From Aggregatimonas sangjinii (GTDB lineage Bacteria > Bacteroidota > Bacteroidia > Flavobacteriales > Flavobacteriaceae): DNA of 64,000 bases. The stretch lies in contig NZ_CP040710.1 of the NCBI RefSeq assembly GCF_005943945.1, forward strand, positions 1,499,001-1,563,000, written 5' to 3'. The position numbers and the translations under genes are program-made. Below the pieces are notes generated by a model. The model was not told the DNA's origin, did no database searches, and worked only from the letters and a program-made list of their open reading frames with translations. Shown one piece after another: positions 1 to 64,000 of this stretch. Within the stretch, counting starts at the first letter, position 1. Each line of letters begins with the position of its first letter.

Positions 1-1786
1 ATCTGTTGACTTTTGAATCTACCCCAGGGATGTGCAGGTTATTGATGAAATTCACCTGATTATAACCAGTGCCATGAAAAATAGAACCGAACAGTCCCCA
101 GTTATAGTATACATTGTTTACCAATTCCATTTCCATAACATTGCCCGGATTCACATTAACGAGCGGATTTCTCTCGCTGTTATGCGCAAAAATAGAGTTG
201 TAAATGGTAATTTTAGACGAGGTATTGCTCACCAACATACCCATACTATGATGGTTGTAGTATCCACTACTATTAGGATTGGTCGTATACTCGTGCGATG
301 AATACATCAATGCTTCGGAGAAAATGCAATTTTGAAAAGTGACTCTGGTCGCTGCGTACGGATCGATTACTTCATCGGTAGACCAAGAAAATGCGCAATG
401 GTCAAAAATGATATCGCTAGATCCAATACTTGCCGCATCGCCTGAAAATTCTTGATTTCGTCCTCTTCCGGCCCGAATACGAATACCTCGAACAATAACA
501 TTGCCGCCGGTAACTTGTAGGGCCGGTTGTTCCATGCTGCTTGATCTGCGTATAGTGATGCCGTCACCAGGAGCTGTTTGCCCAGCGATGGTAAGATTGC
601 CATTTTGAACACGTAGCGTTTGCTGAACGGTAATGTAACCGGCCACTTTGAAAACGACTATCCTCGGACCACTGGCTTCTATGGCCGCCCTTAAGCTACC
701 GATACCGCTATCATTAAGATTGGTAACCTCGATAACCGTACCTCCTCTGCCTCCTGTGGCGTACTTTCCGAAACCTTCAGCTCCGGGAAAGGCTTTTAAC
801 TCGCCAAGATTGGGTATATCGGTAGTAGGTGGTGTTTCCACCTCTCCCTGTACTGTAAGGTTGATGACTTGGGTGCAGCCCTCATCTGAAGTTAGGAGGT
901 AGGCGCCGCTATTTGCCGAAGTGACTGCCCCTAGATTGAAATTGTCCCCGACCGTAGTGCCGTTAGGCAATTCAATACTAAGGCCGATATTGTTGGGTAG
1001 CATACTCAATACTACTTCGGTTCCCACAGCTACTGTTAAATTGCTCTGGCCATCCGCCCATACACCATTTAGTCGATATTCTGGAATGATAGCGCCAGTA
1101 GAACAGTCGTTCTCCTCAACTACATTTACGGTAACCGTGCCTTCTTCGGTTGTGGTGTTGCCATCATCATCGGTGGTTTCTACGGTGTAAGAGAAAGTAT
1201 CGGTTTCGGTCTCCGGTTCCGGCTCAGGTTCTGGAGTGGGCTCCGGTTCTGGCTCCGGCTCCGGTTCTGGAGTGGGCTCCGGTTCTGGTTCAGGAGTGGG
1301 TTCCGGTTCAGGAGTGTGTTCCGGTTCTGGAGTGGGCTCCGGTTCTGGTTCAGGAGTGGGTTCCGGTTCTGGAGTGGGTTCCGGTTCTGGAGTGGGTTCC
1401 GGCTCCTCTTCCGGTTCAGGAGTGGAAGGCGGACTAGTTGATTCTGCGGTTTGCGTGGTTTCTGGGGTAGCAGTACCTAAAGTGTAGGTAATCGTATTGT
1501 CATCGTTGATTTGTACTGTACCGAAGGATGGGTTCGTCACATTGGTAATGACCACGTTGCCTAAATCCTGTACGCCATCGTTGGCCAGCACATTGATAGT
1601 AATGGAACCTGATGGAGGAATATTGTAAACATCATCGATTACAAATCCATTTAGGGTATCATCGCCATTATCGGAGATGGCATATTCCGACAATACGTCT
1701 GCGTCTTCGGAGCAAGAAAAAAACAATACAAGTACAGAAACAACCATCGCGAGTAGACCACGATAGTTTTGGGTGGGTATTTTCAT
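1..1786 (-). CDS. Pectate lyase (PL1-like) multidomain lipoprotein, 3' end beyond window
   Basis: Reads leftward from ATG at 1784-1786 and runs open off the window edge, so the C-terminus is missing. The N-terminus is a lipoprotein signal ending LFFSC. Next comes a cadherin/Big-like segment (VINVLANDG-type text) split by a Pro-Glu-Thr linker, then one Ig-like module starting PEYRLNG and ending DEGC. The catalytic domain begins at [17 protein letters not shown] and continues with [10 protein letters not shown] and [11 protein letters not shown], text typical of Bacteroidota family 1 pectate lyases, which cleave pectic galacturonan by beta-elimination. The Ig-like module is nearly the same as those in the giant oxidase at 16502-22900. 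Substrate specificity cannot be read from the partial domain. The family call is confident; the exact activity is inferred. Confidence 0.85.
1195..1425 (-). repeat. Low-complexity Pro-Glu-Thr linker repeat
   Basis: The plus strand reads as repeats of a GGTTCC/GGTTCT/GGAGTGGG type. On the coding minus strand this is [12 protein letters not shown]-style text, roughly 75 residues. It lies between NTITYTLG and DTFSYTVE, which in other cadherin-like domains are neighbouring strands, so the linker seems to have expanded inside one domain. Short-unit repeats like this are prone to slippage. Confidence 0.8.
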
Positions 1787-2198
1787 GAGTAGGCTAAGAT
1801 TTTAATTTTAAACTTGGTTTAATTATAAATTACAAGGTTATTTTAATGTGCTATGATCGATTTAAAACTCGTTCCAAAAGACCAAAAAAAATAACATATC
1901 CACTAGAGTACGTGCAAATTCTCTTATTTAGACGTCAAACTACCAAAAAAATCGACGAAATACGCTAATATTTAACATTTTAACAATTTAGTCACTGTTT
2001 TGGGCTCTAAAATGATAGAAACCGAAGTGGTCTAAGACTGACCACCTTGGATTGAGTGATCGCCAGTATATGAAATGGCATTTAAAAATTTAAAATCATA
2101 GAAAATGGAACCCTCCAAGAAGACGGGCGCTATGCTGTTTTAGAAAAAAAGAAATGTGAAAGTAGCAGGGGTGAGTGCAATATAATAGGGACAAACTT
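1787..2198. other. Intergenic, AT-rich, no gene seen
   Basis: About 410 bases between two minus-strand genes. It should hold the promoter of the pectate lyase gene and the end of the capsule operon transcript. I found no exact TAnnTTTG box or convincing hairpin. Confidence 0.5.
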
Positions 2199-2789
2199 CT
2201 AATTACCAAGTACTGCTCTTAGTGTTTTAAGAATGATCTGAATATCCTTGGAATAACTTCTTTCCAGGATATATTTCTTGTTTAGGGCTAATTTTTCAGG
2301 CATTATTTGTTCTATATACATCTGCTCGGGATCGTGCGCTTCTTTTAATATTTCATTTTCATTGCGAAAATGAATCGATGCATAGTCCGTTATTCCCGGA
2401 CGTACGGATAATACAATAAGGTCTTCTTCGGAGTAAAGATCAACATATTTTCTTACCTCCGGTCTAGGGCCTACAAGGCTCATTTCTCCAAACAGTACAT
2501 TAAATAGCTGCGGAAGTTCATCCAATTTTAACTTCCTAAGAAATAAACCCGCCTTGGTAACTCTGGAATCCCTATCACCCACTGTAAGCAGTCCTTTTTT
2601 ATCGGAGCCTGTGTACATAGTCCTGAATTTCCATATTCTGAAATCCTTATTTCCTTTGCCCACCCTTACTTGCTTATAAAGTACTGGGCCTTTCGAACCT
2701 AATTTTATAATTATGGAAATCAATACCAGAAAAGGACAAATCACAAGAATGCCTATGGCTGAAAAGAAAATGTCCGAAATGCGTTTCAT
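2199..2789 (-). CDS. Initiating sugar-phosphate transferase (PglC/WcaJ C-domain type)
   Basis: A 196-residue bacterial sugar transferase of the short monotopic type. It moves a sugar-1-phosphate from a UDP-sugar to undecaprenyl phosphate, the first membrane step of capsule or glycan assembly. Visible signs are MKRISDIFFSAIGIL with one hydrophobic re-entrant segment (residues 8-30), WKFRTM, LRKLKLDELPQL, SLVGPRPE and the VRPGITD motif. It lacks the extra N-terminal membrane domain of WbaP/WcaJ, so the length fits PglC. It lies 34 bases after the aminotransferase gene in the same direction, so probably one operon with it and the GT4. The sugar is unknown; with a DegT enzyme and a CapD-like dehydratase nearby, an amino-deoxy sugar is a reasonable inference. 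Confidence 0.9.
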   Translation of the reverse strand: MKRISDIFFSAIGILVICPFLVLISIIIKLGSKGPVLYKQVRVGKGNKDFRIWKFRTMYTGSDKKGLLTVGDRDSRVTKAGLFLRKLKLDELPQLFNVLFGEMSLVGPRPEVRKYVDLYSEEDLIVLSVRPGITDYASIHFRNENEILKEAHDPEQMYIEQIMPEKLALNKKYILERSYSKDIQIILKTLRAVLGN

Positions 2790-2823
2790 TGGTAAGACAA
2801 CATATTAATTTTACGCTACTATT

Positions 2824-4032
2824 TTAGGCCATTACATCTTCAACTGCCGCACTCACTGTTTCCACTATGAAATTCAATTCTATTTCCGAGAGCTGCGGAT
2901 ATATCGGTAACGAAATTTCATTTTTATACTGGTCGAATGCTACCGGAAAATCAGCAATATTGAATCCCATGGTCTTAAAAACGGTGAGCAAAGGAAGCGG
3001 CTGAAAATGAACGTTTACGGCTACATCCTTAGTGGAAATGTACGCTATAATGGCATCGCGTTGTGCCTCGGTGGCATTTTTGATCCGAAGCGCATAGAGA
3101 TGACATGAAGATGCCTTGTCCTCGTCCTTACTTGGTGGTGCAATAGCCCAATGTTTATTGGAAAAAAAGCGATTGTAGTATTCGAAGATTTCAACACGTC
3201 TTGGTAGTACTTCGGATTCGTACGTTTGCATCTGGCCTACACCAATGGCTGCCAGGACGTCGGGCATATTGATCTTTAGGCCTGGGTAGATAATATCGTA
3301 CCGCCAAGAGCCGGCCTTACTTTTTGAAAAAGCATCTTTGGTCTGCCCATTCAAGGAATAGCAGCGTAGGGTGGCATAGAGCTCATCATTTTTGAAGGGC
3401 TCGGGAAGGTTGAGGCATATGGCCCCACCTTCGGCCGTCGTTACATTTTTGACCGCGTGTAAGGAAAATATGGTTATATCGGTCAACAAACCTGTTTTTT
3501 TTCCTTTGTATGTCGCCCCTATCGAGTGGGCTGCGTCGGAGATCACTAGAATTCTGCCGAGCTTTTTCTGAACTTCACTCGAGGGATTGAATACGGCTTT
3601 CCTGCGTTCCGCAAGTTGGTTTATCTCATCATAATCACAAGGCCATCCTGCAATATCTACGGGCATTATCACTTTTGTCTTAGGTGTAATTGCTTTTTCG
3701 ATGGCCTCCAGCGAAATATTAAAATCTTCACCTACATCGACTAAAACAGGTTTAGCCCCCGAATGAATTACGGCCAAAGCTGTAGCGGAGTAAGTATAGG
3801 CAGGTATGATTACCTCGTCCTCGGGCCCAAGCCCCATCCAATTAAAAATGAGCATAGCGCCAGACGTCCAAGAGTTTACGCATAGAACATGGGGTACTTT
3901 GGTCTGCTCGGCAATTTGTTGTTCCAAAAGTTTTACTTTCGGTCCTGTGGTAATCCAGCCTGAATCCAAGGAATCGAGAACCTCGTTTTTCACGGCATCA
4001 TTGATGTAAGGTGGTGAGAAAGGTATTTTCAT
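2824..4032 (-). CDS. DegT/DnrJ/EryC1/StrS-family sugar aminotransferase
   Basis: 402 residues, full length for this PLP family, which aminates keto-sugars bound to nucleotides. It starts with PFSPPYI and GWITTGPKV, has the substrate/PLP region SWTSGAMLI, the SDAAHSIGA segment, and the Schiff-base lysine at about residue 195 in HAVKNVTTAEGG. The stop overlaps the GT4 gene by 4 bases (ATGA type), showing translational coupling. With the CapD/WbpM-like dehydratase across the divergent promoter it would give a 4-amino-4,6-dideoxy sugar, as in PglF-PglE type pathways. That product is inferred. Confidence 0.92.
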   Translation of the reverse strand: MKIPFSPPYINDAVKNEVLDSLDSGWITTGPKVKLLEQQIAEQTKVPHVLCVNSWTSGAMLIFNWMGLGPEDEVIIPAYTYSATALAVIHSGAKPVLVDVGEDFNISLEAIEKAITPKTKVIMPVDIAGWPCDYDEINQLAERRKAVFNPSSEVQKKLGRILVISDAAHSIGATYKGKKTGLLTDITIFSLHAVKNVTTAEGGAICLNLPEPFKNDELYATLRCYSLNGQTKDAFSKSKAGSWRYDIIYPGLKINMPDVLAAIGVGQMQTYESEVLPRRVEIFEYYNRFFSNKHWAIAPPSKDEDKASSCHLYALRIKNATEAQRDAIIAYISTKDVAVNVHFQPLPLLTVFKTMGFNIADFPVAFDQYKNEISLPIYPQLSEIELNFIVETVSAAVEDVMA

Positions 4033-5120
4033 AAAGTATTTTTATATAAATCCGAGTAGTTTTTACTTATAACGGCTAAACTATAGAGTTTTACATTGAT
4101 GAGGGCATTTTCTGAAAGTTTATCCGCTAAATTTTTATCGGTACCCATGCGAATAAGGGCCTCTGCAAGGTCGTTGGAATTATTGGTGTCGACGATCAGG
4201 GCTTCTTTTTCGTGTCTCGCGATATCCCTAACACCTGCGACATCGGTCGTTATCAACGGAAGGCCCATCGCGGAAGCCTCTAACAACACCCTGGCAAAGC
4301 CCTCCCTGTACCACGTTGGAAGTACAAAAGTATCTGATCGGCGGAGCAAATCATAAATATCCGACCGAACTCCAAGCCAGTCGACATACGCGCTGTATGT
4401 CTCGATCAAATTCTTGTTTAGTTTTTTGGAATTTTCCTCTAAAGGGCCTACCAATAGGAATTTGAAATGATATCCTTTTGCATGGCATATTTTGGCAGCT
4501 TCCAAAAAATTCACAATTCCTTTTTCATAAATTAACCTAGACACGCAGATGGCCGTAAAGGGCTCGTGCTTTCTAGGCGCAACAGCACCGATTTTTGTTA
4601 AATCGATACCGCTCCCGTAAATCATTGAGTGATTTGAATGTTTTATAAGGCCGTTTTTTAAAAAAATATCCCTGTCCTCAGAATTTTGAAAAGTGGTATG
4701 CGATACACGGTTCCGGATAATATAATGTAAGAAAACATAGAGGAATCTGATGGGTGCACTTTTAAAATCCTTGGAGACGAAAGCTTTTCCTAAACCCGTT
4801 ATGGTCCTGACGATTTTGACCTTCAACCGGTATGCTGCTATGGGTACTAGAAAAGCTGGTTTGGTGTCGAAAGTTTGAACAATGTCGAAAGTGTTTTCAG
4901 AAAATATTCTTTTGTACTGCCTTACCGTTTTAAAGTCCGAAAAAGGATTAAAACTTCGATTAAGATCATATTTGATGAAGTTGATTTTTTCCGGATAATC
5001 ATAGTCTTTCGTACCCAAGATAGTTACAGCAAAACCATCGTTCAGTAGATGTCGGGAAAGATCGATTCTCTTGTGGGCATCTTCACCGCCTACCAAACAA
5101 ATATGTATCTTTTTATTCAT
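4029..5120 (-). CDS. Glycosyltransferase family 4 (GT-B fold)
   Basis: 363 residues with an N-terminal acceptor domain (HICLVGGEDAHKRID at the start) and a C-terminal donor domain. Typical GT4 signs are CVSRLIYEKG, FLLVGPLE and the donor-binding block EGFARVLLEASAMGLPLITTD. It probably adds the second sugar to the lipid-linked precursor made by the sugar transferase downstream. It is the first gene of the minus-strand capsule operon. The nearest promoter-like box, CATCTTTG on the minus strand near 5146-5153, is one base off TAnnTTTG. The acceptor and donor are unknown. Confidence 0.92.
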   Translation of the reverse strand: MNKKIHICLVGGEDAHKRIDLSRHLLNDGFAVTILGTKDYDYPEKINFIKYDLNRSFNPFSDFKTVRQYKRIFSENTFDIVQTFDTKPAFLVPIAAYRLKVKIVRTITGLGKAFVSKDFKSAPIRFLYVFLHYIIRNRVSHTTFQNSEDRDIFLKNGLIKHSNHSMIYGSGIDLTKIGAVAPRKHEPFTAICVSRLIYEKGIVNFLEAAKICHAKGYHFKFLLVGPLEENSKKLNKNLIETYSAYVDWLGVRSDIYDLLRRSDTFVLPTWYREGFARVLLEASAMGLPLITTDVAGVRDIARHEKEALIVDTNNSNDLAEALIRMGTDKNLADKLSENALINVKLYSLAVISKNYSDLYKNTL

Positions 5121-5494
5121 AGCATTTGTTACACTGTCGCTAACGCAAAGATGATATTAAAATTTTATTAGGACGTTAAAAAGATGGCAATACAAGGAAA
5201 AATGAACTTCAGTAAACCTCGATAAAGTACAATTAGTGAGAAAAAGAGTTTTATATTTAGTCCTCCGAAACTTTTAATGCTTTTTGTACGTATATCGTTT
5301 TAAATATGTTTTCAAAGGGCTAAAAACCACTAGTTGGAGGTGATAATTTTGAGCGATTTTTTCTATTAACCGATTATTTATAGGTGTTAAACGAATTATA
5401 GCGGGATAATAACCCTATCGCGTTTCATATTATTTATATTCGTATCCCCTTAACTTTGCTCTTAACCTAATTGAGGTGATTAAACATTTATGTT
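5121..5494. promoter_or_regulatory. Divergent promoter region of the capsule locus
   Basis: AT-rich gap between two divergent capsule operons. On the plus strand TAACTTTG at 5451-5458 matches the Bacteroidota -7 box TAnnTTTG and lies 36 bases before the ATG at 5495. A possible minus-strand box (CATCTTTG, one mismatch) sits near 5146-5153. No operator could be recognised. Confidence 0.45.
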
Positions 5495-5911
5495 ATGTTA
5501 CAAACCTACCTAAGGAACAACCTGCACAAATATGCTTCTAAGTGGCTTGTTTTGGCCATTGATGTCATGGTTATTTCCGTAAGCTTTATCATTTCTTATT
5601 TTATTCGTTTCAACCTTTCGCTAAGCTTTGATACCAATATGCTGTGGATTCAACTGCCGGTCGTAATCTTGGCAGGTCTGATTGCCTTTCTCTTTGTAGG
5701 TTCTTACAAGGGGGTCGTTCGGCATACAGGGGTTCGGGATGTCTATAAAATTTTCAATGCCATATGTTTGTCGAGTATTTTAATGATTACGATGGTGTTG
5801 GTCAATCGGGAGATTAATATTTCCAATAAATTCACTATTCCATTGGGTATTATAATTATCCACAGTCTCCTCGGGTTTATTAAGTTTAACCGCCTTACGC
5901 TATGTTTTTAA
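5495..5911 (+). CDS. N-terminal membrane part of a frameshifted CapD/WbpM-like dehydratase
   Basis: 138 residues with about four hydrophobic segments (WLVLAIDVMVISVSFIISY and later ones), as in the membrane domain of the WbpM/CapD/PglF family of nucleotide-sugar 4,6-dehydratases. The frame ends at TAA 5909-5911. The next frame continues the expected protein straight away (LRYVFKALYDDFLVRN, then the Rossmann start VLIYGAGESG). The two pieces are therefore one gene broken by a +1 shift close to 5876-5886. Whether the break is real or a sequencing error cannot be told from the read. The last residues after GFI are out-of-frame text. Confidence 0.8.
   Translation: MLQTYLRNNLHKYASKWLVLAIDVMVISVSFIISYFIRFNLSLSFDTNMLWIQLPVVILAGLIAFLFVGSYKGVVRHTGVRDVYKIFNAICLSSILMITMVLVNREINISNKFTIPLGIIIIHSLLGFIKFNRLTLCF
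5876..5886 (+). other. Apparent +1 frameshift site in the dehydratase gene
   Basis: The upstream frame has codons starting at positions equal to 2 mod 3 and the downstream frame at 0 mod 3. Dropping one A at 5882/5883 (ATTAAGTTT to ATTAGTTT) gives a smooth join reading LLGFISLTALRYVFKALYD. There is no long homopolymer here. Confidence 0.7.
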
Positions 5912-5960
5912 GGCACTCTATGACGATTTTTTAGTACGTAATCTGAAAGTTAATAAAAAC

Positions 5961-7430
5961 GTGCTCATTTATGGTGCGGGAGAATCTGGAATACTCACTC
6001 ACAATGCACTTACGAATCATTCGAAGAGCAGGGCGCGAGTGGTAGGTTATATCGATAATGATACAAAAAAGACAGGAAAACTGATCAATGGTGTAAAGGT
6101 CTATCCAAAAGAGGTGTTAAGCAAGTCGTTCCTTGATAAAAACAATATCTCGGAGGTTATTTTCTCTATTCAAAATATAGATCCTAAAAATCTGAGGTCT
6201 TTGGTTGAAAATCTGGTTGAATTTCCCGTTCAAGTAAAAATAGTGCCCCCTGTTGAAGACTGGATAAATGGAGAATTAAAAGCATCTCAGATTAAACAGG
6301 TACAGATAGAGGATTTGTTGGACAGACCACCTATTAACATCAAGAATGAAAAAATCGAACAAGATCTCCGGGGTAAAGTAATACTCGTGACGGGAGGAGC
6401 GGGTTCCATCGGCAGTGAGCTCGTGCGTCAGATATGCGGTTATGATTACAAAGCCTTGGTCATAATCGATCAGGCAGAGTCTGCTTTATATGATTTGCAG
6501 CAAGAACTTAAACAAAACGGCTACCATAACTTTGTTCCTATTGTAGGCGATATTAGGGATAAAAATAGATTGAGCGCCATTTTTCAGGAACATAAGCCGC
6601 ATATCGTTTTTCATGCCGCCGCCTATAAGCATGTACCGTTGATGGAGTACAATTCTTATGAAGCGATTAAAGTCAATATCGCAGGTACCAAAACGGTAGC
6701 GGACCTGGCCGTTAGTTACGGGGTAGATAAGTTTGTCTTCGTTTCTACCGATAAGGCCGTGAACCCGACCAATGTGATGGGCGCCACAAAAAGAATCGCA
6801 GAAATGTATATGAGCTGTATGCAGCAAGAAATGAAGACCAAATTCATCATCACACGTTTTGGGAATGTTTTGGGCTCCAATGGTTCGGTAATACCCTTGT
6901 TTAGAAGACAAATAGAAAATGGCGGCCCTTTAACCGTGACCCATTTAGACGTAACTCGTTTCTTTATGACCATCCCGGAAGCCTCTCAATTGGTGCTAGA
7001 AGCAGGTGCCATGGGCGAAGGGGGAGAGATATTCATTTTTGATATGGGCGAATCGGTTAAGATATTCGATTTGGCAAAGAATATGATCAGGCTATCCGGG
7101 TTAAGCTATCCAGATGACATCGATATTAAGATTACGGGACTTAGGCCTGGTGAAAAACTATACGAAGAGCTTTTGGCCAATGGTGAGAATACCCTTCCTA
7201 CATACAATAAGAAAATAAAAATAAGCAAGGTGCGCGAATTGGATTTTGCCCACGTACGGTCTAAAATCGATGAACTTTGTGTTACGAACATGTTTTTCTC
7301 CGGTAACACCGTTATGCTGATGAAGGAAATCGTACCAGAGTATGTGTCGAATAATTCAGATTTCTGCGAGCTCGATAAAAAGAATGGGAAGAGCAAGAGC
7401 AAATCAGTGCTAAAGGTTGTGCAGTCATAA
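5961..7430 (+). CDS. CapD/WbpM-like nucleotide-sugar 4,6-dehydratase, main part after frameshift
   Basis: The GTG at 5961 is only the first start-like codon in this frame. The true protein most likely starts at 5495 and crosses the frameshift. The piece holds the first Rossmann-like domain (IYGAGESG) and then the SDR domain with TGGAGSIGSELVRQI for NAD(P), FHAAAYKHVPLME, STDKAVNPTNVMGATKR for catalysis, and FGNVLGSNGSV. Family members dehydrate and sometimes epimerise UDP-GlcNAc at the membrane, feeding an aminotransferase. The DegT enzyme at 2824-4032 fits as partner. If the frameshift is real the catalytic domain could still be translated from an internal start, but it would lack its membrane anchor. 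Confidence 0.88.
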   Translation: MLIYGAGESGILTHNALTNHSKSRARVVGYIDNDTKKTGKLINGVKVYPKEVLSKSFLDKNNISEVIFSIQNIDPKNLRSLVENLVEFPVQVKIVPPVEDWINGELKASQIKQVQIEDLLDRPPINIKNEKIEQDLRGKVILVTGGAGSIGSELVRQICGYDYKALVIIDQAESALYDLQQELKQNGYHNFVPIVGDIRDKNRLSAIFQEHKPHIVFHAAAYKHVPLMEYNSYEAIKVNIAGTKTVADLAVSYGVDKFVFVSTDKAVNPTNVMGATKRIAEMYMSCMQQEMKTKFIITRFGNVLGSNGSVIPLFRRQIENGGPLTVTHLDVTRFFMTIPEASQLVLEAGAMGEGGEIFIFDMGESVKIFDLAKNMIRLSGLSYPDDIDIKITGLRPGEKLYEELLANGENTLPTYNKKIKISKVRELDFAHVRSKIDELCVTNMFFSGNTVMLMKEIVPEYVSNNSDFCELDKKNGKSKSKSVLKVVQS

Positions 7431-7488
7431 ATTTTCCTTAATCTTGCAAACAGAAAATCGAAATATGTTCATCGTAAAACGTATCAAT

Positions 7489-8265
7489 ATGAAGCTTACC
7501 ACAAATCTAGTTTTTCTCGCCTTATCGACCATCTTGTTATTCAGTTCTTGTGGTTCTAAAAAAGATGTGGTTTATTTTCAGGATACAGGCGATTATGAGA
7601 CCATTGTAAGCAATAACAAGCACGTTGGTAAATTTAAAATCGATGATGTCGTAAGCATTAATGTATCGACCTATGACCCTACAGCAAGTATGCCTTTCAA
7701 TTTGTACAGGGGTGGTGGTATCGAACAGGGATCTCGAGGGGAGCAGATCGATTATATCGTAGATAAGAATGGTGAAATAGAATTTCCGGTTATAGGGGCG
7801 ATTAAAATTGTAGGATTATCCTCCGATGAGACAAAAACGCTTATTAAGGAAAAGCTGAAACTATATCTTAAGGATCCTATCGTAAATATTCGTCTAAAGA
7901 ATTTTACGGTGACTATTCTGGGTGAAGTGAACAGACCCGGAACATATCCTGTGAACGGCGAGCAGATTACGATATTGGAAGCAATCGGTCTTGCTGGGGA
8001 TTTGACCATAAAAGGAAAACGCGATAATGTAATGGTTACACGCGATTTTAATGGAACGAAGGTGTATACAAGGGTAGATTTGACTAGAAAAGAAACGATG
8101 AGTTCGCCGGTCTTTTATCTTACCCAAAACGATGTCGTTTACGTAGAGCCGAATCAGTCCGCAATAACCTCTTCTGCATTGGATAACAGAGCTACTATCT
8201 GGGTTTCCATACTTTCTACCTTGCTTACTACTTCGGTACTTATTATCACCAACAACAACAGATAG
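7489..8265 (+). CDS. Wza-like polysaccharide export lipoprotein
   Basis: Outer-membrane export channel protein for capsule. The start at 7489 (MKLTTNLVF) gives a clean lipoprotein signal with lipobox FSSC; an in-frame ATG at 7465 adds eight residues and is the alternative. A poly-export domain follows (VSINVSTYDPT, YIVDKNGEIEFPVIG), then one SLBB domain (VTILGEVNRPGTYPV, ILEAIGLAGD), and the protein ends in a hydrophobic segment TLLTTSVLIITNNN. At about 258 residues it is shorter than E. coli Wza, as is usual in Bacteroidota. Eighteen bases separate it from the kinase gene, so the two are co-transcribed. Confidence 0.92.
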   Translation: MKLTTNLVFLALSTILLFSSCGSKKDVVYFQDTGDYETIVSNNKHVGKFKIDDVVSINVSTYDPTASMPFNLYRGGGIEQGSRGEQIDYIVDKNGEIEFPVIGAIKIVGLSSDETKTLIKEKLKLYLKDPIVNIRLKNFTVTILGEVNRPGTYPVNGEQITILEAIGLAGDLTIKGKRDNVMVTRDFNGTKVYTRVDLTRKETMSSPVFYLTQNDVVYVEPNQSAITSSALDNRATIWVSILSTLLTTSVLIITNNNR

Positions 8266-8283
8266 ATTAAAAAAAGTTTCTAG

Positions 8284-10671
8284 ATGCAAGCTAATTTCAA
8301 GGGATTTTCCACAAAGGAGACAGACTTCAAAGCCCTACTTACTTCGTATACCAAGCATTGGAAATGGTTTCTACTCTCCATATTGGCGGCGTTATCGGTT
8401 GCTTACGTGTACATCAGATACAAAATACCTGAATATAAGGTTCAGGCAAAGATCAAAGTGCTCGAAGAAAAAAATGGGTCACCTGAAATGTCAATCTACA
8501 AAGACCTAGATCTTTTCGGTGCAGGAAAGAATAAGGTCGAAGATGAGATAGAAGTACTAAATTCCAGATCCAATTATTTGGAAGTGGTAAAACAGCTCGG
8601 TATTAATGTGGTACTCAGAAATGTTGGTACGGTCACCGAAAGCGAGATTTACCGAACGCCACCCATTAAATTAAGTTTTTTAGAAGCCGACTCCATAGTC
8701 AGAAGGGCGCGGTCAAGTTTCTATCTGGATATTTCTTCTACGACCACATTTGGTTTTAGTGAAGAACAAGATGGCCCCGTTAAGGTGTATTCTTTCGGCA
8801 AGGCGATACCGACCGACGTAGGTGAGGTAATCATCACGACCAATGTCGAGCATTTTAACAGTTACAAAGGCAAAAAAATAAAAGTTGAAATTTCACCTTT
8901 AGTAGACGTTGCCTTGGCCTATAAGACAAGAACTTCGATAGCTCCGGCACAGGATTTTTCGAATATCGTTAACCTTTCCCTGAATGACCCGATACCGCAA
9001 AAGGCAATTGATGTGCTGAATACCCTCATCGGTATTTACAACAAAAATGCCATAGATGATAAGAGGGTCATTGCCGAGCGAACTTTTGATTTCATCAACG
9101 ATAGGATCGCCGATATTTCGGGAACGCTTACCGATACCGATGAGAATGCAGAACAATTTCAAACACGACGGGGGGTAGTTGACATAAATGCGCAAACCAG
9201 TGTCAACTTGACCGTTGGCGCGCAAAATAGCCAAGAACTTCAGAATGCAACTACGCAATTGAACATCGCTAGCTCGATGAAGGAAATCGTTAGTAGTGAA
9301 GACGGTTATCAAGAATTACCATCGAATGTGGGCTTGAACGATCCTACTATCGCAGCGAATACAGCTAAATACAATGAATTGGTGAGGGAGCGAAAGCGAC
9401 TGTTGAAGAACGCCAATGAACAGAACCCGATGATCATTAACTTAGACCAACAATTGGACGGTCTAAAAAATAGTGTGGCATCTAGTGTTGGTAGTATGGT
9501 AAACAACCTAAGTTTACAGGTCAATAGTCTAAGTAATAACCAAAGAACCATTAACTCAAGAATATATTCCGCTCCGAGTAATGCTAGGGCCTTGCGGGAC
9601 ATTACGAGAAAACAGGAAACGACAGAATCGTTATTTCTCTACTTATTACAGCGTCGTGAGGAATCCCAAGTTGGTCTAGCGTCTACCTCGCCGCAATCTA
9701 AGATAATAGACAATGCGTATAGAACCAGTCGCGCTCCGGTATCCCCTAAGAAATCGATTGTTTACTTGGCATTTCTTATTGTTGGCTTCGCTATACCATT
9801 TTCAATCCTCTATGCAAACGATTTATTGGATGATAAGGTTCACAATAAGACCGGTTTAGAAAAAATGGTTAAAGACATTCCGGTGCTCGCCGAGCTGCCG
9901 CGTTTAGCTAAAAAGGAATCTAAACTCATTCGAAAAGATGATCGTTCGGTGCTAGCGGAATCGTTAAGGATATTAAGGACGAATTTAGATTACCTGATGA
10001 AATCCAAGAGAACCACGGGTAAGAATAACGTGGTGTATGTTACCTCAAGTGTATCTGGGGAGGGTAAAACGTTCCTTTCATCTAATTTGGCCATGATTTT
10101 CGCCAACACCGGAAAGCGGGTTTTGCTTATCGGTGCCGATATCAGGAATCCTAAACTTTATACCTTTTTCGACACCAAGGATGTCGATAACCTCGACAAG
10201 AACAAGAAAGCCAAACGAAGCACGAACAATGGTTTGACGGAATATCTTTATGATGACTCTATCGAGGCAAAAGATATTGTCAATTCGCTTTTGGTACAGA
10301 GCAATACCATAGATGTAGTTTATTCGGGCAAGATTCCACCCAATCCAGCTGAACTCTTGATGAGTGAACGTATGAAGGACTTAATGACCGAGATGTCGGA
10401 GGAATACGATTACGTTATTGTTGATACCGCTCCTTTAATGGTTGTGACGGATACGTTGCTAATCAGCGATTATGCCGATCATATGATTTATGTAACCCGT
10501 GCCGGTGTTACTGAGACTAGAGTGTTGGAATTCCCTAGTAAACTTAAGGCGGAAGGTAAATTAAACGGACTTTGTTTCGTCGTAAACGATGTGAAAGAGT
10601 CAAATCTGGGTTACGGCGGCAAATATGGCTATGGATATGGTAAGAGCCTTAAAAAATGGTGGAAATTCTAA
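8284..10671 (+). CDS. Wzc-like polysaccharide co-polymerase / bacterial tyrosine kinase
   Basis: 795 residues. A Wzz-type periplasmic domain lies between two membrane helices (WFLLSILAALSVAYVYI near 25-45 and IVYLAFLIVGFAIPFSIL near 495-515). A long coiled-coil region sits in between. The cytoplasmic BY-kinase domain has Walker A SGEGKTFLSSNLA, Walker A' VLLIGADIRNPKL and Walker B YVIVDTAPLMVV. The tail is a tyrosine cluster (YGGKYGYGYG) for autophosphorylation, followed by KKWWKF. It sets polymer length and opens export together with the Wza-like protein. The phosphatase that would reverse it lies 12 kb away at 22920-23657, past the two giant oxidase genes. Confidence 0.95.
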   Translation: MQANFKGFSTKETDFKALLTSYTKHWKWFLLSILAALSVAYVYIRYKIPEYKVQAKIKVLEEKNGSPEMSIYKDLDLFGAGKNKVEDEIEVLNSRSNYLEVVKQLGINVVLRNVGTVTESEIYRTPPIKLSFLEADSIVRRARSSFYLDISSTTTFGFSEEQDGPVKVYSFGKAIPTDVGEVIITTNVEHFNSYKGKKIKVEISPLVDVALAYKTRTSIAPAQDFSNIVNLSLNDPIPQKAIDVLNTLIGIYNKNAIDDKRVIAERTFDFINDRIADISGTLTDTDENAEQFQTRRGVVDINAQTSVNLTVGAQNSQELQNATTQLNIASSMKEIVSSEDGYQELPSNVGLNDPTIAANTAKYNELVRERKRLLKNANEQNPMIINLDQQLDGLKNSVASSVGSMVNNLSLQVNSLSNNQRTINSRIYSAPSNARALRDITRKQETTESLFLYLLQRREESQVGLASTSPQSKIIDNAYRTSRAPVSPKKSIVYLAFLIVGFAIPFSILYANDLLDDKVHNKTGLEKMVKDIPVLAELPRLAKKESKLIRKDDRSVLAESLRILRTNLDYLMKSKRTTGKNNVVYVTSSVSGEGKTFLSSNLAMIFANTGKRVLLIGADIRNPKLYTFFDTKDVDNLDKNKKAKRSTNNGLTEYLYDDSIEAKDIVNSLLVQSNTIDVVYSGKIPPNPAELLMSERMKDLMTEMSEEYDYVIVDTAPLMVVTDTLLISDYADHMIYVTRAGVTETRVLEFPSKLKAEGKLNGLCFVVNDVKESNLGYGGKYGYGYGKSLKKWWKF

Positions 10672-11063
10672 AGCACTCCAGTTAAACTCCTCCGGATAAT
10701 CTTAACACCGTACGCTACACTTTAGGGTACATCAATTTATGTTGTGAGCCTTCATTATACTAAGAATGTGGGATTCGTTGCGATGATTTATCGATGTAAA
10801 TCTGCATCTACTTTTTTCGAAGGCCGACATCTAGAGTGCATTCGGCCATTCAACTTTTAAGAATAATTTGTTTTGATTTTTCAATCCAAACAAAACAAAA
10901 CTCCGTAAATATGGCGAGGAGAGCACTTATGTCCATGCGCTGTTGTATAGGATATTGTTGTTGAACGAGTAATTTTCCGTTTTTACCGTTTTCGTTTATG
11001 AAATGGTAGGGTTACGGTTAACTTTGTTGTTTATATATTTGTATCTAGATACCCCATATCGCC
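10672..11063. promoter_or_regulatory. Intergenic region with promoter-like boxes before the first oxidase gene
   Basis: About 390 bases without a gene. On the plus strand TAACTTTG (11019-11026) and TATATTTG (11034-11041) both match TAnnTTTG; the second is 22 bases before the ATG. I see no good TTG at the usual upstream distance for either, and no strong terminator for the kinase operon. Confidence 0.4.
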
Positions 11064-14000
11064 ATGAGAAAAAACTACACTTCAAAAGTATTCTTCATAT
11101 TAGTATTTTTCTGTTGCTCAATAAGGATTTTTTCTCAGAGTCCTAGTGATGATGGGCAGTGGGGGCCGGTTATCCCTTTTGAAATCGTACCCGTTGCGGT
11201 AGCCAACCTTCCCGACGGTCGATTGATTACATGGTCAAGCCAATTTCCAAATACGTGGCTTGCCGCAGGTACCGGGATGACTTATACGCAACTTTTCGAC
11301 CCTGCTACCGATAATACATTGCCCTCTACGGTTACTCAGACAGATCACGATATGTTCTGTCCTGGCATCAATAACCTGTCCGATGGGCGTATTCTTTCTG
11401 CTGGGGGTACCACTAGCGAACGCACAAGTATCTATGATCCGGTAACGAACGTTTGGAGCGAAGCTGCAGATATGAACGTACCTAGGGGGTATCAAGGAAA
11501 TGTAACACTTTCCGATGGTTCGGTATTCACCGTGGGCGGTTCTTGGGATGCGGGACCCGATGGAGGTAAGAACGCCGAACTTTGGACCGAGGAAACCGGA
11601 TGGGTTTATCTTCCGGGAATTGCCTCCGACGATTTTCTGTACAATACAAACGACAGGGCTTTTGAGTATGAGGGCGTTTTTAGGTTAGATAATCACGTAT
11701 GGCTCTGGCCAGCGCCGAATGGAAAACTTTTTCAGGCCGGTCCAGGAGAGGAAATGCACTGGATCGACGTCGTTGGTAACAATGGTACGGGTTCATGGGT
11801 CAGTGCCGGACAACGGGCGGATGATACCTATTCAATGAAAGGAACCACGGTCATGTTCGATACCGGAAGAATACTAAAAGTAGGTGGTTCGCGATCATAC
11901 GACAGTAATACCCCGGCCAAGGAGCGCTCCTTTGTTATCGATATCAATGGTACCTATGGCAGTATTCCGCCAGTAACAGAGACAGCCAATACCTTGGAGT
12001 TTGCGAGAACGATGCATAACAGTACGGTCTTACCAAATGGTGAAGTTTTGGTAACCGGAGGATTGGACCATGCCGAAACCTTTACGGATGTAGGAGCTGC
12101 CCTGACCGCGGAAATCTACAACCCAACCACGAATAGCTGGCGTAGCGTGGCAGGTATGGCTACCCCTAGAACATACCACAGTGTGGCGATATTGATGCTA
12201 GACGGCCGTGTGTTCGTTGGTGGGGGAGGGCTTTGCGACAATACCCCAGGTTGTGTAAATAATGACAATGCCGAAATTTATAGCCCGCCCTATCTTTTCG
12301 ACGGGAGTGGCAATTTGGCTACAAGACCGGAAATAATGACCTTTCCGGCAACTGCGGATTATAATTCGAACATATCGGTTACCACGGATACAAACGTTAC
12401 GGAATTCAGTTTAATTCGTTTTTCGGCGGCGACACATAGTACCAATAACGAACAACGTAGAATTCCACTGACTACTACAAGTGGTACTTCCCATAACCTA
12501 ACCATACCAGATAGAAATCTGCTTCCACCGGGCTATTACATGTTGTTTGCTTTGGATGCGAATGGAGTGCCCTCGGAAGCGAAAGCTATTCAGATAGGAA
12601 ACGATATCCCTTTAGCGACTAATCCAAGTCTGATACTCGACTTGAAATTTGACGATGCACCAGGGGCCAACGCTGCCGACGATTCTCAATACAACAATGA
12701 TGCGATTGTTTATGATGTTGACAATGCCGGCGCTCAAAAAGTTGAAAATACGGCTTCGATTGTTCCAAGCGAGGGGCTTTTTGGAGGTGCTTTACGTACG
12801 GATGGGGCTAAGTTTCAAAGTAACACGATTGCTGAGATACCGTATTCCGAATCTTTGGGTTCCATCAATCGTTTCGTAACGGTGATGGCATGGGTGAACC
12901 GGGATGAAATTGTGAATAACGCGAGCGTTTACAGCAACGACTACCCGAATACTTTTTTCGGATTTCACAATAGCCTATACAAATGGGAATTCTTTACCGA
13001 AGACGGTCAGGCCAGTTGCTACGCAGGTTATACACCCACGAGTCAATGGGTACACATGGCGGCTACTTACGATGGGAATATGGCTAGATTGTATGCCAAC
13101 GGCGTCGAGATATGCGCCAAACCGATTACCGGAGACATTTTGGTCACTTCTGCCGATGCGAACCCTAATTTCAATGCCTTTAGTACTTCAGGTTTCTATG
13201 AAAGGCGGACACCGGCACAAATTGGGGAACCTACAAATAACAGCGGTGTAACCGATGAACTTGATGGTCGAATAGACGAGTTAAAGGTATACAATAAGGT
13301 ATTTTCGGCCGAGGAAATAAAGGAGGTCTTTGAAATAGGGGAGGCCCTAGCCGAAGTAACGGATTGTCCAGAGGGCACGATTGTGACCGAATTTAAGATA
13401 GGTGCTTCTGGAACTTGGACTGAGAGTCCGAACATCAATGCCCCTGAAGGCTCGGAAGTTTATATACGAGCCAAGGATTATGTTGGCGATTACTTCGTGA
13501 CGACTCCCGAAATTGATGGAAATACGTTTATGTCGACCGCGGATTTCGACACTGCCGACGGCTATCGTTTAGATACGGGAACGAATAGAGGAAACAACGA
13601 TGGGCTGGTTAATGTTGACGATTCTGGCCAATATGTTCTTACCACAGCAGATGGTTGTCCGGCAGTGATCAATCTCACTGTAATAGGAACTTGTGGTCCT
13701 GGCGATACGCAAATAGAGTCGGAATTTCGGATAAATGGCGATTGGGATACTCCCCTAAATGGTCAAACCGAAATTACTTTGGAGGAAGGTACGGAGCTTT
13801 GGCTAAGTGCAACGCCAAATGAAGTAAATGGTAGTAACTTACTCATTACCATAACCTTGCCAAACGGAGATGTGGTAGGCGATGATTACAATTTAGGCCC
13901 GGTATCGGAAACCAGTCAAGGTACCTATATCATAAGTTCCCAGGAAGGATGTTCAGTGGCCGTAGTGCTTACAGTATCGGAATTAGACTGTAGTACGCTA

Positions 14001-16253
14001 GGATTGCAGTCGGAATACAAAATCAACGATAATCTATATCAAATTGACAATCCAACGGCCACGTTGCCGGAAGGAGCCGAATTAACGCTCAGCATTGCAC
14101 CCGAAAACACTATATTTTCGGTCACCGACCCCAACGGTACAGAGGTATACAACGGATCAACGAATTATATAATCGATAATGTAAACGTTGCAGATCACGA
14201 TGGATTATTTACGCTCACTACGGCTGCAGGTTGTTTTGTAACAGTTGACGTAACTGTAGAACCGGTCGATTGTGCGAACGTGATGACCGAGTATCAAATC
14301 AATAGTGGCCTATATCAGGTGGGGGAATCTGAGGTAGGTGTAGAGGAGAACGCCAGATTGGCATTGAGTATCGCTCCCAACGATATCCCGTTCACCGTAA
14401 CCTTGCCCGATGGTTCAGTAGAAAATGTTCGGGCTGGCCTTGATTACGTAATAGATGCCATAGCCTTAAGTCAGTCAGGTACCTACACTTTTAATACCCC
14501 TGTTTCGGATTGTACATTAAGTTTAGATGTAACCGTGGCAGGAATAGACTGTGATGCTATTGATTCCGAATACCAAATAAATCAAAATCTCTTTCAGATA
14601 AATGAACCAACGGCCGAGATGGATGAGGGGAGCAGATTGACTTTAAGCATAGAACCCGATGATGCACCCTATACTATAACACTCCCCAATGGCACTGTCG
14701 AAAATGTTGCGGCCAATACGGATTTTGTTATTGAAAATGTAGATCAGACACATAATGGCGACTTTATACTGACCGCCAAGAACGGATGTGAAAAGACCAT
14801 TACGGTAATCGTGAACGAAATTGATTGTTCGGAAGTGGCTGCCGAATATCGTGTGGGTGATACTCCATGGGTTTCGAACGCCACAGAAGTAACTATCGAT
14901 GAAGGGCAACAACTACTAATAAGTTTGTTCCCTAACGATTTACCTTACATGATTACCGACCCTTCCGGCACGGAAACTAATTTTGCCTCTGGCTTGGAAA
15001 ATTATACGATTGCTAATGCTTCGCAGTCCGATGCTGGTACATACATATTGACTACCTCGGGAACGGGTTGTTCGGTTAGTCTGAACGTAAATGTAAATAA
15101 TCCAGCTTGTACAGCCTTAAATCTAAGACCTGAATACAGTATCAATGGGGGTGATTTCGTAGAGGGAACAACTGGTGAATCATTGGTTTTGGACGAAGGG
15201 GATATGCTTGTGCTCAGTGCACTTCCGGATATGGATAACGGAACTCCGATTCCGGTTACGATTACGTTACCCAATGGTACAGAGGTTAGCGACGGTCATG
15301 AAATCACCTCGTTGACAGCAACTGATGAGGGGTCTTATCTTTTTACTACAGACATTGGTTGCACGACCAATTTACAAGTAGTCGTGAATCCCGCTGGTGT
15401 TGATTGTGCCGACGTGAACCTTGTTCCGGAATATAGTATCAATGGCGCGGCCTTCCAGGTGGGTACTGATGGGGAAACCTTGACGTTGACTGAAGGAGAT
15501 GGCATTGTTTTCAGTGCATCACCAGAAGACTATAATGGTCTTCCCGTAAATGTAACCCTAACGCTACCCGACACTAGTTTTGTATCCGATGGTTACGAAA
15601 TCGTTTCGTTGACCAGTGCTGATAATGGGGTATACACTTTTACATCCGATTCCGGCTGTACAACAACATTAAGCCTGGTGGTCGATGAAGATGAACCCTC
15701 AGAATGTACAGGTACTAGTATTACTCCAGAGTATTTCATTAATAATCAAACGACGCAAAGTGGCGGTGAATCCATTCTACTACCCATCGGAAGTAGCTTA
15801 GTGCTCGGAATTGTACAAGATGATGCTTTTACCATAACCTTGCCCAATGGTACTGAGATTACAGGGGAGTATACCATTGATAGTATTCAAATGACCGACG
15901 CAGGGGTATATACCTTTACTTCGGAGCAAGGTTGTACCAGTCGCTTTAACGTTTCGATTACCGAAGAAGGTATTTCCGATGGTACGCTGAATGACATGAT
16001 TGTCTATCCCAATCCAGTACGAGATGGCATGCTGCACTTCGCTCTAGAAGATTATATGGGTCAGGAGATTCGGGTGCAAATAAATGATATTTACGGAAAA
16101 ACTATTCTTAGAAATGTTTTCCAATCAACGCACCAAGCTGATGAAGTAATTGATATTTCCATCTTAAACGAAGGCATATACATAGTCATTATTTCGAGGA
16201 ATACTGATAATGACGTGGCTTTTAAGAAGGTAATCAAATTAGGCGGACTTTAA
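11064..16253 (+). CDS. Secreted galactose-oxidase-like copper radical oxidase (AA5) with LamG, Ig-like repeats and T9SS tail
   Basis: 1729 residues. Order: signal peptide (to about 25), seven-blade Kelch catalytic domain, early-set domain (to about 515), LamG/concanavalin-like domain (about 520-765), nine Ig-like modules of 80-90 residues, and a T9SS sorting domain from about 1645 (VYPNPVRDG to the end). The catalytic residues of fungal galactose oxidase line up: Cys99 (HDMFCPG) and Tyr143 (RGYQ) for the thioether, Trp161 (GGSW) stacking, and Tyr371-His372 (RTYHS) and His458 (ATHSTN) for copper. Spacings 99-143-161 equal 228-272-290 of the fungal enzyme as I remember it. These enzymes oxidise primary alcohols to aldehydes and make H2O2. 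The substrate here is unknown; galactose-rich polysaccharide is a guess. Confidence 0.9.
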   Translation: MRKNYTSKVFFILVFFCCSIRIFSQSPSDDGQWGPVIPFEIVPVAVANLPDGRLITWSSQFPNTWLAAGTGMTYTQLFDPATDNTLPSTVTQTDHDMFCPGINNLSDGRILSAGGTTSERTSIYDPVTNVWSEAADMNVPRGYQGNVTLSDGSVFTVGGSWDAGPDGGKNAELWTEETGWVYLPGIASDDFLYNTNDRAFEYEGVFRLDNHVWLWPAPNGKLFQAGPGEEMHWIDVVGNNGTGSWVSAGQRADDTYSMKGTTVMFDTGRILKVGGSRSYDSNTPAKERSFVIDINGTYGSIPPVTETANTLEFARTMHNSTVLPNGEVLVTGGLDHAETFTDVGAALTAEIYNPTTNSWRSVAGMATPRTYHSVAILMLDGRVFVGGGGLCDNTPGCVNNDNAEIYSPPYLFDGSGNLATRPEIMTFPATADYNSNISVTTDTNVTEFSLIRFSAATHSTNNEQRRIPLTTTSGTSHNLTIPDRNLLPPGYYMLFALDANGVPSEAKAIQIGNDIPLATNPSLILDLKFDDAPGANAADDSQYNNDAIVYDVDNAGAQKVENTASIVPSEGLFGGALRTDGAKFQSNTIAEIPYSESLGSINRFVTVMAWVNRDEIVNNASVYSNDYPNTFFGFHNSLYKWEFFTEDGQASCYAGYTPTSQWVHMAATYDGNMARLYANGVEICAKPITGDILVTSADANPNFNAFSTSGFYERRTPAQIGEPTNNSGVTDELDGRIDELKVYNKVFSAEEIKEVFEIGEALAEVTDCPEGTIVTEFKIGASGTWTESPNINAPEGSEVYIRAKDYVGDYFVTTPEIDGNTFMSTADFDTADGYRLDTGTNRGNNDGLVNVDDSGQYVLTTADGCPAVINLTVIGTCGPGDTQIESEFRINGDWDTPLNGQTEITLEEGTELWLSATPNEVNGSNLLITITLPNGDVVGDDYNLGPVSETSQGTYIISSQEGCSVAVVLTVSELDCSTLGLQSEYKINDNLYQIDNPTATLPEGAELTLSIAPENTIFSVTDPNGTEVYNGSTNYIIDNVNVADHDGLFTLTTAAGCFVTVDVTVEPVDCANVMTEYQINSGLYQVGESEVGVEENARLALSIAPNDIPFTVTLPDGSVENVRAGLDYVIDAIALSQSGTYTFNTPVSDCTLSLDVTVAGIDCDAIDSEYQINQNLFQINEPTAEMDEGSRLTLSIEPDDAPYTITLPNGTVENVAANTDFVIENVDQTHNGDFILTAKNGCEKTITVIVNEIDCSEVAAEYRVGDTPWVSNATEVTIDEGQQLLISLFPNDLPYMITDPSGTETNFASGLENYTIANASQSDAGTYILTTSGTGCSVSLNVNVNNPACTALNLRPEYSINGGDFVEGTTGESLVLDEGDMLVLSALPDMDNGTPIPVTITLPNGTEVSDGHEITSLTATDEGSYLFTTDIGCTTNLQVVVNPAGVDCADVNLVPEYSINGAAFQVGTDGETLTLTEGDGIVFSASPEDYNGLPVNVTLTLPDTSFVSDGYEIVSLTSADNGVYTFTSDSGCTTTLSLVVDEDEPSECTGTSITPEYFINNQTTQSGGESILLPIGSSLVLGIVQDDAFTITLPNGTEITGEYTIDSIQMTDAGVYTFTSEQGCTSRFNVSITEEGISDGTLNDMIVYPNPVRDGMLHFALEDYMGQEIRVQINDIYGKTILRNVFQSTHQADEVIDISILNEGIYIVIISRNTDNDVAFKKVIKLGGL
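13690..15970 (+). repeat. Eight divergent Ig-like modules in the first oxidase
   Basis: Each unit starts near a Cys followed by [PS]EY-x-IN and ends in a G-x-Y/F-x-[FIL]-x-T-x4-GC motif. Eight units follow one more divergent copy at about 13370-13690. The DNA of these copies has diverged, unlike the near-identical units of the neighbouring paralogue, so this array looks older or under different selection. Confidence 0.75.
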
Positions 16254-16501
16254 TTTACATAATGCTTGATTACAGCCTCTTAAGCGAGTTGCGTGATGTA
16301 AATAGTATTTGTCTACCATACATACACCAAAATGAACCGTTTGATATTAGAACCATACAACCCGTACAATTCTTTAGGTACGGGTAAGGTGGTTGTATAG
16401 AATGTCTTAAATTTACGACTCGAAATTAACCTTCCCCTTTTCTTTAATTGGTTGAAATCAATCTTTTCTAGGGAAACAGATTGATAAAAAACTTATGGTT
16501 T

Positions 16502-19500
16502 ATGGGAAAGCTTTCTTTTTTTTACTGCAGTGTCGCATTTTTTATATCAATTCTCTGCACTACATCTACTACGGCGCAAACACCCTCCCAGGAAGGTGCA
16601 TGGGGAGATGTAATACCTTTTGAAATCGTTCCTGTTGCCGTTGCTAATCTTCCGGATGGGCAATTGATTACTTGGTCGAGTCAATTTCCAAATACTTTTG
16701 TAGGTTCCGGCACGGGTATGACGCTTACGCAACTCTTTGATCCCGCTATTGATGCAACCCTGCCTGCGACCACTACCCAGACCGATCATGACATGTTCTG
16801 TCCTGGTATCAATAACCTTTCCGATGGCCGCATCTTATCGGCTGGCGGAACCAGTAGTCAGCGAACCAGCATTTATGATCCAAGTACAGGGACATGGAGT
16901 AAAGCAGACGACATGAACGTGCCCAGGGGATACCAGGGAAATGTTACGCTTTCCGATGGTTCCGTTTTTACGGTCGGAGGGTCTTGGGATGTCGGTCCCG
17001 ATGGAGGGAAGAATGCGGAATTATGGACACCGGAAACAGGATGGTCCTATCTTCCAGGCATAGATTCCGATGATTTTTTACACAATGCCAACGATAGGGT
17101 CTTGGAAAGTCAAGGACTTTTCAGACTCGATAATCATGTATGGTTATGGCCTGCCCCTAACGGAACGATATTTCAAGCAGGTCCAGGAGAACAAATGCAT
17201 TGGATCGATGTCAATGGAAATAATGGAGCAGGTTCTTGGGTGACTGCAGGTCAGCGATCAAACGACACCTATTCCATGAAGGGGACTACCGTAATGTTCG
17301 ATATCGGAAAAGTGCTCAAGGTGGGGGGGTCACGTTCTTACGATAGCAATACCCCAGCGAAGGAGCGTTCTTTCGTAATCGATATCAATGGTACCTATGG
17401 TAGCACCGCCACCGTTACCGAAACGGCGAATACACTAGAGTTTGCAAGAACCATGCATAATAGTACGGTATTGCCTAACGGCGAGGTATTGGTAACCGGA
17501 GGACTTGATCATGCGGAGACATTTACCGATATAGGTGCTGCGCTTACCGCTGAAATCTACAATCCGACTACAAATAGCTGGCGGAGTGTGGCCGGTATGG
17601 CAACGCCTAGAACCTACCACAGTGTAGCGATTTTATTGTTGGACGGTCGTGTGTTCGTGGGTGGTGGTGGCCTTTGTGACAATACACCAGGTTGCGTAAA
17701 CAACGATAATGCAGAAATTTACAGTCCGCCTTACCTTTTCGATGCAACCGGAAACTTGGCCACTAGGCCTGAAATTATTACGACTCCTTTAACGGCCGAT
17801 TACAATAGCTCGATTACGGTAGAGACCGATCGTAACGTATCTGAATTTAGCCTGATTCGATTTTCGGCTGCTACACACAGTACCAATAATGAACAGCGTA
17901 GAATTCCATTGGCAACGGTAGAAGGCACTTCCCATACATTGACAATACCGGATAGGAATTTGCTTCCACCGGGCTATTATATGCTTTTTGCCCTTAATGC
18001 AGATGGCGTGCCCTCGGTTGCCAAAGCCATTCGAATAGGTACCGATATCCCATTAGTTACAGACCCCAGCCTAGTGTTGGATTTAAAATTCGACGATGCC
18101 TCAGGTTCAGACTTAGCGGATGCTTCTCAGTATGCCAATGATGCTTCGATCTATGACGTTGATAATAACCGCGCCGTAAAGGAGGCCAATTCCAATAGCC
18201 TAGGTACCGGATTGTTTGGCGGAGCTCTGGTAACCGATGGTTTTAAGTTTCAAAGCAATACCATAGCCGAAATCCCGTATTCGGAGTCCATCGCATCCAT
18301 TGATCGATTCGTTACGGTTTTGGCGTGGGTAAAGCGGGATGAAGTTGTGAATAATGCTAGCATCTTTACCCATGACTACCCGAACATGTTCTTCGGCTTT
18401 CACAATAGTCTTTATAAATGGGAATTTGATACCGACCAGGGCAGGGCAAGTTGTTATGCTGGATATACTCCACCTGGAGTGTGGGTGCACATGGCTGCTA
18501 CCTACGACGGCGAAACTGCCAGATTATATGCAAATGGACAGGAAATATCGGCCAAGTTGATATCAGGCAATATTAGAATCAACCCCTCCGAACCTGATTT
18601 TTCCTCATTTAATGTATCTGGATTTTATGAGAGAAGAACCAATCCGAGTGGAGATTACAATGGAAGCGGGGTAACCGATGAATTGGATGGCAGTATTGAT
18701 GAGTTGAAGGTATATAATAAGGTTTTAAATGCAGAAGAGATAAAGGCCATTTTTGATTTGGGCCAGGGTTTACCAATGGTGCCTGAATGTGTTTCACAAC
18801 CTCTCGTTGCGGAGTATAAAATCGGGGCTTCCGGTACTTGGATATCAGGGGCTAACGTAAATGCGAACGAGGGAGAAGCCATTTATATAAGAATCAAGGA
18901 TTTTTCGGATGAATTTTTAATTACGATTCCCGAAATAGATGGCGATACGTTCAGTTCTCTTTCTGATTTTAACACCGCCGATGGGTACAGAATAGGAACC
19001 GGTACAAGAAGAGGGGATAACGATGGTCTTTTGGATTCCGAGGATTCTGGCCAGTACGTGTTAACTACGACTGAAGGTTGCCTAACGGTGATTAACCTAT
19101 CCGTTATCGGGGTATGTGGCCCGGAAGATACACCGATTATTCCCGAATATCGCTTGAACGGTGTTTGGCAGAGTGGAGAAAACAATTTAAATGTAGAAGA
19201 AGGTACCGAGGTGATGTTCAGTATTCTACCTAATAATTTGGATGTTACCGTTACATTCCCGGATGGTACGGTCGTCGGTGATGATTATAACTTAGGCGAA
19301 GTGACCAATGTACAAAACGGGCCTTATATTTTAACATCTGCGGAAGGTTGTTCTACTATCGTACATCTTACGGTAGGTGATGCCGAATGTCCTGAAGGTA
19401 CAATAGTTCCGGAATATACGATTGATGGGGTAGCGCAAAGTGGAGCGAATACGATTACCGTAGATGAAGGTCAGGAGGTAATATTAAGTATCCTGCCCGA

Positions 19501-22500
19501 TAATCTAGGCACCATTATTACTCTTCCAAATGGAGCTGTGGTAGGCGATAATTATGTTATCGATGGTATTTTACCCGCCCAAAGCGGGGAATATACATTT
19601 ACTTCAACGACGGGTTGTACGGCTACTTTAAACATCGATGTAACTGCCGGTTGCAGCCCTGGTCAGATTATTCCCGAATACAGATTGGACGGTGTTTGGG
19701 ATAGCGGTTTGAACGATTTGAATGTTGCTGTGGGCACAGAGGTAATGTTCAGCATGTTACCCAACTATATTGGGGTAACCGTCACGTTTCCTGATGGTAC
19801 GGTAGTGGGCGATGACTTTAATATTGGTGCAGTCGATGAATCCGATAGTGGTGCCTATACCTTACTATCTGCCGAGGGATGTAGTACGAATATAAATTTA
19901 ACGGTAGGTGATGCCAATTGTCTATCAGGCGATGTTGTTCCTGTATATACCATAGATGGGATCACCCAAAGTGGGGCTGGTGCCATTACGATACAAGAAG
20001 GGCAATCCGTCGTTTTGAGCATATTACCAGATGGAGTAGGTGCTGCGATTACGCTTCCTAACGGCGATCAGGTAGGTGATACTTATGACTTGGGCCATGT
20101 CGCTCCCGCGCAGAGCGGCACGTACACATTTACTTCGTCGGAAGGCTGCGTCGAAACATTGGATATTACGGTGGAAGCGCTTTCATGCCAAACTGGCGAC
20201 CTGATTCCGGAATACACCATAGATGGGAGTACCCAGAGTGGTTCAGGTACTATCACCATCCTAGAAGGTCAATCGGTCGTTTTAAGCATGTTGCCCGACG
20301 GGATAGGCCTTACGATTACGCTTCCTAGCGGTACTGAGGTGGTCGACAATTACGACTTGGGCAATGTCGTTCCTTCACAAAGTGGCATCTATACGTTTAC
20401 TTCGGCCGACGGCTGCGTCGAAACATTGGATATCATTGTAGAAGCGGCCGATAACTGCCAACCAGGCCAAATCATTCCGGAATACCGTTTGGATGGTATT
20501 TGGGATAGCGGATTAAACGACTTGACTGTTGCCGTGGGCACCGAGGTTATGTTCAGTATGTTGCCCAACAACATTGGCGTAACCGTTGAGTTTCCCGACG
20601 GTACGATAGTAGGCGACGATTTTAATATTGGTACGGTAACCCCCGCCAACAATGGTGCTTACATACTAAGGTCATCCCAAGGCTGTACAACGATTATCAA
20701 TTTAATGGTAGGGGACGAAGGATGCCAATCTGGCGATGTGCTTCCGGAATATACTATTGACGGTATCACCCAAAGTGGAGCCGATGCCATCACAATCCAA
20801 GAAGGCCAATCGGTCGTCTTGAGCATGCTGCCAGACGGAGTAGGTCTGACGATTACGCTTCCGAACGGTACCCAGGTAGGTGACGATTATGACTTGGGCA
20901 ATGTGGTCTCTTCCCAAAGCGGTATTTATACGTTCACCTCGGCCGAAGGCTGCGTCGAAACATTGGATATCACAGTGGAAACGATTTCATGCCAAGCTGG
21001 TGATGTGATTCCGGAGTACACCATTGACGGAATCACCCAAAGCGGGGCCGGTGCCATCACGATACAAGAAGGCCAATCGGTCGTCTTGAGCATGCTGCCA
21101 GACGGCGTAGGTCTGACGATTACGCTTCCGAACGGTACCCAGGTAGGTGACGATTATGACTTGGGCAATGTGGTCCCTTCCCAAAGCGGTATTTATACAT
21201 TTACCTCGGCCGAAGGCTGCGTCGAAACATTGGATATCACAGTGGAAACGATTTCATGCCAAGCTGGTGATGTGATTCCGGAGTACACCATTGACGGAAT
21301 CACCCAAAGTGGAGCCGGTGCCATCACGATACAAGAAGGCCAATCGGTCGTCTTGAGCATGCTGCCAGACGGCGTAAGTCTGACGATTACGCTTCCGAAC
21401 GGAACCGAGGTGGGCGACAACCATGATCTCGGTAATGTGGTCCCTTCCCAAAGCGGTATTTATACATTTACCTCGGCCGAAGGCTGCGTCGAAACATTGG
21501 ATATCACAGTGGAAACGATTTCATGCCAAGCTGGTGATGTGATTCCGGAGTACACCATTGACGGAATCACCCAAAGCGGGGCCGGTGCCATTACGGTACA
21601 AGAAGGCCAATCCGTCCTTTTGAGCATGTTGCCCGACGGAGTAGGTCTAACGATTACGCTTCCGAACGGCGACCAGGTGGGCGACAACTATAATCTCGGT
21701 AATGTGATCCCTTCCCAAAGCGGTATTTATACGTTTACTTCGGCCGAAGGCTGCGGCGAAATACTGGACATTACTGTGGAAGCAGACGATAACTGCCAAC
21801 CTGGTCAGATTATTCCGGAATACCGCTTGAATGGTATTTGGGACAGTGGTTTGAACGATTTAACGGTGGCTTATGGTACTGGCGTCATGTTCAGTATGTT
21901 GCCCAACAATATCGGGGTAACCGTCGAGTTTCCCGACGGTACTATAGTCGGCGATAATTACAACATTGGTGCGGTAACCCCGACCAATAATGGTGCGTAC
22001 ATACTAAGGTCGTCCCAAGGCTGTCAAACAACAATCAATCTAACGGTAGAAGAGCAAAACTGTCAGCCCGATGCTGTAATTCCCGAGTATACGGTTGACG
22101 GAAATACGCAAAGCGGGGCTGGGAATATTACCGTAGAAGAGGGGCAATTAGTTGTCTTAAGCATGGTGCCGGACGGTATCGGTCTTACGATTACCCTTCC
22201 CAGCGGTGCGCAAGTGGGTGACAACTACAACCTTGGAAATATAATCCCTTCGCAGGGCGGCATCTACACCTTTACTTCTGATGCCGGCTGTGTTGAGACG
22301 TTGACAATCAACGTGAATCCTGCCTCCTGCCAGCCTGGGGATATTATTCCCGAATACCGCCTAGACGGCATCTGGTCGAGTGGTTTGAATGATTTGACCG
22401 TAGATGAAGGTACAGAAGTCATGTTCAGCATGCTTCCGAACAATATAGGTGTAACGGTCGAGTTCCCTAACGGAACCGTAGTCGGCGATGATTTTAATAT

Positions 22501-22900
22501 TGGCGCCGTGACGTCTGCAAATAATGGTGCCTATGTATTGACTTCCTCCGCGGGCTGCCAGACGACCATCAATCTGACCGTGGCATCGGCTAGCAGGGCA
22601 GATTTTAACACCGGTACTGCGGATAGCACAGCGAATGATACGTTCACAAGAGGGGTGTCGATGGTGTATCCGAATCCGACCGAAGGACTATTGCATATAA
22701 ATCTTAATGGTTTTGAAAATCAGCAGTTGGTGGCAATGGTCTTCAATTCGATGGGGCAACTGGTTTTTGAAAGCCATTTTAATAAGGAACATGGCGTTCA
22801 GGAACAAATTGATTTGAACACGCTGCCCGATGGATTATATCGTCTCACGCTGCAAAGTGCAACCCACAAGCAGATACATTCGGTCTTAATAAGAAGGTAA
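16502..22900 (+). CDS. Second galactose-oxidase-like copper radical oxidase, with 14 Ig-like modules and T9SS tail
   Basis: 2132 residues from ATG 16502 (a TTG at 16481, preceded by AGGG, is the alternative start). A close paralogue of the previous gene over the catalytic and LamG domains; its own copies of the copper residues are Cys100, Tyr144, Trp162, Tyr372-His373 and His459. After LamG come one divergent and thirteen clear Ig-like modules of two kinds. R-type reads PEYRLDG-W-DSG with [17 protein letters not shown]-type reads PEYTIDG-TQSG with LPDGVGLTITLPNG. The T9SS tail starts near residue 2054 (VYPNPTEG). It is predicted to be exported and attached to, or released from, the cell surface. 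It lies 250 bases after its paralogue, so it is probably a tandem duplication that later gained modules. Confidence 0.9.
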   Translation: MGKLSFFYCSVAFFISILCTTSTTAQTPSQEGAWGDVIPFEIVPVAVANLPDGQLITWSSQFPNTFVGSGTGMTLTQLFDPAIDATLPATTTQTDHDMFCPGINNLSDGRILSAGGTSSQRTSIYDPSTGTWSKADDMNVPRGYQGNVTLSDGSVFTVGGSWDVGPDGGKNAELWTPETGWSYLPGIDSDDFLHNANDRVLESQGLFRLDNHVWLWPAPNGTIFQAGPGEQMHWIDVNGNNGAGSWVTAGQRSNDTYSMKGTTVMFDIGKVLKVGGSRSYDSNTPAKERSFVIDINGTYGSTATVTETANTLEFARTMHNSTVLPNGEVLVTGGLDHAETFTDIGAALTAEIYNPTTNSWRSVAGMATPRTYHSVAILLLDGRVFVGGGGLCDNTPGCVNNDNAEIYSPPYLFDATGNLATRPEIITTPLTADYNSSITVETDRNVSEFSLIRFSAATHSTNNEQRRIPLATVEGTSHTLTIPDRNLLPPGYYMLFALNADGVPSVAKAIRIGTDIPLVTDPSLVLDLKFDDASGSDLADASQYANDASIYDVDNNRAVKEANSNSLGTGLFGGALVTDGFKFQSNTIAEIPYSESIASIDRFVTVLAWVKRDEVVNNASIFTHDYPNMFFGFHNSLYKWEFDTDQGRASCYAGYTPPGVWVHMAATYDGETARLYANGQEISAKLISGNIRINPSEPDFSSFNVSGFYERRTNPSGDYNGSGVTDELDGSIDELKVYNKVLNAEEIKAIFDLGQGLPMVPECVSQPLVAEYKIGASGTWISGANVNANEGEAIYIRIKDFSDEFLITIPEIDGDTFSSLSDFNTADGYRIGTGTRRGDNDGLLDSEDSGQYVLTTTEGCLTVINLSVIGVCGPEDTPIIPEYRLNGVWQSGENNLNVEEGTEVMFSILPNNLDVTVTFPDGTVVGDDYNLGEVTNVQNGPYILTSAEGCSTIVHLTVGDAECPEGTIVPEYTIDGVAQSGANTITVDEGQEVILSILPDNLGTIITLPNGAVVGDNYVIDGILPAQSGEYTFTSTTGCTATLNIDVTAGCSPGQIIPEYRLDGVWDSGLNDLNVAVGTEVMFSMLPNYIGVTVTFPDGTVVGDDFNIGAVDESDSGAYTLLSAEGCSTNINLTVGDANCLSGDVVPVYTIDGITQSGAGAITIQEGQSVVLSILPDGVGAAITLPNGDQVGDTYDLGHVAPAQSGTYTFTSSEGCVETLDITVEALSCQTGDLIPEYTIDGSTQSGSGTITILEGQSVVLSMLPDGIGLTITLPSGTEVVDNYDLGNVVPSQSGIYTFTSADGCVETLDIIVEAADNCQPGQIIPEYRLDGIWDSGLNDLTVAVGTEVMFSMLPNNIGVTVEFPDGTIVGDDFNIGTVTPANNGAYILRSSQGCTTIINLMVGDEGCQSGDVLPEYTIDGITQSGADAITIQEGQSVVLSMLPDGVGLTITLPNGTQVGDDYDLGNVVSSQSGIYTFTSAEGCVETLDITVETISCQAGDVIPEYTIDGITQSGAGAITIQEGQSVVLSMLPDGVGLTITLPNGTQVGDDYDLGNVVPSQSGIYTFTSAEGCVETLDITVETISCQAGDVIPEYTIDGITQSGAGAITIQEGQSVVLSMLPDGVSLTITLPNGTEVGDNHDLGNVVPSQSGIYTFTSAEGCVETLDITVETISCQAGDVIPEYTIDGITQSGAGAITVQEGQSVLLSMLPDGVGLTITLPNGDQVGDNYNLGNVIPSQSGIYTFTSAEGCGEILDITVEADDNCQPGQIIPEYRLNGIWDSGLNDLTVAYGTGVMFSMLPNNIGVTVEFPDGTIVGDNYNIGAVTPTNNGAYILRSSQGCQTTINLTVEEQNCQPDAVIPEYTVDGNTQSGAGNITVEEGQLVVLSMVPDGIGLTITLPSGAQVGDNYNLGNIIPSQGGIYTFTSDAGCVETLTINVNPASCQPGDIIPEYRLDGIWSSGLNDLTVDEGTEVMFSMLPNNIGVTVEFPNGTVVGDDFNIGAVTSANNGAYVLTSSAGCQTTINLTVASASRADFNTGTADSTANDTFTRGVSMVYPNPTEGLLHINLNGFENQQLVAMVFNSMGQLVFESHFNKEHGVQEQIDLNTLPDGLYRLTLQSATHKQIHSVLIRR
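19114..22590 (+). repeat. Array of thirteen Ig-like modules in the second oxidase
   Basis: Units of about 80-90 residues in the order R, T, R, T, T, R, T, T, T, T, R, T, R (R and T as defined for this gene). Each has a Cys at its start and a GC near its end, which could form one disulfide per module. The R-type matches the single module in the pectate lyase at the start of the window. Confidence 0.85.
20724..21791 (+). repeat. Four near-identical 267-bp tandem repeats
   Basis: Units begin at 20724, 20991, 21258 and 21525 with an exact 267-base period (89 codons). The middle copies differ at only a few bases. This is the recently amplified T-type block, where recombination or assembly collapse can change copy number without a frameshift. 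Confidence 0.9.
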
Positions 22901-22919
22901 GTTTATGGCCAAAACTATG

Positions 22920-23657
22920 CTAACTGAAATTGTAGGTAGTACTATCGATCAACGGCCTTAGGGTATCGGCGAGCTTTTTAGATATTTTCATTTCTTTTAG
23001 CGATGTAAGCTGATGAAAGTTATGCACATCACTTGCAATAAAATCGTATAGTCCCTCATCGAGTAATTTCATTGCCGTTTTTTGAACATCCTTTCCATAA
23101 TATTCGCTTAAGGACAACATGTTTAGTTGATAGAGAATACCGTTCTTTTTGTATATGGTGTGTTTACCGAGTCTATTGTACAGAAAAACATAGCGTTCCG
23201 GGTGGGCCAAAATAGCAAAATAACGTTGGGAGGCCAGTTTTTGTATGGCGCTATCGAAATTTATCGAAGGCTGCAGGTACGACATCTCTATCAATACGTA
23301 GTTTTTGCCCAACGGCATGATTTCGCCTTTTTCTAGAATCGTTTCGAAATTTGCATCAATCATATGTTCGGCAGCTGCCGTAATAACAGTATTTAAATCG
23401 ATTCTCCCGATTTCGGAGTGCAACTCGGCCAACGCCTTTTCAATTGTCTGGGGAGTGTTGGGGTAGTAGTTGTGCATAATATGAGGGGTCGCTACAAAGT
23501 TCGTAACGCCAAAATCCGAAAATCCCTTAAGCAGTACTATGGATTCCTCGACATTTTTTGCGCCATCATCTATGCCGGGTAGGATATGATTGTGTATGTC
23601 GACAAATCCCTCTAAAGTATCGATCAGAAATTTTTTTCGAGTAAAGAAACTTATCAT
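22920..23657 (-). CDS. CpsB/YwqE-type tyrosine-protein phosphatase (PHP fold)
   Basis: 245 residues of the PHP metal-dependent phosphatase family that dephosphorylates Wzc-type kinases. The metal motif DIHNHILPGIDDGAK is near residue 20; ATPHIMHNYYPNT, LAHPERY and ASDVHN supply further metal ligands. It converges on the second oxidase gene with 19 bases between the stop codons. It has its own promoter-like box at 23676-23683, so it is regulated apart from the capsule operon although it should act on that kinase. Confidence 0.93.
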   Translation of the reverse strand: MISFFTRKKFLIDTLEGFVDIHNHILPGIDDGAKNVEESIVLLKGFSDFGVTNFVATPHIMHNYYPNTPQTIEKALAELHSEIGRIDLNTVITAAAEHMIDANFETILEKGEIMPLGKNYVLIEMSYLQPSINFDSAIQKLASQRYFAILAHPERYVFLYNRLGKHTIYKKNGILYQLNMLSLSEYYGKDVQKTAMKLLDEGLYDFIASDVHNFHQLTSLKEMKISKKLADTLRPLIDSTTYNFS

Positions 23658-23675
23658 TTATGGTAGCTTGGTATG

Positions 23676-23683
23676 CAAAAATA
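23676..23683 (-). promoter_or_regulatory. Promoter -7-like box for the phosphatase gene
   Basis: TATTTTTG on the minus strand matches TAnnTTTG and lies 18 bases upstream of the ATG. The upstream TTG element is not clear. Confidence 0.4.
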
Positions 23684-23790
23684 GTACAATTAAGTTAACA
23701 GCGATATCGGCGTTTTAGTATGCGGCGTATGGGTAAGGGTTTTGTTGATAATTATTAAAACGCTTTTATGCGAACCCTAAAAACAACAAC

Positions 23791-23798
23791 TATTTTTG
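23791..23798 (+). promoter_or_regulatory. Promoter -7-like box for the 23814 gene
   Basis: TATTTTTG matches TAnnTTTG. The ATG lies 15 bases downstream, with AAAGG just before it as a possible ribosome site. Confidence 0.4.
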
Positions 23799-23813
23799 TG
23801 CGTTTTAAAGGAT

Positions 23814-24170
23814 ATGCGAAAACTCGAAATCGGGGATAAACTGTATAACGTAAAACAGAATGGTTTCGCTGATTTTGCACGCTATTCATTTTCGGAGGTT
23901 GTACGGCTTACCAAAACACTGGCAGTTCTTAAAAATGGGATACGCCTCTTCAATCAACCCAAGGTATCTTATATAATGGAAGATATCGGCTATGCGGTTT
24001 CTAGGCAAAAAGGAGTGCATTGGCATCTGGTTTCGCTGGCTGCCATACGAAATGCGCAAATTGAAAATGAAAAAATAGCTGCGCATGATTGGTTCGAAAT
24101 AAAGGTATTCACCCTACAGGAAAAGCAATTGCTATATCAAAAGTTTAAAGAGCTGAATTTGGAAGGTTGA
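23814..24170 (+). CDS. Conserved-looking small protein of unknown function
   Basis: 118 residues from ATG 23814, chosen over an in-frame TTG at 23796 because AAAGG lies directly upstream and a promoter box covers the TTG. No signal peptide or membrane helix. The text (MRKLEIGDKLYNVKQ at the start, HWHLVSLAAIRNAQI in the middle) matches no family I can name. Mixed alpha/beta, cytoplasmic. Codon use is like its neighbours. No function is proposed. Confidence 0.65.
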   Translation: MRKLEIGDKLYNVKQNGFADFARYSFSEVVRLTKTLAVLKNGIRLFNQPKVSYIMEDIGYAVSRQKGVHWHLVSLAAIRNAQIENEKIAAHDWFEIKVFTLQEKQLLYQKFKELNLEG

Positions 24171-24417
24171 AAACGGAACGACTGATTCTACCAAAATAGA
24201 AGCGTCATGTTTCACTGGGGATTCAGCTGTATTTGGGAGATGTAGATGTTGCTTGATGTAGTTTTTACAAGTTTCATAAAAGGTCTTAAATGAAGATATA
24301 CCACTTGAAATAGTATGTACAAAAGATACTGTTGCCACATGCTCCTCAAGATAAAGTTTTGACGATTATGGGTATTTTTACCCGTCAAAAGGGATATTCA
24401 TTTTGCTGTGATCAACA

Positions 24418-25290
24418 ATGATAAACAAAATAATAGGTTATCTCAATAGACCCTATCCGTATTACTACGGGCGGTGGCACAAAATACTGCTGATTTTGGC
24501 AACAGTCGCTTTACTCAGTTTTTTGTTCAGTTACTTTTTTGAACCCTTTGAGGTCAACAGGACGGAGCATAAGCTTGACTACTTTTGGATTTGCCTGCTA
24601 CACGCCCTGCTGCCCGTGGGGATTGCCTTTGTCTATTTTCTAGTTTTGGATAAGACGCAAGGCGATACCATCAAGTGGACTTTAGGCAAAGAGGCATTGC
24701 ATTTATCGATTCTGCTCGTTTTAATCGGTATCGGTAGTTTTTTGATTAGGGATGTTATTTATGATAAACCCGATAACTGGTCCGTGCGCTACTTCCGCGA
24801 AGAAATCAAAAATACATTTCTGGTCGGTATGCTATTGTTGGCCGTGTTGTTGCCCTTGAATTTGGAACGGCTCTTTAAGAAATACCAGACCGGTGCGCGA
24901 CAATTAAATGTAAATAGACTCCGTCGTGCCACGAATGAGCGTGTCGTTACGATTGAAACATCGGTCCCTTCTGAAAATTTCCGCTTGAATATTTCAGATT
25001 TCCTATTTGCAAAGGTGTATGGTAATTATGTTGAAATCTATTGGAAAGAAGGCAACGAGGTCATGAAAAAACTAGTTCGATTATCGCTAAAAGACCTTCG
25101 GGAACAGCTCACTACGTTCGGGTCAATTTTTCAAAGCCATCGCTCTTTTCTAATTCAGACGGATAACGTAAAAGCGGTATCGGGAAATGCACAAGGCTAT
25201 CTGCTTTCATTTGAGGACTGTACTCTTAAAGTACCGGTTTCCCGCTCGAAAATCGCCGAATTCAATACGGTCTTCACTTCAAACAAATGA
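24418..25290 (+). CDS. Membrane-anchored LytTR-family transcription regulator
   Basis: 290 residues. Four membrane helices fill the first 155 residues (ILLILATVALLSFLFSYFF, ICLLHALLPVGIAFVYFLV, LHLSILLVLIGIGSFLI, TFLVGMLLLAVLLPL). A C-terminal LytTR DNA-binding domain (about 180-285) shows FLFAKVYGNYVEIYW, LVRLSLKDLREQL, FQSHRSFLIQTDNV and LKVPVSRSK. There is no response-regulator receiver, so the signal is probably sensed at or in the membrane. It lies 100 bases before an acyltransferase gene on the same strand, a common pairing in Bacteroidota. Target genes are unknown. Confidence 0.88.
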   Translation: MINKIIGYLNRPYPYYYGRWHKILLILATVALLSFLFSYFFEPFEVNRTEHKLDYFWICLLHALLPVGIAFVYFLVLDKTQGDTIKWTLGKEALHLSILLVLIGIGSFLIRDVIYDKPDNWSVRYFREEIKNTFLVGMLLLAVLLPLNLERLFKKYQTGARQLNVNRLRRATNERVVTIETSVPSENFRLNISDFLFAKVYGNYVEIYWKEGNEVMKKLVRLSLKDLREQLTTFGSIFQSHRSFLIQTDNVKAVSGNAQGYLLSFEDCTLKVPVSRSKIAEFNTVFTSNK

Positions 25291-25390
25291 TTTTTCATGT
25301 ATTTCGTCCCTCGCGTTTGTCATACGTCACATACCTATAAATAATGTATAGCCAGCGCTTAGGTTTGCACCTTTCAAACAAACAGAAAGT

Positions 25391-26518
25391 ATGCAGCAAA
25401 GCCAAAGACGTTATGATATTGATTGGTGGCGGGTAATTGCCATCATTGCCGTTTACCTGCACCATATTTGTATGCCTTTTAATGGTGACGGGTATCACAT
25501 CGTAAACGCCGAATCGAGTAAGGTCTTGGATGATGTGATGGTCTTCTTTGAGCAAATCAGACTACCTTTGCTTTTTTTGATTTCCGGTACGGCAACTGTT
25601 TTCGCCTTTTCAAAGAGGTCTTGGTGGCAATTTGTAAGAGAACGCAGTTACCGACTTTTAATTCCGCTTGTTTTTGGGTTGCTGTTTATCGTTCCGCCAC
25701 AGACCTATTATGAGCACATCGAAGCTTTTGATTCCTTTGGTCATTTTTATGCCCAACTCTTTTCCCATCTCGAGGTCAATCATCTTTGGTTTATCGAAAA
25801 TCTATTTTACATTTCCTTGGGCTGTATTCCTCTAATTCTTTTTCTGCGTTCTCAACGATCTCGTGTGATCAGGAAACATATCGAAAAGCAAAGCAACTTC
25901 ACATACAGCATCTTTTTATGGGCGCTGTTGGTCATTTTTATAAAAGTAGCTTCTAAAATTTATTTTCCGGAAGATTCAAAAAGTATTACAAACCTATCAT
26001 CTACGCTATTCTATGGTTTCTTCTTCATAGCTGGAATCGTGCTTGCAACTGTGCCAAACTTATGGGGATTTCTTAAGAAATTTCGAAGGGTAAACTTGAT
26101 TATGGCCATCATTGGTACGCTATTTTTCTACGGTTATTATTATTTGCCCGATGAAATCGCGTCGGAATACTTGAGCATAGATGCCCGATGGGCTATTTGG
26201 CATGGTGTATCGAGCTGGATAAGCTGGTCGGTCATTATTTCGCTGCTAGGCTACGGACAGATTTGGTTCAATCGGTCAAGTAAAATACTGACGAAGGCCA
26301 ACGAGGCCATTTATCCATTTTATATACTTCATCAAACGGTCATCGTAGCAATGGCATATTACATCGTTCGGTTGGATGTGTCGATTTTATGGAAAATAAC
26401 CCTTTTATTGGGGTCGACATTTCCTTTTATTTTACTGGTATACCGCTTTTTGATTTACCCATTTAAACTACCAAGAATTTTATTTGGGATAAAAAAGGAT
26501 AAAATGAGTTGTTCATAA
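25391..26518 (+). CDS. Acyltransferase family 3 membrane protein
   Basis: 375 residues with about ten membrane helices. The N-terminus RRYDIDWWRVIAIIAVYLHH carries the family's R-x10-H pattern, and FISGTATVFAF is typical too. Members (OpgC/MdoC, OafA, WecH) transfer acetyl, succinyl or similar groups to extracytoplasmic glycans. OpgC-like order and length fit best. Together with the LytTR regulator just upstream it may modify a surface sugar in response to a signal; this is inference. Confidence 0.88.
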   Translation: MQQSQRRYDIDWWRVIAIIAVYLHHICMPFNGDGYHIVNAESSKVLDDVMVFFEQIRLPLLFLISGTATVFAFSKRSWWQFVRERSYRLLIPLVFGLLFIVPPQTYYEHIEAFDSFGHFYAQLFSHLEVNHLWFIENLFYISLGCIPLILFLRSQRSRVIRKHIEKQSNFTYSIFLWALLVIFIKVASKIYFPEDSKSITNLSSTLFYGFFFIAGIVLATVPNLWGFLKKFRRVNLIMAIIGTLFFYGYYYLPDEIASEYLSIDARWAIWHGVSSWISWSVIISLLGYGQIWFNRSSKILTKANEAIYPFYILHQTVIVAMAYYIVRLDVSILWKITLLLGSTFPFILLVYRFLIYPFKLPRILFGIKKDKMSCS

Positions 26519-26824
26519 GGTTCGAGTAGTGTAGAAAGTTACCTTGACGACATATTTGCCAAGAGCGGATAGCGCTAATTGCCTCCATAAACCATTATTC
26601 TTTATTGTGTATAGGTAAATCTTTCCAGAATAGCATTGTAAGCTTCTGCTTAGCCCTTATAGCATTGTAGGTTTATGTGTTCATTCTCTATTTCGAAAAC
26701 AAACAATTCTCTGCGTGGAAGCGGATTTTTCATTACAAAAAATTTCGAACGATGTGCGATGAGCAGGTCAAACGGAATGAACAGTGCCAAATCGCAATGA
26801 TTTTGACAGTTGGAAACTTCGATG
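26519..26824. other. Intergenic region with one doubtful ORF
   Basis: About 300 bases between convergent genes. Apart from a doubtful 66-codon minus-strand frame I see nothing, and no clear terminator. Confidence 0.4.
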
Positions 26825-26850
26825 TTATTTGGATTCAGTGGTTTTGACAC
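26650..26850 (-). CDS. Doubtful 66-residue ORF downstream of the histidine-ladder lipoprotein
   Basis: Overlaps the 3' end of the lipoprotein gene by 26 bases in another frame. The text (RRELFVFEIENEH near the end) is protein-like but matches nothing I know, and there is no ribosome site. Could equally be chance. Confidence 0.2.
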   Translation of the reverse strand: MSKPLNPNNIEVSNCQNHCDLALFIPFDLLIAHRSKFFVMKNPLPRRELFVFEIENEHINLQCYKG

Positions 26851-27322
26851 TATCCAGTTTTGACATAATCATCGTATGTTCCTTTTCCATCATCACGTGC
26901 TCTTCCTCCATATCGGTATGTTCGTCCATCAGCTTTTTATGGGTTTCCATCATTTCAGAGAGTTGTACTTCCATCTCGGCAGCGGATTTTTCGCCGAACC
27001 CCTTTCGGAGTTCGTCATGTGCACTGAAGATTTCATCGTGTCCCTCTAACAGTGCATCGTGCGTTTTTAGAATAACTTCGTGTCTTGCGACATCTTCCAA
27101 AATGGTCGAATCTTGAAGTTCCATGCCTTCCAAACTAGATTTGAATTCTTGATGTTTCTGCGACATTCCTTCATGAACGGACTTGAACTTAGAATGGGCT
27201 TGGGAAAGGCTATCATGTTGCGCCTGCAGTTTGTCAAATTTTTCAGCAAGTTCTTTTTTTTGGTCGTCACATCCTATCACCACCAATAAAAGAATTAAGA
27301 ATACACTATGTAAAGTTTTCAT
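26825..27322 (-). CDS. Coiled-coil lipoprotein with heptad histidine ladders
   Basis: 165 residues with lipobox VIGC (Cys18), then almost entirely helical coiled coil. Twelve histidines fall in three runs of four at exact seven-residue steps: 36-43-50-57, 81-88-95-102 and 128-135-142-149. Each is followed three residues later by a large hydrophobic residue (Leu, Phe, Met or Ile), so the histidines appear to take one core position and the hydrophobic residue the other. Such a ladder could bind metal or change assembly with pH. I do not recognise a named family. Its own promoter box is at 27345-27352. It is predicted to sit on the periplasmic or outer face of an envelope membrane. Confidence 0.8.
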   Translation of the reverse strand: MKTLHSVFLILLLVVIGCDDQKKELAEKFDKLQAQHDSLSQAHSKFKSVHEGMSQKHQEFKSSLEGMELQDSTILEDVARHEVILKTHDALLEGHDEIFSAHDELRKGFGEKSAAEMEVQLSEMMETHKKLMDEHTDMEEEHVMMEKEHTMIMSKLDSVKTTESK

Positions 27323-27337
27323 ATGTTAAATTTTAGA

Positions 27338-27673
27338 TTATATCAAAAGTATAAAACAGCCACGAAAATTTTTATCTCTTTTGTGGATAAAATGAATCGT
27401 ATCACGTCGCAAATAAATGATCCTGACCTGAAATTTGAAGCGTATGATTTTATGACCGGCTCTATTAAATGAGTTGAGCGTATTGATAAGCACAGTTGAT
27501 TTTAAGAAATAAATCATTTTCGCCAATGTTTCTTCTCCAGCTTGATTGACGGTGTCGAGAATTCCGAGTTGTAACAAATGAATTGATTGGATTAAAATCG
27601 AACGATTTATGTAATTGAGGGTACTAGGTTGATAAAAAAGCACTTTAAGAGGCGGCATATTATTTTCATTCAT
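27338..27673 (-). CDS. Doubtful 111-residue ORF between mnmE and the lipoprotein
   Basis: An open frame starting MNENNMPPLKVLFY, rich in Ile and Asn, with no recognised motif or signal peptide. Its 3' end covers the promoter box of the next gene. It may be a small real gene or decayed sequence; nothing else explains these 400 bases. Confidence 0.3.
   Translation of the reverse strand: MNENNMPPLKVLFYQPSTLNYINRSILIQSIHLLQLGILDTVNQAGEETLAKMIYFLKSTVLINTLNSFNRAGHKIIRFKFQVRIIYLRRDTIHFIHKRDKNFRGCFILLI
27345..27352 (-). promoter_or_regulatory. Promoter -7-like box for the histidine-ladder lipoprotein
   Basis: TACTTTTG on the minus strand matches TAnnTTTG, 22 bases upstream of the ATG. Confidence 0.45.
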
Positions 27674-27733
27674 TTGTTGCCAACAATGCCGGGTTCACCC
27701 GCGGCATGATATGAAAATGGATGCAATTCGTGC

Positions 27734-29179
27734 TTACTTCCCGATGCAAAAATTAGCAAAAATATTGCCCAACAAATCGTCGGAAGTAATCTCGCCCGTG
27801 ATTTCCCCGAAATGGTATAAGGCCTGACGGATATCAATGGCCAATAGGTCGCTAGGCACTCCTGATGTTAAGCCCAGTTGAACCTTTTCAACCTCTTCCA
27901 AGGCTTTTAGTAAAGAATTGTAATGCCTTGTATTGGTAATAATTGTATCGTTGTTTTTTAACGCTCCTGTATTAACGAATTCCAAAAGTTTTGTTTGTAG
28001 TTCTTCCAGCCCTACATTTCTTTTTGCTGAAAGCATTTGCACTACGATACCTTCGACCTTGCTGAGTATTGAATTAAGGTTTGCTTTCGCATCTCTGTCA
28101 ATTTGGTCAATCTTGTTGACTACGACTACTAGGGGCTTTTCTGGATAGTTCTTTCTTATCTTCTCAATCTCTTGCAATTGCGGAAATAGTTCTCCGGCCT
28201 GGGGAGGCATGCCGAAGGCAGAGGGGTTCCGTTTTGGGAAGAACCGACTTGAATCTACTAAGTATAGTACCACTTGGGCCTTTTCGATTTTCTCAAACGT
28301 TTTTTGGATACCCATTCCTTCCACGATGTCTTTCGTTTCGCGGATTCCGGCAGTATCTATAAAACGAAAACCGATACCCCCGATACTAATGTCATCTTCA
28401 ATGGTATCGCGTGTGGTACCCGCTATTTCGGAGACCAAAGCCCGGTCTTCGTTTAAAAGTGCATTTAAGAGGGTCGATTTGCCTACGTTGGGCTCACCAA
28501 CTATGGCTACGGGAATTCCGTTTTTAATGACATTGCCCACGGCAAAAGAATCGATAAGACGTTTCAGTACCGTTGAAATCCTATTTAGGAGATCGGTAAA
28601 TTGGGTTCTATCCGCAAATTCGACGTCCTCTTCCGCAAAATCGAGTTCTAATTCAATTAATGAGGCAAAATCAAGGAGTTCATCCCGCAATTTTTTGATT
28701 TCGTTGCTAAAGCCACCGCGCATCTGTTGCATGGCGATTTGATGACTGGCCTCATTGTCGGCGGCAATCAGGTCGGCGACAGCTTCGGCTTGACTCAAAT
28801 CGAGTTTTCCATTTAGGAATGCACGCAGCGTAAATTCGCCTGCGTGAGCACTGCGACAACCGTTGCGAAGCAATAATTGTATGATTTGTTGTTGAATGTA
28901 AGGAGAGCCGTGACACGAAATTTCAACAACATCCTCACCCGTATACGAGTGCGGTCCTTTGAAAACAGAGACCAATGCTTCGTCCAGAATGGTATCGGCA
29001 TCCACGATCTGTCCGAAATGTACGGTATGGCTTTTCTGCTTTTTTAAATCTTTGTTGCGAATCGATTTAAAAAAAGGGGCCGCCAAAGAAATAGCACCCT
29101 CACCCGAAATGCGGATGATACCAATAGCGCCTGCTCCCGCAGGTGTTGCCAACGCAACGATCGTATCTGAGTTGAACAT
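27734..29179 (-). CDS. mnmE: tRNA modification GTPase MnmE
   Basis: 481 residues, full length. The N-terminal formyl-THF-like domain starts DTIVALATPAGAGAIGIIRISG. The G domain inside the helical domain has G1 GEPNVGKST, G3 DTAG and G4 NKID. The C-terminus is CIGK with the cysteine typical of the family. With MnmG it makes the cmnm5 or nm5 group on U34 of some tRNAs. A promoter box (TACTTTTG, 29184-29191) ends only 4 bases before the ATG, so the mRNA is probably leaderless or nearly so. Confidence 0.97.
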   Translation of the reverse strand: MFNSDTIVALATPAGAGAIGIIRISGEGAISLAAPFFKSIRNKDLKKQKSHTVHFGQIVDADTILDEALVSVFKGPHSYTGEDVVEISCHGSPYIQQQIIQLLLRNGCRSAHAGEFTLRAFLNGKLDLSQAEAVADLIAADNEASHQIAMQQMRGGFSNEIKKLRDELLDFASLIELELDFAEEDVEFADRTQFTDLLNRISTVLKRLIDSFAVGNVIKNGIPVAIVGEPNVGKSTLLNALLNEDRALVSEIAGTTRDTIEDDISIGGIGFRFIDTAGIRETKDIVEGMGIQKTFEKIEKAQVVLYLVDSSRFFPKRNPSAFGMPPQAGELFPQLQEIEKIRKNYPEKPLVVVVNKIDQIDRDAKANLNSILSKVEGIVVQMLSAKRNVGLEELQTKLLEFVNTGALKNNDTIITNTRHYNSLLKALEEVEKVQLGLTSGVPSDLLAIDIRQALYHFGEITGEITSDDLLGNIFANFCIGK

Positions 29180-29183
29180 AGGG

Positions 29184-29191
29184 CAAAAGTA
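29184..29191 (-). promoter_or_regulatory. Promoter -7-like box directly before mnmE
   Basis: TACTTTTG on the minus strand matches TAnnTTTG and lies four bases from the start codon, which would put transcription start at or next to the ATG. Confidence 0.4.
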
Positions 29192-29352
29192 CGAAATCGA
29201 TTCACTTCGGTACCTATCTACCTTAAAGAGTGCGTTGTTCGAAATGCGTTAGTAATCTTTGTATTGCAGTCAAGAAATTAGTGCCACTTGATTGGATTTT
29301 AATTGTAAATTGAATACTATTCCATATTGAACAATAATAAAGAAAACGAGTT

Positions 29353-29793
29353 ATGAAATATAAAACAATAGCAACAACGGCCCTTGGGGTACTTTCAATA
29401 GTAATGGTAAGTGCTCAGGAAATTTCAAATGTACAACCGGATTTAGTTATCATTTCCGAAGTGAATATGGCTAATTTGAGAAAAAGGATTGAAATCGCGG
29501 AGCAAGCTGCCGAGAAGGCCGAAGATGTTCGCAAAAATGCCCGAAAGGAAGAAAGAAAAGCAGAGCGAGAGCTTGACGATTTGGAAGATTTGTTAGAGGA
29601 TATCGAAAAAAGCAAGGAAGAGATTGCCGAAGCACGGGAGAATATCAGGGAACTCGAAGCAGAACTGGCCAATGCTTCGAATAACCTATCGACTAAAGAT
29701 GTTATATCGCTAAGAGAGGATATTTTGGATGAGAAAAAGGACATTCTCAAAGAACAAGAAAAGCTGCGAGATCTCGCAAAGGATTTAAGATAA
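29353..29793 (+). CDS. Secreted coiled-coil protein of unknown function (copy 1)
   Basis: 146 residues: a signal peptide cut near VSA-QE, then a short linker and a highly charged coiled coil (KAEDVRKNARKEERKAER). It resembles the next gene in layout (signal, Lys/Glu/Ala helix, a middle break at LSTKD, second helix). The second helix ends KLRDLAKDL here and KLRKLERKI there, so the two are probably old duplicates. Periplasmic or surface location is predicted. No function is known. Confidence 0.7.
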   Translation: MKYKTIATTALGVLSIVMVSAQEISNVQPDLVIISEVNMANLRKRIEIAEQAAEKAEDVRKNARKEERKAERELDDLEDLLEDIEKSKEEIAEARENIRELEAELANASNNLSTKDVISLREDILDEKKDILKEQEKLRDLAKDLR

Positions 29794-29998
29794 CCGCATA
29801 AAAAAATTTAATTGAATAGCGGATTTACTGCATTCACAGCTACAATTAGACCGTTCTATCGTAAGAAAATTACCGACAATACATTTTCGAATTATTGAAA
29901 TCTTTGCTGTGGCTTTAATACCTTTACACCGTGTAAATTAAACCCTCGATATTGAAAATATGGGGATATGTATCCAAATTCAATAAAAGTATACAGAT

Positions 29999-30445
29999 AT
30001 GAAAAATCCAATATTGGTCTTGTTTGCCATAATCGCAATGAGTACCGCTGGTTACGCACAGGAGTCGGAAACCCAAAAAGATTCCGTGCAGTTGCGAGCG
30101 GACGCTGAAGCGGAGAGGCTTGCAATGATAGAAAAGATAGAACAGGCCGAAAAGGAAGCAAAAGAGGCTGAAAAAGCAGCGAAGAAAGCGGAAAAAGAGC
30201 GTAAAAAGGCGGAAAAACTTGAAAAGAAGCTAAAGAAAATCCAAGATAATATCGCAGACACCAAAAAGGATATTGCGAAGGACGAGCGCAAAATCATACG
30301 GATGGAAGCCGATATGGCTCAGGATAAGCTAAAGGGGAAACTCTCCCCGAATGACATCACGAAAATCAATCAAAAGATAAATAAATTGAAAGAAGGGATA
30401 CTGAAGGATAAGGCGAAATTGAGAAAATTGGAGCGGAAAATATAG
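29999..30445 (+). CDS. Secreted coiled-coil protein of unknown function (copy 2)
   Basis: 148 residues with a signal peptide cut near GYA-QE, then a Lys/Glu/Ala-rich helix (EKAAKKAEKERKKAEKLEKK) and a break at KLSPNDITK before a second helix. The same layout as the 29353 gene. High charge and low complexity make homology searches unreliable. It is followed 86 bases later by the DUF4870 gene on the same strand. Confidence 0.7.
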   Translation: MKNPILVLFAIIAMSTAGYAQESETQKDSVQLRADAEAERLAMIEKIEQAEKEAKEAEKAAKKAEKERKKAEKLEKKLKKIQDNIADTKKDIAKDERKIIRMEADMAQDKLKGKLSPNDITKINQKINKLKEGILKDKAKLRKLERKI

Positions 30446-30531
30446 TCGCGCTACTATTGCTGACTACGGTGATTTTGTAACAATTTTGATGAAAATACGT
30501 CTTATAGGTAAACCCCTTAAAATTAGTTATT

Positions 30532-30894
30532 ATGGAAATCATCAATCAACAATCAGCTGTAAGGACCGATAATCAATTATTGGCCTTGACACACGCATCA
30601 CAATTATTGACCTATGTAACCGGATTTGGTGGACTCATCGTTCCACTGGTCATTTGGTTGACGTCTAAAGATTCGGTAGAAGGAATGGATGAACACGGTA
30701 GGTCTATCATCAACTTTCAATTAACATTGCTCTTATGGCTCGCCATCAGCATTCCGGCCATTTTATTATTGGGTCTAGGTCTACTTGGCATTCTATTCGT
30801 TGGCGTCGTTGGGTTTATTATGCCCATCGTAAATGCGGTACGAGCTGCCAATGGGGAATCGCCAAGTCAGTTTTCTACTATAAGATTTATCTAA
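30532..30894 (+). CDS. DUF4870 small membrane protein
   Basis: 120 residues with three hydrophobic segments and the family text LTHASQLL, PLVIWLTSKD, GRSIINFQLT and the closing PIVNAVRAANGE. DUF4870 proteins are related in shape to Tic20; their role is unknown. The N-terminus is polar (MEIINQQSAVRTDNQLLA). It ends just before a strong bidirectional terminator. Confidence 0.88.
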   Translation: MEIINQQSAVRTDNQLLALTHASQLLTYVTGFGGLIVPLVIWLTSKDSVEGMDEHGRSIINFQLTLLLWLAISIPAILLLGLGLLGILFVGVVGFIMPIVNAVRAANGESPSQFSTIRFI

Positions 30895-30920
30895 TTGATA
30901 TTCGCTCGTTCAGCGCAATA

Positions 30921-30957
30921 AAAAACCTCACCAAGAATCTCGGTGAGGTTTTTTTCT
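30921..30957. terminator. Bidirectional rho-independent terminator
   Basis: Stem CCTCACC...GGTGAGG with a short loop, A-run before and T-run after, between two convergent genes. It can serve both strands. Confidence 0.85.
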
Positions 30958-30974
30958 TTTTGAATATGCTGAAG

Positions 30975-32075
30975 TTACTCGTCACAGACTACAGCATGCG
31001 CTATAACGTAGATGTCACCTGATAAATTTTGTGCAACCGTATATTGTCCTGGGGCAACAGTGGGCCTGCCATTTTTGGTAGGGAACATGTCATAACCGAC
31101 ATAGGTATGGGTTTCCGAAACGGTATAATTAGGGTCGATGTTGTAAGCAACGATTACCTCTCCGTTCGAATAGCTAACGTCCACCGATCCTACCAAAGCC
31201 CCTTTGCCAATGTCGCATTGGCCAGCCCCGGCATAAATTTCATAAGAGTAATTCCCTTCCGCTAACGGACCTATTGACCAACCCCAACGGTTAAAGCCAT
31301 TGCCGATAAAGCAGGTGTCTCCGTTGTTACCCCTTGCAAAAGCTGTCTCACAGCCTCCTTCGTCAGTTTCACATTCTAATCCAAAGTTGAAATCGATAAT
31401 CCATTTTTCCCCCTCGGAATTTACCATCCAACCCCATCCGCTAAGTCCATTTTCACCTGTGTTAGAATCCCAATTGGCACCTCCAGGCCCGACGTAAACA
31501 CCGTAGTTAGGGGTGTTGATATCAGCAGGGTCGGGACGCTGCTCTACGGTAAACGTACCTTCCTCCAAACAGTCCCCACCAGCAGCCGTAATCGTACTCC
31601 TACTATCATCTATAACATAATACTGCATTGCTTCCGCGATGGCACCGGCACATCCTTCCGCTTTAAATTCACCTCCTGCGGAACTCCATTCAGCCCAATT
31701 TTTTTTATCCTTCAGCCAAACGTCGATGGTAACTACACACGTACCGAGCATACTGGTGCCTTGGATTCTTGCAGTATTATCATCATACTCGGAAAAACTC
31801 AAATTCTGTCCATCCGCAGACGCGAACAAGCCCTCCGTATAGGCAGTAGGGGTAGGTGGCCACCAAAAATTGTATTCCGTAAAACCGACATCGTTACAGT
31901 GGTCGGCATTTATCGCCAAGCATTCCTTTACTAAGTTAGGACTATCAGGTTTGTTTTTTTTCTTTGCTCCTTTTACAGCAGTGCTTTCTAAATCTTCCCC
32001 GTAACTTGTTTGATCCGCTTCACAGGATAAAAATACAAGACACAGGGCCAAAATAAACTTGGTAAGGTTTTTCAT
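30975..32075 (-). CDS. Secreted lipoprotein of unknown function
   Basis: 366 residues with lipobox FLSC followed by EAD. The mature part is rich in Trp, Gly, Tyr and Cys (NFWWPPTPTAY, GGANWDSNTGENG, GNGFNRWGWSIGPL), which suggests a beta-sandwich with disulfides, perhaps carbohydrate-binding. There is a Lys-rich stretch (KGAKKKNKPDSP) just after the anchor. I do not recognise the family. It converges on the DUF4870 gene and shares its terminator. Confidence 0.7.
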   Translation of the reverse strand: MKNLTKFILALCLVFLSCEADQTSYGEDLESTAVKGAKKKNKPDSPNLVKECLAINADHCNDVGFTEYNFWWPPTPTAYTEGLFASADGQNLSFSEYDDNTARIQGTSMLGTCVVTIDVWLKDKKNWAEWSSAGGEFKAEGCAGAIAEAMQYYVIDDSRSTITAAGGDCLEEGTFTVEQRPDPADINTPNYGVYVGPGGANWDSNTGENGLSGWGWMVNSEGEKWIIDFNFGLECETDEGGCETAFARGNNGDTCFIGNGFNRWGWSIGPLAEGNYSYEIYAGAGQCDIGKGALVGSVDVSYSNGEVIVAYNIDPNYTVSETHTYVGYDMFPTKNGRPTVAPGQYTVAQNLSGDIYVIAHAVVCDE

Positions 32076-32276
32076 GATATATGGTATTTATTGGTTAATA
32101 AGGGAAGTACTGTAAATATATGAAATACAGCAGTTTATATCCAAAAAATACCGATAAACCACTTACTTAAGCGGTTGAATTAGCAATTAACGAGAAGGAC
32201 TACTAACAACAGGATAGAATGGCTTACAAAAACCGTAATTAATTTTTAAGTCAGCGTTGGATTTTTTCTAATGGCT

Positions 32277-33395
32277 TCAATTATTGAGCATAACCGGCAT
32301 GACCAACATGGTAATCGTTTCACCTTCGTCCAAACCATCGACCGGCGTGAGAATACCGGCACGATTGGGGAGGCTCATTTCCAATGACACTTCATCGGAC
32401 GTCAGGTTATTGAGCATTTCGGTCAAAAACCTGGAATTGAAACCGATTTGCATATCATCGCCTTGATAAGCACACGTCAATCGCTCTTCCGCTTTGTTGC
32501 TGTAGTCGATATCCTCGGCTGAAATATTGAGTTCCGCACCGGCGATTTTCAACCTGATTTGATGTGTGGTCTTGTTCGAGAAAATAGAAACACGACGGAC
32601 GGAGCTCAAAAACTGGTTTCTTGAAATGGAAAGCTTATTTGGGTTCTCCTTTGGGATAACCGCTTCGTAGTTGGGGTACTTCCCATCAATAAGCCTACAA
32701 ATCAATTCGGTATCCTCAAAACTGAACTTGGCATTGCTATCATTATATGAAATGGTCACATCCGATTCACTTCCGGCCAGAATACCTTTCAAAAGTGTCA
32801 ATGGCTTTTTAGGCATGATAAATTCCGCTACTTGGGAGGCACTGACATCCGACCGTTGGTACTTTACCAATTTATGTGCGTCTGTAGCAACAAAGGTCAG
32901 ATGCTCTGTAGAGAATTGAAAAAACACACCGCTCATTACTGGGCGAAGATCATCATTGCCTGCCGCAAAAATAGTTTTGTTGATTGCAGAGGCCAAAATA
33001 TCGCCCAAGATGGTCGTAGAGCTCGGGTCGGCCAATTCGACCGCCTTCGGGAATTCCGCACCATCGGCATAGGCCAAGGCATATTTACCGTGATTGGAAC
33101 TGATTTCGACGGTGTTGTTATCTTCCACAACGAAAGTCAAAGGTTGTTCCGGGAATGTTTTCAAGGTCTCCAACAGCAGCCGTGCGGGAACAGCGATGAC
33201 ACCTTCATTATCGGAATCTACGGTCAGCACCGAGCTCATGGTAGTTTCCAAATCGGAAGCCGACACGGTAAGCTTGTTCTTTTCCAGTTCGAATAAAAAG
33301 TTATCCAAAATCGGTAGGGTATTGCTGTTGTTGATAACACCCCCCAATACCTGAAGTTGCTTTAAAAGATAGGTGCTGGATACTATGAATTTCAT
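32277..33395 (-). CDS. dnaN: DNA polymerase III sliding clamp (beta subunit)
   Basis: 372 residues in three clamp domains. It starts MKFIVSSTYLLKQLQ and ends TMLVMPVMLNN, the usual ring-closing C-terminus, where beta clamps end in M-P-[MV]-R/L text. The clamp holds the replicative polymerase on DNA. It is not next to dnaA here, which is normal for Bacteroidota. A promoter box sits at 33472-33479. Confidence 0.97.
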   Translation of the reverse strand: MKFIVSSTYLLKQLQVLGGVINNSNTLPILDNFLFELEKNKLTVSASDLETTMSSVLTVDSDNEGVIAVPARLLLETLKTFPEQPLTFVVEDNNTVEISSNHGKYALAYADGAEFPKAVELADPSSTTILGDILASAINKTIFAAGNDDLRPVMSGVFFQFSTEHLTFVATDAHKLVKYQRSDVSASQVAEFIMPKKPLTLLKGILAGSESDVTISYNDSNAKFSFEDTELICRLIDGKYPNYEAVIPKENPNKLSISRNQFLSSVRRVSIFSNKTTHQIRLKIAGAELNISAEDIDYSNKAEERLTCAYQGDDMQIGFNSRFLTEMLNNLTSDEVSLEMSLPNRAGILTPVDGLDEGETITMLVMPVMLNN

Positions 33396-33471
33396 TTGGT
33401 AGTTTTTTCAAATTTTTAAGCCGGAAAATGCATCCGAAGATAACTCGTTATTTATGTCGCTCGAAGGCAAA

Positions 33472-33506
33472 CAAAGATATTTGAATTCGTCTTTTTATCG
33501 AAACAA
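33472..33506 (-). promoter_or_regulatory. Promoter of dnaN
   Basis: On the minus strand TATCTTTG (33472-33479) with TTG (33504-33506) 24 bases further upstream, a little wider than the usual spacing. The leader would be about 70 bases. Confidence 0.5.
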
Positions 33507-33518
33507 ACTTATCAACAG

Positions 33519-35183
33519 CTACGAGCCGTATTTGCGCTTTCGAAAATAGTTGAACAATAGGCCAAAAATAGCGACAAGCACAACCGGAAGCCCAATATTC
33601 AGTAGCTGCCATTTGGTTCGCTGTTCGATTATTTTCTTTTCGTCCAAGAAAGGAATCGCCACTTGCTTGTTTCGAATGTTTATAAGTCCGGTATCATCCA
33701 AAAGATAATTGAAGGCATTTACCAAAAATTCCTTGTTGCCGTAATAATTACTCGTCCATTTGTCATAGCCCAATTCTAAAGGTCTGCCATTTCGTAATTG
33801 GTTTTTTATAATATCCCCATCGGAGACCACCAACATTTTATTCGTATTTCCTTTCTCCTTGATTCCCTCTAATTTTAGCGGCTTTACGCGGTTAGCGTAT
33901 GCAGATGAAAAATCCCCTTCGATCAACACCGCCATGGCTTTTCCACCATTATTGAATACTTCCTTATCAGGAGGGGAATCGATCATGCTAAGCCTTACTT
34001 GCCTTGGCGTGGTATCTACCTTCGAAAGAGGCGAACTCTTTAAAATAATGGTTTTTGTATAGGCATTCGCTATGGTGTCAATGGCATTGGCAAACTGAAA
34101 ACGTATTGCCTCCAGGTTCGTATTGATCGGGTGGTTGTTCTGGGAAAAGACCATTGGATGATAGAGCCATGGCAGAGGTTCGTATTGTGAGGCCTTGCCA
34201 TCGCCCGTGGCCAACACAATTTGGGTAAAGTACATATCACTGATCAAGTTCGGATTAATTCGCACCCCATACTTGAAAAAGAAATCGGTAAGCCCCAATT
34301 CATAGGGTAGGGCAATCGCAGATCCGCTATTATTGAAAAGTCTATCCAACGCAATATTCACCTGATCGACCAACCATACGGATTTACCACCATTTACGAT
34401 ATACTGGTCAAGTACATATTTCTCCGCTTCGGAAAAGGCTTCCGTCGGTTTTGCCACTAGGGCTAAATCGTATTCTTTCAATTGGTTCAATACCTTTTGA
34501 GGGTTCGTTACCACCGAATCCAACGTAATTGCACCGATATTATAATAGTCGCGAACGGTGGTTAAGAAATCGGCAAGGTAAATATCCCCTAACTCTCCAT
34601 TGCCCTTGATTACGGCAACTCGCTTCTTTTCGGTCAGGGTGGTCTTCGTAAAGGCATCGGCAAAGGCGTATTCTAGGTGTTGCACACTATTATTGATACG
34701 TTCTTCTGTGCTGGCCCCTTGCTTGTTTTTTAAAAGCGGCACTTTAACGGTTCTATTGTTGTACGTGACCATGGCCCATGGGAAGATGATTTCCTGAGAT
34801 ACCTTATTGTCGTTTTGTACCGTTACCTGCGTCGGCGTAAGGCCGAGCCCTTGCAATTCGGCGATGGTGGCATCAACTTCCGCAACACCGTCCAAAGGGT
34901 CTACGAAGGTGAACTCTATTTCGTCATTTTCGGCGGCGAACTCTTCGAGTAGTTGTTGGGTTTCCGTACGGAGTTTCACAAACTCAGGGGGAAGTTTTCC
35001 TTCCAACAAAACATCGATAATTACCGGGCTTGTAAATTTTTCAACAGTAGCAATCGATGGTTCGGATAGCGTATAGCGACGATCTTCCGTTAAATCGAAA
35101 CGCGTATGTGCGAACTCCGCCAAAATATTGACGAGAACCAATATGGCTAAGGCTTTGAGCACCGGTATTCCTGTTTTTTTCAT
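33519..35183 (-). CDS. gldG: Gliding-associated ABC transporter auxiliary protein GldG
   Basis: 554 residues with one membrane helix at each end and a large periplasmic part between, as in GldG. It starts LKALAILVLVNILAEFAHTRFDLTEDRRYTLS and closes with NYFRKRKYG after the last helix. Together with GldF and the ATPase GldA (not in this window) it forms an ABC complex needed for gliding in Flavobacterium johnsoniae. It overlaps gldF by one base (TAATG). Confidence 0.95.
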   Translation of the reverse strand: MKKTGIPVLKALAILVLVNILAEFAHTRFDLTEDRRYTLSEPSIATVEKFTSPVIIDVLLEGKLPPEFVKLRTETQQLLEEFAAENDEIEFTFVDPLDGVAEVDATIAELQGLGLTPTQVTVQNDNKVSQEIIFPWAMVTYNNRTVKVPLLKNKQGASTEERINNSVQHLEYAFADAFTKTTLTEKKRVAVIKGNGELGDIYLADFLTTVRDYYNIGAITLDSVVTNPQKVLNQLKEYDLALVAKPTEAFSEAEKYVLDQYIVNGGKSVWLVDQVNIALDRLFNNSGSAIALPYELGLTDFFFKYGVRINPNLISDMYFTQIVLATGDGKASQYEPLPWLYHPMVFSQNNHPINTNLEAIRFQFANAIDTIANAYTKTIILKSSPLSKVDTTPRQVRLSMIDSPPDKEVFNNGGKAMAVLIEGDFSSAYANRVKPLKLEGIKEKGNTNKMLVVSDGDIIKNQLRNGRPLELGYDKWTSNYYGNKEFLVNAFNYLLDDTGLINIRNKQVAIPFLDEKKIIEQRTKWQLLNIGLPVVLVAIFGLLFNYFRKRKYGS

Positions 35184-35914
35184 TACCGATGCTGGTTTTT
35201 AAGTTGAACGACGGTCAGAAATAGAAAAAAGAGGGTGAGCGATGCAAAATAGGTCAAATCACGGGTATCAATAACGCCGCGAGCAATACTTTCAAAATGG
35301 GCTTGCATGCCCAAACCCCGCACGAATACAGAAACTTGACCGTTAGGAATAAGGGTGGACACTCCCTCAAACCCATAATACAGCATAAAACAAACGACGA
35401 TGGCAATGATAAAAACCGCAATCTGATTCTGCGACAGAGTAGATGAGAACACTCCTATGGCCGTATAGCAGGCAATCAAAAAAATAGCACCGAAATAGTA
35501 GCCTGCAACGAGGCCCATATCCAGATTGCCGACAGTAGTCCCCAATTGCGAGACGGTATATACATAAAGCAGGGTAGGGGCAAGTGCGATCAGTGCTAAG
35601 ACCAAGGTGCCCAGAAACTTCCCTAAAACCGTTTGCCAAAGCGAAATCGGTTTAATCACCAAAAGTTCTAAAGTGCCCAGTTTTTTTTCCTCTGAAAAAC
35701 TCTTCATCGTGAGAGCGGGAATCAAAAAAAGAAATATCCATGGCGCCAGTGAGAAGAACTTTCCCAAATCAGCAAAACCGTAATCAAAAATGTTGAAATC
35801 CCCTCTGAAAACCCAAAGGAATAGTCCGTTTAGGATCAGAAACAGGCCGACCACAAGATAGCCTACAGGTGAAGCGAAAAAAGATTGTATTTCTCGTTTA
35901 AAGATGGCAAGCAT
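35183..35914 (-). CDS. gldF: Gliding-associated ABC transporter permease GldF
   Basis: 243 residues with about six membrane helices, ABC-2 permease type. It starts MLAIFKREIQSFFASPVGYLV, with SFSEEKKLGTLELL after the second helix. It is coupled to gldG. Presence of gldFG supports a gliding organism. Confidence 0.95.
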   Translation of the reverse strand: MLAIFKREIQSFFASPVGYLVVGLFLILNGLFLWVFRGDFNIFDYGFADLGKFFSLAPWIFLFLIPALTMKSFSEEKKLGTLELLVIKPISLWQTVLGKFLGTLVLALIALAPTLLYVYTVSQLGTTVGNLDMGLVAGYYFGAIFLIACYTAIGVFSSTLSQNQIAVFIIAIVVCFMLYYGFEGVSTLIPNGQVSVFVRGLGMQAHFESIARGVIDTRDLTYFASLTLFFLFLTVVQLKNQHR

Positions 35915-35957
35915 AGCTATCGTTTATCGTTCCGGGTTGATTTCATGGTTTTGGGAA

Positions 35958-36251
35958 TTAGTTTTCTTGTACTTTGGTCAAACTCCACGCTTCGGGTTTT
36001 TTACTGAAAAGAACCTTCGTTTTTGCCCATACACCCATGAAAAGTTCAGATTTTCTGTAGGCTTCCAAAAAATCGGCGTGCTCCCAATGGCTATAGGTGA
36101 AAAAGACATTGCGTTGCTTTTCGTCTTGATACAATTCTAGGAAACTACAACCTTCAAAAGCACGAATCTTACCTCGGTGCATTTCAAAAATCCGTTCAAA
36201 ACTAGCAATATTTTCGTGTTTGAAAGTCATTTTTACAATACGTACGAGCAT
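35958..36251 (-). CDS. Antibiotic-biosynthesis-monooxygenase-fold small protein
   Basis: 97 residues with the dimeric ferredoxin-like ABM fold pattern: VRIVKMTF, a helix, FEGCSFLELYQD, then VFFTYSHWEHADFLEAYRKS. Members include quinol monooxygenases and heme-degrading proteins, but many have no known activity. The start codon overlaps the stop of the SAM hydrolase gene by one base, so the two are translated together. Confidence 0.8.
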   Translation of the reverse strand: MLVRIVKMTFKHENIASFERIFEMHRGKIRAFEGCSFLELYQDEKQRNVFFTYSHWEHADFLEAYRKSELFMGVWAKTKVLFSKKPEAWSLTKVQEN

Positions 36252-37081
36252 TATAGGAAATTTATGGTAATGGTATCGCGATACTCCAGTCCCAGCAGAT
36301 TGGAAGCGCCACCAACGGTATGCCGGTCGCTTTTGTAAATCGCTAATTCTATAAAATTGGCGGAGTTGAACAAGGCTAACAAGCTGCCTGCTCCGGCCCG
36401 TTTTCCTTTTTCAATAGAAAAATTTACAATATCACTGTACTTGTTATGAATGGTTTTGATTGCGGCTGTTCTAGCATTCAATTCAAAATCTCGTCCCTTA
36501 CGATAGGCATCAAAGAAATTCTTATGAATATTGGTTACTACGTTCCCATAGTTATCGATATAAGCAACACTGCCTACGATTCTATTGCCATTATCGGTTA
36601 CGCTAGGGGCGTCTTCTACAAGTTCCTTCAGTTCGGCAAAGGTTTTGCCGACGACTTCCAGAGTACCCCCACGCGCAATATGGCAAGCAACTTTCACAAA
36701 GACATCGAGCACCGGAAAAGAACCGTGTTCAGGATTGGGAATATCTATTTTGACTACTTTTTCAGGCATTATTTCAGAAGCGATCAAGCCTACAACCCCA
36801 TTGTTGGCCGAAATAAAATAGTGCCCGTCGATCAAAACGGCAATATGCTGGTTTTCCGGAGTGGGTTCTGCATCTACCCCGACAATATGTACAGTGCCTT
36901 TGGGAAAATTTTTATAGGAATTCTTGAGGATGTAAGCACATTCATGAATGTTGAACGGACTTATCGCATGTGAAATATCAACAACCTTGGCATCGGCGAG
37001 TTCTTTATAAATACTACCTTTTAAAGCACCTACAAAATGGTCTTTAAGGCCAAAATCTGTAGTTAACGTGATAATTGCCAT
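36251..37081 (-). CDS. SAM hydroxide adenosyltransferase (SAM hydrolase, DUF62)
   Basis: 276 residues of the chlorinase/fluorinase superfamily. Text: ITLTTDFGLKDHFVGALKG, VVDISHAISPFN, VHIVGVDAEPT, SANNGVVGL, YIDNYGNVVTNI. Most bacterial members hydrolyse SAM to adenosine and methionine using water; there is no sign of the halogenase-specific insertion, but I cannot prove its absence without alignment. A promoter box (TAATTTTG, 37140-37147) lies upstream. Confidence 0.9.
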   Translation of the reverse strand: MAIITLTTDFGLKDHFVGALKGSIYKELADAKVVDISHAISPFNIHECAYILKNSYKNFPKGTVHIVGVDAEPTPENQHIAVLIDGHYFISANNGVVGLIASEIMPEKVVKIDIPNPEHGSFPVLDVFVKVACHIARGGTLEVVGKTFAELKELVEDAPSVTDNGNRIVGSVAYIDNYGNVVTNIHKNFFDAYRKGRDFELNARTAAIKTIHNKYSDIVNFSIEKGKRAGAGSLLALFNSANFIELAIYKSDRHTVGGASNLLGLEYRDTITINFL

Positions 37082-37139
37082 GCAGCAATGTTGATATGTT
37101 TTTGGTTATGAGAACCTTATTTTTTTTAACTTCGTTCAA

Positions 37140-37147
37140 CAAAATTA
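37140..37147 (-). promoter_or_regulatory. Promoter -7-like box for the SAM hydrolase gene
   Basis: TAATTTTG on the minus strand matches TAnnTTTG, about 58 bases upstream of the ATG. Confidence 0.35.
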
Positions 37148-37209
37148 AACAAAAAAACAGCCTTTGGAAATTTATATTTTAAGGTTGATTTGCAAAACAC
37201 CGATATTCT

Positions 37210-38163
37210 TTGAACGAACTTATCCTAGAGCTTACAGACATTAGTCCCAGAGATTTTTTTGGACAACAAAACGAGAACATAGACCTTTTAAAAAAATATT
37301 TTCCCAAGTTGAAAATCGTCGCACGGGGAAGTAAAATTAAAGTATATGGCGACGAAGAGCTTCTAGAAGAGTTCGAAAGGCGTTTCGACATGATTACGGC
37401 GCACTATGCCAAGTACAATAAAATAGATGAAAACGCCATTGAACGTGTACTTACGAGCAATGTAGCATCCGATTATCAAACCCCGGAAAAAAGTGGGGAA
37501 ACCTTGGTACATGGTGTCAACGGAAAATTGATAAAGGCACTCACGGTAAACCAGCGTAAATTGGTTGACGCTGCAAAGCGAAACGATATGGTCTTTGCCA
37601 TAGGACCTGCCGGTACGGGCAAAACATATACCGGAGTTGCCTTGGCCGTCAAGGCCTTGAAAGAAAAACAAGTAAAGCGTATTATCTTGACCAGACCTGC
37701 GGTAGAGGCAGGCGAAAATCTCGGCTTCTTACCTGGGGATTTAAAAGAAAAACTGGACCCTTATATGCAACCGCTATATGATGCTTTGCGCGATATGATA
37801 CCCGGTGAAAAGCTGAGTCACTTTATAGAAAACGGAACCATACAAATAGCGCCGTTGGCTTTCATGCGTGGTCGCACTTTGGACAACGCCTTCGTTATTT
37901 TAGACGAAGCCCAAAATACCACCCATGCCCAAATGAAAATGTTCCTTACCCGAATGGGTAAAAATGCCAAATTTTTGGTAACCGGAGATCCCGGTCAGAT
38001 AGATTTACCCAGAAGGGTGATTTCGGGGCTGAAAGAAGCTTTGTTGGTTTTAAAGGATATTGACGGTATTTCCATTATTTATTTGGATGATAAGGACGTG
38101 ATTAGGCATAAACTCGTGAAGAAGGTCATCGATGCGTATAAGAACATAGAGCATCAGAATTAA
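37210..38163 (+). CDS. PhoH-family ATPase
   Basis: 317 residues from a TTG start: the protein text LNELILELTDISPRDFFG is the conserved beginning and no in-frame ATG precedes it. Walker A is GPAGTGKTYTG and Walker B ILDEAQN. An N-terminal KH-like part binds nucleic acid. It acts in RNA metabolism, probably near YbeY-type rRNA maturation, by family knowledge. It is followed 80 bases later by purC. Confidence 0.93.
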   Translation: MNELILELTDISPRDFFGQQNENIDLLKKYFPKLKIVARGSKIKVYGDEELLEEFERRFDMITAHYAKYNKIDENAIERVLTSNVASDYQTPEKSGETLVHGVNGKLIKALTVNQRKLVDAAKRNDMVFAIGPAGTGKTYTGVALAVKALKEKQVKRIILTRPAVEAGENLGFLPGDLKEKLDPYMQPLYDALRDMIPGEKLSHFIENGTIQIAPLAFMRGRTLDNAFVILDEAQNTTHAQMKMFLTRMGKNAKFLVTGDPGQIDLPRRVISGLKEALLVLKDIDGISIIYLDDKDVIRHKLVKKVIDAYKNIEHQN

Positions 38164-38243
38164 AATTACGGTAATAGTCGACGACTTGGGGTATGTGCCG
38201 TTTAAGAGGTGAGGGGTACACCTCGAATTATAAAGAATTTAGA

Positions 38244-39197
38244 ATGAGTAACACCATTATCGACACCAACTTCGACTTTCCAGGTCAAAATGGTATTTAC
38301 AAGGGTAAAGTAAGGGAAGTGTACCGTTTGGAAAACGATATTATGGTCATGGTCGCTACTGATCGCTTGTCCGCTTTTGATGTGGTCATGCCCAGGGGTA
38401 TTCCGTTTAAAGGTCAAATTTTAAACCAGATCGCTACGAAAATGATGGCCGATACTTCCGACATTGTTCCGAATTGGTTATTGGCTTCACCAGATCCAAA
38501 TGTTGCCATTGGTCATGCCTGTGAGCCATTTAAGGTTGAAATGGTCATACGGGGGTATATGTCGGGCCATGCCGCCAGGGAGTACAGAATCGGTAAGCGC
38601 ATGCTTTGTGGTGTTCCCATGCCCGATGGGATGCAAGAGAACGATAAATTTCCAGAACCTATTATCACTCCTGCCACCAAAGCCGAAATGGGCGACCACG
38701 ACGAGGATATTTCGCGTGAGGATATTTTAAAAAAAGGTATCGTTTCCGAGGAAGATTACACTCTTCTAGAACACTATACCAAGGCGCTGTTTCAAAGGGG
38801 AAGTGAGATTGCAAACAAAAGAGGCCTTATATTGGTCGATACGAAATACGAGTTCGGAAAGACCAAAGCGGGTAAAATCGTGTTGATCGACGAGATTCAT
38901 ACTCCCGATTCGTCCCGCTATTTTTATACGGAGGGTTACGAGGAGCGCCAAAAGGCTGGAGAGGCTCAAAAACAACTTTCCAAGGAGTTTGTAAGACAAT
39001 GGTTGATCAGTAATAATTTTCAAGGGTTGGAAGGGCAAACAGTTCCTGAAATGAGCGATGCCTATATCGAATCGGTTTCCGAGAGGTATATTGAACTGTA
39101 CGAAAATATCACCGCGGAAACTTTTGTCAAAGCCGATATAGCCAACATTCATAAGCGTATCGAGCAAAATGTACTCCATTATTTGAACGCGGAGTGA
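38244..39197 (+). CDS. purC: SAICAR synthetase
   Basis: 317 residues from ATG 38244 (an upstream GTG/TTG extension to 38193 is not conserved text). Text: [38 protein letters not shown]-like text ([15 protein letters not shown]), DTKYEFGK and [11 protein letters not shown]. It joins CAIR and aspartate with ATP in purine synthesis. This is the longer form of the enzyme seen in Bacteroidota and eukaryote-like PurC. Confidence 0.97.
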
Positions 39198-39231
39198 TTC
39201 TCCATACAAGCCCACTCTAAGACCGTATCAA

Positions 39232-40494
39232 ATGAAAAAAACGCTATACTTTCTTCTTTTTTTAGTTTTCTTCAACGGTTTTTCACAAGACAAAAAGTTT
39301 CAAGGACAAGCTCCTATAACAATTGTCCCGACCACTTCGCTTCCTGTACAAAAACAATGGAAAGGGGAATACACCTTCGAGAATCCGGACATCACATTTT
39401 CCAATGATTTTGATGGCGCGCGCTTAAATGGAATCGTAAAAAATGACGATGGGTCGTTCACGGCATTGATTACCTCCGAAAACACACCGGTCAATCCGAG
39501 CCCTTGGTATGCCTTCAAAGTGTGGTCTAAAAGTCCGCGTACGATAGAGGTGATGCTTACCTACCAGCAAGGTGCCAAACATCGTTATTTTCCGAAATTG
39601 AGTATGGATGGGCTGCGTTGGACGCCCATAGACTTAACCGATTATAAGGAATACGAAAAGGGGGCGGCAGACTTTGGCGCCGGCTCGTTGCCCGTAAAAG
39701 TGCGATTGAAATTGAACGTTGGGCAAACACCGCTTTGGGTTGCGGGACAGGAGTTACAGACTTTAAAGCATATGAAGGATTGGATAGACGAAATATCCAA
39801 TAAAAAATTTGTGAACCAGCAGGTTATCGGTAAAAGTACCGAAGGACGGGATATGCATGTGATGACCATCGGAAAGGAAAAACGAAAACAAATGGTGATG
39901 GTCATTTCAAGACAGCATCCTCCAGAAGTTACGGGCTTTTTAGCTATGAAGTCATTTATAGAGACCATTGCTTCAGAGAGCCGTTTGGCCAAAAAATTCC
40001 GTAAAAAATTTACTGTCCATGTGGTCCCATTGATGAATCCTGATGGTGTGGATAATGGACACTGGCGGCATAGTAAGGGAGGAATCGATTTGAATAGGGA
40101 TTGGAGTAACTTCAATCAACCGGAAACGCGGGCAGTAAGGGATTTTATGGAGGATAGGGTGGCCACCACCAATGGTAAATTCTATTTCGGGATTGACTTT
40201 CATTCTACCTGGGACGATATCTATTATACGGTAGACCCCAAATTAAAAGGGAATATGCCGGGCTTGGTAACCGATTGGTTGACGGCTGTAAAGAAAGAAC
40301 TTCCGAACTACGAACCGAACATTAAACCGAACGATGAATTGATACCTACAGCCGTATCAAGAAACTATTTCTTCATTGCACATGGTGCCGAGGCCCTTGT
40401 TTTTGAAGTGGGAGACAACACCCCTCGGGATTTCCTTCACGAAAAGGCTGTGGTAAGCGCCAATGAATTGATGCGTTTGCTATTGGAACGATAA
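39232..40494 (+). CDS. Secreted M14-family zinc carboxypeptidase
   Basis: 420 residues with a signal peptide cut near GFS-QD. An N-terminal beta domain (about 25-165) precedes the M14 catalytic domain. Zinc ligands are His229 and Glu232 (RQHPPE) and His324 (DFHSTWDD); the general base is Glu392 (FEVGDN). NPDGVDNGHWRHS and GGIDLNRDW fit the substrate-binding part. It probably trims peptides in the periplasm or outside; similarity to the cytosolic-type M14 subfamily leaves the substrate open. Confidence 0.9.
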   Translation: MKKTLYFLLFLVFFNGFSQDKKFQGQAPITIVPTTSLPVQKQWKGEYTFENPDITFSNDFDGARLNGIVKNDDGSFTALITSENTPVNPSPWYAFKVWSKSPRTIEVMLTYQQGAKHRYFPKLSMDGLRWTPIDLTDYKEYEKGAADFGAGSLPVKVRLKLNVGQTPLWVAGQELQTLKHMKDWIDEISNKKFVNQQVIGKSTEGRDMHVMTIGKEKRKQMVMVISRQHPPEVTGFLAMKSFIETIASESRLAKKFRKKFTVHVVPLMNPDGVDNGHWRHSKGGIDLNRDWSNFNQPETRAVRDFMEDRVATTNGKFYFGIDFHSTWDDIYYTVDPKLKGNMPGLVTDWLTAVKKELPNYEPNIKPNDELIPTAVSRNYFFIAHGAEALVFEVGDNTPRDFLHEKAVVSANELMRLLLER

Positions 40495-40504
40495 ACCTAT
40501 TGCC

Positions 40505-40535
40505 AAAAAAACCCCTTCAGAAATCTGAAAGGGTT
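40505..40535 (-). terminator. Rho-independent terminator
   Basis: Stem AACCC-TTCAG / CTGAA-GGGTT with a short loop. On the minus strand it is followed by TTTTTT, so it ends the DUF2807 transcript. It lies 11 bases after the M14 stop codon and may also stop that transcript, without a T-run. Confidence 0.75.
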
Positions 40536-40667
40536 ATGAAAGAAGATGATTTTCTTTTTCGATTTATACTTGCTCGATAGATGTTCACTTGCGATGATTT
40601 CATCAATTCATTTCTTTGAACGAATCTACCTATGTAATACTGCCGAGTACTGTTGTAAAAATACTAA

Positions 40668-41351
40668 TTACTTCAGAATTATTGAACCTCCCAAGGTCTT
40701 ATCTTCTTTGACGGTTTCTGGATTTCCATAAATTTCAATAGTACCACCAGCAGTAACATTGGCGTCAACAAAATCGGATACGTTTACCATTGCTTTTCCG
40801 CCTGCGAGTATGGTAACATCGGTCTGATTCGAGCTAAGCTTTTCGGCGTTATATTGACCTCCGCTTCTAATATTAACGTCTTGATTTTCAGCACTGCCGG
40901 ATATTGTTATTTCGCCACCCGTAACTGCTTTTGAATCTAGGTTTCGCGCATTTACACCAATAATAATCTTCCCACCTTCCTGCGAACGAACGGTTAAGTA
41001 TTTTGACTCTAAATCGTCTTCCGAGGTAATCTTCGCCCCTTCATTGGCATCGACTAAACTAAGGTCGTTTGTATAATATAAGACCACATTAGTATCATTA
41101 CCATCTAAAAAGTTATCCGCTTCCATTTTTATTTTTAATCGCCCATTATCGTTATCAATGGATACCTCTTGCGCGTCATCCCCCGAAACGACCGCCTTGT
41201 TCTCGTCACTTTTAACTAGCGTAACGTTAATTTGATCAAATACTTTAATTTCCTCGAAAGTTTCAAGTTCCACGGTCATATTACCTTCCTGTGCCATAGA
41301 TGGCATTGCTGAAAAAAGCAAGGCCATACATAAAATTCTTAAATTTTTCAT
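40668..41351 (-). CDS. DUF2807 (head-GIN-type) secreted protein
   Basis: 227 residues with a signal peptide cut near SMA-QE. The mature part is a right-handed parallel beta-helix pattern: FDQINVTLVKSDENKAVVSGD, then repeated short strands ending VTAGGTIEIYGNPE. DUF2807 proteins are common in Bacteroidota; no activity is established. A promoter box is at 41395-41402 and a terminator at 40505-40535, so it is a single-gene unit. Confidence 0.88.
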   Translation of the reverse strand: MKNLRILCMALLFSAMPSMAQEGNMTVELETFEEIKVFDQINVTLVKSDENKAVVSGDDAQEVSIDNDNGRLKIKMEADNFLDGNDTNVVLYYTNDLSLVDANEGAKITSEDDLESKYLTVRSQEGGKIIIGVNARNLDSKAVTGGEITISGSAENQDVNIRSGGQYNAEKLSSNQTDVTILAGGKAMVNVSDFVDANVTAGGTIEIYGNPETVKEDKTLGGSIILK

Positions 41352-41394
41352 TTTTTCCTTTTTTTTAATTTTGATTCTTAAATGTTCTTACAGT

Positions 41395-41402
41395 CAAATG
41401 TA
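41395..41402 (-). promoter_or_regulatory. Promoter -7-like box for the DUF2807 gene
   Basis: TACATTTG on the minus strand matches TAnnTTTG, about 43 bases upstream of the ATG. Confidence 0.4.
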
Positions 41403-41952
41403 TAACCGGACGCTAATATCGATTAGCTCTAAAAATATAATATTTGACGCGTCGCGATAGATTTGAAGCTATCTGGAATGTGCATTGGAGCATTTTACTC
41501 TTCCATAGTCTTTCAGATTCGCGAAAGTAAAATTGTTTCAACTTGTCATCCACCCATCTTAATACCTATATTTTAGTTCCTTATGATAATTCGAAGCCGA
41601 CCATATCATTCAGGCGAAGGGATTACTGACATCAGAATTTTGTTTGGAGACGGCATTACCCTGCACCTAAGAAACCTTGCATTTTAGAACTGTTGCCTTA
41701 CCAATTGTTTATTGTGGGAATCGATTGACTTCTATTATTGCGTTACGGTAATAGCGATAAGGATTAGCGGTACGAGTTCAATTTTATGTTCCTGAATCAA
41801 CTGCCTTTGGCGCAATGTATAAGTCGTAATATTTCGATTGGAAGAATTTACTGGGATAAGAAAACTATAATTTGTTAGCAAACGTCTAGATAAAAGCGCT
41901 TTCGGTTGTTCTAGAATATTATATTTTCGTATTGTAGACAAATTTCAACAAT
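41403..41952. other. Intergenic region between divergent genes
   Basis: About 550 bases. It holds a 68-codon minus-strand frame at 41735-41941 with no recognised features, which I do not call. TATATTTTCG near 41925 on the plus strand resembles a promoter for the DUF808 gene. Nothing else seen. Confidence 0.4.
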
Positions 41953-42825
41953 ATGGCATCAGGATTTTTCGCACTTCTCGACGATATCGCTGTCCTTATG
42001 GATGACGTTGCGGCAATGAGTAAGGTAGCGGCAAAGAAAACAGCAGGTATATTGGGTGATGACTTAGCGGTCAATGCCGAAAAAGCCTCAGGTTTCGTGT
42101 CGTCAAGGGAGATACCTGTTTTATGGGCTATTACCAAGGGATCTTTTTTTAACAAACTGATTATTTTGCCAATCGCATTTTTGCTGAGCGCATTCTTGCC
42201 GTGGTTGGTTACAGTTATTCTTGTTTTAGGAGGACTCTATTTGGCATATGAAGGAGCGGAGAAAATTTACGAATACATCGTGCCCCATGCGCATGAGAAA
42301 GAAAACTTGGAACTTCGTGAATTTTCGAAGGAAGAAATTTTGGCTATGGAAAAGGAAAAGATAAAATCGGCCATCGTAACCGATTTTATTTTGTCCATTG
42401 AAATTGTCATTATCGCTTTGGGTACCGTTGTTGAGGAACCACTAACCACACAAATCCTCGTAGTGTCTATAATCGCCCTAATTGCCACTGTAGGGGTATA
42501 CGGTATTGTTGCACTTATCGTACGAATGGATGAATTCGGTGCAAAGCTCATTGCCCTCAACGATAAAGAAGATAGTGTTTCCGATAAGATCGGAATATTT
42601 TTGGTAAGTGCTTTACCCTGGGTAATCAAAGGTCTAGCCGTAGTTGGTACGCTGGCATTGCTCCTCGTTTCCGGCGGAATTTTTGTGCACAATATTCACT
42701 TTTTGCACGGGATGTTCGACAGTATCCCAGGCATAGTCGTGGAGTTTTTAACGGGTTTGATCGTGGGCTTTATCACACTTTTACTTGTTGTTGCTATCAA
42801 AAAAATCTGGAAAACTTTGCAATAA
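41953..42825 (+). CDS. DUF808 membrane protein
   Basis: 290 residues, the length and order of the YedI/DUF808 family: MASGFFALLDDIAVLMDDVA, KKTAGILGDDLAVNA, then six or so membrane helices (LPIAFLLSAFLPWLVTVILVL and others) and EAEKIYEYI-like text. An inner-membrane protein; function unknown. Confidence 0.93.
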   Translation: MASGFFALLDDIAVLMDDVAAMSKVAAKKTAGILGDDLAVNAEKASGFVSSREIPVLWAITKGSFFNKLIILPIAFLLSAFLPWLVTVILVLGGLYLAYEGAEKIYEYIVPHAHEKENLELREFSKEEILAMEKEKIKSAIVTDFILSIEIVIIALGTVVEEPLTTQILVVSIIALIATVGVYGIVALIVRMDEFGAKLIALNDKEDSVSDKIGIFLVSALPWVIKGLAVVGTLALLLVSGGIFVHNIHFLHGMFDSIPGIVVEFLTGLIVGFITLLLVVAIKKIWKTLQ

Positions 42826-43229
42826 TCGTTTTGCTAGTAGTCGCGAAAATCCAAGCTCAAAAGAGGGAATACTATTTATGTTTTTATCGAAAAGGTCTCG
42901 AGAAGGATGAAACCAAAATAATTATATCGCAAGTCTCAAGACCTAATTTCTAGTAATGGTATTTTTAGGCATTGTCCCTTGGTTGATGCTTTTCCTGCCT
43001 TTGTTTGACCTGATGATTTATTTTCTTACCATCGGTCTCTTTGTGATTGATTGCTTGTTCGCCGATACTCTGTTTTGTTTTTTCTATTTTGTTCTCTTTA
43101 TTGTGTTCCATGAACTTGGTTTTAAAATGATTTATAGGTGGCCTAATTTTTAGACCATGTTATATTTAGTTATATAAAAGTCAGAAAGATTGTTTTTATT
43201 TCCTAGTGAACTTTGCCTTACTGATTTAG
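42826..43229. other. Intergenic region, no supported gene
   Basis: A 65-codon plus-strand frame (42956-43153) is almost all Phe, Leu and Ile and looks like AT-rich chance rather than a gene. No hairpin or repeat noted. Confidence 0.4.
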
Positions 43230-43661
43230 TTAGATACTAAAGGAGCTGGAAATTCCTTCGGCTATTTCCTTTCGATGGCCTTCGATGATGGATCGATTGA
43301 AATCAGTGAGGGAAGAATATTTCAGTACTTCTTCATACGCATCGAGGACGGTTTGTTCAGCTTTTTTACATTCTTCGAGAATCGCTGCCTTGCTGTTGCC
43401 CTTGAAAAATAAAATTACATCCGACCTTAATTGGGATGCTTTTTGGGATGTCTGACCCTGTTTGAGTGTTTCACCATTAAGGCGGATGATGATATCGGTC
43501 AGCTCATTGATCATGCTGGCTTTTTCTGCAGCTTTTACGACAAAGAATGATTTCAAATCTTTATCTTCAAGATGCTCGATACCACTTTTATAAGTGCTTT
43601 CTGCTTGATAATGCACACCTAACAAATCATTTAATAAATCTACAACTTGGGAATAACTCAT
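43230..43661 (-). CDS. PA2169-family four-helix-bundle protein (DUF2383)
   Basis: 143 residues, all helical, ferritin-like: LLNDLLGVHYQAESTYKSGIEHLED, FFVVKAAEKASMINEL, CKKAEQTVLDAYEEVL. The family is often linked to stress and envelope conditions, but its role is not settled. It stands alone between two gaps. Confidence 0.88.
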   Translation of the reverse strand: MSYSQVVDLLNDLLGVHYQAESTYKSGIEHLEDKDLKSFFVVKAAEKASMINELTDIIIRLNGETLKQGQTSQKASQLRSDVILFFKGNSKAAILEECKKAEQTVLDAYEEVLKYSSLTDFNRSIIEGHRKEIAEGISSSFSI

Positions 43662-44057
43662 ATTTTAATTTTGATTTACAACTTCTAATTCACTTTTTTT
43701 AAAGTTCCAGAATATAAATAGCTTTAATTGTCGTTATAGGTTTTTTAATTGACGGAGTTGGTATTTACGATGGTTTCAACATCTATTGGGGATGGTATAG
43801 ACCAAAATCGTTCGAAAAATCATGTCGTACATTTTTGGCTGTCTCGATGCCACAGGCTAGACATCTCTTTATGGAGACCATATTTATCTTGAAAAGCATT
43901 TAAATGTGAGTAAAGATATTATATGCTCAAAGCCCCTTCAATTTCCTTGAGAAGAGAATTTCGTTCTGAAAATCTTGTGAGTCTTAGCCGGGGCGTACGG
44001 ATTAAGCCTTAATTGGCTAAACAATAAGAGTCTCTATGCAAATATAATTCTACAAGC
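43662..44057. other. Intergenic region, nothing recognised
   Basis: About 400 bases between two minus-strand genes, AT-rich. I found no gene, repeat or clear terminator. Confidence 0.4.
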
Positions 44058-45110
44058 CTAATTTCCTAAGTTTGAAAATACTTCTTCCAAATCTAAGCTA
44101 AGCGACAAGCGTAACTTGTTTCTTATAGGATTTTCTATTTGGGACAATCCGATTAAAAGAGCAACATCAACATCAACGTATCGACTTTGAAAACCACCTC
44201 CTAAAGCCCCAAATGAATCCGTTGGTCTATTTATACCATGAGAGTATCCTGTTCTAGCTGATAGTTTTTCCTTAAATATAAACTCCAACCCCATCGCCAT
44301 TACCGAGCCTTCTAGTCCAAAACCGAGTTGCTCCCCATCGTCATTCTCAACATAGGAATCGAGCAACAATTTATATTCAGCTGTTACACCCAGTTGATTG
44401 TCTTGATTGAAGATAAAATCAAAACCCGCACCGACTTTTAAAGTAGATGGTGCGTAAATCTCAAAATTCTTTCTGTCATTTGAGGATTTTCCTCTTAAAT
44501 TCGAAAAATTAAAGCCCGATCGCCATCTACCATTAAATTTGTTGTAGGCAATTTCGTTTCCATTATAGAAGCCCGACACATCGATACCGTATAAACTCGT
44601 GGCCGTCGTCTTACCAAAACCATTTAAATGAGGAGCCTTATTTTTTAAAGAAGTAAAATGACCACTTACGCCCATAGCGAAGACATCGCTCAAACGTAGC
44701 GCATAAGAACCGGCTATGGCCACCTCATGGGTGTCATAGAAACTTGCAAATTCTGTAAATTCATTTACCGAAAAAGCGTAATTACGAACACTCAAGGAAT
44801 ATGCACTACGGTCATCTACCTTATTATAGAAAATCAAGTTCAGCTGGGAAAAAGCCAAAAATTCATCTCTGTCAGCAAATATTTGTGTTATCCCAACATC
44901 AGCTTTCTTAGCAGCAAAAATATATTTGGATGGATTCCAGAATTGTGAGAAGGCATCGGTAGCTGTAGCGACACCTATGTCGCCTTGAGCGGCGGCCCTT
45001 GCATCTGTTGCAATGCTTAGGAATCCATCCCTTGGAGTTCCCACTAGCTGTTGTTGGGCAGATACGCCCACATAACAAAGCGATAAGTAAACGAACACCC
45101 TTATTTTCAT
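44058..45110 (-). CDS. PorV/PorQ-like outer-membrane beta-barrel protein
   Basis: 350 residues with a signal peptide (YVGVSA-QQ). The early text FLSIATDARAAAQGDIGVATATDAFSQFWNP is very close in pattern to PorV (LptO), the T9SS protein that shuttles cargo CTDs at the outer membrane. Alternating beta strands continue to the end, typical of the FadL-like barrel. It is shorter than the usual PorV and stands alone, so it is probably a paralogue rather than the main PorV. With two T9SS cargo giants in the window, a role in their export is possible but unproven. Confidence 0.82.
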   Translation of the reverse strand: MKIRVFVYLSLCYVGVSAQQQLVGTPRDGFLSIATDARAAAQGDIGVATATDAFSQFWNPSKYIFAAKKADVGITQIFADRDEFLAFSQLNLIFYNKVDDRSAYSLSVRNYAFSVNEFTEFASFYDTHEVAIAGSYALRLSDVFAMGVSGHFTSLKNKAPHLNGFGKTTATSLYGIDVSGFYNGNEIAYNKFNGRWRSGFNFSNLRGKSSNDRKNFEIYAPSTLKVGAGFDFIFNQDNQLGVTAEYKLLLDSYVENDDGEQLGFGLEGSVMAMGLEFIFKEKLSARTGYSHGINRPTDSFGALGGGFQSRYVDVDVALLIGLSQIENPIRNKLRLSLSLDLEEVFSNLGN

Positions 45111-45454
45111 ACAGAACTTGGTCGGTCTAGGGCCAATTCGTCGATTTTCATCTCATGGCTCTAATCTAATAAACTGATTTATAAGCTGTTTCGTACTTCA
45201 CCTTATTTAAATTAGCAACAAAAACATTAACTTATTGATTTACAGATTTTTATAAAAAATAATTATATGTGTATCGCAATTCAAAATATTTTTTATGAAG
45301 TATGACCTTACTAAAACTTGGCACCATATGAGGGGGTAAAGCTGGTAGACTAAGGATTCTTGTTTTATTTTTATGAAAAAACTCTCCCAGTGAAAGAACT
45401 TTAATAGAGCAGCGAATGGGGGTATGCCTATCCGCCTACTGGCGAATCCCCCGA
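45111..45454. other. Intergenic region before the tRNA/GIY-YIG array
   Basis: No gene. Its right end (about 45420-45454) carries TCCGCC-TACTGGCGA and CCCCCG text that looks like a decayed tRNA-Met 3' half with a further palindrome inserted in the T-loop. Confidence 0.4.
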
Positions 45455-45480
45455 CCGCCTCTGGCGGATATGAATCCTGC

Positions 45481-45732
45481 TCAGCGGCCGAACTTTTTTC
45501 GCAGCCACGCTCTCCCGGCACCCGATTTCAGAAATTTCTCTCTTTTGATCGCCTCCGATTTGGTGGTGTAGAATTCCACATGCACGACTGTCCACGGTCT
45601 AAACTTCGTCGTATACCCTTTGGTGGCCAGAACGTTATGTGATTTGAAGCGTTCTATTAAAGAGGTGGTGTATCCCTTATAGAACTTGTCGTGCTTTTCG
45701 GAGTAAAGAATGTAGACTACGAACTCTTTCAT
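45481..45732 (-). CDS. GIY-YIG nuclease-fold small protein, copy A
   Basis: 83 residues from ATG 45730-45732, just after AGAAG. Motifs: FVVYILYSEKHDKFYKGYT (GIY-YIG), LIERFKSHN with the catalytic-type Arg, and SEAIKREKFLKS with the Glu. This is a lone nuclease domain of the URI/UPF0213 size. An in-frame extension upstream to 45792 would translate the terminator and tRNA end and is rejected. It is identical to copy B at 45829-46080. Such lone domains are often of unknown role; here it is duplicated with pieces of a tRNA gene. Confidence 0.88.
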   Translation of the reverse strand: MKEFVVYILYSEKHDKFYKGYTTSLIERFKSHNVLATKGYTTKFRPWTVVHVEFYTTKSEAIKREKFLKSGAGRAWLRKKFGR

Positions 45733-45746
45733 CTTCTGTGAAAACA

Positions 45747-45771
45747 AAAACTCCCCGAATCGGGGAGTTTT
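45747..45771 (-). terminator. Terminator hairpin in repeat copy A
   Basis: Perfect stem AAAACTCCCCGA / TCGGGGAGTTTT followed by TTTTTGTTTT-type text on the minus strand, between the tRNA 3' half and the GIY-YIG gene. Confidence 0.8.
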
Positions 45772-45775
45772 GCAG

Positions 45776-45828
45776 TAGCGAGAGGGGGGCACGATCCCCC
45801 GTCCGCCTCTGGCGGATATGAATCCTGC
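45776..45828 (-). pseudogene. tRNA-Met 3' half joined to a palindrome
   Basis: On the minus strand: GGATTCATA, then TCCGCC-AGA-GGCGGA where the 3' half of the anticodon arm and the variable loop should be, then the intact T-arm and acceptor end (GGGGGATCGTGCCCCCC, TCTCGCTA). The tRNA 5' half is missing, so it cannot fold as a tRNA. Confidence 0.8.
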
Positions 45829-46080
45829 TCAGCGGCCGAACTTTTTTCGCAGCCACGCTCTCCCGGCACCCGATTTCAGAAATTTCTCTCTTTTGATCGC
45901 CTCCGATTTGGTGGTGTAGAATTCCACATGCACGACTGTCCACGGTCTAAACTTCGTCGTATACCCTTTGGTGGCCAGAACGTTATGTGATTTGAAGCGT
46001 TCTATTAAAGAGGTGGTGTATCCCTTATAGAACTTGTCGTGCTTTTCGGAGTAAAGAATGTAGACTACGAACTCTTTCAT
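45829..46080 (-). CDS. GIY-YIG nuclease-fold small protein, copy B
   Basis: 83 residues, the same sequence as copy A. It starts 43 bases beyond the 3' end of the uninterrupted tRNA-Met gene, after a terminator hairpin, and reads in the tRNA's direction. Read-through from the tRNA promoter could express it; I see no separate promoter. Perfect identity of the two copies means a recent duplication, gene conversion or an assembly error. Confidence 0.88.
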   Translation of the reverse strand: MKEFVVYILYSEKHDKFYKGYTTSLIERFKSHNVLATKGYTTKFRPWTVVHVEFYTTKSEAIKREKFLKSGAGRAWLRKKFGR

Positions 46081-46094
46081 CTTCTGTGAAAACA

Positions 46095-46119
46095 AAAACT
46101 CCCCGAATCGGGGAGTTTT
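46095..46119 (-). terminator. Terminator hairpin after tRNA-Met (repeat copy B)
   Basis: Same hairpin as at 45747-45771, four bases beyond the 3' end of tRNA-Met. It would end the tRNA transcript. Confidence 0.82.
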
Positions 46120-46123
46120 GCAG

Positions 46124-46197
46124 TAGCGAGAGGGGGGCACGATCCCCCGACCTCCGGGTTATGAATCCGACGCTCTAACCAACTGAGCTACCTCGCC
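46124..46197 (-). tRNA. tRNA-Met (anticodon CAT)
   Basis: 74 nt with no encoded CCA. Acceptor GGCGAGG / TCTCGCT pairs throughout (G-T at 1-72 and 7-66), D-arm GCTC / GAGC, anticodon loop TTCATAA with an A31-C39 mismatch at the stem base, and T-stem GGGGG / CCCCC. G1-T72 rules out the usual C1-A72 initiator mismatch, so an elongator Met is most likely; tRNA-Ile2 (lysidine) cannot be excluded. The T-loop reads ATCGTGC, unlike the usual TTCRANY. It is the only copy in this array without an insertion. Confidence 0.88.
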
Positions 46198-46243
46198 ATT
46201 TTATTTTATCGATACTATTTCATCCTTGTTGGCCGATCTCCCG

Positions 46244-46316
46244 TCCGCCTCCGGCGGATATGAATCCGACGCTGTAACCAACTGAGCCCTGCCTGCCGGC
46301 AGGCAGGTACCTCGCC
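46244..46316 (-). pseudogene. Broken tRNA-Met copy 1 with two palindromes
   Basis: On the minus strand: GGCGAGGTA, then CCTGCCTGCCGGCAGGCAGG (46288-46307) inserted between tRNA positions 9 and 10, then GCTCAGTTGGTTACAGCG..GGATTCATA, then TCCGCCGGAGGCGGA in place of the 3' half. One D-arm change (TTACAGC for TTAGAGC). No T-arm or 3' acceptor. Confidence 0.78.
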
Positions 46317-46362
46317 ATATTATTTTATCGATACTATTTCATCCTTGTTGGCCGATCTCCCG

Positions 46363-46435
46363 TCCGCCTCGGGCGGATATGAATCCGACGCTCTAACCAA
46401 CTGAGCCCAGCCTGCCGGCAGGCAGGTACCTCGCC
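46363..46435 (-). pseudogene. Broken tRNA-Met copy 2 with two palindromes
   Basis: Same layout as copy 1, 119 bases further on. The large palindrome (46407-46426) is imperfect here (CCAGCCTG in place of CCTGCCTG on the plus strand) and the D-arm matches the intact tRNA. Confidence 0.78.
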
Positions 46436-46481
46436 ATTTTATTTTATCGATACTATTTCATCCTTGTTGGCCGATTCCCCG

Positions 46482-46518
46482 TCCGCCTCTGGCGGATATG
46501 AATCCGACGCTCTAACCA
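46482..46518 (-). pseudogene. Broken tRNA-Met copy 3, truncated
   Basis: Only the TCCGCC-AGA-GGCGGA palindrome, the anticodon half (GGATTCATA) and part of the D-arm remain; homology ends at GGTTAGAG, where unrelated sequence starts. Confidence 0.72.
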
Positions 46519-46666
46519 TTTCTTAGTTGCGACCATGTCACTTTAGCGGCTGCAAATATAAAGTTTAATTTCATCCCTTTCAACATAAGTTTCCCAAAAA
46601 AATATTACCACCGAATTATTTTTTTATCCTCTTTAAATATATATATTGCCGATATAATATAATGAA

Positions 46667-47050
46667 ATGGATGATAAGGTAAAGTTTGAGATAGAGTTCG
46701 TGATACAGTCATCACCACAACTGCTATATACCTATTTAAGTACCCCTTCCGGGTTGTCTGAGTGGTTCGCCGATAATGTAAATTCGCGCGGAGAGCTTTT
46801 TAATTTTATATGGGATGGCTCTGAGGAAGAAGCTAAATTACTCAAACGCAAGAGTGACGAATTCGTAAAATTCGCGTGGGTCGACAATGAGGATGATAGC
46901 TTTTTTGAAATGAAGATCATCGTTGATGAGATTACCAAAGATGTTTCACTGTTCATTACCGATTTTGCGGATGAGGATGAAGTAGACGAGGCGAAAATGC
47001 TTTGGGAAAATCAAGTATCAAGTCTGAAACAAGTGTTAGGCTCAAAATAA
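46667..47050 (+). CDS. START-like domain protein (SRPBCC fold)
   Basis: 127 residues. KVKFEIEFVIQSSPQLLYTYLSTPSGLSEWFAD is the usual beginning of this flavobacterial START-like group; later FVKFAWVD and LFITDFADEDE fit. The fold binds a hydrophobic ligand; which one is not known. The first gene after the tRNA array, followed by a strong terminator. Confidence 0.88.
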   Translation: MDDKVKFEIEFVIQSSPQLLYTYLSTPSGLSEWFADNVNSRGELFNFIWDGSEEEAKLLKRKSDEFVKFAWVDNEDDSFFEMKIIVDEITKDVSLFITDFADEDEVDEAKMLWENQVSSLKQVLGSK

Positions 47051-47076
47051 CAAAGAACTTTTATTGAAGTATATTT

Positions 47077-47103
47077 GGTCCCGATATTAACCGGGACTTT
47101 TTT
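47077..47103 (+). terminator. Terminator hairpin ending exactly at the next start codon
   Basis: Stem GTCCCG / CGGGAC with loop ATATTAAC, then TTTTTT that runs directly into ATG 47104. It ends the START-like gene; its T-run is also the leader of the class IV aminotransferase. Confidence 0.8.
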
Positions 47104-47967
47104 ATGAACAAAATTGACTTCAATGGTAGCCTTCTAGAAGGCGATAGTAACTTTCTCAGTCAGGGAAATCGAGGGTTACGATATGGCGATGCGCTCTTTG
47201 AAACGATGCGATGCTCGAATGGTATGATTTTCTTTTGGGAGGAGCATTACCTGCGTTTAATGGCCTCAATGCGTATGTTACGTATGGAAATTCCCATGAA
47301 TTTCACGCTGGAAGTACTTGAAGATTCCATTCTCAAGCTTCTAGCTGCCAATGCTTTGGATAAAGGAGCGGCGCGCATTCGTTTTACCGTTTTTAGAAAG
47401 GACGGGGGATTATACCTTCCCAAAACCAATGAAATTTCATATACCATCGAGTCTGAATCACTCACCTCTCCGTTTTACGTATTGAATGAGGAGGCCTATG
47501 AGGTGGAACTGTATAAAGATTTTTACGTGAATCCTGATATGCTGTCCACATTAAAGACAAATAATAAAATCCTTAATGTTACCGGAAGCATATACGCGAA
47601 GGAGAACGGATACGATAATTGTCTGTTACTGAATACCGCAAAACAAGTCGTTGAAGCGTTGAACGGCAACCTTTTCATTGTCAATGGGCATAACGTAAAA
47701 ACTCCCGCATTAAGCGATGGTTGTTTAAACGGCATTATTAGGCAGAAACTTATCGGGATTATTGAAAAGACGCAAGATGTTGAAATGGAGGTTGCGGCCA
47801 TATCACCCTTTGAACTTCAGAAGGCCGATGAATTGTTCATAACCAATAGCATTGTTGGAATACAACCCATCACGAAATATCGCAAAAAGGAATTCAAGCA
47901 CGAAATTGCAAAAAGTTTGTTGGGTAAATTAAATGCTTCGGCCAGACTGACCTCGACGAAATTTTAG
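47104..47967 (+). CDS. Class IV PLP aminotransferase / aminodeoxychorismate-lyase-like
   Basis: 287 residues of the fold type IV PLP family (IlvE, PabC, D-amino-acid transaminase). It starts with LLEGDSNFLSQGNRGLRYGDALFETMR; the PLP lysine is Lys151 (STLKTNN); LLLNTAKQVVEALNGNLF and TPALSDGCLNGI are typical. PabC (folate pathway) is the usual annotation for flavobacterial members of this length, but substrate cannot be fixed from the read. There is no room for a ribosome site between the terminator and the ATG. Confidence 0.88.
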   Translation: MNKIDFNGSLLEGDSNFLSQGNRGLRYGDALFETMRCSNGMIFFWEEHYLRLMASMRMLRMEIPMNFTLEVLEDSILKLLAANALDKGAARIRFTVFRKDGGLYLPKTNEISYTIESESLTSPFYVLNEEAYEVELYKDFYVNPDMLSTLKTNNKILNVTGSIYAKENGYDNCLLLNTAKQVVEALNGNLFIVNGHNVKTPALSDGCLNGIIRQKLIGIIEKTQDVEMEVAAISPFELQKADELFITNSIVGIQPITKYRKKEFKHEIAKSLLGKLNASARLTSTKF

Positions 47968-47988
47968 GTGTTAAATTTACAAGGTTCA

Positions 47989-48549
47989 CTAATTCAAACC
48001 TGGGTTCTCCGGTGCGTTGGACCATATCAAGTAGTTGCCACCTAATTCTACCATCTTTTCCTTCCAAAAGGCTTCTGAAGATTTTCGAATAAGCGCGCTA
48101 TCGTAGTCGTTGCGTACGACAACCCATGATTTTGAAGAAAGTTCTTGATCCAATTGGAGCGACGACCAGCCAGAATACCCTAAAAAGAAACGAATGTCTT
48201 CCTCCGAAATCAATTTTTGGTTGATTAGGGCGATGGTCATTTCAAAATCACCTCCCCAATAGATCCCGTTGGAAATTTCGATACTGTTATCGATAAGGTG
48301 GGGTACTTTATGAATAAAATAGAGGTTATCCTGTTCTACTGGACCTCCGTTGTATACCTGAAACGGAATGTCGATTTCGGAGACCAAATCGCTGATACTG
48401 TATTCCAGTGGTTTGTTAAGAATAAATCCCACGGACCCTTCTTGGTTGTGCTCTGCGAGCAGCACTACGGAACGGTTAAAAGAAACATCGCCAGTTAGTG
48501 CAGGTTCTGCGATCAACAGCTTTCCTTTTTTGGGTTTAAGGTCTATCAT
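47989..48549 (-). CDS. YqgE/AlgH-family protein
   Basis: 186 residues from ATG 48547-48549: MIDLKPKKGKLLIAEP is the conserved start, and the open frame to 48603 is an extension. FNRSVVLLAEHNQEGSVGFILNKPL and YSGWSSLQLDQEL are family text. The function is unclear; in Pseudomonas AlgH has been tied to alginate control, without a known activity. It converges on the class IV gene 21 bases away. Confidence 0.92.
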   Translation of the reverse strand: MIDLKPKKGKLLIAEPALTGDVSFNRSVVLLAEHNQEGSVGFILNKPLEYSISDLVSEIDIPFQVYNGGPVEQDNLYFIHKVPHLIDNSIEISNGIYWGGDFEMTIALINQKLISEEDIRFFLGYSGWSSLQLDQELSSKSWVVVRNDYDSALIRKSSEAFWKEKMVELGGNYLIWSNAPENPGLN

Positions 48550-48603
48550 GGGTTTTTCTTCACTAACTAAAATAAGGTATTTCTTATAAATAGCAAAAAA
48601 CAC

Positions 48604-48636
48604 AAAAAAAGCGTCCCGAATTGATTTCGGGACGCC
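48604..48636 (-). terminator. Terminator of the HU gene
   Basis: Stem GCGTCCCGAA / TTCGGGACGC, then a T-run on the minus strand (48604-48610). Confidence 0.85.
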
Positions 48637-48662
48637 ATTTATATCTTTTCAAAAAAGATGTC

Positions 48663-48935
48663 TTAGTTTACAGCTTTGCTTAAATCTGCACCTGCTTTGA
48701 ACTTTACAACATTTTTTGCTGCGATTTGGATAGTTTTACCAGTTGATGGGTTTCTACCTTCTCTAGCATTTCTTCTAGAAACGGACCAAGATCCGAAACC
48801 TACCAAAGATACTCGATTTCCTTTCTTAAGAGACCCCTCAACGTTGCCCAAGAAAGATTCCAATGATTTTTTAGCCGCGGCTTTTGTGATGCCAGCGTCA
48901 GCTGCCATTGCATCGATCAATTCTGTTTTGTTCAT
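48663..48935 (-). CDS. HU-family DNA-binding protein
   Basis: 90 residues, the classic HU length. MNKTELIDAMAADAGITKAAAKK, LVGFGSWSVSRRNAREGRNPSTGK and the closing VKFKAGADLSKAV. A histone-like nucleoid protein. Promoter and terminator are both clear, so it is a single-gene unit. Confidence 0.97.
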   Translation of the reverse strand: MNKTELIDAMAADAGITKAAAKKSLESFLGNVEGSLKKGNRVSLVGFGSWSVSRRNAREGRNPSTGKTIQIAAKNVVKFKAGADLSKAVN

Positions 48936-48981
48936 AATGTAATTAAATTAAATGTTGTTAAAATAATTTTTAATCGTCAAA

Positions 48982-49011
48982 CAAATTTATACGGATTTGC
49001 TCGCAACGCAA
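48982..49011 (-). promoter_or_regulatory. Promoter of the HU gene
   Basis: On the minus strand TTG (49009-49011), 19 bases, then TAAATTTG (48982-48989): both elements of the Bacteroidota promoter at the usual spacing. Confidence 0.65.
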
Positions 49012-49113
49012 GTAAAATGGGGGTAAATCCCCGATTTTGTTGATAACTCGGGGAGTTTGTTAATAAAGTAGGAGTTTTTTTCGGTTTTCCCGTAGCCCAA
49101 TAACAACGGGGGT

Positions 49114-50061
49114 TTAGACCATTCGGGCATTTTTTTCAAATTGGTAGCCATTTAGAAGATCTTTGGTCGCCATTTTTCGCTTTCCCGAAAGTTGAATTTC
49201 AAGCAGGTGCAAATAACCACTGGGCGCCGCTACTTTCAAACTGTGCGCTTCACCTATCAGTGCGCCTATCGTCTCTTTATGTTTTACCTTTTCAACTGAG
49301 GTCTTATAAATTTTTATGGTACCCTCATCTTCACCATTTACAAAATTGCTCCACGCCACGGGATACGGACTCAAGCCACGCACCAGATTGTGGATTTCTT
49401 CAAGTGTTGACTGCCAGTTGATCTGACAGGTTTCCGTATAGATTTTATGGGCGGGACGTCGCTCTTTACCAGGGTCTTGCGGGGTTGTTTTCGCCTTATC
49501 TTCCTTTATAAGTTGTACCGTCCTCAAAACCAAAGCTGCGCCTTGGTGCATCAACCTGTCGTGCAACGTACCTGCAGAATCTTCTTCCGTAATCGGTACG
49601 GCCTTCTGAAGGATGATTTCGCCCGTATCTATTTTGTCATCTATGAAAAAAGTAGTGACACCGGTCATCGAATCCCCATTAATAATAGCCCAATTAATCG
49701 GCGCCGCGCCCCTGTAGTCGGGAAGGAGGGAGGCATGCAAATTAAAGGTTCCGTATTCTGGCATTGCCCAAACTTGTTTTGGCAGCATGCGAAAAGCCAC
49801 TACGATTTGCAGATTGGCCTGTAATGCACGAAGTTCATTTAAAAAATCTTCATTCTTTAAATTCGTCGGTTGCATTAAGTGTAATCCGTTTTCCAGGGCA
49901 AACTGCTTCACGGCGGAAGGCCGCAGTTTTCTTCCACGACCCGCAGGCCTATCGGGAGCGGTGATGACTCCAACTATAGGATGCCCTTCATTTAACAAAG
50001 CGGCCAAGGTGGTTACCGCAAAATCGGGGGTACCCATAAAAACAATTCGTAAATCTCTCAT
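49114..50061 (-). CDS. fmt: Methionyl-tRNA formyltransferase
   Basis: 315 residues. LRIVFMGTPDFAVTTLAAL, HASLLPDYRGAAPINWAI (formyl-THF site) and ITEEDSAGTLHDRL are standard. It formylates initiator Met-tRNA. It overlaps recQ by four bases (ATGA), so it is translated after it. Confidence 0.97.
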   Translation of the reverse strand: MRDLRIVFMGTPDFAVTTLAALLNEGHPIVGVITAPDRPAGRGRKLRPSAVKQFALENGLHLMQPTNLKNEDFLNELRALQANLQIVVAFRMLPKQVWAMPEYGTFNLHASLLPDYRGAAPINWAIINGDSMTGVTTFFIDDKIDTGEIILQKAVPITEEDSAGTLHDRLMHQGAALVLRTVQLIKEDKAKTTPQDPGKERRPAHKIYTETCQINWQSTLEEIHNLVRGLSPYPVAWSNFVNGEDEGTIKIYKTSVEKVKHKETIGALIGEAHSLKVAAPSGYLHLLEIQLSGKRKMATKDLLNGYQFEKNARMV

Positions 50062-51953
50062 ACTATTTCATATTCGTTTCGTGAGTTGATCTTGATTCTT
50101 CGATCTTCAAGTAGCATCTTTATACCTTCCAAAACCAAGTTTTCCTCATAGTTTAAACTAGCGATAAGGCTTCTTGAACCACTATTCTTGAAATTCAAAA
50201 GTTTAATGATATCGTTCATTATGGCTTCCGAGTTTGTTTCGGCTTTAACCGAAATACGTCGACATACATCACAGATACCGCAATTAATGCGTACTTCCTC
50301 TTCAAAATAGTGTAACAATTGCTTATTTCTACATTGTTGGTCGTTTTTCACGTAAGCCAACATACTGTCAATTTGTGTCTCTTTTAGCCGGTGCCTTTCC
50401 TGTACTTTTTTGGCAAAGCTGTTAATAGTGATGTCGTCCTCCCTGGGGACTAGGAATACCAAGGAAAGATCGCTTTCCTGAGCGTCATAATCGATAATGG
50501 CATCCTTTTGAAGCTGCTCTAGTACCCTGGTTACCCTTGCTTCGTTTGTTTCGGCCTTTTTTGCGATTAGAAATGGATTTATTTTGGTCAAAAAATCAAA
50601 TACGCCGCCGTATGTACGCAATATGGTCTGAACGATGGGAACAAGCCCCTGATTCTTTTCAAGGTACTCGAAAAGTTGCTGTTTGCCGACCAGTACCTGT
50701 ACTATCGTTTTTTTGAAGAATGATTCGTTGAGCGAAATGACGGAATACTGATCCAATATGCGAAAGGCATTAAAAGCGAGCAACGTATTTAATTTATAGG
50801 TCTCGCAGAATGCGTTGAAATTCAATAAGAATTCGGTCTCAGGAAGTTCCCCATAGGAAATTTGAAAATAGTTGTTCAGCTTATTGTATACCATTTTGAT
50901 GAAAGCGGTATCCGGCAATACACTCAAGAACTGGTTTTTTACCTGTTGCTCATCTGTTTTATTGGTAAGTAGGATTGCTTTGGCAGACGCTCCGTTTCTA
51001 CCCGCCCGCCCGGCCTCTTGAAAATAGTTTTCGATACAATCCGGTATTTGGTAATGTACTATCAGTTCTACATCCGGCTTGTCGATTCCCATTCCGAAAG
51101 CATTGGTGGCCACCATCACTTTTACAGTATTCCTCAACCAAAGGTCAAGCCGTTTTTGTTTATCCTCTTTAGAAATGCCACCGTGAAAAAAGGTAGTTGA
51201 AATGCCTTGACCGACGAGATAAGAACATAACTCTTGGGCCGCACGTCTGGTGCTCACATAGACGATGGCGCTATTTTGAATTTTGGCACACCAGCTTCGT
51301 AGCCTGTATTTTTTGTCATCGGCCCAGAGAACTCCAAATGCAATATTTTTTCGTGCGAACGAATCCTTTACGACCAAAGGCTCCGAAAACAGAAGACTTT
51401 CGATAATATCATCGGCAACGGTCTGGGTGGCCGTAGCCGTTAAGGCGATTATAGGGCTTTCAGGTGCCAACTTTCTCAATTTTGCACATTCTAAATAGGC
51501 AGGTCTAAAATCATGCCCCCATTGCGAAATGCAATGGGCTTCATCTATAGCTATAAGGTTGACGGGCATTTGCTGAATGCGCTCTTGTACCAATTCTTGT
51601 TTGAGGCGCTCAGGAGAGAGGTATAAAAATTTGTAATTTCCAAAACAACAATTATCCAATAGGTCGATGATTTCATTTTGAGGAATGCCACCTGTAAGCG
51701 CAATGGCTTTAATACCTTTGTTCCTCAACGAATTCACTTGGTTCTGAATAAGTGCCACTAGGGGAGAGACTACGATACAGATACCCTCCATAACCAAGGC
51801 GGGAACTTGAAAGCAGACCGACTTGCCACCTCCCGTGGGCATGAGGGCGAGCACATCTTTGTTTTCTAAAATAGCGGTAATAACCTCCTCCTGTGAACCT
51901 CTAAATTCACTATGTCCCCAATAGGTATTTAATATGTGTTTGGGTGTGTGCAC
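50058..51953 (-). CDS. recQ: ATP-dependent DNA helicase RecQ
   Basis: 631 residues from a GTG start. Helicase motifs: FRGSQEEVI, MPTGGGKSVCFQVPA (Walker A), AIDEAHCISQWGHDFRP (DExH), TATATQT, FGMGIDKPDV and QEAGRAGRNG. A zinc-binding RQC part (CRNKQLLHYF..CGICDVC) follows. There is no clear HRDC domain, which matches the shorter of the RecQ forms seen in Bacteroidota. It works in recombination repair. Its start overlaps the stop of the upstream NTPase gene by one base. Confidence 0.95.
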   Translation of the reverse strand: MHTPKHILNTYWGHSEFRGSQEEVITAILENKDVLALMPTGGGKSVCFQVPALVMEGICIVVSPLVALIQNQVNSLRNKGIKAIALTGGIPQNEIIDLLDNCCFGNYKFLYLSPERLKQELVQERIQQMPVNLIAIDEAHCISQWGHDFRPAYLECAKLRKLAPESPIIALTATATQTVADDIIESLLFSEPLVVKDSFARKNIAFGVLWADDKKYRLRSWCAKIQNSAIVYVSTRRAAQELCSYLVGQGISTTFFHGGISKEDKQKRLDLWLRNTVKVMVATNAFGMGIDKPDVELIVHYQIPDCIENYFQEAGRAGRNGASAKAILLTNKTDEQQVKNQFLSVLPDTAFIKMVYNKLNNYFQISYGELPETEFLLNFNAFCETYKLNTLLAFNAFRILDQYSVISLNESFFKKTIVQVLVGKQQLFEYLEKNQGLVPIVQTILRTYGGVFDFLTKINPFLIAKKAETNEARVTRVLEQLQKDAIIDYDAQESDLSLVFLVPREDDITINSFAKKVQERHRLKETQIDSMLAYVKNDQQCRNKQLLHYFEEEVRINCGICDVCRRISVKAETNSEAIMNDIIKLLNFKNSGSRSLIASLNYEENLVLEGIKMLLEDRRIKINSRNEYEIV

Positions 51954-52537
51954 TAATTTGCCTCCAACTGTGTTAAAATGAACGCTATTCTATTTTCGAC
52001 GGTAGCCTTGGGTACTTCGATTACCCCGTATCCTAACGCGGTGTAGCTCTCTTTCAAATGACGATGAATGGCCAAAGCCTCTTCGTAGCTTTCGAAGCGC
52101 TCGCTATCGGAAACGTAGATTTCCTTCCAAATGGGCAACAGAAAAACAGTGTCGTAGCGATGATTGGCGGCGATAGCTACGAAGGCCTCATCGTAGGTTT
52201 GTTTAAAATAATCCATATACGCCAAAACATCTGGAATTCCGCGATCAAAAAACACGATGGGTGCATCGCTATTTTCCGAGGCGTTATAATCCGTTAATCG
52301 GGCATCGATGATTTTTTCGTTAAAAGCCATTGGATCGGAAACGGTGGCAATCGGGTTTGTCGTAAGGTTCCCAAGTTCACCATTTTGCTTTGCTTTCAAG
52401 GTCATCAAGCGTATGACTTCGTGAAAACATTGATAACCATCTTTTTCAAGTGCATCGATCAAAGATGTCTTTCCCGTACTCGGACCACCTGTAATAACGA
52501 TTCTCTTCGGGTTCAAATGTATTGAATTTAAGGTCAA
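51953..52537 (-). CDS. AAA-family ATPase/kinase-like NTP-binding protein
   Basis: About 194 residues. VITGGPSTGKTSLIDAL is the P-loop; FFDRGIPDVLAYMDYF is a likely Walker B and substrate region. It resembles the AAA_28 group, which looks like small-molecule kinases. The TTG at 52537 overlaps a TAnnTTTG box (52535-52542), so the real start may lie further in, for example TTG 52516. The first gene of the operon with recQ and fmt. Substrate unknown. Confidence 0.85.
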   Translation of the reverse strand: MTLNSIHLNPKRIVITGGPSTGKTSLIDALEKDGYQCFHEVIRLMTLKAKQNGELGNLTTNPIATVSDPMAFNEKIIDARLTDYNASENSDAPIVFFDRGIPDVLAYMDYFKQTYDEAFVAIAANHRYDTVFLLPIWKEIYVSDSERFESYEEALAIHRHLKESYTALGYGVIEVPKATVENRIAFILTQLEAN

Positions 52538-52594
52538 AGTTAGACAATACGGACAAGCCTAAAAAATTGGGATTCGTTTATCGATCACATCGAC

Positions 52595-52602
52595 TATCTT
52601 TG
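52595..52602 (+). promoter_or_regulatory. Promoter -7-like box for the DUF493 gene
   Basis: TATCTTTG (followed by C) matches TAnnTTTG, 14 bases before the ATG. Confidence 0.5.
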
Positions 52603-52616
52603 CAAAAAATCTTAAT

Positions 52617-52904
52617 ATGGCCGCCCAGAAATCCGACGAGTTTTATAAAAAATTGAGGGAACAACTGGCAGAGACCAGCAAATGGCCCTCCGATTATCTT
52701 TACAAGTTTATCGTACCCACTGATGGAAATAAAATAGAGCAAATCAACCATATTTTCGACAACACCGGTGCCGTTATAGAACTAAAGCAATCTAAAAAGG
52801 GAAAGTATACCAGCATCTCCATCACGGTAAATCGTAAAAATCCAGATGCTGTAATCGAAAAATATAAGGAAGTAGGTAGGGTAGAAGGCGTAATATCACT
52901 CTAA
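52617..52904 (+). CDS. DUF493 family protein
   Basis: 95 residues, ferredoxin-like: FYKKLREQLAETSKWPSDYLYKFIVP, then YTSISITVNRKNPDAVIEKY. A small cytoplasmic protein (YbeD family) of unknown role, possibly a regulatory ACT-like domain. Followed by DUF4290 and murA on the same strand. Confidence 0.93.
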   Translation: MAAQKSDEFYKKLREQLAETSKWPSDYLYKFIVPTDGNKIEQINHIFDNTGAVIELKQSKKGKYTSISITVNRKNPDAVIEKYKEVGRVEGVISL

Positions 52905-52992
52905 AATAGGTATTGCCGCATAATTTTGTTAATTTGCTCGCGTTATTAGGTTGACACTCTCCAAATTACAACACTCAAGAAAATCCTAGAAT

Positions 52993-53646
52993 TTGAATTT
53001 AGTAGAAAACATTGAATACAATACGGAACGACCTCATTTGATCATTCCGGAATACGGAAGGCATTTCCAAAAAATGGTCGATCATGCCGTTTCGATAGAA
53101 GATCGGGCCGAACGCAATAAAATTGCAAACTCCATTATTGCGGTAATGGGGAATTTGCAACCTCACCTTCGGGACGTACCTGACTTTCAGCACAAGCTGT
53201 GGGATCAGCTTTTTATCATGTCCGACTTTAAGTTGGATGTAGATTCTCCATTTCCGATTACCAGTAAGGAGGTTTTGCAACAGCGGCCTGAACCATTGCC
53301 TTATCCACAAAACCATCCGAAATATCGATTTTACGGAAATAATATCAAACGAATGATCGATGTTGCGGTAAGTTGGGAAAAAGGCGACAAGAGGGACGGC
53401 TTGGAATACGCCATTGCCAATCATATGAAAAAATGCTACCTCAATTGGAATAAGGATACGGTAGACGATAAGGCCATTTTTAAACATCTCCTTGAATTGA
53501 GCGATGGACAGATAGACCTTACCGGCGAAAACCTCACGGAAAGTGGTCAGTTCTTGAAAAATAGAATCGCCAAGACGCCAAAATACAACAATGGCGGTAA
53601 AAAAAATCAAAGAAATAATAACAACCGCGGCAAAAAGCGGTATTAA
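52993..53646 (+). CDS. DUF4290 family protein
   Basis: 217 residues from TTG 52993; NIEYNTERPHLIIPEYGRHFQKMVDHAV is the conserved beginning and no ATG precedes it in frame. The helical middle part is conserved in Bacteroidota. The C-tail (NNGGKKNQRNNNNRGKKRY) is basic and Asn/Lys-rich, suggesting nucleic-acid contact. Fourteen bases from murA, so they are cotranscribed. Function unknown. Confidence 0.92.
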   Translation: MNLVENIEYNTERPHLIIPEYGRHFQKMVDHAVSIEDRAERNKIANSIIAVMGNLQPHLRDVPDFQHKLWDQLFIMSDFKLDVDSPFPITSKEVLQQRPEPLPYPQNHPKYRFYGNNIKRMIDVAVSWEKGDKRDGLEYAIANHMKKCYLNWNKDTVDDKAIFKHLLELSDGQIDLTGENLTESGQFLKNRIAKTPKYNNGGKKNQRNNNNRGKKRY

Positions 53647-53660
53647 TAGTTCAACCTTAA

Positions 53661-54968
53661 ATGGGAACATTTAAAATTGAGGGCGGGCATAAACTTGCCG
53701 GTGCGATTACACCCCAAGGCGCCAAAAATGAAGCATTGCAGATTCTTTGTGCAGTATTGTTGACGCCCGAAGAAGTAACCATAAACAACATTCCAGATAT
53801 TGTTGATGTAAACAAATTAATTTCCCTTTTGGAAGACCTAGGGGTCAAAATTCAAAAGAAAGGAAAAGGGTCTTACGTATTTCGTGCGGATGATATCAAT
53901 ATCGATTATTTACAAACCGATCAGTTTAAGAAAGATGGTAGTGGTCTTCGAGGCTCCATCATGTTGGTCGGACCGCTTTTGGCACGTTTCGGAAAGGGTT
54001 ACATCCCTAAACCGGGCGGTGACAAAATAGGTAGACGTAGATTGGACACCCATTTTGAAGGATTCATTAATCTCGGTGCAAAGTTCAGATACAATAAGAC
54101 GGAACACTTTTATGGAGTTGAGGCCAAGAAATTAAAGGGCACTTACATGTTGCTCGATGAGGCTTCGGTAACCGGAACGGCGAACATCGTAATGGCAGCC
54201 GTACTGGCCGAGGGAACGACCACAATCTATAATGCGGCCTGCGAACCTTATTTGCAGCAGCTTTGTAAAATGTTGAATCGGATGGGCGCCAAAATCAGCG
54301 GTGTTGGTTCCAACATGTTGATCATAGAAGGAGTGGACAAGTTGGGCGGAACTACCCATCGTATGCTCCCGGATATGATCGAAATCGGCAGTTGGATCGG
54401 TCTTGCCGCGATGACGAAAAGCGAATTGACCATTAAAAATGTGAGCTGGGACGATTTAGGACAAATACCCAGTGTTTTTCGAAAATTGGGAATTACCGTC
54501 GAACGAAAAGGGGATGATATCTTCATTCCTGCCCACAAAGACGGTTACGAGATACAGAACTACATCGACGGTTCTATTTTAACGATTTCGGACGCACCAT
54601 GGCCAGGAATGACACCTGATCTGCTTAGTATTTTAATAGTGGTGGCTACACAGGCCAAGGGGGAGGTATTGGTGCATCAAAAGATGTTTGAAAGCCGCTT
54701 GTTCTTTGTCGATAAATTGATCGATATGGGTGCGAAAATTATACTGTGCGACCCGCACAGGGCCACCGTAATCGGACACGATTTCAATTCGACCCTTAAG
54801 GCGACCACCATGGTCTCTCCTGATATTCGGGCAGGTGTATCGCTTTTGATAGCGGCACTTTCTGCAGAGGGTGAATCTACGATTCATAATATCGAGCAGA
54901 TAGACAGAGGGTACGAAGACATTGATAACCGATTACGGGCAATCGGAGCCAAGATCGTACGTCTATAG
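53661..54968 (+). CDS. murA: UDP-N-acetylglucosamine 1-carboxyvinyltransferase (Asp-type MurA)
   Basis: 435 residues, the inside-out alpha/beta barrel of the EPSP-synthase fold. It starts with FKIEGGHKLAGAITPQGAKNEALQIL. It makes the first committed step of peptidoglycan synthesis, UDP-GlcNAc plus PEP. The catalytic loop reads PKPGGDKIGRRRLDTH: Asp121 stands where E. coli has Cys115. Natural Asp enzymes stay active but are not alkylated by fosfomycin, so resistance is predicted. Confidence 0.96.
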   Translation: MGTFKIEGGHKLAGAITPQGAKNEALQILCAVLLTPEEVTINNIPDIVDVNKLISLLEDLGVKIQKKGKGSYVFRADDINIDYLQTDQFKKDGSGLRGSIMLVGPLLARFGKGYIPKPGGDKIGRRRLDTHFEGFINLGAKFRYNKTEHFYGVEAKKLKGTYMLLDEASVTGTANIVMAAVLAEGTTTIYNAACEPYLQQLCKMLNRMGAKISGVGSNMLIIEGVDKLGGTTHRMLPDMIEIGSWIGLAAMTKSELTIKNVSWDDLGQIPSVFRKLGITVERKGDDIFIPAHKDGYEIQNYIDGSILTISDAPWPGMTPDLLSILIVVATQAKGEVLVHQKMFESRLFFVDKLIDMGAKIILCDPHRATVIGHDFNSTLKATTMVSPDIRAGVSLLIAALSAEGESTIHNIEQIDRGYEDIDNRLRAIGAKIVRL

Positions 54969-54992
54969 AATATTAAAAGAAACCATATTTTT

Positions 54993-55031
54993 AATTCCCA
55001 TTTCCATTTTTTGGAATTGGGATTTTTTTTA
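54993..55031 (+). terminator. Probable terminator after murA
   Basis: Imperfect stem between AATTCCCATTTCC and GGAATTGGGATT, with a T-run after it. Confidence 0.6.
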
Positions 55032-55581
55032 TCTGTAATTTCACTATTTTGATTTGTTTATACTGGGTCGAAATCCCCTTCATTTATTCCGCTTAGCATA
55101 CTGTAGCGCGCCAAGGAAAAACATTTTAATTACATCCTCATCCATAGTTATGTTCCTTCCCTATACGCTTCATTTCCCAAAGATTCCCAGTTGCTCAAAA
55201 CCTCCGATTTGAGGTCATGTTTATTGGCTTTTGTTAGCATATCCTAATGATTTTGCTGCTATCAACAGATTTGTAATTAGAAGCGAGCGCGCACTTAATA
55301 CTAGGCGAGTTTAAAAAAGATTATTACTTTCGCAAAAGATTTCAGTGCGGCTTTCAGTCCGATTTGATACAGAGCTAGGAGGCCGTTTGGAAATTTTGAT
55401 TAGAAGGAGGGTATCTGATCATTAATCCCACTGATTTAACGATTAAGATAAATCGTACTGCTTTGCAAAACCATGTATTGATTAAACTCGAATACCAAAT
55501 TGGCTTACAAAGCGATTATTTCTACCACTTGCTATCACCAATAGACTTTCATTGACATAGGGTAACGGAAAAATATGAACT
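55032..55581. other. Long intergenic region before the carotenoid operon
   Basis: About 550 bases without a gene. TTACTTTCGC at 55325-55334 resembles a promoter -7 box and, if used, gives the operon a leader of about 245 bases, long for this organism. I could not recognise a riboswitch or operator in it. Confidence 0.4.
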
Positions 55582-56280
55582 ATGTCATTCTATCTCATCA
55601 TACTCATGATTTCGCTCGCCGGACCGCTGGCATTGAGTTTTGAAAAAAATCTTCGGCTTTATAAACGTTGGAAATACCTGCTGCCGGCTATTTTTATTAC
55701 AATGTTGGTTTTTGTTATTTGGGATATCATTTTTACCCACAGGGGGATTTGGTATTTTAATCCCGTTTATAATTCCGGTATTTACATCTTTAAGCTTCCT
55801 TTGGAAGAATACCTTTTTTTTCTAATCATTCCGTATGCTTGCGCTTTTTCGTTCTACGCGCTTCAATTTCATTTTCCTAAATTGAAGATGAATGAGCGGT
55901 TTACTAAAGTGTTGACTTTTTTGATAATAGCGTTATCGGCAATAGCTGCATTACACTATAGCGATTTTACCTATACTTTTGTTGCTTTACTTGTTTTGCC
56001 AGTCGTACTTTTGTTTAGTTATTATTTTGCTAGGGAAGTGGTACAATACTATTTGGCGGTATATCCTATTTTACTCATTCCATTTTTTATCATCAATGGA
56101 ATCCTGACCGGAACGGGAATCGAACAAGCTGTTTTTGATTACCACCCTCAGGCCATATTGGGAATTCGTATTTTTTCAATTCCTATTGAAGACGTATTGT
56201 ATAATTTTTCATTGCTCTTATTGCCATTAACACTGACCCATATATTTGAAATGAAATTTACTAGAAACAAAAACGAATGA
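55582..56280 (+). CDS. Lycopene cyclase-domain membrane protein (CrtYcd-like)
   Basis: 232 residues, about seven membrane helices made of two related halves. Each half has the cyclase motif: PLEEYLFFLIIP (about 73-84) and PIEDVLYNFSLL (about 203-215). This is the heterodimer-type lycopene cyclase, here as a single chain, which makes beta rings on lycopene ends. It overlaps the desaturase gene by four bases. First gene of a seven-gene carotenoid operon. Confidence 0.92.
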   Translation: MSFYLIILMISLAGPLALSFEKNLRLYKRWKYLLPAIFITMLVFVIWDIIFTHRGIWYFNPVYNSGIYIFKLPLEEYLFFLIIPYACAFSFYALQFHFPKLKMNERFTKVLTFLIIALSAIAALHYSDFTYTFVALLVLPVVLLFSYYFAREVVQYYLAVYPILLIPFFIINGILTGTGIEQAVFDYHPQAILGIRIFSIPIEDVLYNFSLLLLPLTLTHIFEMKFTRNKNE

Positions 56281-57737
56281 GGGTAGGGGTCATAGGATCT
56301 GGGATAGGCGGTTTGGCCATTGCGTGCCGAATGGCATCAAAGGGTCACGAAGTAACCGTTTTTGAAAAAAATGCTACTCCCGGCGGGAAAATTGGTGAGT
56401 TTACTTTAAAAGGGTACCGGTTCGATACGGGGCCGTCTTTATTTACCATGCCTGAATTAGTACGTGAACTTTATGCAGCGGCCGGCGAAAGTGTTCCGTC
56501 GACCTTTACGTATACTAAGTTAGACGTGCATTGCAAATATTTTTATAACAGCGGTGAGCAGCTGGTAGCTTGGTCCGACCAACAAAAATTCGCTGAAGAA
56601 TGCGCCCAAAAGTTTGGGGAGGACCCAGCTAACATTTTCGAATATTTTAAGAGGGCTTCGCTAATCTATAAGATAACAGCGGATATTTTCCTTTTCAACT
56701 CTTTACATAAGGTGAAGAATTTTTTGAAGCTGTCGGTTTTGAAATCCTTACTTCAGGTACATAAAATCCGTTTTTATAAAACCATGAACGCGGAGAATAG
56801 GAACAATTTCAAAAGTCCGTTGCTCGTTCAGCTCTTCAATAGGTATGCAACGTACAACGGATCGGACCCCTATAAGGCACCGGCTACCTTAAATGTAATA
56901 GCGCATCTTGAAAATAACATCGGAACCTATCTGCCTGATCAGGGAATCTATTCCATTGTCCAGCATATTTATGAGCTCGCCCTGAAGAAAGGGGTTCGGT
57001 TTGAATTTAATTCGTTGGTGACGTCTATTGACATCAAAAATAAGAAAGCCGTAGGGCTAAGTGTTGGCGATACCAAATTTGCATTCGATAGTATCGTATC
57101 GGATTCCGACATCAATTACGTTATGGCCAACCTGATGAAGCATCCTTTAAAAAAACGATTCGATCGCTTAGAGCCCTCATCGTCGGCCTTGGTTTTCTAC
57201 TGGGGGATAAAAAAGGAGTTCCCCGAGCTTGATGTGCATAACATTCTGTTCAGCGGGGATTACAAAAGGGAGTTTACCAATCTATTTGAAGAAAAAATCA
57301 TCGATAACGATCCGACGGTATATATTTTCGTTAGTTCAAAAATGATTAAAAGCGATGCGCCAAAAAATTGCGAAAACTGGTTCGTTATGGTCAACGCACC
57401 AACTAACAGCGAAGAGAATTGGGAAGAACTAATTCGTACTACCAGGCAAAATATTGTAGATAAAATCAACAAATCGCTTAAAACCAAAATTGAGGACCAT
57501 ATTGAATGCGAAAAGATCGCCTCACCTATTACCATCGCTCAAGATACCCTGAGTAAAGGAGGCGCCCTCTACGGTAATTCATCAAATTCTATCTTTTCCG
57601 CATTTTTAAGGCATCCGAATTTTATCAAAAGCACTAAAAATCTGTATTTCGTCGGGGGAAGCGTTCACCCGGGCGGGGGAATGCCGCTATGTTTAGCAAG
57701 TGCTAAAATTGTTGATAATGAAATTTTGGCACCTTAA
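56277..57737 (+). CDS. Carotenoid desaturase (CrtI/CrtD family)
   Basis: 486 residues. The FAD site GVIGSGIGGLAIACRM leads, followed by FEKNATPGGKIGEF and FDTGPSLFTMPEL; the C-end FVGGSVHPGGGMPLCLASAKI is the family signature. CrtI desaturates phytoene; CrtD introduces the 3,4 double bond of 1-hydroxycarotenoids. Next to a CruF-type hydratase, CrtD is more likely, and a phytoene desaturase would then lie elsewhere. That assignment is by context. Confidence 0.9.
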   Translation: MRVGVIGSGIGGLAIACRMASKGHEVTVFEKNATPGGKIGEFTLKGYRFDTGPSLFTMPELVRELYAAAGESVPSTFTYTKLDVHCKYFYNSGEQLVAWSDQQKFAEECAQKFGEDPANIFEYFKRASLIYKITADIFLFNSLHKVKNFLKLSVLKSLLQVHKIRFYKTMNAENRNNFKSPLLVQLFNRYATYNGSDPYKAPATLNVIAHLENNIGTYLPDQGIYSIVQHIYELALKKGVRFEFNSLVTSIDIKNKKAVGLSVGDTKFAFDSIVSDSDINYVMANLMKHPLKKRFDRLEPSSSALVFYWGIKKEFPELDVHNILFSGDYKREFTNLFEEKIIDNDPTVYIFVSSKMIKSDAPKNCENWFVMVNAPTNSEENWEELIRTTRQNIVDKINKSLKTKIEDHIECEKIASPITIAQDTLSKGGALYGNSSNSIFSAFLRHPNFIKSTKNLYFVGGSVHPGGGMPLCLASAKIVDNEILAP

Positions 57738-58391
57738 ATGAATCGGATACTAAAATATATAATAAGTGAGAGACTTCCAATAGCGTTTATCGTTCTCTAT
57801 TGTGGCGGCTTGGCATTATATATTTCCCCACTTACCCGTGACCTATTTATTTTAGTAACGCCTTATACCCTGGTTTTGGTTGCAGCGGCCATTTTTTCTC
57901 ATCATAAGGAATGGAATATAAAAACGGTTGCCGTATTTGTCAGCATTTTTGTCCTGAGTTTTATGATGGAGATGATCGGTGTAGCCACCGGTAAATTATT
58001 CGGCTCGTATACTTATGGCAGAGGGCTCGGTGTGAAAATAGCCGATGTACCCATCGTTATTGGCCTGAATTGGGTGTTTCTGGTATATGCTTCCAATAGT
58101 ATTGTCTCTAAATATACTTCAAGCAACAGTTTGATCGTTATAGGTGCGGCAACTTTAATGGTAGTATATGATGTGTTACTAGAGAAGGTTGCGCCCCTAA
58201 TGGAGATGTGGCAATTCGTAGAAAACGATCCACCGCTCCTAAATTATGTGGTATGGTTTTTAATGGCCTTATTTTTTAACGCGTTGATTCAATATTTTAG
58301 AATAAATACCCAAAATAGTCCGGCACGCTGGTTATTCTGTATCCAATTCGGCTTTTTTATGATTATAGTGATGCATAATATTTATATTTAA
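57738..58391 (+). CDS. cruF: Carotenoid 1,2-hydratase-like (CruF)
   Basis: 217 residues with about six membrane helices and the CruF text FGSYTYGRGLGVKIADVPIVIGLNW. CruF adds water across the 1',2' double bond of an acyclic carotenoid end. It starts with the base after the desaturase stop codon. The gene fits a monocyclic, hydroxylated carotenoid (saproxanthin or myxol type). Confidence 0.9.
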   Translation: MNRILKYIISERLPIAFIVLYCGGLALYISPLTRDLFILVTPYTLVLVAAAIFSHHKEWNIKTVAVFVSIFVLSFMMEMIGVATGKLFGSYTYGRGLGVKIADVPIVIGLNWVFLVYASNSIVSKYTSSNSLIVIGAATLMVVYDVLLEKVAPLMEMWQFVENDPPLLNYVVWFLMALFFNALIQYFRINTQNSPARWLFCIQFGFFMIIVMHNIYI

Positions 58392-58394
58392 AAA

Positions 58395-59015
58395 ATGATA
58401 CGAGCCAATCATAAAAGCCATTGGGTAAAATTTTCCAGATTTTACACAAAAACATTGATCGGCTTTTTTTTTGGAAGTGTCAAGTATCATGGTCAATACG
58501 AAGAAAAAGGGCTACCTATTCTCATGATTAGCAATCATTTTTCATTTTATGATGGCTTCATTCAAATTTTATTGAACCTCAAAATCTATAAGCGTAGGTT
58601 CCATTTTATGATGCTTGAGAAAGAACTTCGTAAGAATATGATATTGACGAAAATCGGTGCATGCTCGATCAGCAAAGGCAAACGCTCCAGTTTAGCCAGT
58701 CTTGATTATGCCGTTGAGGTACTACAGGATAAAGGAAACTTGTTTTTGTTTTTCCCTCAAGGAAGGATCAAAAGTCTTTATACAAGGCAATTCAGTTTTG
58801 AAAAAGGCTTACTTTCACATATTTTGGAGAATGTTAAGAACGATTTCGAACTGGTGTTCAATGTCAATCTTATCCATTATGGAACGAATCTTAAACCCGA
58901 TATTTGCGTATATTACGAGACGCAGCAGATAAATGCCGATACCGATGCAAAAGCCGTAGAAAACGCTTTTAATCGTTTCGCAAAAGCGTGCTTTACTAAA
59001 CAAGGGGCCGAATGA
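58395..59015 (+). CDS. PlsC-like acyltransferase
   Basis: 206 residues, lysophospholipid acyltransferase fold. SNHFSFYDG is the NHx4D catalytic motif (about residue 43) and FPQGR the second motif (about 120). In this operon it may acylate a carotenoid glycoside, as CruD does in green sulfur bacteria; direct evidence is lacking. It overlaps the GT2 gene by four bases. Confidence 0.85.
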   Translation: MIRANHKSHWVKFSRFYTKTLIGFFFGSVKYHGQYEEKGLPILMISNHFSFYDGFIQILLNLKIYKRRFHFMMLEKELRKNMILTKIGACSISKGKRSSLASLDYAVEVLQDKGNLFLFFPQGRIKSLYTRQFSFEKGLLSHILENVKNDFELVFNVNLIHYGTNLKPDICVYYETQQINADTDAKAVENAFNRFAKACFTKQGAE

Positions 59016-60115
59016 TCTATTTCTGTTATTTTTTGATAGGTTTACTCTTCATCAGGGTACTCGTGGCATTGGTCAATTTTCTGTCCTTCGCTTATTTGCC
59101 AAAGAAGGCTCCATTAAAAATTCTCCCCTCGGTTTCTATATTGATACCCGCGCGCGACGAGGAAGCGAACATCGGTGGGTTGCTTGAACAATTGTCCACC
59201 TTGGAATACGATCCTCTTGAGATTATCGTCTACAACGACCATTCATCCGATCAAACGGAAAGTGTCGTCAAGCATTGGGCAACGCTTCACCCTACCATCA
59301 GAATAATCAATGGACAGCAACCTCCGCACGGTTGGCTAGGTAAGAACTATGCTTGCCATCAATTGGCACAAGCGGCTACCGGTAGCATATTGCTTTTTTT
59401 GGATGCCGATGTTAGTCTAAAAAAAGACCTAATCAATCGCAGCATTGGTCATTTTCAGCGCAGGCAACTACATTTGTTGTCGATATTTCCAAAGCAAATC
59501 GTAACAACGTTTGGTGAAAAAGTCTCCGTACCGTTAATGAATTGGATCTTGTTGAGCTTACTTCCACTCTCACTTATCCGAAAGTCGAACAATGAAGCTT
59601 TTTCGGCGGCCAACGGGCAATTTATGATGTTCAAAGCGGATACCTATAAGACATTATGGCCGCATGAAAGCTATAAATCGCATAGGGTAGAGGATATCGC
59701 AATACTGAGATTATTCAAACGAGAAAATTTGGCAAGTGATACCCGCTTGGGCGATAACGATATTACCTGCCGAATGTATGATGGACTGGATGCCGCTATT
59801 GAGGGTTTTACAAAAAACATCTTTCAGCTTTTCGGAAATAGCATCTTGGCTACTGCCTTTTTTGCAATTGTGACTACGATTGCGCCATTTGTGCTTTATA
59901 ATCATATGGGATTGGCCTGGTTAGGGGTGTATATGGCTGGAATCATATCCATTCGGATTTTTGTAAGTTTGGCCAGCCGACAAGCTGTCGTTCAAAACGT
60001 CGTATTGGCATTTCCGCAACACCTTGTGCTTCTTATCATCATCATTCAAGGACTTATTAATAGCAAACGGAAGAAAATTCTATGGAAAGGCCGCAATATT
60101 TTACAAGGACAATAA
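59012..60115 (+). CDS. Glycosyltransferase family 2 (CruC/CrtQ-like)
   Basis: 367 residues. One N-terminal membrane helix, then the GT-A domain SVSILIPARDEEANIGGLL, YNDHSSD, LFLDADVSL, and several C-terminal membrane helices. GT2 enzymes of this layout glycosylate hydroxy-carotenoids (CruC, CrtQ). The next gene starts inside its last codons (34-base overlap). Confidence 0.88.
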   Translation: MIYFCYFLIGLLFIRVLVALVNFLSFAYLPKKAPLKILPSVSILIPARDEEANIGGLLEQLSTLEYDPLEIIVYNDHSSDQTESVVKHWATLHPTIRIINGQQPPHGWLGKNYACHQLAQAATGSILLFLDADVSLKKDLINRSIGHFQRRQLHLLSIFPKQIVTTFGEKVSVPLMNWILLSLLPLSLIRKSNNEAFSAANGQFMMFKADTYKTLWPHESYKSHRVEDIAILRLFKRENLASDTRLGDNDITCRMYDGLDAAIEGFTKNIFQLFGNSILATAFFAIVTTIAPFVLYNHMGLAWLGVYMAGIISIRIFVSLASRQAVVQNVVLAFPQHLVLLIIIIQGLINSKRKKILWKGRNILQGQ

Positions 60116-60837
60116 TACTTATAACTATCCTATTGCTTTCCGTTCAATCAGGTTTTTCACAAACAGCCTATCGCGATTCGATTTACAAAGCCTATTCACG
60201 CGGAAAAATGGACAAGTGGTACGACATCATGACCACGTATGAAAAGAAAGTCGATGTGAAGAGCAAAGCGGAGCAATTGGAACTGATCAGCTATTACTAC
60301 GGATACACAGCGTGGTTGATCGGGGCTGAAAAAAATGACACCGCTGAGTTGTATATCGATAAGTCCGAGAAGATTATTGATGAGTTGTTGGAAACTTCCC
60401 CTGAGGATCCTACCCTGCTAGCCTTCAAAGGGTCTTTTATTGCGTTTACTATCGGTATCACGAATTTGAAGGCCATATATCTAGGTCCGAAGAGCATGCG
60501 ATATATAAACAAATCGATTGAACTAGATCCCGAAAACATTCAGGGCAATATCGAAAAAGGGAACTCGATGTATTACATGCCATCCGCTTTTGGCGGGGAC
60601 AAGGCCGAAGCTATCGAATACTACCTCAAAGCGATAGCGGGTTTTGAAGACCAGGAACTGGTAGTGAACAATTGGATGTACATCAACACCATGACCGCCT
60701 TGGGTCAAGCGTATGAAGCGACCGAGCAAATACAATTGGCCAAATTATGTTACGAAAAAATAATACGCATATTCCCCAATTTCATGTGGGTCGAAGATGA
60801 ACTGTATCCTGATCTGCTGAAACGGCACAAGCTATAA
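60082..60837 (+). CDS. Secreted TPR-like protein in the carotenoid operon
   Basis: 251 residues with a signal peptide ending SGFS-QT. Helical repeats follow; the clearest TPR-like units are RYINKSIELDPENIQGNIEKG and QAYEATEQIQLAKLCYEKIIRIFP. No enzyme motif. It overlaps the GT2 gene by 34 bases, so it is co-translated with the pathway. A scaffold or membrane-organising role for the pigment is possible; nothing proves it. Confidence 0.78.
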   Translation: MERPQYFTRTIILITILLLSVQSGFSQTAYRDSIYKAYSRGKMDKWYDIMTTYEKKVDVKSKAEQLELISYYYGYTAWLIGAEKNDTAELYIDKSEKIIDELLETSPEDPTLLAFKGSFIAFTIGITNLKAIYLGPKSMRYINKSIELDPENIQGNIEKGNSMYYMPSAFGGDKAEAIEYYLKAIAGFEDQELVVNNWMYINTMTALGQAYEATEQIQLAKLCYEKIIRIFPNFMWVEDELYPDLLKRHKL

Positions 60838-60853
60838 CGTACGAACGCACGTC

Positions 60854-61942
60854 ATGAAATTGAATTTGTACAAATTAGTACCGACCTGTTTAAAATGCTG
60901 CCTACTCTTTGTTTTTATATTTCCTTCTTGTCCCGTATACGGTCAGGGCGTGCCGAATGATGAGACTCTCGATCTTCGCAACGTACCACCTCGAATTATT
61001 AGAGCCTGTTGTTTTTTCGGCTATGACATCAAATTATGGGGGGTTCCGTTCGTTACCATCGATCAGGTAATTACGGTTGACGATTTGGGCGAACACCATT
61101 ATATGGGGAGTAGGAAGGAGGGTATCGGAACTATATATTCCCATAAAGGCGGTTTTATCGATATAGGCCATCTACGGGATCAAATCGATTGGACGCGCTA
61201 TCTGTACGCCACGATTATGGAGAGTAGGGGTAAAGGGGAAATAGTCTTGCCCTTGCGTAACGAGGCGGGACGCAAGACACTTTATTTGAACATTCCGGAC
61301 GAGTTTGAGGCTCAGGATTGTATCTTATTAGCGGGAAAAATTACGTATGATCTTTCCCTGTGGCACGAAATTTCTACCTGGTTCGGCGCATCGGCGATTC
61401 CTTTGATACCGGAAAAATTTTCCAGTTTTTCTGTAGAGGATGTGTATTCGAACTTGTTGGGTATACATGTAGGGATGAAAACGTTGCAATCGGAGCTCCC
61501 TTTTAACCTCGCAGCGACAAAGTTCATCATATCGACCTTAGACAGTTTGGCAGTGGTAGAGACCGCACAAGAGACCTATAATGCGTACGATGCCGTTCAG
61601 GGAAAATGGTACACCAAAAAGAAACGAGTACCCCGCTCACAGATTACATTAAGACGAGACCCCGATGTCTTGGAGTCGAGTCGTCCGTGGTTAGTCCCGG
61701 ATTCGACGGGTGCCACCGAGAATCCGATTGTTTTAGCCGTACCCTTGTCTACCACGGAGGGGCAGTTACTTACCGATTTTTATCGATTGACCATCGATTT
61801 GAACTACAGGTTTCCGGTGGAAGCGCTTTTTCCGAATAGCCAACATAGTCTTATCGATCAGGATGACTTTGGAGTGTTATTGAAGCACATAAGCAAGGAG
61901 TTACAGCTCATGGAACAGGAGATGATGGTCGAGAAAAAATAA
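60854..61942 (+). CDS. DUF4056 secreted protein at the end of the carotenoid operon
   Basis: 362 residues with a hydrophobic signal region ending PVYGQG. The text PRIIRACCFFGYDIKLWGVPF and GGFIDIGHLRDQIDWTRYLYATI is the core of DUF4056, a family with conserved Cys, His and Asp that looks enzymatic but has no assigned reaction. It lies 16 bases after the TPR gene and ends the operon. Its link with pigment is only positional. Confidence 0.8.
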   Translation: MKLNLYKLVPTCLKCCLLFVFIFPSCPVYGQGVPNDETLDLRNVPPRIIRACCFFGYDIKLWGVPFVTIDQVITVDDLGEHHYMGSRKEGIGTIYSHKGGFIDIGHLRDQIDWTRYLYATIMESRGKGEIVLPLRNEAGRKTLYLNIPDEFEAQDCILLAGKITYDLSLWHEISTWFGASAIPLIPEKFSSFSVEDVYSNLLGIHVGMKTLQSELPFNLAATKFIISTLDSLAVVETAQETYNAYDAVQGKWYTKKKRVPRSQITLRRDPDVLESSRPWLVPDSTGATENPIVLAVPLSTTEGQLLTDFYRLTIDLNYRFPVEALFPNSQHSLIDQDDFGVLLKHISKELQLMEQEMMVEKK

Positions 61943-62102
61943 AATTCCCGAGTTAAGCTACTGTATACGGAATTGTGGAACACCCTTATGAAGGTTTTTC
62001 CGCTATGGATTTGGTTGCGAAGAAGTTGGCCTAAGGAATAAAATCGATGCGACCCGATAGTACCTTGGCTTTCACGAGCTAAAGATTAGATGGTTCATTT
62101 CT

Positions 62103-63581
62103 TCAATCTTCGTACGCCGGATTTAATTGCTTGGGAATCGGCGCATTGGTTTCATCCCACCATTTTTGCAAATATCCCAACATTTCGGTTGTTTTTTCAG
62201 GATTTTGAAGGGCAAGGTTACTTCCTTCTCCAATGTCTTGCGCTAGGTCATAAAGTTCAACTTCATTATTTTCGAAATAATAATGCAGCTTCCAATTTTC
62301 ATATCTTATCGCGGAACCGGGACGTGTTCTGAACAGGGAATCGCGGTTTTCGTTGTCGCGAACATTATACGCCTGTAAATAAATGGGAAAATGCCAATAC
62401 AAGGGGCGTTTCAATTCGTTCGCTTTTTTTTCTAAAATTTGGGAAAGATCCGTTCCGTCCAAATCGATTTGATTTGAATCGATTCCGGTAAAATTCAAAA
62501 TGGTCGGAAAGAGGTCCAAATGGGTAATGGGTATATCGCTTTTAGAGTTTGCTTTTATCCTATCGTTCATCACGAAAAAAAAGGGTTCGCGAATACCGCC
62601 TTCATAATAGCTTCCCTTGCCTGCTCTCAAAGGTAGTTGTTTTGTAATGCCGTATAAGCCTCCATTATCCGAAGTGAAAATGATAAGTGTATTGTTGAAC
62701 AGTCCCTTCTCCTTTATCTTAGAAATCAATAGTCCGATATTCCTGTCCAGATTTTCCACCATAGTGGCGTACGCCGGGTTTCCTTGGCCCTCCCAACTGG
62801 GTTTTCGGGTATACTTCTCTAAAAGCGAATCAATAGGCTGTATAGGGGTATGCACCGCATAGGGTGCGTAGTACAGAAAAAAGGGCTGTTGAACGGTGTC
62901 GACAAAGCTTAGGGTTTTCTCCATAATCAAATCGGTCAGATGCTTGTTCTCACCACCTTTGATGTTGACGTTTTCGTAAGGTGGATAGTAACTTTTGGGA
63001 AGTCCATTGAATCCACCACCAATATTTACTTCAAACCCATATTCTAAAGGGTTTTTACTCAAATGCCATTTTCCTGCATGACAGGTGTTATAGCCTTTCT
63101 GATGTAATAGTTCAGGTAAGACCTTATGTTTTTTCGATAAAATAACTGTGTTTTCAACAGGTATCAGCTTGCGATGTTTCGATGCTCCCCTTTCGGAAGA
63201 ATTCACGGTGTATATACCATGTCGGGGCGTCCACTTGCCTGTCATCAAAGAGGCCCTACTCGGGGCGCAATTGGCAGCAGCGGCATAGCCATTAGTAAAC
63301 ACCATACCCAAACTGGCCAAATAATCGATATTGGGGGTCTCATAATACGAGCTCCCCATAAAGCCCACATCCTTCCAACCCATATCATCCACGTTTATGA
63401 TTACAACGTTGGGTTTGATTTCCTGTGAGGTAGTCAAGTGGCTCGATAAGATGGCGATAGATAATACAAAATATTGAAGAATTTTGTTGTCATTGCTTCC
63501 CAGTAGGGGAATACTAGGAATTAAGGACTTCACATTATCGGAAATTGTAGTTTTTATACTCGTGAGAAATCCAGATATCAT
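62103..63581 (-). CDS. Formylglycine-dependent sulfatase (S1 family)
   Basis: 492 residues from ATG 63579-63581; the open frame reaches further up but would run into the next gene's stop. A hydrophobic signal region (ILQYFVLSIAILSS) is followed by the sulfatase domain: NVVIINVDDMGWKDVG, then the formylglycine motif with Cys105 in CAPSRASLMTG, and FTSDNGG later. It removes sulfate from sulfated sugars, plausibly algal polysaccharides. The subfamily and substrate cannot be read here. Confidence 0.92.
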   Translation of the reverse strand: MISGFLTSIKTTISDNVKSLIPSIPLLGSNDNKILQYFVLSIAILSSHLTTSQEIKPNVVIINVDDMGWKDVGFMGSSYYETPNIDYLASLGMVFTNGYAAAANCAPSRASLMTGKWTPRHGIYTVNSSERGASKHRKLIPVENTVILSKKHKVLPELLHQKGYNTCHAGKWHLSKNPLEYGFEVNIGGGFNGLPKSYYPPYENVNIKGGENKHLTDLIMEKTLSFVDTVQQPFFLYYAPYAVHTPIQPIDSLLEKYTRKPSWEGQGNPAYATMVENLDRNIGLLISKIKEKGLFNNTLIIFTSDNGGLYGITKQLPLRAGKGSYYEGGIREPFFFVMNDRIKANSKSDIPITHLDLFPTILNFTGIDSNQIDLDGTDLSQILEKKANELKRPLYWHFPIYLQAYNVRDNENRDSLFRTRPGSAIRYENWKLHYYFENNEVELYDLAQDIGEGSNLALQNPEKTTEMLGYLQKWWDETNAPIPKQLNPAYED

Positions 63582-63616
63582 GTCTATGCAATTTTTCGTA
63601 TAATACAATTGGCAAA

Positions 63617-64000
63617 TTACAAGGTGACTATTGTGGCTTTCTTCGATACCGTATCGAATAGGCCACAAGTCGGTTCACCTTTAAAGCCAAGTATTTCGCC
63701 TGGGTTCATCAATAAACAATTTCCTATGATTTCTTTATTGGAAATATGGCTATGACCACAAAAAACCGCTTCAAAATCGTTGGATTTGGCCAATGCCTTC
63801 GCATAGAAAGGATAATGGGTTATCGCGATTCGTACACCATCAATCTTTAAATCGGCATATTCGCCGTAGAGTTTTAAATTGGGGGCTTCTGCTTCGGCAA
63901 ATTTTAAAATGGAAAATCGATCACCGTCCCCGTTACCGAATACGCAATGAATATCGCAGTCAAATAATTTAGACATTACTTTAGCGGGAATGGGCGAACA
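63617..64000 (-). CDS. Metallophosphoesterase (YfcE/MJ0936 type), 5' end beyond window
   Basis: The frame is open to the window edge, so the N-terminus with the DxH metal motif is missing. An internal ATG at 63974-63976 is not the start: text such as CSPIPAKVMS continues upstream. Visible motifs are VFGNGDGD, ITHYP and CGHSHIS, all metal ligands of the calcineurin-like fold. MNPGEILGF is typical near the end. It would act on small phosphodiesters; the substrate is unknown. Confidence 0.9.
   Translation of the reverse strand, partial: CSPIPAKVMSKLFDCDIHCVFGNGDGDRFSILKFAEAEAPNLKLYGEYADLKIDGVRIAITHYPFYAKALAKSNDFEAVFCGHSHISNKEIIGNCLLMNPGEILGFKGEPTCGLFDTVSKKATIVTL

Follow-up and report, generated by a model that had tools for sequence, protein, structure and literature searches.

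Little is known about what galactose oxidases do in bacteria, and the few studied cases, as far as the available text of the papers goes, concern surface glycans or development. In Streptomyces, the radical copper oxidase GlxA is encoded at a surface-glycan locus and is needed for glycan deposition (PMC3543389, PMC4736821, PMC9040799), and glxA forms an operon with cslA, both being needed for the surface glycan (PMC9040799, PMC4736821). The accessible part of PMC4736821 describes the GlxA active site as buried and reports no significant activity on galactose. In Stigmatella aurantiaca, FbfB is needed for fruiting bodies (PMC3543389); it is likened to the proteins analysed here as a bacterial galactose-oxidase-like protein, by description and not by sequence. 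A bacterial galactose oxidase is already known: that of Pseudoarthrobacter siccitolerans has been solved (9g43 and 9g8h), and literature searches found no paper on these structures. The fungal enzyme carries approximately 150 residues before the catalytic domain, a domain of the F5/8C type going by one PDB molecule name, and is not known to have a LamG domain, Ig array or T9SS tail. A 2023 study by Mazurkewich et al. reportedly describes a bacterial AA5 alcohol oxidase fused to a CE3 domain and, likened by title only, this too would be a bacterial AA5 enzyme within a multidomain protein.

Two galactose-oxidase-like proteins with predicted T9SS export

The window, a stretch of 64,000 nucleotides from the flavobacterium Aggregatimonas sangjinii, contains two complete open reading frames (ORFs) on the plus strand, here called GO1 and GO2 (Table 1). 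Both proteins are ordered as a signal-like N-terminus, a kelch/E-set catalytic domain, a LamG-like domain, a series of Ig-like modules and a T9SS tail. The mechanical ORF of GO2 starts at TTG 16481 (2139 aa), and a start at ATG 16502 gives a better signal-peptide-like N-terminus, judged by eye. In the profile search proposed by a preliminary description of the locus, GO-like_E_set (PF09118; E 2.8e-21 in GO1 and 9e-21 in GO2), kelch, Laminin_G_3 and Por_Secre_tail all scored above the Pfam cut-off in both proteins. The 9 and 14 Ig-like modules reported there agree with the present counts, in which a longer, divergent first module is followed by 8 regular modules in GO1 and 13 in GO2. The T9SS tails that it read from sequence are C-terminal in both proteins and the genome encodes SprA (2854 bits), with 26 of the 27 listed type A tails over cut-off, marking GO1 and GO2 as predicted T9SS type A cargo. 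Between GO1 and GO2, the catalytic domains share 86% identity. With a pS of 0.79 the synonymous sites have reached saturation, and pN is low (0.094), indicating that the pair is old and that both copies are under purifying selection, and ruling out a recent tandem duplication as its origin.

Table 1. Features of the GO1/GO2 locus, in window coordinates.
Feature	Position	Strand	Evidence
Pectate-lyase-like protein, 759 aa in full, extending past the window start; one Ig module of the GO1/GO2 family	1..1786	-	
Sugar transferase, DegT aminotransferase and glycosyltransferase of the polysaccharide cluster	2199..5120	-	Pfam
Polysacc_synt_2 nucleotide-sugar dehydratase/epimerase	5961..7430	+	Pfam E 4.9e-121
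Wza-like polysaccharide export protein	7417..8265	+	Poly_export and SLBB
Wzc-like chain-length/tyrosine autokinase	8284..10671	+	Wzz, GNVR, AAA_31
GO1, galactose-oxidase-like, predicted T9SS export, 1729 aa	11064..16253	+	ORF, Pfam, NCBIfam
GO1 catalytic domain (kelch propeller and GO-like E-set); C99, Y143, W161, Y371, H372, H458	11136..12599	+	AF2, Foldseek, codon check
GO1 Laminin_G_3 (ConA-like lectin), residues 604-753	12873..13322	+	Pfam E 1.1e-17
GO1 Ig-like modules, n=9, first longer and divergent	13350..15968	+	Module count, module model, weak fold matches
GO1 T9SS type A sorting domain, residues 1647-1724	16002..16235	+	Pfam and NCBIfam above cut-off
GO2, approximately 2132 aa from ATG 16502, architecture as GO1	16502..22900	+	ORF, Pfam, codon check
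GO2 catalytic domain; C107, Y151, W169, Y379, H380, H466 (TTG numbering)	16577..18037	+	Pfam, alignment, codons
GO2 Laminin_G_3 domain, residues 611-755	18311..18745	+	Pfam
GO2 Ig-like modules, n=14	18770..22591	+	Alignment, module count
267-bp DNA tandem array, 6.9 copies, inside the GO2 Ig region	19928-21781	+	
GO2 T9SS type A sorting domain, residues 2062-2136	22664..22888	+	Pfam and NCBIfam
CpsB/CapC capsule phosphatase, convergent with GO2	22920..23657	-	Pfam E 3.4e-40

Active site and fold

The preliminary description held that both paralogues keep the copper and radical residues of fungal galactose oxidase, and their Cys-Tyr-Trp spacing. The residues in Table 1, together with R207 of GO1 and R215 of GO2 (TTG numbering), were all confirmed by codon check and align with C228, Y272, W290, R330, Y495, H496 and H581 of the Fusarium galactose 6-oxidase (AA5_2; 1gof), and the spacing of 44 and 18 residues is identical in the three proteins, bearing out both points. 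The aligned Tyr, Tyr, His and His ligand positions and the cysteine of the Tyr-Cys cofactor are those of AA5 copper radical oxidases, and the Trp290/Arg330 pair is shared with AA5_2 galactose 6-oxidases; such a site would be expected to bind copper and to form the Tyr-Cys bond. The structure overlay proposed earlier gave the expected result: an AF2 model of the GO1 catalytic domain (pLDDT 90.1, pTM 0.91) matches 1gof, 9g43, 6ryx and 5c86 across the whole domain, with a Foldseek TM of 0.91 to 1gof and 0.90 to 9g43. The best solved match of both proteins is 9g43/9g8h (48-50% identity), where the crystallised chain of 617-618 residues ends with the catalytic domain, unlike GO1 and GO2. Identity to 1gof is 41-42%; the fold, six active-site residues, W290/R330 and F464 are shared, whereas GO1 and GO2 have Asp for Q406 and Phe for Y329. 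GlxA is 20% (Foldseek) to 27% (VIA) identical, and membership of the GlxA family (NF052501) was rejected, with scores of 154.7 and 150.5 bits for GO1 and GO2 against an equivalog cut-off of 800.

Among 87 aligned sequences, C228, Y272, Y495, H496 and H581 are kept in all 87, R330 in 84 and W290 in 83, including 6ryx, in which the Trp is probably engineered (its sister 6ryv has Tyr). The available text of PMC11267884 presents Trp290/Arg330 as the second-shell marker pair of AA5_2 galactose 6-oxidases, with Arg330 necessary, yet insufficient, for galactose activity. Retention of this galactose-associated pair suggests that GO1 and GO2 probably oxidise galactose-type sugars at C6, releasing H2O2. 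A point against this is that changes of the Gln406 and Tyr329 kind go with weaker galactose activity, as given in the same part of PMC11267884. The same fold could also serve an alcohol oxidase of general or aryl specificity, or an oxidase of aldehydes: substrate-pocket positions 194, 326, 329 and 406 vary across the clade, AA5 specificity is unreadable from single residues (PMC11267884), and GlxA provides a precedent (PMC4736821). This is nevertheless quite improbable, as all seven residues, W290 and R330 included, are kept in 31/31 tree rows labelled wza/wzc, and the title of 9g8h, the nearest relative with a solved structure, indicates crystallisation with galactose. The identity of GO1 and GO2 as galactose-oxidase-like copper radical oxidases with predicted T9SS export has good support from their sequence, from the predicted fold and from the residues of the active site.

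A polysaccharide export locus surrounds the pair

GO1 and GO2 lie downstream of wza-wzc and ahead of cpsB, a setting absent from the preliminary description. With wza, wzc, cpsB, sugar-nucleotide and glycosyltransferase genes on its flanks, the pair sits in a Wza/Wzc export locus, and the upstream cluster also holds two UDP-glucose/GDP-mannose-dehydrogenase family genes (one TviB-like), epimerases and glycosyltransferase-like genes. The sugar enzymes identified point mostly to uronic acids, which are without a C6 alcohol, and this speaks against a galactose-type residue as the substrate in the polymer. A gap of 392 nt separates the end of wzc from the start of GO1, and so co-transcription of the two is not implied; a promoter scan gave 34 candidates against 27 (sd 5.9) in shuffles, which is about shuffle level, and a terminator scan gave 4 against 12.2, fewer than in shuffled sequence.

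Gene context was compared among relatives, of which the best 80 of 129 were kept (70 loci), so that the set leans to close kin. Differing central catalytic sequences among 110 ORFs define 82 distinct genes, window pair included and the copy of Cupriavidus sp. YR651 (L120) absent; a pair from Maribacter halichondriae with an identical core occurs in both contexts and was counted once, under wza/wzc. Outside the window, context was labelled by blastp to proteins of the window, L046 or L060, not by Pfam per locus. wza or wzc is in the flank covered for 32/82 genes, one of them from Cupriavidus, in two main layouts: 11 genes directly follow wzc in the same orientation, 19 are divergent, and the others are GO2 behind GO1 and the Cupriavidus sp. 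U2 copy, which has Wza and Wzc nearby (the YR651 copy has a Wzc). In eight loci, GO genes occur on both sides. A further 15/82 genes adjoin one ECF-sigma locus (an ECF sigma/anti-sigma pair), and 35/82, some from contig ends, have neither in the flank; copies from Gelidibacter, Winogradskyella and Algibacter have other neighbours. Across 20 GO-bearing genomes, window included, 15/31 GO genes, or 11/27 loci with the window pair as one locus, lie within 10 kb of a Poly_export gene, against an expected fraction of 0.0071, or approximately 0.7% (binomial 3e-17, a statistic that ignores shared ancestry).

The preliminary description had offered three roles, of which modification of the cell's own capsule or exopolysaccharide is the one favoured by this context. 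The enzymes could instead attack foreign galactans (agar, carrageenan or algal galactose side chains) for polysaccharide use, as suggested by the galactose-type active site, the lectin-like LamG domain, the F5/8 type C domains in 6/28 scanned relatives and the 16 SusD matches in the genome, from which it is taken to use polysaccharides. However, when the ORFs of 96 GO loci (some fetched twice) were compared with ten proteins from this genome, five SusD and five of SusC size, there was no hit; as a control, the SusC-sized proteins all find one another and the SusDs nearly all do. The same 20 genomes hold 353 SusD against 33 Poly_export matches, and none of the better-scoring SusD matches listed lies within 10 kb of a GO gene. 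An algal polysaccharide utilisation locus is therefore ruled out for the flanks, and galactan attack, which such a locus elsewhere in the genome might still serve, is unlikely. In a broader form of the third role, H2O2 would be the real product, a weapon against rivals or a surface defence, and the sugar only a fuel. AA5 chemistry releases H2O2, according to the available part of PMC11267884, stress-regulated expression would fit the ECF pair, and the L112 copy adjoins heavy-metal efflux genes, but the repeated wza/wzc link is left unexplained and no peroxidase or catalase family was found among 20 Pfam-scanned window neighbours (several without any match), making this role very unlikely.

By Pfam, the heavy-metal efflux genes adjoin the L112 copy and BshC adjoins the L110 copy; L111 and L114, and L097, L102, L105 and L107, were grouped with these by gene size and layout alone.

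The Ig-like modules carry different heads

The predicted structure of one module (pLDDT 91.6) matches mostly Ig-superfamily domains in the Foldseek rows shown, with a best E of 0.024 and none reaching 0.001, and Pfam Ig_3 remains below cut-off on the GO1 and GO2 modules. The module family occurs on seven ORFs of the genome, where the other heads are a GSDH-type protein, a metallophosphoesterase-like protein (purple acid phosphatase match, E 1.8e-7), a 775-aa protein with no PDB match at 0.001 for its head, a 2326-aa protein and the pectate-lyase-like protein. An Ig array special to oxidases is ruled out by these other heads. In the PDB, the GSDH head matches hedgehog-interacting protein best (E 1e-31), with quinoprotein glucose dehydrogenase behind it (E 1e-15), so that calling the head a PQQ enzyme is a guess based on its Pfam family. 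The pectate-lyase-like protein has no Pfam family at 1e-4 and matches pectate lyase 9buj (E 2.1e-34) and VexL 6fi2 (E 2.4e-9).

Surface display appears to be a general need, since the modules carry different heads on seven ORFs, and the polysaccharide could be an anchor instead of a substrate, with T9SS cargo genes settling by polysaccharide loci and the enzyme acting on small alcohols or other glycans. Attachment of Porphyromonas T9SS cargo to anionic LPS, as described in the accessible text of PMC8545088 and PMC7468200, is in line with this. Only GO1, GO2 and the lyase-like gene among the seven are in the wza/wzc locus, however, and Wza and Wzc also neighbour the copy of Cupriavidus U2, whose Pfam list shows no T9SS tail, so that an anchor alone is rather unlikely.

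Distribution and phylogeny

No match for the enzyme was found in 381/397 sampled genomes of the family and 3/10 of the genus, yet Poly_export is present in 19/20 GO-bearing genomes, indicating that such export does not normally include the enzyme. Among 28 hand-chosen complete Bacteroidota proteins, window pair included, the T9SS tail is present in 28 and LamG in 22 (E 0.001). The tail of L119 (Saprospiraceae) is below cut-off, L117 (Leucothrix) lists none, and ricin-type lectin domains are present in the copy of Cupriavidus U2.

The phylogenetic tree was built without the fragment L063 and with L134, L135, L137 and three PDB chains added. The wza/wzc label needs 6 changes on it, at least 4 of them forced by starred branches, suggesting that the context was not inherited as one block; a single block is ruled out to the extent that a quick tree with SH-aLRT only and a long-branch warning allows. 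The only two fungal sequences in the tree served as its outgroup, too few to place the pair inside AA5_2 by phylogeny or to tell which way a gene passed between fungi and bacteria.

Proposed role

The evidence suggests that this flavobacterium oxidises its own polysaccharide coat, and this reading is preferred to algal galactan attack or a peroxide weapon. In full, GO1 and GO2 would be surface AA5-type oxidases acting on C6 alcohols of the exopolysaccharide of their locus, to which a probability slightly above even (about 0.55) is assigned. The proteins would be exported by Sec and then by T9SS, and the LamG domain and Ig-module stalk would hold the catalytic domain away from the cell. The primary C6 alcohol of Gal or GalNAc residues would be oxidised in the exopolysaccharide made and exported via Wza/Wzc by the same locus, yielding C6 aldehydes and H2O2, and the aldehydes could set the matrix through hemiacetal or Schiff-base bonds. 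By analogy, GO1 and GO2 may work like Streptomyces GlxA-CslA without being a GlxA; the partner of GlxA is a synthase, CslA, whereas the neighbours of GO1 and GO2 are Wza and Wzc.

A broader and more tentative proposal, possible but less than likely, is that Flavobacteriaceae and, separately, Burkholderiales "cure" freshly exported exopolysaccharide at the surface by displayed galactose oxidases, C6 aldehydes cross-linking the matrix, as a counterpart of GlxA-CslA from a different AA5 branch, with a stalk that takes interchangeable redox heads. The preliminary description called bacterial AA5 enzymes fused to long Ig arrays little described, which is only partly right: no paper on an Ig-array/T9SS form was found among the literature matches listed, but a bacterial galactose oxidase has been solved and GlxA and FbfB are published. 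The recurrence of this clade beside wza/wzc offers a direct substrate hypothesis, the cell's own exopolysaccharide, in organisms such as Maribacter, Kriegella and Pelagihabitans. If true, enzymatic aldehyde cross-linking would join the possible means of matrix assembly in bacteria. The clade would also be a source of new galactose oxidases for glycan labelling, some of them bearing lectin domains.

In this genome, the ECF-sigma slot occupied by a galactose oxidase in relatives is taken by the GSDH-type protein, a putative sugar dehydrogenase on the same Ig modules.

Association of the galactose-oxidase-like genes with polysaccharide export

The galactose-oxidase-like genes GO1 and GO2 lie directly after wzc in a run of polysaccharide genes (see table). 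In the favoured reading, given a probability of about 0.55, their products would act at the cell surface, oxidising galactose-type sugars in the polysaccharide that the bacterium itself exports. Farther out, the same genome carries two UDP-glucose/GDP-mannose-dehydrogenase family genes, one of them TviB-like (score 551.6 bits, below the cut-off of 592), together with epimerases, acyltransferases and glycosyltransferase-like genes; uronic acids may be the target of the asparagine-synthase-like amidotransferases. The pectate-lyase-like protein matches PDB entries 9buj (E 2e-34) and VexL (E 2e-9), gave no match in a Pfam search at 1e-4, and contains a PEPEPT-rich stretch and one module of the GO1/GO2 Ig family; it is possibly a lyase acting on the cell's own polymer. 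The end of wzc and the start of GO1 are separated by 392 nt, suggesting that GO1 and GO2 may have their own promoter.

Coordinates and strands of the gene pair and of associated features
Feature	Position	Strand	Remark
Polysacc_synt_2 gene	5961	+	before Wza
Wza	7417	+	between Polysacc_synt_2 and Wzc
Wzc	8284	+	followed by GO1 and GO2
GO1, GO2	within 11064-22900	+	complete ORFs
CpsB/CapC	22920	-	after GO2
Sugar transferase, DegT aminotransferase, glycosyltransferase		-	ahead of the + run
Pectate-lyase-like protein	1-1786 (runs off start of window); full, L147:107-2386	-	far end of the window's polysaccharide genes
Two asparagine-synthase-like amidotransferases	L138:9321-11225, 13653-15503	-	polysaccharide cluster, window's genome
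GSDH-headed T9SS protein (1590 aa)	L146:7333-12105 (G000:C1 ~1037333-1042105)	+	window's genome
AcrB/CusA-type and CusB-type efflux genes with heavy-metal-binding domain	L112:4064-9485	-	relative; directly divergent from GO gene
F5/8C-domain protein	L107:18890-21476	+	relative; short N-terminal stretch like the start of the galactose-oxidase domain

The trait is patchy: seven of 10 genomes of the genus have the E-set family, and the domain turned up in 16 of the 397 genomes sampled across the family and in 5 of 395 across the phylum (the window's own genome counted each time). A scan of relatives (the best 80 of 129) yielded 70 loci, the majority from Flavobacteriaceae (Maribacter, Flagellimonas, Kriegella, Pelagihabitans, Croceitalea, Sediminicola, Zobellia, Winogradskyella and Gelidibacter) and a smaller share from Saprospiraceae, Leucothrix, Burkholderiales, Arthrobacter and cyanobacteria. 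Among 82 genes with distinct central catalytic sequences, 32 are flanked by wza or wzc, 15 by ECF sigma or anti-sigma genes, and 35 by neither. The wza/wzc group falls into two main layouts: on the same strand immediately 3' of wzc (11 genes including GO1, gap 150-392 nt), and divergent from a Polysacc_synt_2-wza-wzc operon (19 genes); the remaining two are GO2 and the copy of Cupriavidus sp. U2, and eight loci have a GO gene on both sides. Across the 20 GO-bearing genomes (the window's included), 15 of 31 GO genes, representing 11 of 27 loci, lie within 10 kb of a Poly_export gene, where a fraction of 0.0071 is expected (binomial 3e-17, with kinship ignored). The wza/wzc label requires six changes on the tree, at least four of which are forced by the starred branches. 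Outside Bacteroidota, the U2 copy is near Wza and Wzc, and that of sp. YR651 is near Wzc. When five SusD proteins and five of SusC size from the window's genome were compared with the ORFs of 96 GO loci, none matched; the ten proteins themselves nearly all match one another.

Architecture, active site and precedent

In both proteins, what looks by eye like a signal peptide is followed by the galactose-oxidase-type catalytic domain and a LamG-like domain; Ig-like modules come next (nine in GO1, 14 in GO2), and a type A sorting domain of the T9SS closes the chain. The location, LamG-like domain, module numbers and T9SS tail reported in the preliminary description are all borne out. ATG 16502 is preferable to TTG 16481 as the GO2 start. 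A 267-bp DNA tandem array of 6.9 copies (window 19928-21781) forms part of the GO2 modules, and adjacent modules are almost identical, suggesting that module count may differ from strain to strain. In 28 selected complete Bacteroidota proteins (window pair included, E 0.001), the T9SS tail is universal, LamG is present in 22 and F5/8C in six. GC content is 0.44-0.48 in the pair, 0.42 in the whole window, and 0.40-0.42 in the flanking wzc and cpsB.

GO1 and GO2 retain Trp290, Arg330 and Phe464 (numbering of fungal galactose oxidase 1gof), with Gln406 replaced by Asp and Tyr329 by Phe. The Phe, Arg and Asp are also present in the bacterial structure 9g8h, solved with galactose according to its title. 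That the pair are copper radical oxidases, taken as a separate claim, is predicted with near certainty, and their predicted chemistry is likely, though not certain, to be galactose-type C6 oxidation.

Bacterial galactose oxidase is already known. According to two papers, Streptomyces GlxA and CslA are both required for a surface glycan, which GlxA possibly modifies (PMC9040799, PMC4736821). GO1 and GO2 are proposed to work in the same way on the cell's own polysaccharide, but neither is a GlxA. In the open-licence literature, no galactose oxidase displayed by T9SS on an Ig array and encoded next to capsule export was found among the matches listed.

Other settings, shared stalks and age of the pair

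Many GO copies lie away from wza/wzc, and one recurrent place is an ECF locus adjoining DUF2807, M48 and Lon-type genes. Other neighbours are heavy-metal efflux genes (L112), which would fit copper use, BshC (L110) and, in Algibacter, ribosomal-protein genes (N-termini judged by eye). In Maribacter halichondriae (L085 and L091), the copy beside wza/wzc and the one at the ECF locus do not differ over the middle 200 residues of their catalytic domains, suggesting gene conversion or recent copying between the two sites. The F5/8C-domain protein at L107 has no kelch or E-set match and is possibly a decayed GO copy.

Where relatives have a galactose oxidase in the ECF slot, the window's genome has a GSDH-headed (glucose/sorbosone dehydrogenase) protein that carries eight Ig modules of the GO1/GO2 family and whose gene is divergent from the ECF sigma gene. 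The best solved match to this head is hedgehog-interacting protein, which is not known to be an enzyme, and quinoprotein glucose dehydrogenase ranks behind. GSDH-like proteins occur in GO-gene flanks of seven other genomes (L048/L084, L054/L094, L091, L097, L106, L110 and L112; Pfam-checked in three), those at L097 and L054 with additional cytochrome c-type and lectin or F5/8C matches. The Ig modules sit on seven ORFs of the window's genome with different heads, so that the stalk is a general one.

GO1 and GO2 are sister branches (SH-aLRT 100). The pair is old, with selection maintaining both genes: the catalytic domains are 86% identical, but synonymous sites are saturated (pS 0.79, pN 0.094).
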